From Verrucomicrobiota bacterium (GTDB lineage: Bacteria; Verrucomicrobiota; Verrucomicrobiia; Opitutales; Opitutaceae), in assembly GCA_003694825.1 (NCBI GenBank), contig RFJS01000352.1, positions 1-15,240 on the forward strand: DNA of 15,240 bases, in the 5' to 3' direction. The translations under genes were made by a program, and so were the position numbers. Below are positions 1 to 15,240 of this stretch, piece after piece; positions within the stretch are counted from its first letter, which is position 1, and each line of letters opens with the position of its first letter. The notes beneath the pieces were generated by a model. The model did not search any database, was not told where the DNA came from, and saw only the letters and a list, made by a program, of their open reading frames with translations.

Positions 1-1
1 C

Positions 2-628
2 ATTCTGCAGACGCCGGTGCGCATCCATGGCAGTGGTCGCACGGATACGGGCGTGCACGCCCTCGCCCAGGTTTTTCATTTCGATGCGGCCTGGCGCGGC
101 ACGCCGCAGCAGTTTGTTCGTGCCGTGGCGACGAAGCTCCCGGCCGGGGTGCAGGTGAAGACCCTCCGTCCGGTGCGGCGGGATTTTCATGCGCAACACG
201 ATGCGCGGGGCAAACGCTACCACTACCGGATCTTTCTCGGAAACGCGGGTCCGTTCGAGGCGCCCTGGTGCTGGTCGTGGCCGCGGCCGCTCGACTGGGA
301 ACGGATCGAGGCGGCGGCGGCGTGTCTGCGCGGGCGGCATGATTTCGCCGCCTTTTCCGCATGGAACGGCGACGAGAAGGCGACGACCGTGCGGGAGTTG
401 CATCGTCTCGACATTCGCCGGCGCGGCCGTCGGGTGCGCATCACGCTCGAGGCCGACGGGTTTCTCTATAAGATGGCCCGTTCGATCGTCGGGGCGCTGG
501 TGGCCGTGGGCGCCGGCAAACTGGAACCGGAGGCGATCGAGACGCTGTTGCGCACGGGCCGGCGCGTCCCCGCTGTCGTGACCGCGCCGGCGCAGGGACT
601 GTTTCTCGAGCGGGTCTTTTATGGATGA
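2..628 (+). CDS. truA: tRNA pseudouridine(38-40) synthase TruA, 5' end cut off by window edge
   Basis: TruA isomerises uridines 38-40 in the anticodon stem of tRNAs to pseudouridine in the cytoplasm. The frame is open from base 2 to the TGA at 626-628, giving 208 residues. The family is usually about 245-270 residues, so roughly 40-50 N-terminal residues and the true start lie before the window. The GTG at 17 is inside the gene and is not the start. The family's catalytic motif GRTDTGVHA is visible near the left edge and contains the catalytic Asp. A conserved RYHYRI segment follows, then HDFAAFSA, and a C-terminal RSIVGAL helix typical of the second TruA domain. The 3' end overlaps the next gene by 8 nt, suggesting translational coupling. 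Identification is firm; only the start is unknown. Confidence 0.95.
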   Translation: MLQTPVRIHGSGRTDTGVHALAQVFHFDAAWRGTPQQFVRAVATKLPAGVQVKTLRPVRRDFHAQHDARGKRYHYRIFLGNAGPFEAPWCWSWPRPLDWERIEAAAACLRGRHDFAAFSAWNGDEKATTVRELHRLDIRRRGRRVRITLEADGFLYKMARSIVGALVAVGAGKLEPEAIETLLRTGRRVPAVVTAPAQGLFLERVFYG

Positions 629-1388
629 ACAAGCGCCAGCCGGTGGCGGCGGATCGGCGCGTCCCTGGCGGGCGCTTTTCGAGGGGATGGCGGATGTGCT
701 GTTTCCGCCGAACTGCGTGGGATGTGAAGGCCTCGTCGAAGCGGATAGCTCTTTTCACACCCTCTGCCGGCAATGTGCCCGGAGGCTGGTGCTCGTGCGC
801 CCGCCCAACTGCGCGACCTGCGGCTACCCGTTTTTCGGCGCGATGGCTGAAAGCGGCGAGTGTCCGCACTGTGCCGAACTCAGACCGGTCTTCGGCGAGG
901 GGCGGACGGTGACGCTCCTGCATGGGCCGATGCGAGCGGTCGTGCATGCCTTGAAATACCGGGGCGCGACGTGGGTGCTGCGAGACATCCGCCGGATCGT
1001 CGCGGCGAGCCCGCACCTGCCCGGATTTCTCCGGGGAGCGACGCTGGTTCCCGTGCCGCTGCATCCGCGCAAGCGGCGGGAACGTGGTTACAACCAGGCC
1101 GAGCTGATTGCCCGGATATTTACAGAAGTCGCTCCCGTGAAGGAGGTTGCGCCGATCCTGTCGCGTGTCGTCGACACGCCGACACAGACTCGGCTCGACC
1201 GGCGCGGACGCCAGGCGAACCTGAAAAATGCCTTTGCCTTGGCTGCCGGGGCACAGGTAGTTTCCGACGATCGTTATGTCCTCGTCGATGATGTCTTCAC
1301 AACCGGCTCCACGCTCAATGCGTGTGCCCGTGTCCTCCGCCAGGCGGGCGTGAGGCAGATCGACGTCGCCACGTTGGGCCACGGCTGA
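621..1388 (+). CDS. ComF-family phosphoribosyltransferase-like protein
   Basis: This 255-residue protein has the ComF architecture. The N-terminal part carries four CxxC pairs (Cys32/35, 49/52, 64/67, 81/84) that look like double zinc ribbons. The C-terminal part is a type I phosphoribosyltransferase domain ending in a PRPP-binding loop, [12 protein letters not shown], at about 230-241. Another family landmark is [18 protein letters not shown] at about 143-160. ComF proteins of naturally competent bacteria take part in handling incoming single-stranded DNA, but many genomes carry the family without demonstrated competence, so a role in transformation is only a possibility. The ATG at 621 lies within the last codons of truA; no clear Shine-Dalgarno sequence precedes it, so coupling is likely. 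accD starts 8 nt after its stop. The family call is secure; the substrate is unknown. Confidence 0.9.
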
Positions 1389-1396
1389 CCGCAACC

Positions 1397-2269
1397 ATGT
1401 CGCTCTTCAGCAAACCGAAGTATTCCACCGTCACGGTCAAAAAACGGGACATTCCCCAGGGCCTCTGGAAGAAATGCCCCGTCTCCGGCGAGATCATCTA
1501 CGTCAAGGAGCTGGAGGAGAACCAGAACGTCGTTCCCCGCAGCGGCTACCACTTTCCGATCAGCGCGCCGGAGCGGATCGCGAAGCTCGTCGATCCCGAC
1601 ACATGGGAGGAGTTTGACCGCGGCCTGAAATCGGTCGACGCACTCGGGTTTGTGGACTCGAAGCCCTATTCGGAGCGCCTGGAAAAATACGAAAAGGCCA
1701 CAGGCCTGAATGACGCCGTCGCCTGTGGCGTGGGGCGAATCCATGGCATCGAGGTTTCGCTGGCGGTGATGGACTTCCGTTTTGCCGGCGGATCGATGGG
1801 GTCGGTCGTCGGTGAGAAAATCACGCGCGCCATCGAGCGGGCGATCGAGCGGAAGATTCCGTGCATCGTTTTCTCGGCGTCGGGTGGAGCTCGCATGCAG
1901 GAGGGGATCCTCAGCCTCATGCAGATGGCCAAGACCAGTGCCGCGCTGGCGCACCTCGCCGAGGCGAAGCTGCCGTTTATCTCCGTGCTGACCAACCCGA
2001 CCACGGGTGGAGTCACCGCGAGTTTCGCGGTGTTGGGCGATGTCATCCTCGCCGAACCGGGGGCACTCATCGGTTTCGCCGGCCCGCGCGTCATCAAGGA
2101 AACCACCCAGCAGGAACTGCCCGAAGGTTTCCAGTCGGCGGAGTTTCTGCTCGAGCACGGCCTGATTGACCAGATCGTCAGTCGGCTCGAGATGCGCGAC
2201 CGTCTGCGGGACATCCTCACGGCGCTCCACGTGAAAAGGCAGAAGCAGCCAGCTGAGGCCGCCCGCTGA
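1397..2269 (+). CDS. accD: Acetyl-CoA carboxylase carboxyltransferase subunit beta, with degenerate zinc ribbon
   Basis: AccD, with AccA, transfers the carboxyl group from carboxybiotin to acetyl-CoA to make malonyl-CoA for fatty acid synthesis. The 290-residue length and the crotonase-fold landmarks fit: SGGARMQEG, then [12 protein letters not shown], then [15 protein letters not shown]. The ATG at 1397 gives the usual MSLFSKPKY start. The frame stays open upstream to 1322, but that stretch overlaps the preceding gene and has no AccD character. The N-terminal four-cysteine zinc ribbon is degraded. The first cysteine remains (Cys27, in KCPVSG), but the other three expected positions read Ser30, Val46 and Ser49 (VVPRSGYH where families have VCPxCGYH). 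The surrounding residues are well kept, so this is substitution rather than misalignment. accA is not in the window. Confidence 0.95.
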
Positions 2270-2289
2270 GAAAAGTCCGTCCAGCAGCG

Positions 2290-3231
2290 ATGAGCGCGAC
2301 CCTCGGGAAGGTGGCGGTCGTCGGCGCCGGTGCCGTAGGCTCCTATTACGGAGCGCGTCTCGCCCGGGCCGGTGAAGAGGTGCATTTCCTGATGCGGCGC
2401 GACTACGACGCCGTGCGCGAGCGTGGTCTTTCCGTGCGGATCGACGCGCCCGAGGTCAGGGAGTCTTTTCATCTCTCAGCGCCGCGGGTGTATCGGAATA
2501 CGCGCGAGATTGGTCCGGTCGACTGGGTTGTCGTCGGCATCAAGGCGACTGCGCGCGATGCCCTCGTGGAATTGCTGCCGCCGTTGCTCGGGGCGGACAC
2601 CTCGATTCTTCTCCTGCAAAACGGCCTCGGCATCGACGAGTGGGCGGCGGAGCGATTCGGGGCGGACCGCATCGTGGGCGGCTTGTGCTTCGTCTGTCTC
2701 AACCGCACGGCGCCGGCGGTGGTGGAGTGCTATCATCCGGGATCGGTCAGCATCGGCGAATTCAACCGCCCGGCGGGGAGCCAGGCGCACACGATCGCCG
2801 CCGCTTTCGAGCGGGCCGGCGTCAAATGCCGCGTGGCCGACAACCTGATGGAGATGCGCTGGCGCAAGCTCGTCTGGAACGTGCCGTTCAACGGTCTGAG
2901 CGTGGCCGAAGGCGGCATGACCACGGATCGAATCCTCGAAGACCCCCGCCTTGCCGCGGAGGTGCGTGCGCTCATGGGAGAGGTGCAGTCGGCGGCCGCC
3001 GCATTCGGTTTTTCGATACCCGATGATTTCCTCGAGCAGATGATCGATGTCACCCGGCGGATGGGTGCCTACAAGCCATCCAGCATGGTGGACTTCCTGG
3101 CCGGGCGCTCCGTCGAGGTCGAAGCGATCTGGGGCGAGCCGCTTCGCCGCGCGCGCGCCGCGGGAGTGGCGATGCCGCGGCTGTCGGCGCTCTATGAGCG
3201 CCTCCTGGCTCTCTGTCCGAAGCGGGCCTGA
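2290..3231 (+). CDS. panE: 2-dehydropantoate 2-reductase (ketopantoate reductase)
   Basis: This 313-residue protein fits the ApbA/PanE family, which reduces 2-dehydropantoate to pantoate with NADPH in pantothenate and coenzyme A synthesis. The N-terminal Rossmann motif VGAGAVGSYYG lies at about 11-21. A QNGLG segment follows at about 110-114. The catalytic region KLVWNVPFNGLS has Lys193, Asn197 and Asn201 with the K-x3-N-x3-N spacing of characterised enzymes. The C-terminal domain has the family's SSMVDFLAGRSVEVEAIWG segment. The ATG at 2290 starts 20 nt after accD. Family members with other 2-keto acid substrates exist, so the pantoate role is inferred from these residues. The gene converges on nuoN across only 17 bp. 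Confidence 0.88.
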   Translation: MSATLGKVAVVGAGAVGSYYGARLARAGEEVHFLMRRDYDAVRERGLSVRIDAPEVRESFHLSAPRVYRNTREIGPVDWVVVGIKATARDALVELLPPLLGADTSILLLQNGLGIDEWAAERFGADRIVGGLCFVCLNRTAPAVVECYHPGSVSIGEFNRPAGSQAHTIAAAFERAGVKCRVADNLMEMRWRKLVWNVPFNGLSVAEGGMTTDRILEDPRLAAEVRALMGEVQSAAAAFGFSIPDDFLEQMIDVTRRMGAYKPSSMVDFLAGRSVEVEAIWGEPLRRARAAGVAMPRLSALYERLLALCPKRA

Positions 3232-3248
3232 GGCTCTGGATCGGCCGG

Positions 3249-4676
3249 TCAGGGAACCGCGACGACGCTGGCGAGCGACGTGGTGATGGCGTCGATCACG
3301 GGAGCCGGGGTGACTCCGAGCAGAATGACGATCGCAATCAACCCGATGCACAGGGCGCGCGTCGAGCCATCCAGGGCAATCGGCATCTGATCGGTGGCGT
3401 CCCGGTCGCCGAAAAACGAAGCGTGCACGACCCGGAGGTAGTAGTAGGCCGCGATCGCGGTGTTGATCACCGCGAGGATGACCAGCACGGTGTGCCCCCG
3501 GGCGAAGGCGGCGTTGAGCAGGGCGAATTTGCCCATGAAGCCGACAAACGGCGGAATCCCGGCCAGCGCGAAGATCCCGATCACCATGGTCAGAGCCAGC
3601 AGGGGCGAGCGGCGGTGCAGGCCGTGCAGATCCTCGATGGCGACGTTCTCACCGTCGCGCGAGACCCGTGAAATGACCACGAAGCATGCCAGCACCATGA
3701 AGAGGTATCCCGTCATGTAATACAACGAGGCAGAGAACCCCGCTTCGTCGAGGGCGACAAAGCCCAGGAGCGTGTAGCCGGCATGGGCGATCGTGGAAAA
3801 GCCGAGCAGGCGCTTGAGGTCGCGCTGAACCAGAGCCACGAGGTTTCCATAAAACATCGAGGCAACGGCGAGAACGGTGAGGATCTCCGTGATGAGCTGA
3901 TTGTCGGGCGTGGCCGCAGCGGCGAAGCGCACGAGGATGACGACGGCCCCGAGCTTCGGCATCGAGGCGATGATGCCGGCGGTTTCGTTGGACGCGCCCT
4001 GGTAGACGTCGGGTGTCCAGAAGTGGAAGGGGAAGACGGCGAGCTTGTAGTAAAGCCCGGCGAAGGTCAGGCCGAGGCCGGCCAGCGCGAGCGGCCCGTC
4101 GATCACCGGTTGGAGGCGCTGCACCATGAGCGGAATCGAGGTGGTGCTCGTCAGGCCGTAGAGGTAGCTCAGCCCGAAGAGCATCACGCCGTTGGCCGCG
4201 ACCCCGAACATCATGAACTTGATCGCCGATTCCATCTGCATCCGCTGGCCTTCGCGTTCCCGGCGCATGGCGACAAGGAGGAAAAGCGGGAACGAGGACA
4301 GCTCGAGAGAGACGACGAGCGTGATCGCGTCGATGCTGCTGGCGAGAAAGACGAAGCCCGTCATCGAGATTCCCAGAAACAGGAAAAACTCCGGCCGAAT
4401 GTCCGGCCGGATGTCGTCGACGCGCCGGCCGAGCAGAATCACCGCGAGGTAGCCCACGCCGAACGCGAGCTTGAGCCACTGTGAGAACAGATCGACCCGA
4501 TAGGCACCGTCGAAGAGCGTGGCTTCGCTGCGCAGCGTGATCAGGCAGCTGACGACGAGGGCGGCGGCCGTCGCGAGAGAGACCGCCCGCGCACGGGCGA
4601 CTCGGTCGTTGTAGAGCGTGACGACGAACACGGCGAGCACGCCGGCGAGCAGCACCAGCTCGGGAAGAAAGGCCAT
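3249..4676 (-). CDS. nuoN: NADH-quinone oxidoreductase subunit N (complex I antiporter-like subunit)
   Basis: NuoN is a polytopic proton-pumping subunit of the complex I membrane arm, closest to the NuoA/H/J/K end. Residues needed for pumping are present: Glu125 in TM5 (SLELSSFPLF), Lys211 in TM7 (YYKLAVFPFHFWTPD), Lys241 in TM8 (MPKLGAVV) and Lys in TM12 (FMGKFALLNAAF). The frame also has an ATG at 4694 (6 residues longer), but the ATG at 4676 has an AGGA Shine-Dalgarno core 7 nt upstream and gives MAFLPELVLL, so it is preferred here. Length is 475 residues, normal for the family. It is the last gene of the nuo operon and ends 17 bp from the convergent panE stop. Confidence 0.95.
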   Translation of the reverse strand: MAFLPELVLLAGVLAVFVVTLYNDRVARARAVSLATAAALVVSCLITLRSEATLFDGAYRVDLFSQWLKLAFGVGYLAVILLGRRVDDIRPDIRPEFFLFLGISMTGFVFLASSIDAITLVVSLELSSFPLFLLVAMRREREGQRMQMESAIKFMMFGVAANGVMLFGLSYLYGLTSTTSIPLMVQRLQPVIDGPLALAGLGLTFAGLYYKLAVFPFHFWTPDVYQGASNETAGIIASMPKLGAVVILVRFAAAATPDNQLITEILTVLAVASMFYGNLVALVQRDLKRLLGFSTIAHAGYTLLGFVALDEAGFSASLYYMTGYLFMVLACFVVISRVSRDGENVAIEDLHGLHRRSPLLALTMVIGIFALAGIPPFVGFMGKFALLNAAFARGHTVLVILAVINTAIAAYYYLRVVHASFFGDRDATDQMPIALDGSTRALCIGLIAIVILLGVTPAPVIDAITTSLASVVAVP

Positions 4677-4717
4677 GATGAATTCCTGGATCATCTCAGC
4701 AAAAAGGGGGCTTCAGA

Positions 4718-6235
4718 TCATTGCAGAGCGACGGCGGCGTCGGTCGCTCCGGGCGCAGCGGCGGCAACGATGTTGAGGATGTTTTGAATGCTCGCCTCCA
4801 TCAGCTCGACAAAGGGACCCGGCTGGAGGCCAATCCAAAGGACGAATACGGCGAAACACGCCAGCGTCGCGACCTCGCGGAAGTCCAGCGGACTCACGCC
4901 GGAGTGGTCGGGATTGTTTGTTCCGCCGAAGGCGACCCGCTGGAGCATGCGCAGATTGTAGGCGGCGGCGACCACGACGCCCGGGACGGCCCAGAGGGCG
5001 ATGCGTGTCGCCGCGGCGAAGGCGCCGCCCAGCACGAGAAATTCGCCGATAAAGCTGTTCGTGCCCGGAAAGGCGAGCGATGAGAGGCAGAAGAGGCCAA
5101 GGAAACCGGCGAAGCCCGGCATCTGTTTGCCCAGCCCGGCTGCGGCCCCGAGCTCGCGCGTGTGCAGGCGCTCATAGATGATGCCGACGGCCACGAAGAG
5201 CGCGCCGGTGCTCACGCCGTGGTTGATCATCACCAGAGCGCCGCCGGTGACGCCGTTCTGCACGAGCGAGAAAATGCCGAGCGTGGCAAAGCCCATGTGT
5301 CCGACGCTCGAATACGCGACGATCTTCTTCAGGTCGCTCTGTGCCAGGGCGGCGAGTCCGCCGTAGATGATGGCGATGACCGAGAGCCAGAGGATCGCTT
5401 CGGAGAAATAGACCGAGGCATACGGGGTGATCGGCAGGCAGAAACGCAGGAAGCCGTAGGTGCCCATCTTCAGGAGCACGCTGGCGAGGATCACACTGCC
5501 CGCGGTCGGCGCTTCCACGTGCGCGGCGGGAAGCCACGTGTGGAACGGGAACATCGGCACCTTGATGGCGAAGGAGATGAAAAACGCCCCGAAGATCCAC
5601 AGTTGGAAGGCCGGATCGTAGGGGCGGTTCATCAGGCCGGGGATGTTGAACGTGCCCGTCTGCATGCGCAGGGCGATGATGGCGACGAGCAGCAGAATCG
5701 ATCCCGACATCGTGTAGATGAAGAACTTGATCGCGGCGTAGACCTTGCGGGGACCACCCCACACGCCGATCATCACGCTCATCGGGATGAGCATCGCCTC
5801 CCAGAAGATAAAGAAGAGAACGAAATCGAGCGCGGCGAAGACACCGACCATGGCCGTCTCCATCACGAGCAGGCAGACCATGAACTCCTTGACGCGGTCC
5901 TTGATGTAGCGCCAGGAGGCCAGCACGCACAGCGGCGTGATCAGCGTCGTGAGCAGCACGAGCAGCAGGCTGATGCCGTCGATGCCCAGTGTGTAGTGGA
6001 TCCCGAGACGCTCGATCCAGACCTTGTGCTCGACGTATTGGAAATCCGGAACGGCCGGATTGAATTCGCGCAGGAGCAACAGCGAAAAAAGGCCGATCGC
6101 CGCACTGGAGAGAAAGGCCCACCAGCGCACGGCGCGGTCGCTGCGCAGCGCGAGCGCCACCGCGGCGGCGATGAGCGGCGCGAAGATCAGGATGCTGAGA
6201 ATCGGAAGTCCTCCGGATGGACTGAGAGAAGTCAT
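4718..6235 (-). CDS. nuoM: NADH-quinone oxidoreductase subunit M (complex I antiporter-like subunit)
   Basis: This 505-residue polytopic membrane protein is a clear NuoM, a proton-pumping subunit in the middle of the membrane arm. The pumping residues are all in place: Glu146 in TM5 (FFIFWEAMLIPM), Lys225 in TM7 (FAIKVPMFPFHTWLP), Lys256 in TM8 (LLKMGTYGFLR) and the NuoM-specific Glu398 in TM12 (SFIGEFLVLGG), where NuoL and NuoN have Lys. The SDLKKIVAYSSVGHMGF segment is typical of the family. The ATG at 6235 lies 9 nt after the preceding antiporter gene and has no obvious Shine-Dalgarno sequence, so it probably relies on coupling. Confidence 0.96.
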   Translation of the reverse strand: MTSLSPSGGLPILSILIFAPLIAAAVALALRSDRAVRWWAFLSSAAIGLFSLLLLREFNPAVPDFQYVEHKVWIERLGIHYTLGIDGISLLLVLLTTLITPLCVLASWRYIKDRVKEFMVCLLVMETAMVGVFAALDFVLFFIFWEAMLIPMSVMIGVWGGPRKVYAAIKFFIYTMSGSILLLVAIIALRMQTGTFNIPGLMNRPYDPAFQLWIFGAFFISFAIKVPMFPFHTWLPAAHVEAPTAGSVILASVLLKMGTYGFLRFCLPITPYASVYFSEAILWLSVIAIIYGGLAALAQSDLKKIVAYSSVGHMGFATLGIFSLVQNGVTGGALVMINHGVSTGALFVAVGIIYERLHTRELGAAAGLGKQMPGFAGFLGLFCLSSLAFPGTNSFIGEFLVLGGAFAAATRIALWAVPGVVVAAAYNLRMLQRVAFGGTNNPDHSGVSPLDFREVATLACFAVFVLWIGLQPGPFVELMEASIQNILNIVAAAAPGATDAAVALQ

Positions 6236-6244
6236 CGGTCGGGC

Positions 6245-8026
6245 TCAAAAGGCGATGAGATAGGCCACGATCAGGGCGGCTGCCGTGGCGAAGGCGAAAG
6301 TGAGGTTTTCCTGCAGGGAACCGCGCTGCAGCCCGCGAACCCGGGCACCGCAGGCGCGGACCTTCGCGCCGACCCCGTCGACGATGCCGTCGATGACGCG
6401 GTTGTCGAAAACGGCGGCGACGAGGGCGAGGCGCATGAGGCCGACGAGGCCGAGGGTGCGGTAGAGTTCGCCCCAGGCGTTGTCGATGGCCTGGATGGGT
6501 TTGCGGGCGAGCCAGTAGAAGGCGCGGCCGGCCATGCGGTAGGGCCAGTCGAGGTCGATGCTGATCGTCGGCGTGGGCTCGAGTTTCTTCAGCAGCAGGA
6601 AAAAGCCGACGCCCGTGAAGCAGAGCAGGAGCATCGTCTCGGAAATGTGATACGATGTGTATGGGTCGTAATCCACCGGGTAGGGGAGCATCCGGTAGAG
6701 GAAGGGCGTGTAGACGCCGATGAAGATGCACAGGAACGAGGCGATCGCCATGGCCGCGATCATGTTCCAGCCCGGGTCGGCGGCCCGGCGCCAGGTCTCT
6801 TCCCGGCAGTTGTTTTTTCCGAACCAGATAAAATAGGGCACCTTCAGGCCGGTGTGCAGAAACGTTCCGACCGAGGCGAGCGTCAGCAGGAAACCGACCC
6901 ACAGCTTGTGGTCCTCGAAGCCGGCGGCGATGATCATGGACTTGCTGACGAAGCCGCTGAACAGCGGGAAGGCCGAGATCGACAGGCCGCCGATCATCGT
7001 GAACACGAAGGTCCACGGCATCTTTTTGTAGAGGCCGCCGAGTTCGGTGAACTTGCTCTGCCCGGTCATGAAAAGGACCGAGCCGCATCCCATGAACAGC
7101 AACCCCTTGTAGAGGATGTGGGCAAAGGCATGCGCCACCGTGCCGTTGATCGCCATCTGGGTGCCCAGGCCGACGCCGGCCACCATGTAGCCGACCTGGC
7201 TGATGATGTGGTAGGCGAGCAGGCGGCGGCAGTCGTTTTCGAGCACCGCGTAGACGACGCCGTAGAGCGCCATGATCACCCCGAGCACGATGAGGATCTC
7301 CATCCCCGGGAACCCACGGGCCAGCGCGTAAACCGCCGTCTTGGTGGTGAAGGCCGAGAGGAAAACCGAACCGTTGAACGTGCCCTCGCCATAGGCGTCG
7401 GGCAGCCAGGCGTGCAGCGGCGGCACTGCGGCGTTGAGGATGAAGCCGCCGAGAATGAGCCACATGGCGAGATCCGGGTGGTGGACGTCGAAGGCGGTGA
7501 AACTGTAGTCGCCGTTGCGCGCCATGCCGACGAGCACGATGCCCGCGAGCAGGGCGAGGCCGCTCACGGTGTGCACGAGCAGATAGCGGAAGCCGGCGCC
7601 GAGCGCCTTCGGGGTCCGGCGTGCCCAGATGAGAAATACCGACGAGAAGGCCATCAGCTCCCAGAAGAGGAAGAGGGCGAGGAGATCCCCGGCGAAGATC
7701 ACGCCGAGCGAACCGGCGACATAGGTCCATGCGGCGATGTGCTGGCCGTCGTCGTCGACCTTCAGGCCGTAGAGCGTGCCGATGATCGCCATCAGGCTCA
7801 TGATGTAGGCGAAGACCCGGCTCAGGGCGTCGATGCGGCCGAAGGTCAGCGTCCACTCGAGAAACTCGACGGTGCCAAAAACGCCCTCGGGCATGGTGGC
7901 GACGCGGGCGAAAACGACGATGGGCACGAGCAGCAGCCAGCCCTTTTTCACGGCCCGCGGCAGCAGGGGCAGGATCGCCGCGCCGAGCAGAAGCAGAAGC
8001 GACGGATGCAGCCAGAAATCACTCAT
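6245..8026 (-). CDS. NuoL-position antiporter subunit: MrpD-like core with NuoL-like C-terminal lateral-helix region
   Basis: This 593-residue polytopic membrane protein sits where nuoL normally lies. Its core resembles MrpD-type monovalent cation/proton antiporter subunits more than textbook NuoL: FWELMAFSSVFLI in TM5 (Glu123), LHAWLPDAYGEG after TM7, and VFLSAFTTKTAVYALAR in TM8 (Lys229). The TM12 region has FVSKSM (Lys362). The TM7 lysine position of the family holds Asn198 (ILNAAVPPLHAWLPD). Beyond about residue 480 a long extension continues through VIDGIVDGVGAKVRACG and GLQRGSLQ to a final hydrophobic helix (about 575-593), which matches the arrangement of the NuoL lateral helix and last TM helix. 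The ATG at 8026 is supported by a strong GGAGGA site; the open frame upstream to 8065 overlaps the preceding gene. It probably forms the distal pump; ion specificity cannot be told from sequence. Confidence 0.85.
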   Translation of the reverse strand: MSDFWLHPSLLLLLGAAILPLLPRAVKKGWLLLVPIVVFARVATMPEGVFGTVEFLEWTLTFGRIDALSRVFAYIMSLMAIIGTLYGLKVDDDGQHIAAWTYVAGSLGVIFAGDLLALFLFWELMAFSSVFLIWARRTPKALGAGFRYLLVHTVSGLALLAGIVLVGMARNGDYSFTAFDVHHPDLAMWLILGGFILNAAVPPLHAWLPDAYGEGTFNGSVFLSAFTTKTAVYALARGFPGMEILIVLGVIMALYGVVYAVLENDCRRLLAYHIISQVGYMVAGVGLGTQMAINGTVAHAFAHILYKGLLFMGCGSVLFMTGQSKFTELGGLYKKMPWTFVFTMIGGLSISAFPLFSGFVSKSMIIAAGFEDHKLWVGFLLTLASVGTFLHTGLKVPYFIWFGKNNCREETWRRAADPGWNMIAAMAIASFLCIFIGVYTPFLYRMLPYPVDYDPYTSYHISETMLLLCFTGVGFFLLLKKLEPTPTISIDLDWPYRMAGRAFYWLARKPIQAIDNAWGELYRTLGLVGLMRLALVAAVFDNRVIDGIVDGVGAKVRACGARVRGLQRGSLQENLTFAFATAAALIVAYLIAF

Positions 8027-8279
8027 CGTAGTAGTCCTCCCGCTGCATGATGCCGAGCTTTCCATACCACTTGGAAAGCACGATCAGGATGATGCATCCC
8101 ACCAGGCCGAAGACGGCCCAGAATCCGGGGATCTTTTCGATCTGCGTGTGGGCGTGGTGCTTGTCCACCACGAACGGCAGGGCGTCGAGGACGACGAGCA
8201 ACGCCAGGAAGCCGTAGCACACCCGAATGACCGTCTTCAGGTGCTCGCGCAGATAGTCAATGAGGCGGACGAGATTCAT
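8019..8279 (-). CDS. Uncharacterised 86-aa two-helix membrane protein in the complex I operon
   Basis: This small protein has two predicted membrane helices, at about residues 17-38 and 51-70. The loop between them is charged and histidine-containing (VDKHHAHTQIEK), followed by IPGFWAVFGLVGC and a C-terminal tail ending in MQREDYYDE. The start overlaps the preceding antiporter gene by an ATGA and its stop overlaps the following antiporter gene by 8 nt, so translation is tightly coupled to both. That placement, together with compositional coherence, makes it a real gene. From memory, similar short proteins lie between antiporter-D-like genes in other bacteria, but I know no assigned function. 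It is not NuoK or an obvious MrpC/F/G. The inference is an accessory or assembly subunit bridging the two MrpD-like pumps. Confidence 0.85.
   Translation of the reverse strand: MNLVRLIDYLREHLKTVIRVCYGFLALLVVLDALPFVVDKHHAHTQIEKIPGFWAVFGLVGCIILIVLSKWYGKLGIMQREDYYDE
8035..8040 (-). promoter_or_regulatory. Strong Shine-Dalgarno site for the NuoL-position gene
   Basis: On the minus strand GGAGGA lies 8 nt before the ATG at 8026. It fixes the start of the 593-residue antiporter subunit. It is inside the coding sequence of the 86-aa protein, whose last codons overlap the downstream start. It is the clearest ribosome binding site among the starts examined in this operon. Confidence 0.8.
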
Positions 8280-9763
8280 GGGACAACAGCCTGGACGAAT
8301 TGCATGAAGAAATCGGGGAAGATACCGATGAGCACCGACAACACGGCGGTGATGGTCAGCGGTACGACCATGGCCGGGGAGGCTTCACGGTATTGCCGGT
8401 CGGCGTCGCCGGGAGGCGGCGCGGCGAAGAAGGCGCGGTAGGCGACCGGCGCGAAGTAGGCGGCGTTGAGCAGAGTGCTGGTGAGGAGCACGACCATCAG
8501 GCCGATCGAACCTGCGTCCCAGGCGCCGAGCACGAGATACCACTTGGAGATGAAGCCCGCCACCGGCGGCACACCGATCATGCTCAGCGACGCGATGGCG
8601 AACGCGCCGAAGGTCCACGGCATCGCCCGGCCGAGACCGTCCATTTCGGAGATGTTTTTCTTGTGCGTGGCCACGTAGATCGCGCCAGCGCAGAAGAACA
8701 GGGTGATCTTCGAGAAGGCGTGATTGGCGATGTGAACGATGCCGCCCTCGATCCCGTGCGGGGTGAGCAGGGCGACACCGAGGACGATGTAGGAGAGCTG
8801 CGAAACCGTCGAGTAGGCGAGCCGCGATTTGAGGTTGTCCTTGCTCAGTGCGATGACCGAGGCGAGCAGGATCGTGATTGAGACGAACCACGCTGTGGGC
8901 AGGCCGAGGTTGAGCGCGGTCATGGTGTCGGTGCCGAAGACATACAGCATCACCCGCACCGTGGAGAACACGCCGACCTTCACGACCGCGACGGCATGGA
9001 GCAGGGCGCTGACGGGCGTGGGCGCCACCATCGCTCCCGGCAGCCAGTGGTGCAGAGGCATGATGCCGTTTTTGGCGAACCCGAGCAGGCAGGCGATGTA
9101 GAGGGCGACGACCACCGTGTTGTGCACGCCGGCAGGGAGGATGCCGGTGGTGATGTCGTGCGCGAAGTCGAGAGTGCCGCTGAGCACGTAGATCAGGACC
9201 ATCGCCGGCAGGATCAGCGCCTTGGCCGTGGTGGTGAGATAGACGAGATACTTGCGGGCGCCCTCGTAGCCCTCCTCGTCCTGATGGTGGGCGACGAGGG
9301 GGTAGGTCGTGATGCTCACGATCTCGTAGAACAGGTAGAGGGTGAGCAGGTTGTCGGAAAAGGCGCACCCGATCGCGCCGAAGATGGCCAGGGCGAAGCA
9401 GGTGTTGAACCGCGTCTGCGCATGCTCCTGCAATCCGCGCATGTATCCGGCGGAGTAGAACACTGTGAGCGTCCACAGGAACGAGGCCACGAGCGCGAAG
9501 ACCATCGAGAGGGCGTCGGCCCGCAGCGTGAAGCTCAGCCCCGGCAGCAGCTCGAACAGCGTCCAGGTGAGCGTCTGGCCGGCCCGGATCGCCGGGATGA
9601 GCGAGACGACGATTCCGAACAGGACGACGGCGGAGACGAACGAAACCGCCTCGCGCAGATTGGGGCGTTTGCCGGTTGCCATCACCAGGCCCGCGCCCAC
9701 CAGGGGCGTCAGCACGGCCCAGAGCAACCGCGAGTCGTTGACGATTTCCACGGGACTATCCAC
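8276..9763 (-). CDS. MrpD-like monovalent cation/proton antiporter subunit (extra complex I pump)
   Basis: This 495-residue polytopic protein belongs to the NuoL/M/N-MrpA/D antiporter family and looks most like MrpD. The pumping residues are present: Glu147 in TM5 (LYLFYEIVSITTYP), Lys231 in TM7 (FAKNGIMPLHHWLPGAM), Lys262 in TM8 (AVVKVGVFSTVR) and Lys407 in TM12 (FISKWYLVLG). It also has APTPVSALLHAV and LKSRLAYSTVSQLSYI, both typical of the family. It lacks the C-terminal extension of NuoL, ending soon after the core. The start is a GTG at 9763, overlapping the nuoK stop by 8 nt; a second in-frame GTG at 9751 is an alternative. It is additional to the NuoL-position, NuoM and NuoN subunits, so the operon encodes four such proteins. 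Whether it pumps protons or sodium is not decidable here. Confidence 0.88.
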   Translation of the reverse strand: MDSPVEIVNDSRLLWAVLTPLVGAGLVMATGKRPNLREAVSFVSAVVLFGIVVSLIPAIRAGQTLTWTLFELLPGLSFTLRADALSMVFALVASFLWTLTVFYSAGYMRGLQEHAQTRFNTCFALAIFGAIGCAFSDNLLTLYLFYEIVSITTYPLVAHHQDEEGYEGARKYLVYLTTTAKALILPAMVLIYVLSGTLDFAHDITTGILPAGVHNTVVVALYIACLLGFAKNGIMPLHHWLPGAMVAPTPVSALLHAVAVVKVGVFSTVRVMLYVFGTDTMTALNLGLPTAWFVSITILLASVIALSKDNLKSRLAYSTVSQLSYIVLGVALLTPHGIEGGIVHIANHAFSKITLFFCAGAIYVATHKKNISEMDGLGRAMPWTFGAFAIASLSMIGVPPVAGFISKWYLVLGAWDAGSIGLMVVLLTSTLLNAAYFAPVAYRAFFAAPPPGDADRQYREASPAMVVPLTITAVLSVLIGIFPDFFMQFVQAVVP

Positions 9764-10082
9764 TGAGTTCCGAAAGCTCCGAGGTTTTGATCGACCGGTA
9801 GTTGCGATACACGGCGATGATGACGCTCAGGGCGATGGCCACCTCCGCGGCGGCCAGCCCCATGATGAAAAGCACGAACACCTGCCCGACGGTCGGGTCC
9901 GCCGAGTAGAAGCGGTTCACGGCCATGATGTTGAGCATGGCGGCGCTGAAGATCAGCTCGCCGGCGATGAGCATGCCGATGAGCGTGCGGCGCCGCAGCA
10001 GACCGAAGATGCCGAGAGCGAGCACGGCGGCGGCCACGATCAGATAGGGCTGAGGTTGCTGATACAGCTCGATGATATTCAT
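9756..10082 (-). CDS. nuoK: NADH-quinone oxidoreductase subunit K
   Basis: NuoK is a three-helix membrane subunit (MrpC-like) near the junction with the quinone-binding part of complex I. The 108-residue product has the two buried glutamates of the family, Glu42 in TM2 (IAGELIFSAAMLN) and Glu80 in TM3 (LAAAEVAIALSVI). The ATG at 10082 overlaps the nuoJ stop as ATGA. The open frame extends upstream to 10316, but that part is nuoJ in another frame and has no NuoK character. The stop overlaps the MrpD-like gene by 8 nt. Confidence 0.95.
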   Translation of the reverse strand: MNIIELYQQPQPYLIVAAAVLALGIFGLLRRRTLIGMLIAGELIFSAAMLNIMAVNRFYSADPTVGQVFVLFIMGLAAAEVAIALSVIIAVYRNYRSIKTSELSELSG

Positions 10083-10612
10083 GGGTGACGATGCCTCCCG
10101 ATGCGGGCGATGGCGAGGGCGCCGAGGATGGCGACCAGCAGCACCAGTGAAATGACCTCGAAGGCCATGCTGTAGGTGGAAAGCAGAGACACCCCGATGT
10201 CCTGGATCGTGCCGTCGTTGAGGCGGATGGCGGGCGTGGTCCAATCCCCGAGCACGCCGAGCCGCGCGGCGCTCCAGAAGATCGCGGTGCACACGATGAT
10301 GGCGGCGATGCTCCACAGCACGGAGTGGCGCGGCGACTCATCGACGATCTCCTGCGGCTCGGCCAGCATGATCGCGAAGACGATCGTCACGCACACCGCG
10401 CCGACGTAGATAAGCAGCTCCATCAACGCGAGGAACGGGCTGTTGAGAAAGTAGTAGAGGCCGGCGAGCCCGACGGATGTCAGGGCGAGGCCGCACACGC
10501 TGCGGATCACGCGGACAGTGAAGACGGCCAGCAGCGAGCCGGCGATCGTCGCCGCGATGAACAGCAGGAAGAGCCCTGCGATGATGTATTCAGTTCCCGG
10601 CAGGCTGTTCAT
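10079..10612 (-). CDS. nuoJ: NADH-quinone oxidoreductase subunit J
   Basis: The 177-residue, five-helix membrane protein matches NuoJ in length, position and motif. The segment ALMELLIYVGAVCVTIVFAI is the conserved TM3 with its pi-bulge region, which couples quinone chemistry to the antiporter chain in known complex I structures. The C-terminal helix carries FEVISLVLLVAILGAL. The ATG at 10612 lies inside nuoI and overlaps its end by 23 nt; the stop forms an ATGA overlap with nuoK. Confidence 0.95.
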   Translation of the reverse strand: MNSLPGTEYIIAGLFLLFIAATIAGSLLAVFTVRVIRSVCGLALTSVGLAGLYYFLNSPFLALMELLIYVGAVCVTIVFAIMLAEPQEIVDESPRHSVLWSIAAIIVCTAIFWSAARLGVLGDWTTPAIRLNDGTIQDIGVSLLSTYSMAFEVISLVLLVAILGALAIARIGRHRHP

Positions 10613-11135
10613 TTTGGGTCGAAGATGATTCAGCGCTGGAGGAGGCCGTGTCGGCCGGCGGTGGCGCCACGGGGGTGGCGGCCTTTTTCCGGGCCTGGCG
10701 CTCCTCGAGCTGGTGGACGAGATCGATCAGGTGGAACTGCTGCTTGTCGGTGGAGGCGAGGTTGTAGGCCTTGGAATACTCGAGGGCATCGACCGGACAC
10801 ACCTCGATGCAGGCGCCGCAGAGGCTGCAGGTGGTGAAGTCGAGATGGAACCACGTGACCGACTTGCGCTTGGCTCCGGGCTTTTTCTCGCCGTCGAGTT
10901 CGATGCAGTCGCTCGGACAGGCCTTGGCGCAGAGCTGGCAGGCGATGCAGGTCGAGGTCCCGGTCTCGGGGTCGGGCTTGAATTGGATGTGGCCGCGGAA
11001 GCGCTCCGGGATCTTCGCGGTTTGCCGGGGGTAGTGGATCGTGACCGTCGGCTTGAAGAATTCACGCAGGGTGATGCCCATGCCTGTGAGCAGGCTCATG
11101 AATCCGCCGACGACTTCCTTAACTTGTGCGACCAT
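10590..11135 (-). CDS. nuoI: NADH-quinone oxidoreductase subunit I, two [4Fe-4S] clusters, with Ala/Pro/Ser tail
   Basis: NuoI carries the two tetranuclear iron-sulfur clusters (N6a, N6b) that pass electrons towards NuoB in the peripheral arm. Both binding motifs are intact: CIACQLCAKACP (Cys63/66/69/73) and CSLCGACIEVCP (Cys103/106/109/113). The product has 181 residues, and roughly the last 30 form a low-complexity Ala/Pro/Ser/Gln tail after QARKKAA, beyond the usual ferredoxin domain. The ATG at 11135 follows the nuoH stop by 3 nt. The N-terminal amphipathic stretch (FMSLLTGMGITLREFF) is typical of membrane-anchored NuoI. Confidence 0.96.
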   Translation of the reverse strand: MVAQVKEVVGGFMSLLTGMGITLREFFKPTVTIHYPRQTAKIPERFRGHIQFKPDPETGTSTCIACQLCAKACPSDCIELDGEKKPGAKRKSVTWFHLDFTTCSLCGACIEVCPVDALEYSKAYNLASTDKQQFHLIDLVHQLEERQARKKAATPVAPPPADTASSSAESSSTQNEQPAGN

Positions 11136-11138
11136 GGC

Positions 11139-12127
11139 TCAGAAGAGTTTCAGCATGGCGCTGGTCAGCAGCAGCGTGAACAGCGACAGCGGGATGAGGA
11201 TTTTCCAGGAGAGGTTGAGCAGGGCGTAGAACTGCGTGCGGGGGAATGTCCAGCGCACCCAGACGACGGTGAAGATGATCAGGTAGAGCTTGATGAGGAA
11301 CCACCAGATACCGGGCGCGAGCCCGAAGGGGCCGTGCCAGCCGCCGAGGAAGAGGATCACCGCCATGGCACTGCCCACGACGATGTTGGCGTATTCAGCC
11401 ATGAAGAACACGCCGAAGCCCATGCCCGCGTATTCGGTGAAGGCGCCGGCGACGAGCTCGCTCTCGGCCTCGGCCATGTCGAAGGGCGCGCGGTTGGTCT
11501 CGGCGAGCATGCAGATGAAAAAGATGACGAACGACGCCGGCATGAGCGGGTTCACCCAGACTTTGAAGAGGTTCCAGTGCCAGAAGCCGCCGGCCTGCTG
11601 GTCGACGATCTCGGTGAGGTTGAGCGTGCCCGTGATCATCACGAGGGTGATCACGGTCAGGAGCATCGGGACTCGTAGGCGACGTTCTGCGAGACGACGC
11701 GGGCGGCGGAGATGATGCCGTATTTGTTTCTCGAGGACCACCCCGCCAGCATGACCGAGATCACGTTGAAAGAGGCGAAGGCGAAGATCGCGAGCAACCC
11801 GACATTGATGTGGCGCGCCGCAAAAGTCTCGCTGAAGGGGACGACGGCGAAACAGGCCATGGCCGGGGCCATGATGACGATGGGCGCGAGCCGGAAGAGC
11901 AGGCGGTCCGCTCCCGGCGGCACGATGAACTGCTTCGTCATGAGCTTCACCGCGTCGGCGATGGGCTGGAGCAGCCCGGCCCAGCCGACTTCGGTGGGGC
12001 CGGCCCGGCGTTGGAAACGCGCCGCGCCCTTGCGCTCGACCCAGACGAGGTAGGCGGCGTTGAGGCCGACGAAGGCGGCGGCGATGACCAGGGCGATGAG
12101 GAGACGGACGGGTTCGGAGATCGTCAT
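11139..12127 (-). pseudogene. nuoH: NADH-quinone oxidoreductase subunit H, interrupted by a one-base frameshift
   Basis: NuoH is the membrane subunit that forms the quinone chamber with NuoB and NuoD. The N-terminal part (ATG at 12127, MTISEPVRLLIAL) runs through VWVERKGAARFQRRAGPTEV, GLLQPIADAVKLM and SQNVAYE, then hits a TGA shortly after about 11672. The C-terminal part continues in another frame with VPMLLTVITL, then AETNRAPFDMAEAESELVAG and FTEYAGMGFG, to the stop at 11139. One missing base, a G in gene orientation between 11672 and 11671, restores a continuous 329-residue protein with the usual NuoH length and residues on both sides. Nothing else is damaged, so a sequencing or assembly error is as likely as a real mutation. 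The type is given as pseudogene only because the frame is broken. The frame also runs upstream to a TTG at 12211, without NuoH character. Confidence 0.9.
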
Positions 12128-12245
12128 GCCTTGACCGGAAGTGAGTGGCCCGCAACGGCGGTGCGGTGCGGCGCCGGGAGTGTCCGGGAGCGCGTGCAGG
12201 CAGCCGGCCAACTCGTTGGGGAGGGGATGGATGCGCGTGCCGTCA
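12128..12245. other. 118-bp gap between nuoD and nuoH
   Basis: This is the only sizeable gap inside the nuo operon and lies where many bacteria encode nuoE, nuoF and nuoG. I see no coding remnant of those subunits in it, no convincing terminator hairpin and no clear promoter. An internal promoter for the membrane-arm genes could be here but cannot be shown. Confidence 0.5.
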
Positions 12246-13376
12246 TCAGCGGTCGAGGTCGGGAATCACGAGGTCGAGGCTGCCCATGAGGGCGAGCGCA
12301 TCCGCCAGGAGCATGCCCTGGCACGCTTCCTCGAAGCAGCTCAGGTTGCAGAAACAGGGGGTGCGGAGCTTGACGCGGTAGGGGGTGGTGGTGCCGTTGC
12401 TGATGGCGCGGATGGTGAAGCGGCCGCGGGCGCCCTCGACGGCCATGCAGTAGTCGCCGGCCGGTGGCTTCACCGCCCGGGGCACCTTGGCCATGACCGG
12501 GCCGTCGGGCAGCTTGTCGAGCGCCTGCTCGATGATGCGCAGGCTCTGCTCGATCTCGGCCATGCGCACTTTGTAGCGCGCCATGCAGTCCCCCTCGGGG
12601 AAGGTCGGGATGTCGAATTGGAGGTCTGGATACACCCCGTAGGGCTCGGCTTTGCGCACGTCGTAGGCGATGCCGGCGCCGCGCAGGACGGGGCCGGTGG
12701 CGCCGTATTTGCGGCACATCTCGGCCGGGATTTCACCGATGCCCTCGAGCCGCTTGCGCAGGATGATGTTCTCGGTGACGAGTTTGTGGTAGGTCTTGAG
12801 CCGGGGGCGGAAATCCTTGATGAACTGGCGGGTTCCGGCGAGGAAGCTGTCGGTGACGTCCTCGCAGACGCCGCCGATGCGATAGTAGCAGTAGGTGAGC
12901 CGCGAGCCGGTGATCTCCTCGAGCAGGTCGAGGATGTGTTCGCGGTCGTCGAAGGCGTAGAGCATCGGCGTCATGCCCCCGAGGTCGATGAGGAACGCGC
13001 CCCACCAGACGAGGTGGCTGGAGATGCGGTTGAGCTCGGAGGTGATGACCCGAATGTATTCGGCCCGTGGGGGCACCTCGATGCCGCAGGCTTTTTCCGC
13101 GAGAGCGCACCAGGCGTGGGTGTACATCATCGCCCCGAGGTAGTCCATGCGGCTGGTGTTGGGCAGGAACTGTTCCCAGTTGCGGTTCTCGCCCATCTTC
13201 TCGTGCTCGCGGTGGATGTAGCCGGAGACGATCTCGGCGTTTTCGATGAACTCGCCGTCCATCGTGAGCTTGACGCGCAGCACGCCGTGGGTGGCCGGGT
13301 GTTGGGGCCCGAGGTTGAGCACGAAGGTCTCCTGCGGGCCCGTGCTGTGGGAGGTGGTGGTTTCAGGCGTCGACAT
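12246..13376 (-). CDS. nuoD: NADH-quinone oxidoreductase subunit D (49-kDa subunit)
   Basis: NuoD forms the quinone-reduction site together with NuoB. The 376-residue product contains the family's GPQHPATHGVLR at 23-34, followed by YIHREHEKMGENR, ELNRISSHLVWWG, YGATGPVLRGAG, a GDCMARYKVRMAEIEQS block and the terminal SLDLVIPDLDR. The ATG at 13376 overlaps the end of nuoC by 14 nt and has an AAGG site a few bases upstream. The open frame extends to 13676, but that upstream part lies over nuoC and is not NuoD-like. NuoC and NuoD are separate proteins here, not fused. Confidence 0.96.
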   Translation of the reverse strand: MSTPETTTSHSTGPQETFVLNLGPQHPATHGVLRVKLTMDGEFIENAEIVSGYIHREHEKMGENRNWEQFLPNTSRMDYLGAMMYTHAWCALAEKACGIEVPPRAEYIRVITSELNRISSHLVWWGAFLIDLGGMTPMLYAFDDREHILDLLEEITGSRLTYCYYRIGGVCEDVTDSFLAGTRQFIKDFRPRLKTYHKLVTENIILRKRLEGIGEIPAEMCRKYGATGPVLRGAGIAYDVRKAEPYGVYPDLQFDIPTFPEGDCMARYKVRMAEIEQSLRIIEQALDKLPDGPVMAKVPRAVKPPAGDYCMAVEGARGRFTIRAISNGTTTPYRVKLRTPCFCNLSCFEEACQGMLLADALALMGSLDLVIPDLDR

Positions 13377-13953
13377 CGGTGGCCTTGAAGTCTTTCCGCA
13401 GGGGAAACCCCTCCTGGTCGTCGGGAAGGATGAGGTGGATGAGATTGGGGTGGCCGACGAAGTCGATGCCGTAGAATTCCCAGGTTTCGCGCTCATGCCA
13501 GAGTGCGCCCGGGTAGATGGCGGAGATCGTCGGCACTTCGGGTTTCTCGCGCGGGATGCGCGTCCGGATGGTGATGTGGTGCGGGCCGTCCCAGTGGAAA
13601 AAGTCGTAGAGGACCTCGAGCTGATTGTCCTTGGGCCAGTCGGCACCGGAGACAATGTCGAGCGAGAATCCGGCACGGTCGAGGATGGAAACCGCGTCGA
13701 TGAGGCGATCCGGCGGCGCCTGCAATTCGAGGTCGTAGCCGTGGCGGGAGCGTTCGATGCGCCGGCAGGGCGGCTCGGGCTCCGGCGGCGGCTCGGCCTT
13801 TTCGGACGCGGCGGCGGATGCAGCGGTTTCGCTGTCGCCGGCGGTGCCAGCAGAGGCGGAGCCAGATTCCGCGTCGGGCGCTGTGGATACAGAATCCTCA
13901 GGCGGGAGCAGTTTCTGGAACTGCTCGAAAACTTCGTCGATGACGGTGCTCAT
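13363..13953 (-). CDS. nuoC: NADH-quinone oxidoreductase subunit C (30-kDa subunit) with Ala/Pro/Glu-rich linker
   Basis: NuoC is a peripheral-arm scaffold subunit beside NuoD. The C-terminal signature, [18 protein letters not shown] followed by LRKDF (about 153-189), is the classical 30-kDa-subunit motif. The ATG at 13953 overlaps the nuoB stop as ATGA; the open frame continuing to 14340 lies over nuoB and is not used. Of 196 residues, about 18-62 form a low-complexity linker rich in Ala, Ser, Glu and Pro, separating a short N-terminal helix ([16 protein letters not shown]) from the folded domain. The linker is unusual for the family but does not disturb the conserved part. Confidence 0.95.
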
Positions 13954-14459
13954 GCGGGCGTTTCGACTTTTGGCCAGCGGCGCTTGCCGGTGATTTTTTC
14001 CTCGAGGGTCAGGATGCCCTCGAGCAGGCCTTCGGGACGCGGCGGACAGCCCGGGACGTAGACGTCGACCGGGAAGAGTTTGTCCACTCCGAGTACCACG
14101 GAATATTGATCTGGATTGGTGAAGGGGCCGCCGGAGATGGCGCAGTTGCCCATGGCGATGACCCACTTGGGCTCGGGCATCTGGTCGTAGAGCGTCTTGA
14201 TGGGGGTGGCCATCTTGCGGTTGACCGTGCCGGCCACGATCATGACGTCCGCCTGGCGGGGGGATGGCCGAAATACCTCGGCGCCGAAGCGCGACATGTC
14301 GAACCGCGAGGCACCGGTGGCCATCATCTCGATGGCGCAACAGGCCAGGCCGAAGGTGAGCGGCCAGAGGGAGTTGGCCCGGCCCAGCGCGATCAGATCG
14401 TCGAGGGCGGCGAATTTGACGAGCGAGGAAAGATCAGGCTGCTGTAGTCTGTCGTTCAT
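13950..14459 (-). CDS. nuoB: NADH-quinone oxidoreductase subunit B, binds cluster N2
   Basis: NuoB holds the terminal [4Fe-4S] cluster N2 that reduces quinone. The four expected ligands are present: Cys40 and Cys41 ([10 protein letters not shown]), Cys106 (GNCAISGG) and Cys138 ([10 protein letters not shown]). The loop between Cys106 and Cys138 is 3 residues longer than in E. coli NuoB. The ATG at 14459 gives 169 residues beginning [10 protein letters not shown] and overlaps the end of nuoA by 26 nt. The frame also runs to a TTG at 14546, which would add a Pro-rich segment overlapping nuoA by 113 nt and is not favoured. No clear Shine-Dalgarno sequence precedes either start. Confidence 0.94.
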
Positions 14460-14886
14460 TGGGCTGGGGGGAGGGGATCCGCGAGGGTTGGCGGGCGGGG
14501 GCTCGGCGGGTCCACTTGAAGACGCCTTTTTTCCAGGCGTAGACAATGACGAGAGAAAGGATGCCGACGAAGATGATCAGTTCGACGAAGTCGCGCACCG
14601 GGAAGACCCGGTCGTAGACCATCGCGACAGGCACGAGGTAAAGCACGTCGACCGCGAACGCCACGAAGACCAGCGCGTAGAGATAATAGACCGCGCTGTA
14701 GCGAATCCACGCGTCGCCGATGGGGTCGACGCCGCACTCGATGTATTGATCCCGCTTGTTGATCGTCTGCCGGGTCTTGCGAGCGGAGAGGAGGTAAACC
14801 AGCACGAAAGGACCGATCGCGAAGAGCAAGCCGAGCAACGCAAATGCGGCGACGTAGATGAGGTCGGTCTGTTGGGTTTCAGGCAT
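14434..14886 (-). CDS. nuoA: NADH-quinone oxidoreductase subunit A
   Basis: NuoA is a three-helix membrane subunit next to NuoH and is the first gene of the operon. The 150-residue product has the ECG motif in its loop ([10 protein letters not shown]) and [29 protein letters not shown] across TM2. In most NuoA proteins the end of TM2 reads FDVEALYLFPWA; here the first acidic residue is Ala, the second is Asp rather than Glu, and the Trp is Val. The ATG at 14886 gives [15 protein letters not shown]. The bases upstream of it are pyrimidine-rich (CCACCTCC) with no Shine-Dalgarno sequence. A charged Arg/Pro/Gln-rich tail (about 125-150) overlaps the start of nuoB. Confidence 0.94.
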
Positions 14887-14937
14887 GGAGGTGGGTTCAG
14901 CAGTGGTCAGGGATTCACCGATGGAATCGAGCGGATA

Positions 14938-14949
14938 ATTTCACGAAAT
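14938..14949. promoter_or_regulatory. 12-bp palindrome near the nuoA promoter region
   Basis: The sequence atttc-ac-gaaat is a perfect inverted repeat with 5-bp arms and a 2-bp centre. It sits 52-63 bp upstream of the nuoA start, in the most AT-rich part of the region. It could be an operator half-site arrangement or chance in an AT-rich stretch. Confidence 0.3.
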
Positions 14950-14962
14950 ACGGAAACTCGCC

Positions 14963-14991
14963 GAGCATGGGTTGTTGAGATTTGAGCATGG
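14963..14991. repeat. Two near-identical direct repeats upstream of nuoA
   Basis: The 8-mer gagcatgg occurs at 14963-14970 and again at 14984-14991, start to start 21 bp, which is two helical turns. Extending by six bases each, 12 of 14 positions match. The pair lies 78-105 bp upstream of the nuoA start. Spacing of this kind suits binding of a protein to one face of the helix, but no known consensus is recognised. Confidence 0.45.
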
Positions 14992-15240
14992 TTTGCTCGA
15001 AACGTGACGGGGAGGCTGGCTCACCGGTGTGCGGTGTTTTGCGAAGAGGGGACGCGTCAGTCGGCGGCGGGCCGGCCTCGCGGGCATGCGGGCCGAATGG
15101 CCGGGAGGAGCTGGTCCTGGGGTTGGGCGGGAGGGACGATGCGGGAGGCAGAAAACAAAGTCGGGTGATGGACGACCATGGTCATCGAGGGGGACCTCGA
15201 GTGCACCAACCGGCGCGGGCCAACGCAAGGCGATTACGTC

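Follow-up and report, generated by a model that had tools for sequence, protein, structure and literature searches.

The window, i.e., the whole stretch of 15,240 nucleotides that was analysed, carries on its minus strand a single operon with the gene order nuoABCDHIJK-D1-S-D2-M-N, as derived from the ORF list and from Pfam and NCBIfam profile searches. Its features are:

14434..14886, minus strand: nuoA (Pfam PF00507, E 1.5e-24)
13950..14546, minus strand: nuoB (Pfam PF01058, E 5.3e-31); 113 bases of the frame are shared with nuoA, and the true start may be further in
13363..13953, minus strand: nuoC (enclosing frame matched by Pfam PF00329; ATG at 13953)
12246..13376, minus strand: nuoD (NCBIfam PRK06075.1 on the enclosing frame, 436 bits, cut-off 360; ATG at 13376)
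11139..12127, minus strand: nuoH, split over two frames by a single break near 11672
10590..11135, minus strand: nuoI (4Fe-4S families and position)
10079..10612, minus strand: nuoJ (Pfam PF00499, E 1.8e-30)
9756..10082, minus strand: nuoK (enclosing frame matched by Pfam PF00420 and, above cut-off, by PRK05715.1-2; ATG at 10082)
8276..9763, minus strand: D1, MrpD1-like antiporter subunit of 495 aa (NCBIfam NF006236)
8019..8279, minus strand: S, protein of 86 aa adjoining D2 on its 5' side (22-row alignment and protein search)
6245..8026, minus strand: D2, MrpD2-like subunit of 593 aa in the NuoL position (NF009310; start at 8026 checked)
7433..7435, minus strand: codon for residue 198 (of 593) of D2, an Asn in the position of the TM7 Lys
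6332..6550, minus strand: lateral helix region of D2, comprising model helices 493-541 and 546-565, parts of which have low confidence
4718..6235, minus strand: nuoM, 505 aa, with the NuoM-type TM12 Glu (TIGR01972, 588.1 bits, cut-off 263.8)
3249..4676, minus strand: nuoN (TIGR01770, 341.3 bits, cut-off 332.6; ATG at 4676)

For nuoH, tblastn with four NuoH relatives yielded two abutting matches whose junction lies at 11672. Short overlaps connect nuoK with D1 (8 bases), D1 with S (4 bases), and S with D2 (8 bases). Four ORFs are of the NuoL/M/N type (Proton_antipo_M), all full-length and on the minus strand. An earlier note on this DNA had already placed them in one operon with starts at 9763, 8026, 6235, and 4676, and the ORFs as well as a Pfam search of the organism's own genome, where PF00361 matched all four proteins (E 9.3e-47 to 6.0e-70), agree with it. 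Its further observations also hold, namely an MrpD-like gene that immediately follows nuoK and a small protein ahead of the gene in the NuoL position. The former is D1, which scores 836.6 bits (cut-off 663) against NF006236, "putative monovalent cation/H+ antiporter subunit D". The latter is S, a small membrane protein with two hydrophobic stretches (judged by eye); at E <= 0.001 it matches 588 proteins, among them the copy of this operon itself. No Pfam or NCBIfam family matched S at this threshold; its alignment of 22 rows includes the window and three rhizobial rows. D2 reaches 755.1 bits (cut-off 564) against NF009310, "Na(+)/H(+) antiporter subunit D", and neither NCBIfam profiles nor the tree revealed a canonical NuoL in the window operon. 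Because the gene in the NuoL position thus codes for a second MrpD-like protein, two MrpD-like subunits replace NuoL. A NuoL accompanied by an additional gene was rejected for the same reason, and the extra pump beside NuoL that had been proposed gives way to MrpD1-S-MrpD2 in its place. The genes nuoE, nuoF, and nuoG were also not found in the window operon; their absence, like the lack of the TM7 lysine in D2 described below, is a point that the earlier note did not contain. Elsewhere in the same genome, on other contigs, there are a Mrp-type operon and a nuo set of the canonical type that has L, M, N, F, and G-like genes of its own; most of these genes were named by eye.

In phylogenetic trees comprising 15 D1 and 15 D2 rows of the complex I type (a subset of 113 D1 and 112 D2 extracted rows, some of them short or duplicate), D1 and D2 form separate clades with SH-aLRT supports of 100 each. 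Both clades also hold proteins of Mrp-like clusters and are distinct from NuoL (support 97). Complex-I D1 forms a clade of its own (support 97), and a single clade of complex-I D2 was not rejected by the AU test (p-AU 0.62). The NuoM proteins of the window and of verrucomicrobial, Desulfo-type, and rhizobial loci group in one clade (support 99), outside of which D1 and D2 are found. This bears on the 2M type of complex I found in Nitrospira, in which NuoM is duplicated. That type shares the number of four antiporter-like subunits, and the paper of Chadwick et al. on it was cited in the earlier note. Such an enzyme is extremely improbable here, as there is one NuoM, D1 and D2 are no members of its clade, NuoL is missing according to both tree and family scores, and the lateral helix region has no surplus of approximately 26 residues.

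Comparison with related loci further illuminated the extent to which this arrangement is conserved. Among the best 80 of 318 loci, 56 contain all 13 genes, the order K-D1-S-D2-M-N is conserved, and no ORF has canonical NuoL as its best match. None of these 80 loci contains nuoE, nuoF, or nuoG, and the same queries detected all three genes in three out of three rhizobial loci. The operon is classed as a variant of green complex I on account of this difference. The conserved gene order is also relevant to the possibility that D1-S-D2 is an independent cation/proton antiporter sharing the operon, with complex I proper having no subunit in the NuoL position. The D1 and D2 clades do include the D0-D1-S-D2 block of the Mrp-like clusters L039-L043, and in structural alignments an AlphaFold2 single-chain model of D2 (mean pLDDT 84.2) matches MrpD about as well as NuoL, in a comparison that reaches residue 540 at most and thus leaves the last TM helix outside. 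However, mrpB, C, E, F, and G do not occur between nuoK and nuoN, where only D1, S, D2, and M are located, complex-I-type D1 has its own clade, and the C-terminal part of D2 is NuoL-like, with a NuoL-like stretch between TM15 and TM16 in both alignment and model. Hence, a separate antiporter is quite improbable, and the operon very probably encodes a NuoEFG-less complex I, a variant of the green type in which D1-S-D2 replaces NuoL.

In such a complex, NuoA-D, H, and I would constitute the quinone-reducing base, and the inner part of the membrane arm would be built from J, K, N, and M. All four antiporter-like subunits would be part of one complex, where D2 may take over the structural role of NuoL, D1 may supply a complete antiporter unit beside it, and S may pack or link the two. 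Instead of NADH oxidised through a NuoF of its own, the complex would have another electron donor, with ferredoxin or a GltD-like flavoprotein as the likeliest choices, and would reduce quinone while moving protons out. A GltD-like flavoprotein gene adjoins the operon in 14 of 87 loci, all verrucomicrobial, and in 11 of them it lies on the same strand at a distance of 15-221 bases. Seven of the 14 loci were profiled, and none of the GltD-like frames exceeded any NCBIfam cut-off. Genes for 2-oxoacid:ferredoxin oxidoreductase occur on the same strand in 9 of the 87 loci (verrucomicrobial). The flanking frames of the 87 loci fall into 197 families, the largest of which, present at 16 loci, consists for the most part of antisense frames opposite the GltD-like gene.

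The residues of the proton path differ between the two MrpD-like subunits. As the earlier note had stated, the TM5 Glu and the TM8 Lys are present in all four antiporter-like subunits, the Lys of NuoN being one alignment column off. D1 contains the TM5 Glu and the TM7, TM8, and TM12 Lys, and this full set is found in all 98 scored D1 rows (window, 1; relatives, 8; genome-contig loci, 80; Mrp clusters, 5; rhizobia, 4), which are not all independent because relatives partly duplicate genome-contig loci (e.g., L032 and L052). In D2, all 87 complex-I-type rows that reach 400 aa have Asn in the TM7 Lys position, and this length threshold retained 75 of 80 genome-contig loci and 7 of 8 relatives; the TM5 Glu column is a gap in one of the 75 genome-contig rows. 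The D2 of the Mrp clusters L039-L043 keep the TM7 Lys in two of five cases. A D2-specific TM6 His occurs in 15 of 15 complex-I D2 and in four of five Mrp-cluster D2, but a compensation for the TM7 Asn does not follow from this, since one of the two Lys-keeping D2 has the His, too. The TM7 Lys is also missing from NuoM-type frames of canonical verrucomicrobial complex I (L010, L026, L027, L028, and one L058 frame), which were assigned by motif and position and, for L010, by the tree as well. Thus, its loss in D2 need not stop pumping, and the notion that it marks a dead pump was given less weight.

The length of the lateral helix region was compared as well. From the end of TM15 to the Gly before TM16, three D2 have 88 residues and four NuoL have 75-77 in a motif-based count with the TM15 end placed by eye, so that the surplus of D2 is 11-13 residues, compared to 26 reported for an added pump. 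This count was preferred over the alignment-based distance between anchors, which is 73-74 in 80 complex-I D2, 73 in four rhizobial D2, and 59-74 in five Mrp-cluster D2, and 53 in NuoL of E. coli and 68 in that of three relatives (L028, in a wrong frame, and L030 being left out). A regular-expression count scattered from 5 to 132 and was discarded. A five-proton complex I, with D2, D1, M, and N all pumping in line and one more ion moved per two electrons than in the canonical enzyme, is possible but rather doubtful. It would fit the four antiporter-like genes, the complete residue set of D1, the slightly longer TM15-to-TM16 stretch of D2, and the canonical NuoM-type frames without TM7 Lys, and for complexes of this kind Yu et al. 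(PMC9040806) suggest that 5 to 6 ions are moved. However, the invariable Asn in D2 and the lack of a full-length helix insertion, which Yu et al. give as 26 residues, weaken the earlier suggestion of more ions per electron pair. Tentatively, the work of NuoL may instead be split, with D1 keeping the Glu/Lys/Lys/Lys path and D2, which lost the ion-pair lysine, serving mainly as carrier of the lateral helix. Since the helix has not gained the length of a full unit, D1 would be placed beyond D2 at the end of the arm, and S where the two meet. The complex would have four antiporter-like subunits and yet not move five protons per two electrons, so that counting paralogues would not tell how many ions are pumped. 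Such a split would also include a GltD-like flavoprotein that replaces NuoEFG as electron entry in some Verrucomicrobiota. Both the number of ions moved by complex I and the way in which the pulse travels through the membrane arm are still debated. Natural complexes that deviate in their count of antiporter-like subunits, and in which one such subunit lacks the ion-pair lysine, offer a means of testing this question, and the conserved small subunit S deserves attention, too.

Among known systems, the 2M complex I (Chadwick et al., 2018, as portrayed in excerpts of citing papers) also has four antiporter-like subunits, but these comprise an additional NuoM and a NuoL with an insertion in its helix, whereas the window operon has a single NuoM, no NuoL, and no lateral helix insertion of about 26 residues. 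Complex_I_3 of Ca. Manganitrophaceae contains, according to sections of PMC9040806, a pair of MrpD-like subunits akin to those of rhizobia. It differs in having two NuoM, which brings the antiporter-like subunits to five, and in the amphipathic helix of its MrpD2, where 26 aa are inserted, more than the surplus of window-type D2. The Mrp-like clusters L039-L043 of relatives share the D1-S-D2 block, but there it follows mrp genes and a further MrpD-like gene rather than nuo genes. A cluster with three MrpD genes, MrpEFGBCD1D2D3, is listed for Verruconatronum in parts of PMC13274419, as is the set NuoNM1M2LKJHIDCBA for Verruconatronum alginivorum. Like the window operon, the latter set is verrucomicrobial, lacks EFG, and has four antiporter-like genes, but it is labeled with M1, M2, and L, and no small gene is named in those parts. 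Compared by gene labels alone, it may represent the same type under other labels. An earlier description of an EFG-less green complex I was not found in the titles and abstract openings searched, a survey that did not extend to the text of the papers by Degli Esposti (2015, 2016) and Chadwick (2018). The connection that the earlier note drew with described variants having one more subunit held, but the closest one is not the 2M type, whose layout does not match. It is green complex I, first described in rhizobia (root-nodule bacteria), in which two MrpD-like subunits stand in place of NuoL (excerpts of PMC9040806 and PMC7415380). It shares the order J-K-D1-S-D2-M-N with S in the same position, and the K-D1-S-D2-M-N block is annotated on plasmids of Ensifer, Sinorhizobium, Phyllobacterium, and Rhizobium. 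The rhizobial operon contains nuoEFG, with A-G placed after N and with I and H on the opposite strand, whereas the window operon has ABCDHI at the front and no EFG. Identities to the Ensifer locus L124 are 56% for D1, 52% for D2, and 54% for NuoM, and just 32% for NuoN, which showed no supported grouping with rhizobial NuoN in the tree. Judged by the clades of the tree, D1, D2, and NuoM are probably orthologous to their rhizobial counterparts, and the range of green complex I would extend from rhizobia to Verrucomicrobiota and Desulfo-type genomes, there without an NADH module of its own.

The minus-strand operon encodes a variant of green complex I, the rhizobial type in which two MrpD-like subunits replace NuoL, that lacks NuoEFG. 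The window's features are:

14886 to 3249, minus strand: operon of nuoA, B, C, D, H, I, J and K in this order, then D1 and the genes below
9763-8276, minus strand: D1, MrpD1-like antiporter subunit
8279-8019, minus strand: S, small gene (86-aa protein)
8026-6245, minus strand: D2, MrpD2-like antiporter subunit
6235-4718, minus strand: nuoM
4676-3249, minus strand: nuoN
within 2-3231, plus strand: truA-like frame (named by eye), then comF-like, accD and 2-dehydropantoate 2-reductase-like genes

The presence of four antiporter-family genes in one complex I operon, proposed in the earlier note, is confirmed (D1, D2, nuoM and nuoN, minus strand). The accompanying view of a membrane arm with four antiporter-like subunits instead of three holds for the number of genes but not for an addition to the standard set. 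D1 and D2 exceed the curated NCBIfam cut-offs of two different 'antiporter subunit D' families and score 215.4 and 153.5 bits, respectively, against the NuoL family TIGR01974, both far under its cut-off of 407.5; NuoL is therefore absent from the operon, as are nuoE, nuoF and nuoG. Overlaps of 8 (K/D1), 4 (D1/S), and 8 bases (S/D2) point to translational coupling of K, D1, S, and D2. The window's nuoH is split over two frames meeting near 11672, by either an assembly error or a real break; a split nuoH also occurs in two of the best 80 of 318 related loci (L068 and L079). The plus-strand genes at 2-3231 are convergent to, and adjoin, nuoN.

In a quick IQ-TREE phylogeny of 76 proteins (SH-aLRT supports, no bootstrap), support was 100 for D1 of complex I and Mrp clusters together, 97 for complex-I D1, 100 for D2, 97 for NuoL, 99 for NuoM, and 100 for NuoN, and the deep joins among these classes lack resolution; several long branches meet in the tree. 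Complex-I D2 as a single clade was not rejected (p-AU 0.62). Five Mrp-like clusters of relatives (L039-L043) carry an MrpD-like gene and then D1-S-D2, and are likely the source or sister of the complex I D1-S-D2 block. S is homologous in window-type and rhizobial loci: in a 22-row alignment its C-terminal E-D-Y-Y is at least 90% conserved, and the stretch that is HAHTxxE in most rows appears as H(S/A)EYLWE in the three rhizobial ones. Its family comprises 588 proteins at E <= 0.001, and S matched no Pfam or NCBIfam family.

Passages of one source (PMC9271201) assign to every antiporter subunit of the E. coli complex an ion pair (Lys/Glu or Lys/Asp), a Lys at the centre, and a Lys or Glu at the distal position. 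D1 contains the TM5 Glu and the TM7, TM8, and TM12 Lys in 98/98 rows. At the TM7 Lys position D2 has Asn in the window (1/1), relatives (7/7), contig-scan loci (75/75, from the best 80 of 318), rhizobia (4/4), and three of five Mrp-cluster rows; two of the five Mrp-like clusters retain the Lys. An Asp adjoins the distal Lys in NuoL (4/4), and in neither D1 (0/20) nor D2 (0/20). An easy reading of the D2 Lys loss is countered by canonical verrucomicrobial complex I, whose NuoM-type frames also miss the TM7 Lys in L010 (the own genome's canonical-type locus), L026, L027, L028, and, for one frame, L058. Such frames deviate from the textbook residue pattern in what looks like an ordinary enzyme. 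Most likely, the window enzyme would reduce quinone and pump protons, with N, M, and D1 as complete pumping units and D2 as a NuoL-like terminal piece that may or may not pump.

Across the own genome and 37 relatives, 38 genomes in all, D1 matches show 69-78% identity in eight relatives and 49-52% in five others. Since D1 occurs at E <= 1e-180 in just 11 of 288 sampled genomes of the phylum, its own included, the operon is, judging from gene distribution, an accessory system. A contig scan yielded 318 loci that contain a relative. The best 80 were analysed, and the taxa in their titles are Verrucomicrobia, Opitutaceae, Methylacidiphilum, Desulfobulbaceae, Desulfobacterales, and Deltaproteobacteria, besides a few further ones. 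The 13-gene set is complete in 56 of these 80, 44 of them with at least 2 kb of sequence past both ends. Contig ends cut 20 of the 24 incomplete loci; in three (L056, L059, and L067) nuoABCD does not adjoin the block, and in one (L121) S was undetected. In the former three, nuoABCD lies apart from nuoH-N although the upstream DNA available exceeds 7 kb. The window's gene order is kept among the genes present in 78/80 loci and deviates, by a midpoint rule, in L068 and L074. None of the 80 contains nuoE, F, or G, all of which identical queries recovered in 3/3 rhizobial controls.

The own assembly, 3.23 Mb in 601 contigs with a completeness of 80.6%, has nine antiporter-family matches: four in the window, three on contig C428 with a canonical-type nuo set, B to N, and two on C501 in an Mrp-type operon (most genes on both named by eye). 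The NuoF profile matched once, on C428, and NuoG matched on C428 and, more weakly, on C456 within a frame of 831 aa; none of these matches reaches its curated cut-off. The canonical-type NuoL (L010 10033-11922) contains one in-frame TAG.

Electron entry was approached through the neighbourhoods of 87 loci (the best 80 of 318 and seven relatives, with L035 and L083 representing a single record). A gene for a GltD-like flavoprotein (Fer4_20 + Pyr_redox_2) adjoins the operon in 14, all verrucomicrobial (for example L031 13949-15520, L059 16619-18121, and L064 2947-4413), and in 11 of these lies on the same strand at 15-221 bases. Same-strand genes for 2-oxoacid:ferredoxin oxidoreductase alpha and beta are near the operon in nine loci, again only verrucomicrobial, and in L064 and L070 they and the GltD-like gene precede nuoA. 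The neighbours profiled in Desulfo-type loci are unlike these (Mur ligase, aminotransferase, LysR, and RimP), and the window contig stops short of the flank in question. These proteins possibly provide electron entry for the NuoEFG-less enzyme; because their genes adjoin such operons, our best guess for the donor, offered as a lead, is ferredoxin, or NAD(P)H via the GltD-like protein.

Green complex I is not described by that name for the phyla concerned in the literature passages compared; passages of PMC7415380 report upregulation of the rhizobial enzyme during symbiosis. A protein search of plasmids gave 123 records with D2, of which 98 belong to Sinorhizobium, Rhizobium, or Ensifer; for D1 it gave 246, including 118 from these genera, at a limit of 1e-30 that also admits remoter antiporters. 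Four annotated rhizobial regions run J, K, D1, S, D2, M, N, A, B, C, D, E, with 'monovalent cation/H+ antiporter subunit D family protein' at the D1 position, an 84-aa hypothetical protein at S, and 'Na(+)/H(+) antiporter subunit D' at D2. Three go on to F and G, after which come a CBS-domain gene and I on the opposite strand; the remaining one (L127) breaks off inside nuoE. The rhizobial operon thus includes nuoEFG, whereas the window operon and the best 80 of 318 related loci do not. Because the NuoN proteins of rhizobia and of the window share only 32% identity and do not form a supported group in the 76-protein tree, NuoN may have a history different from that of the D1-S-D2-M block.
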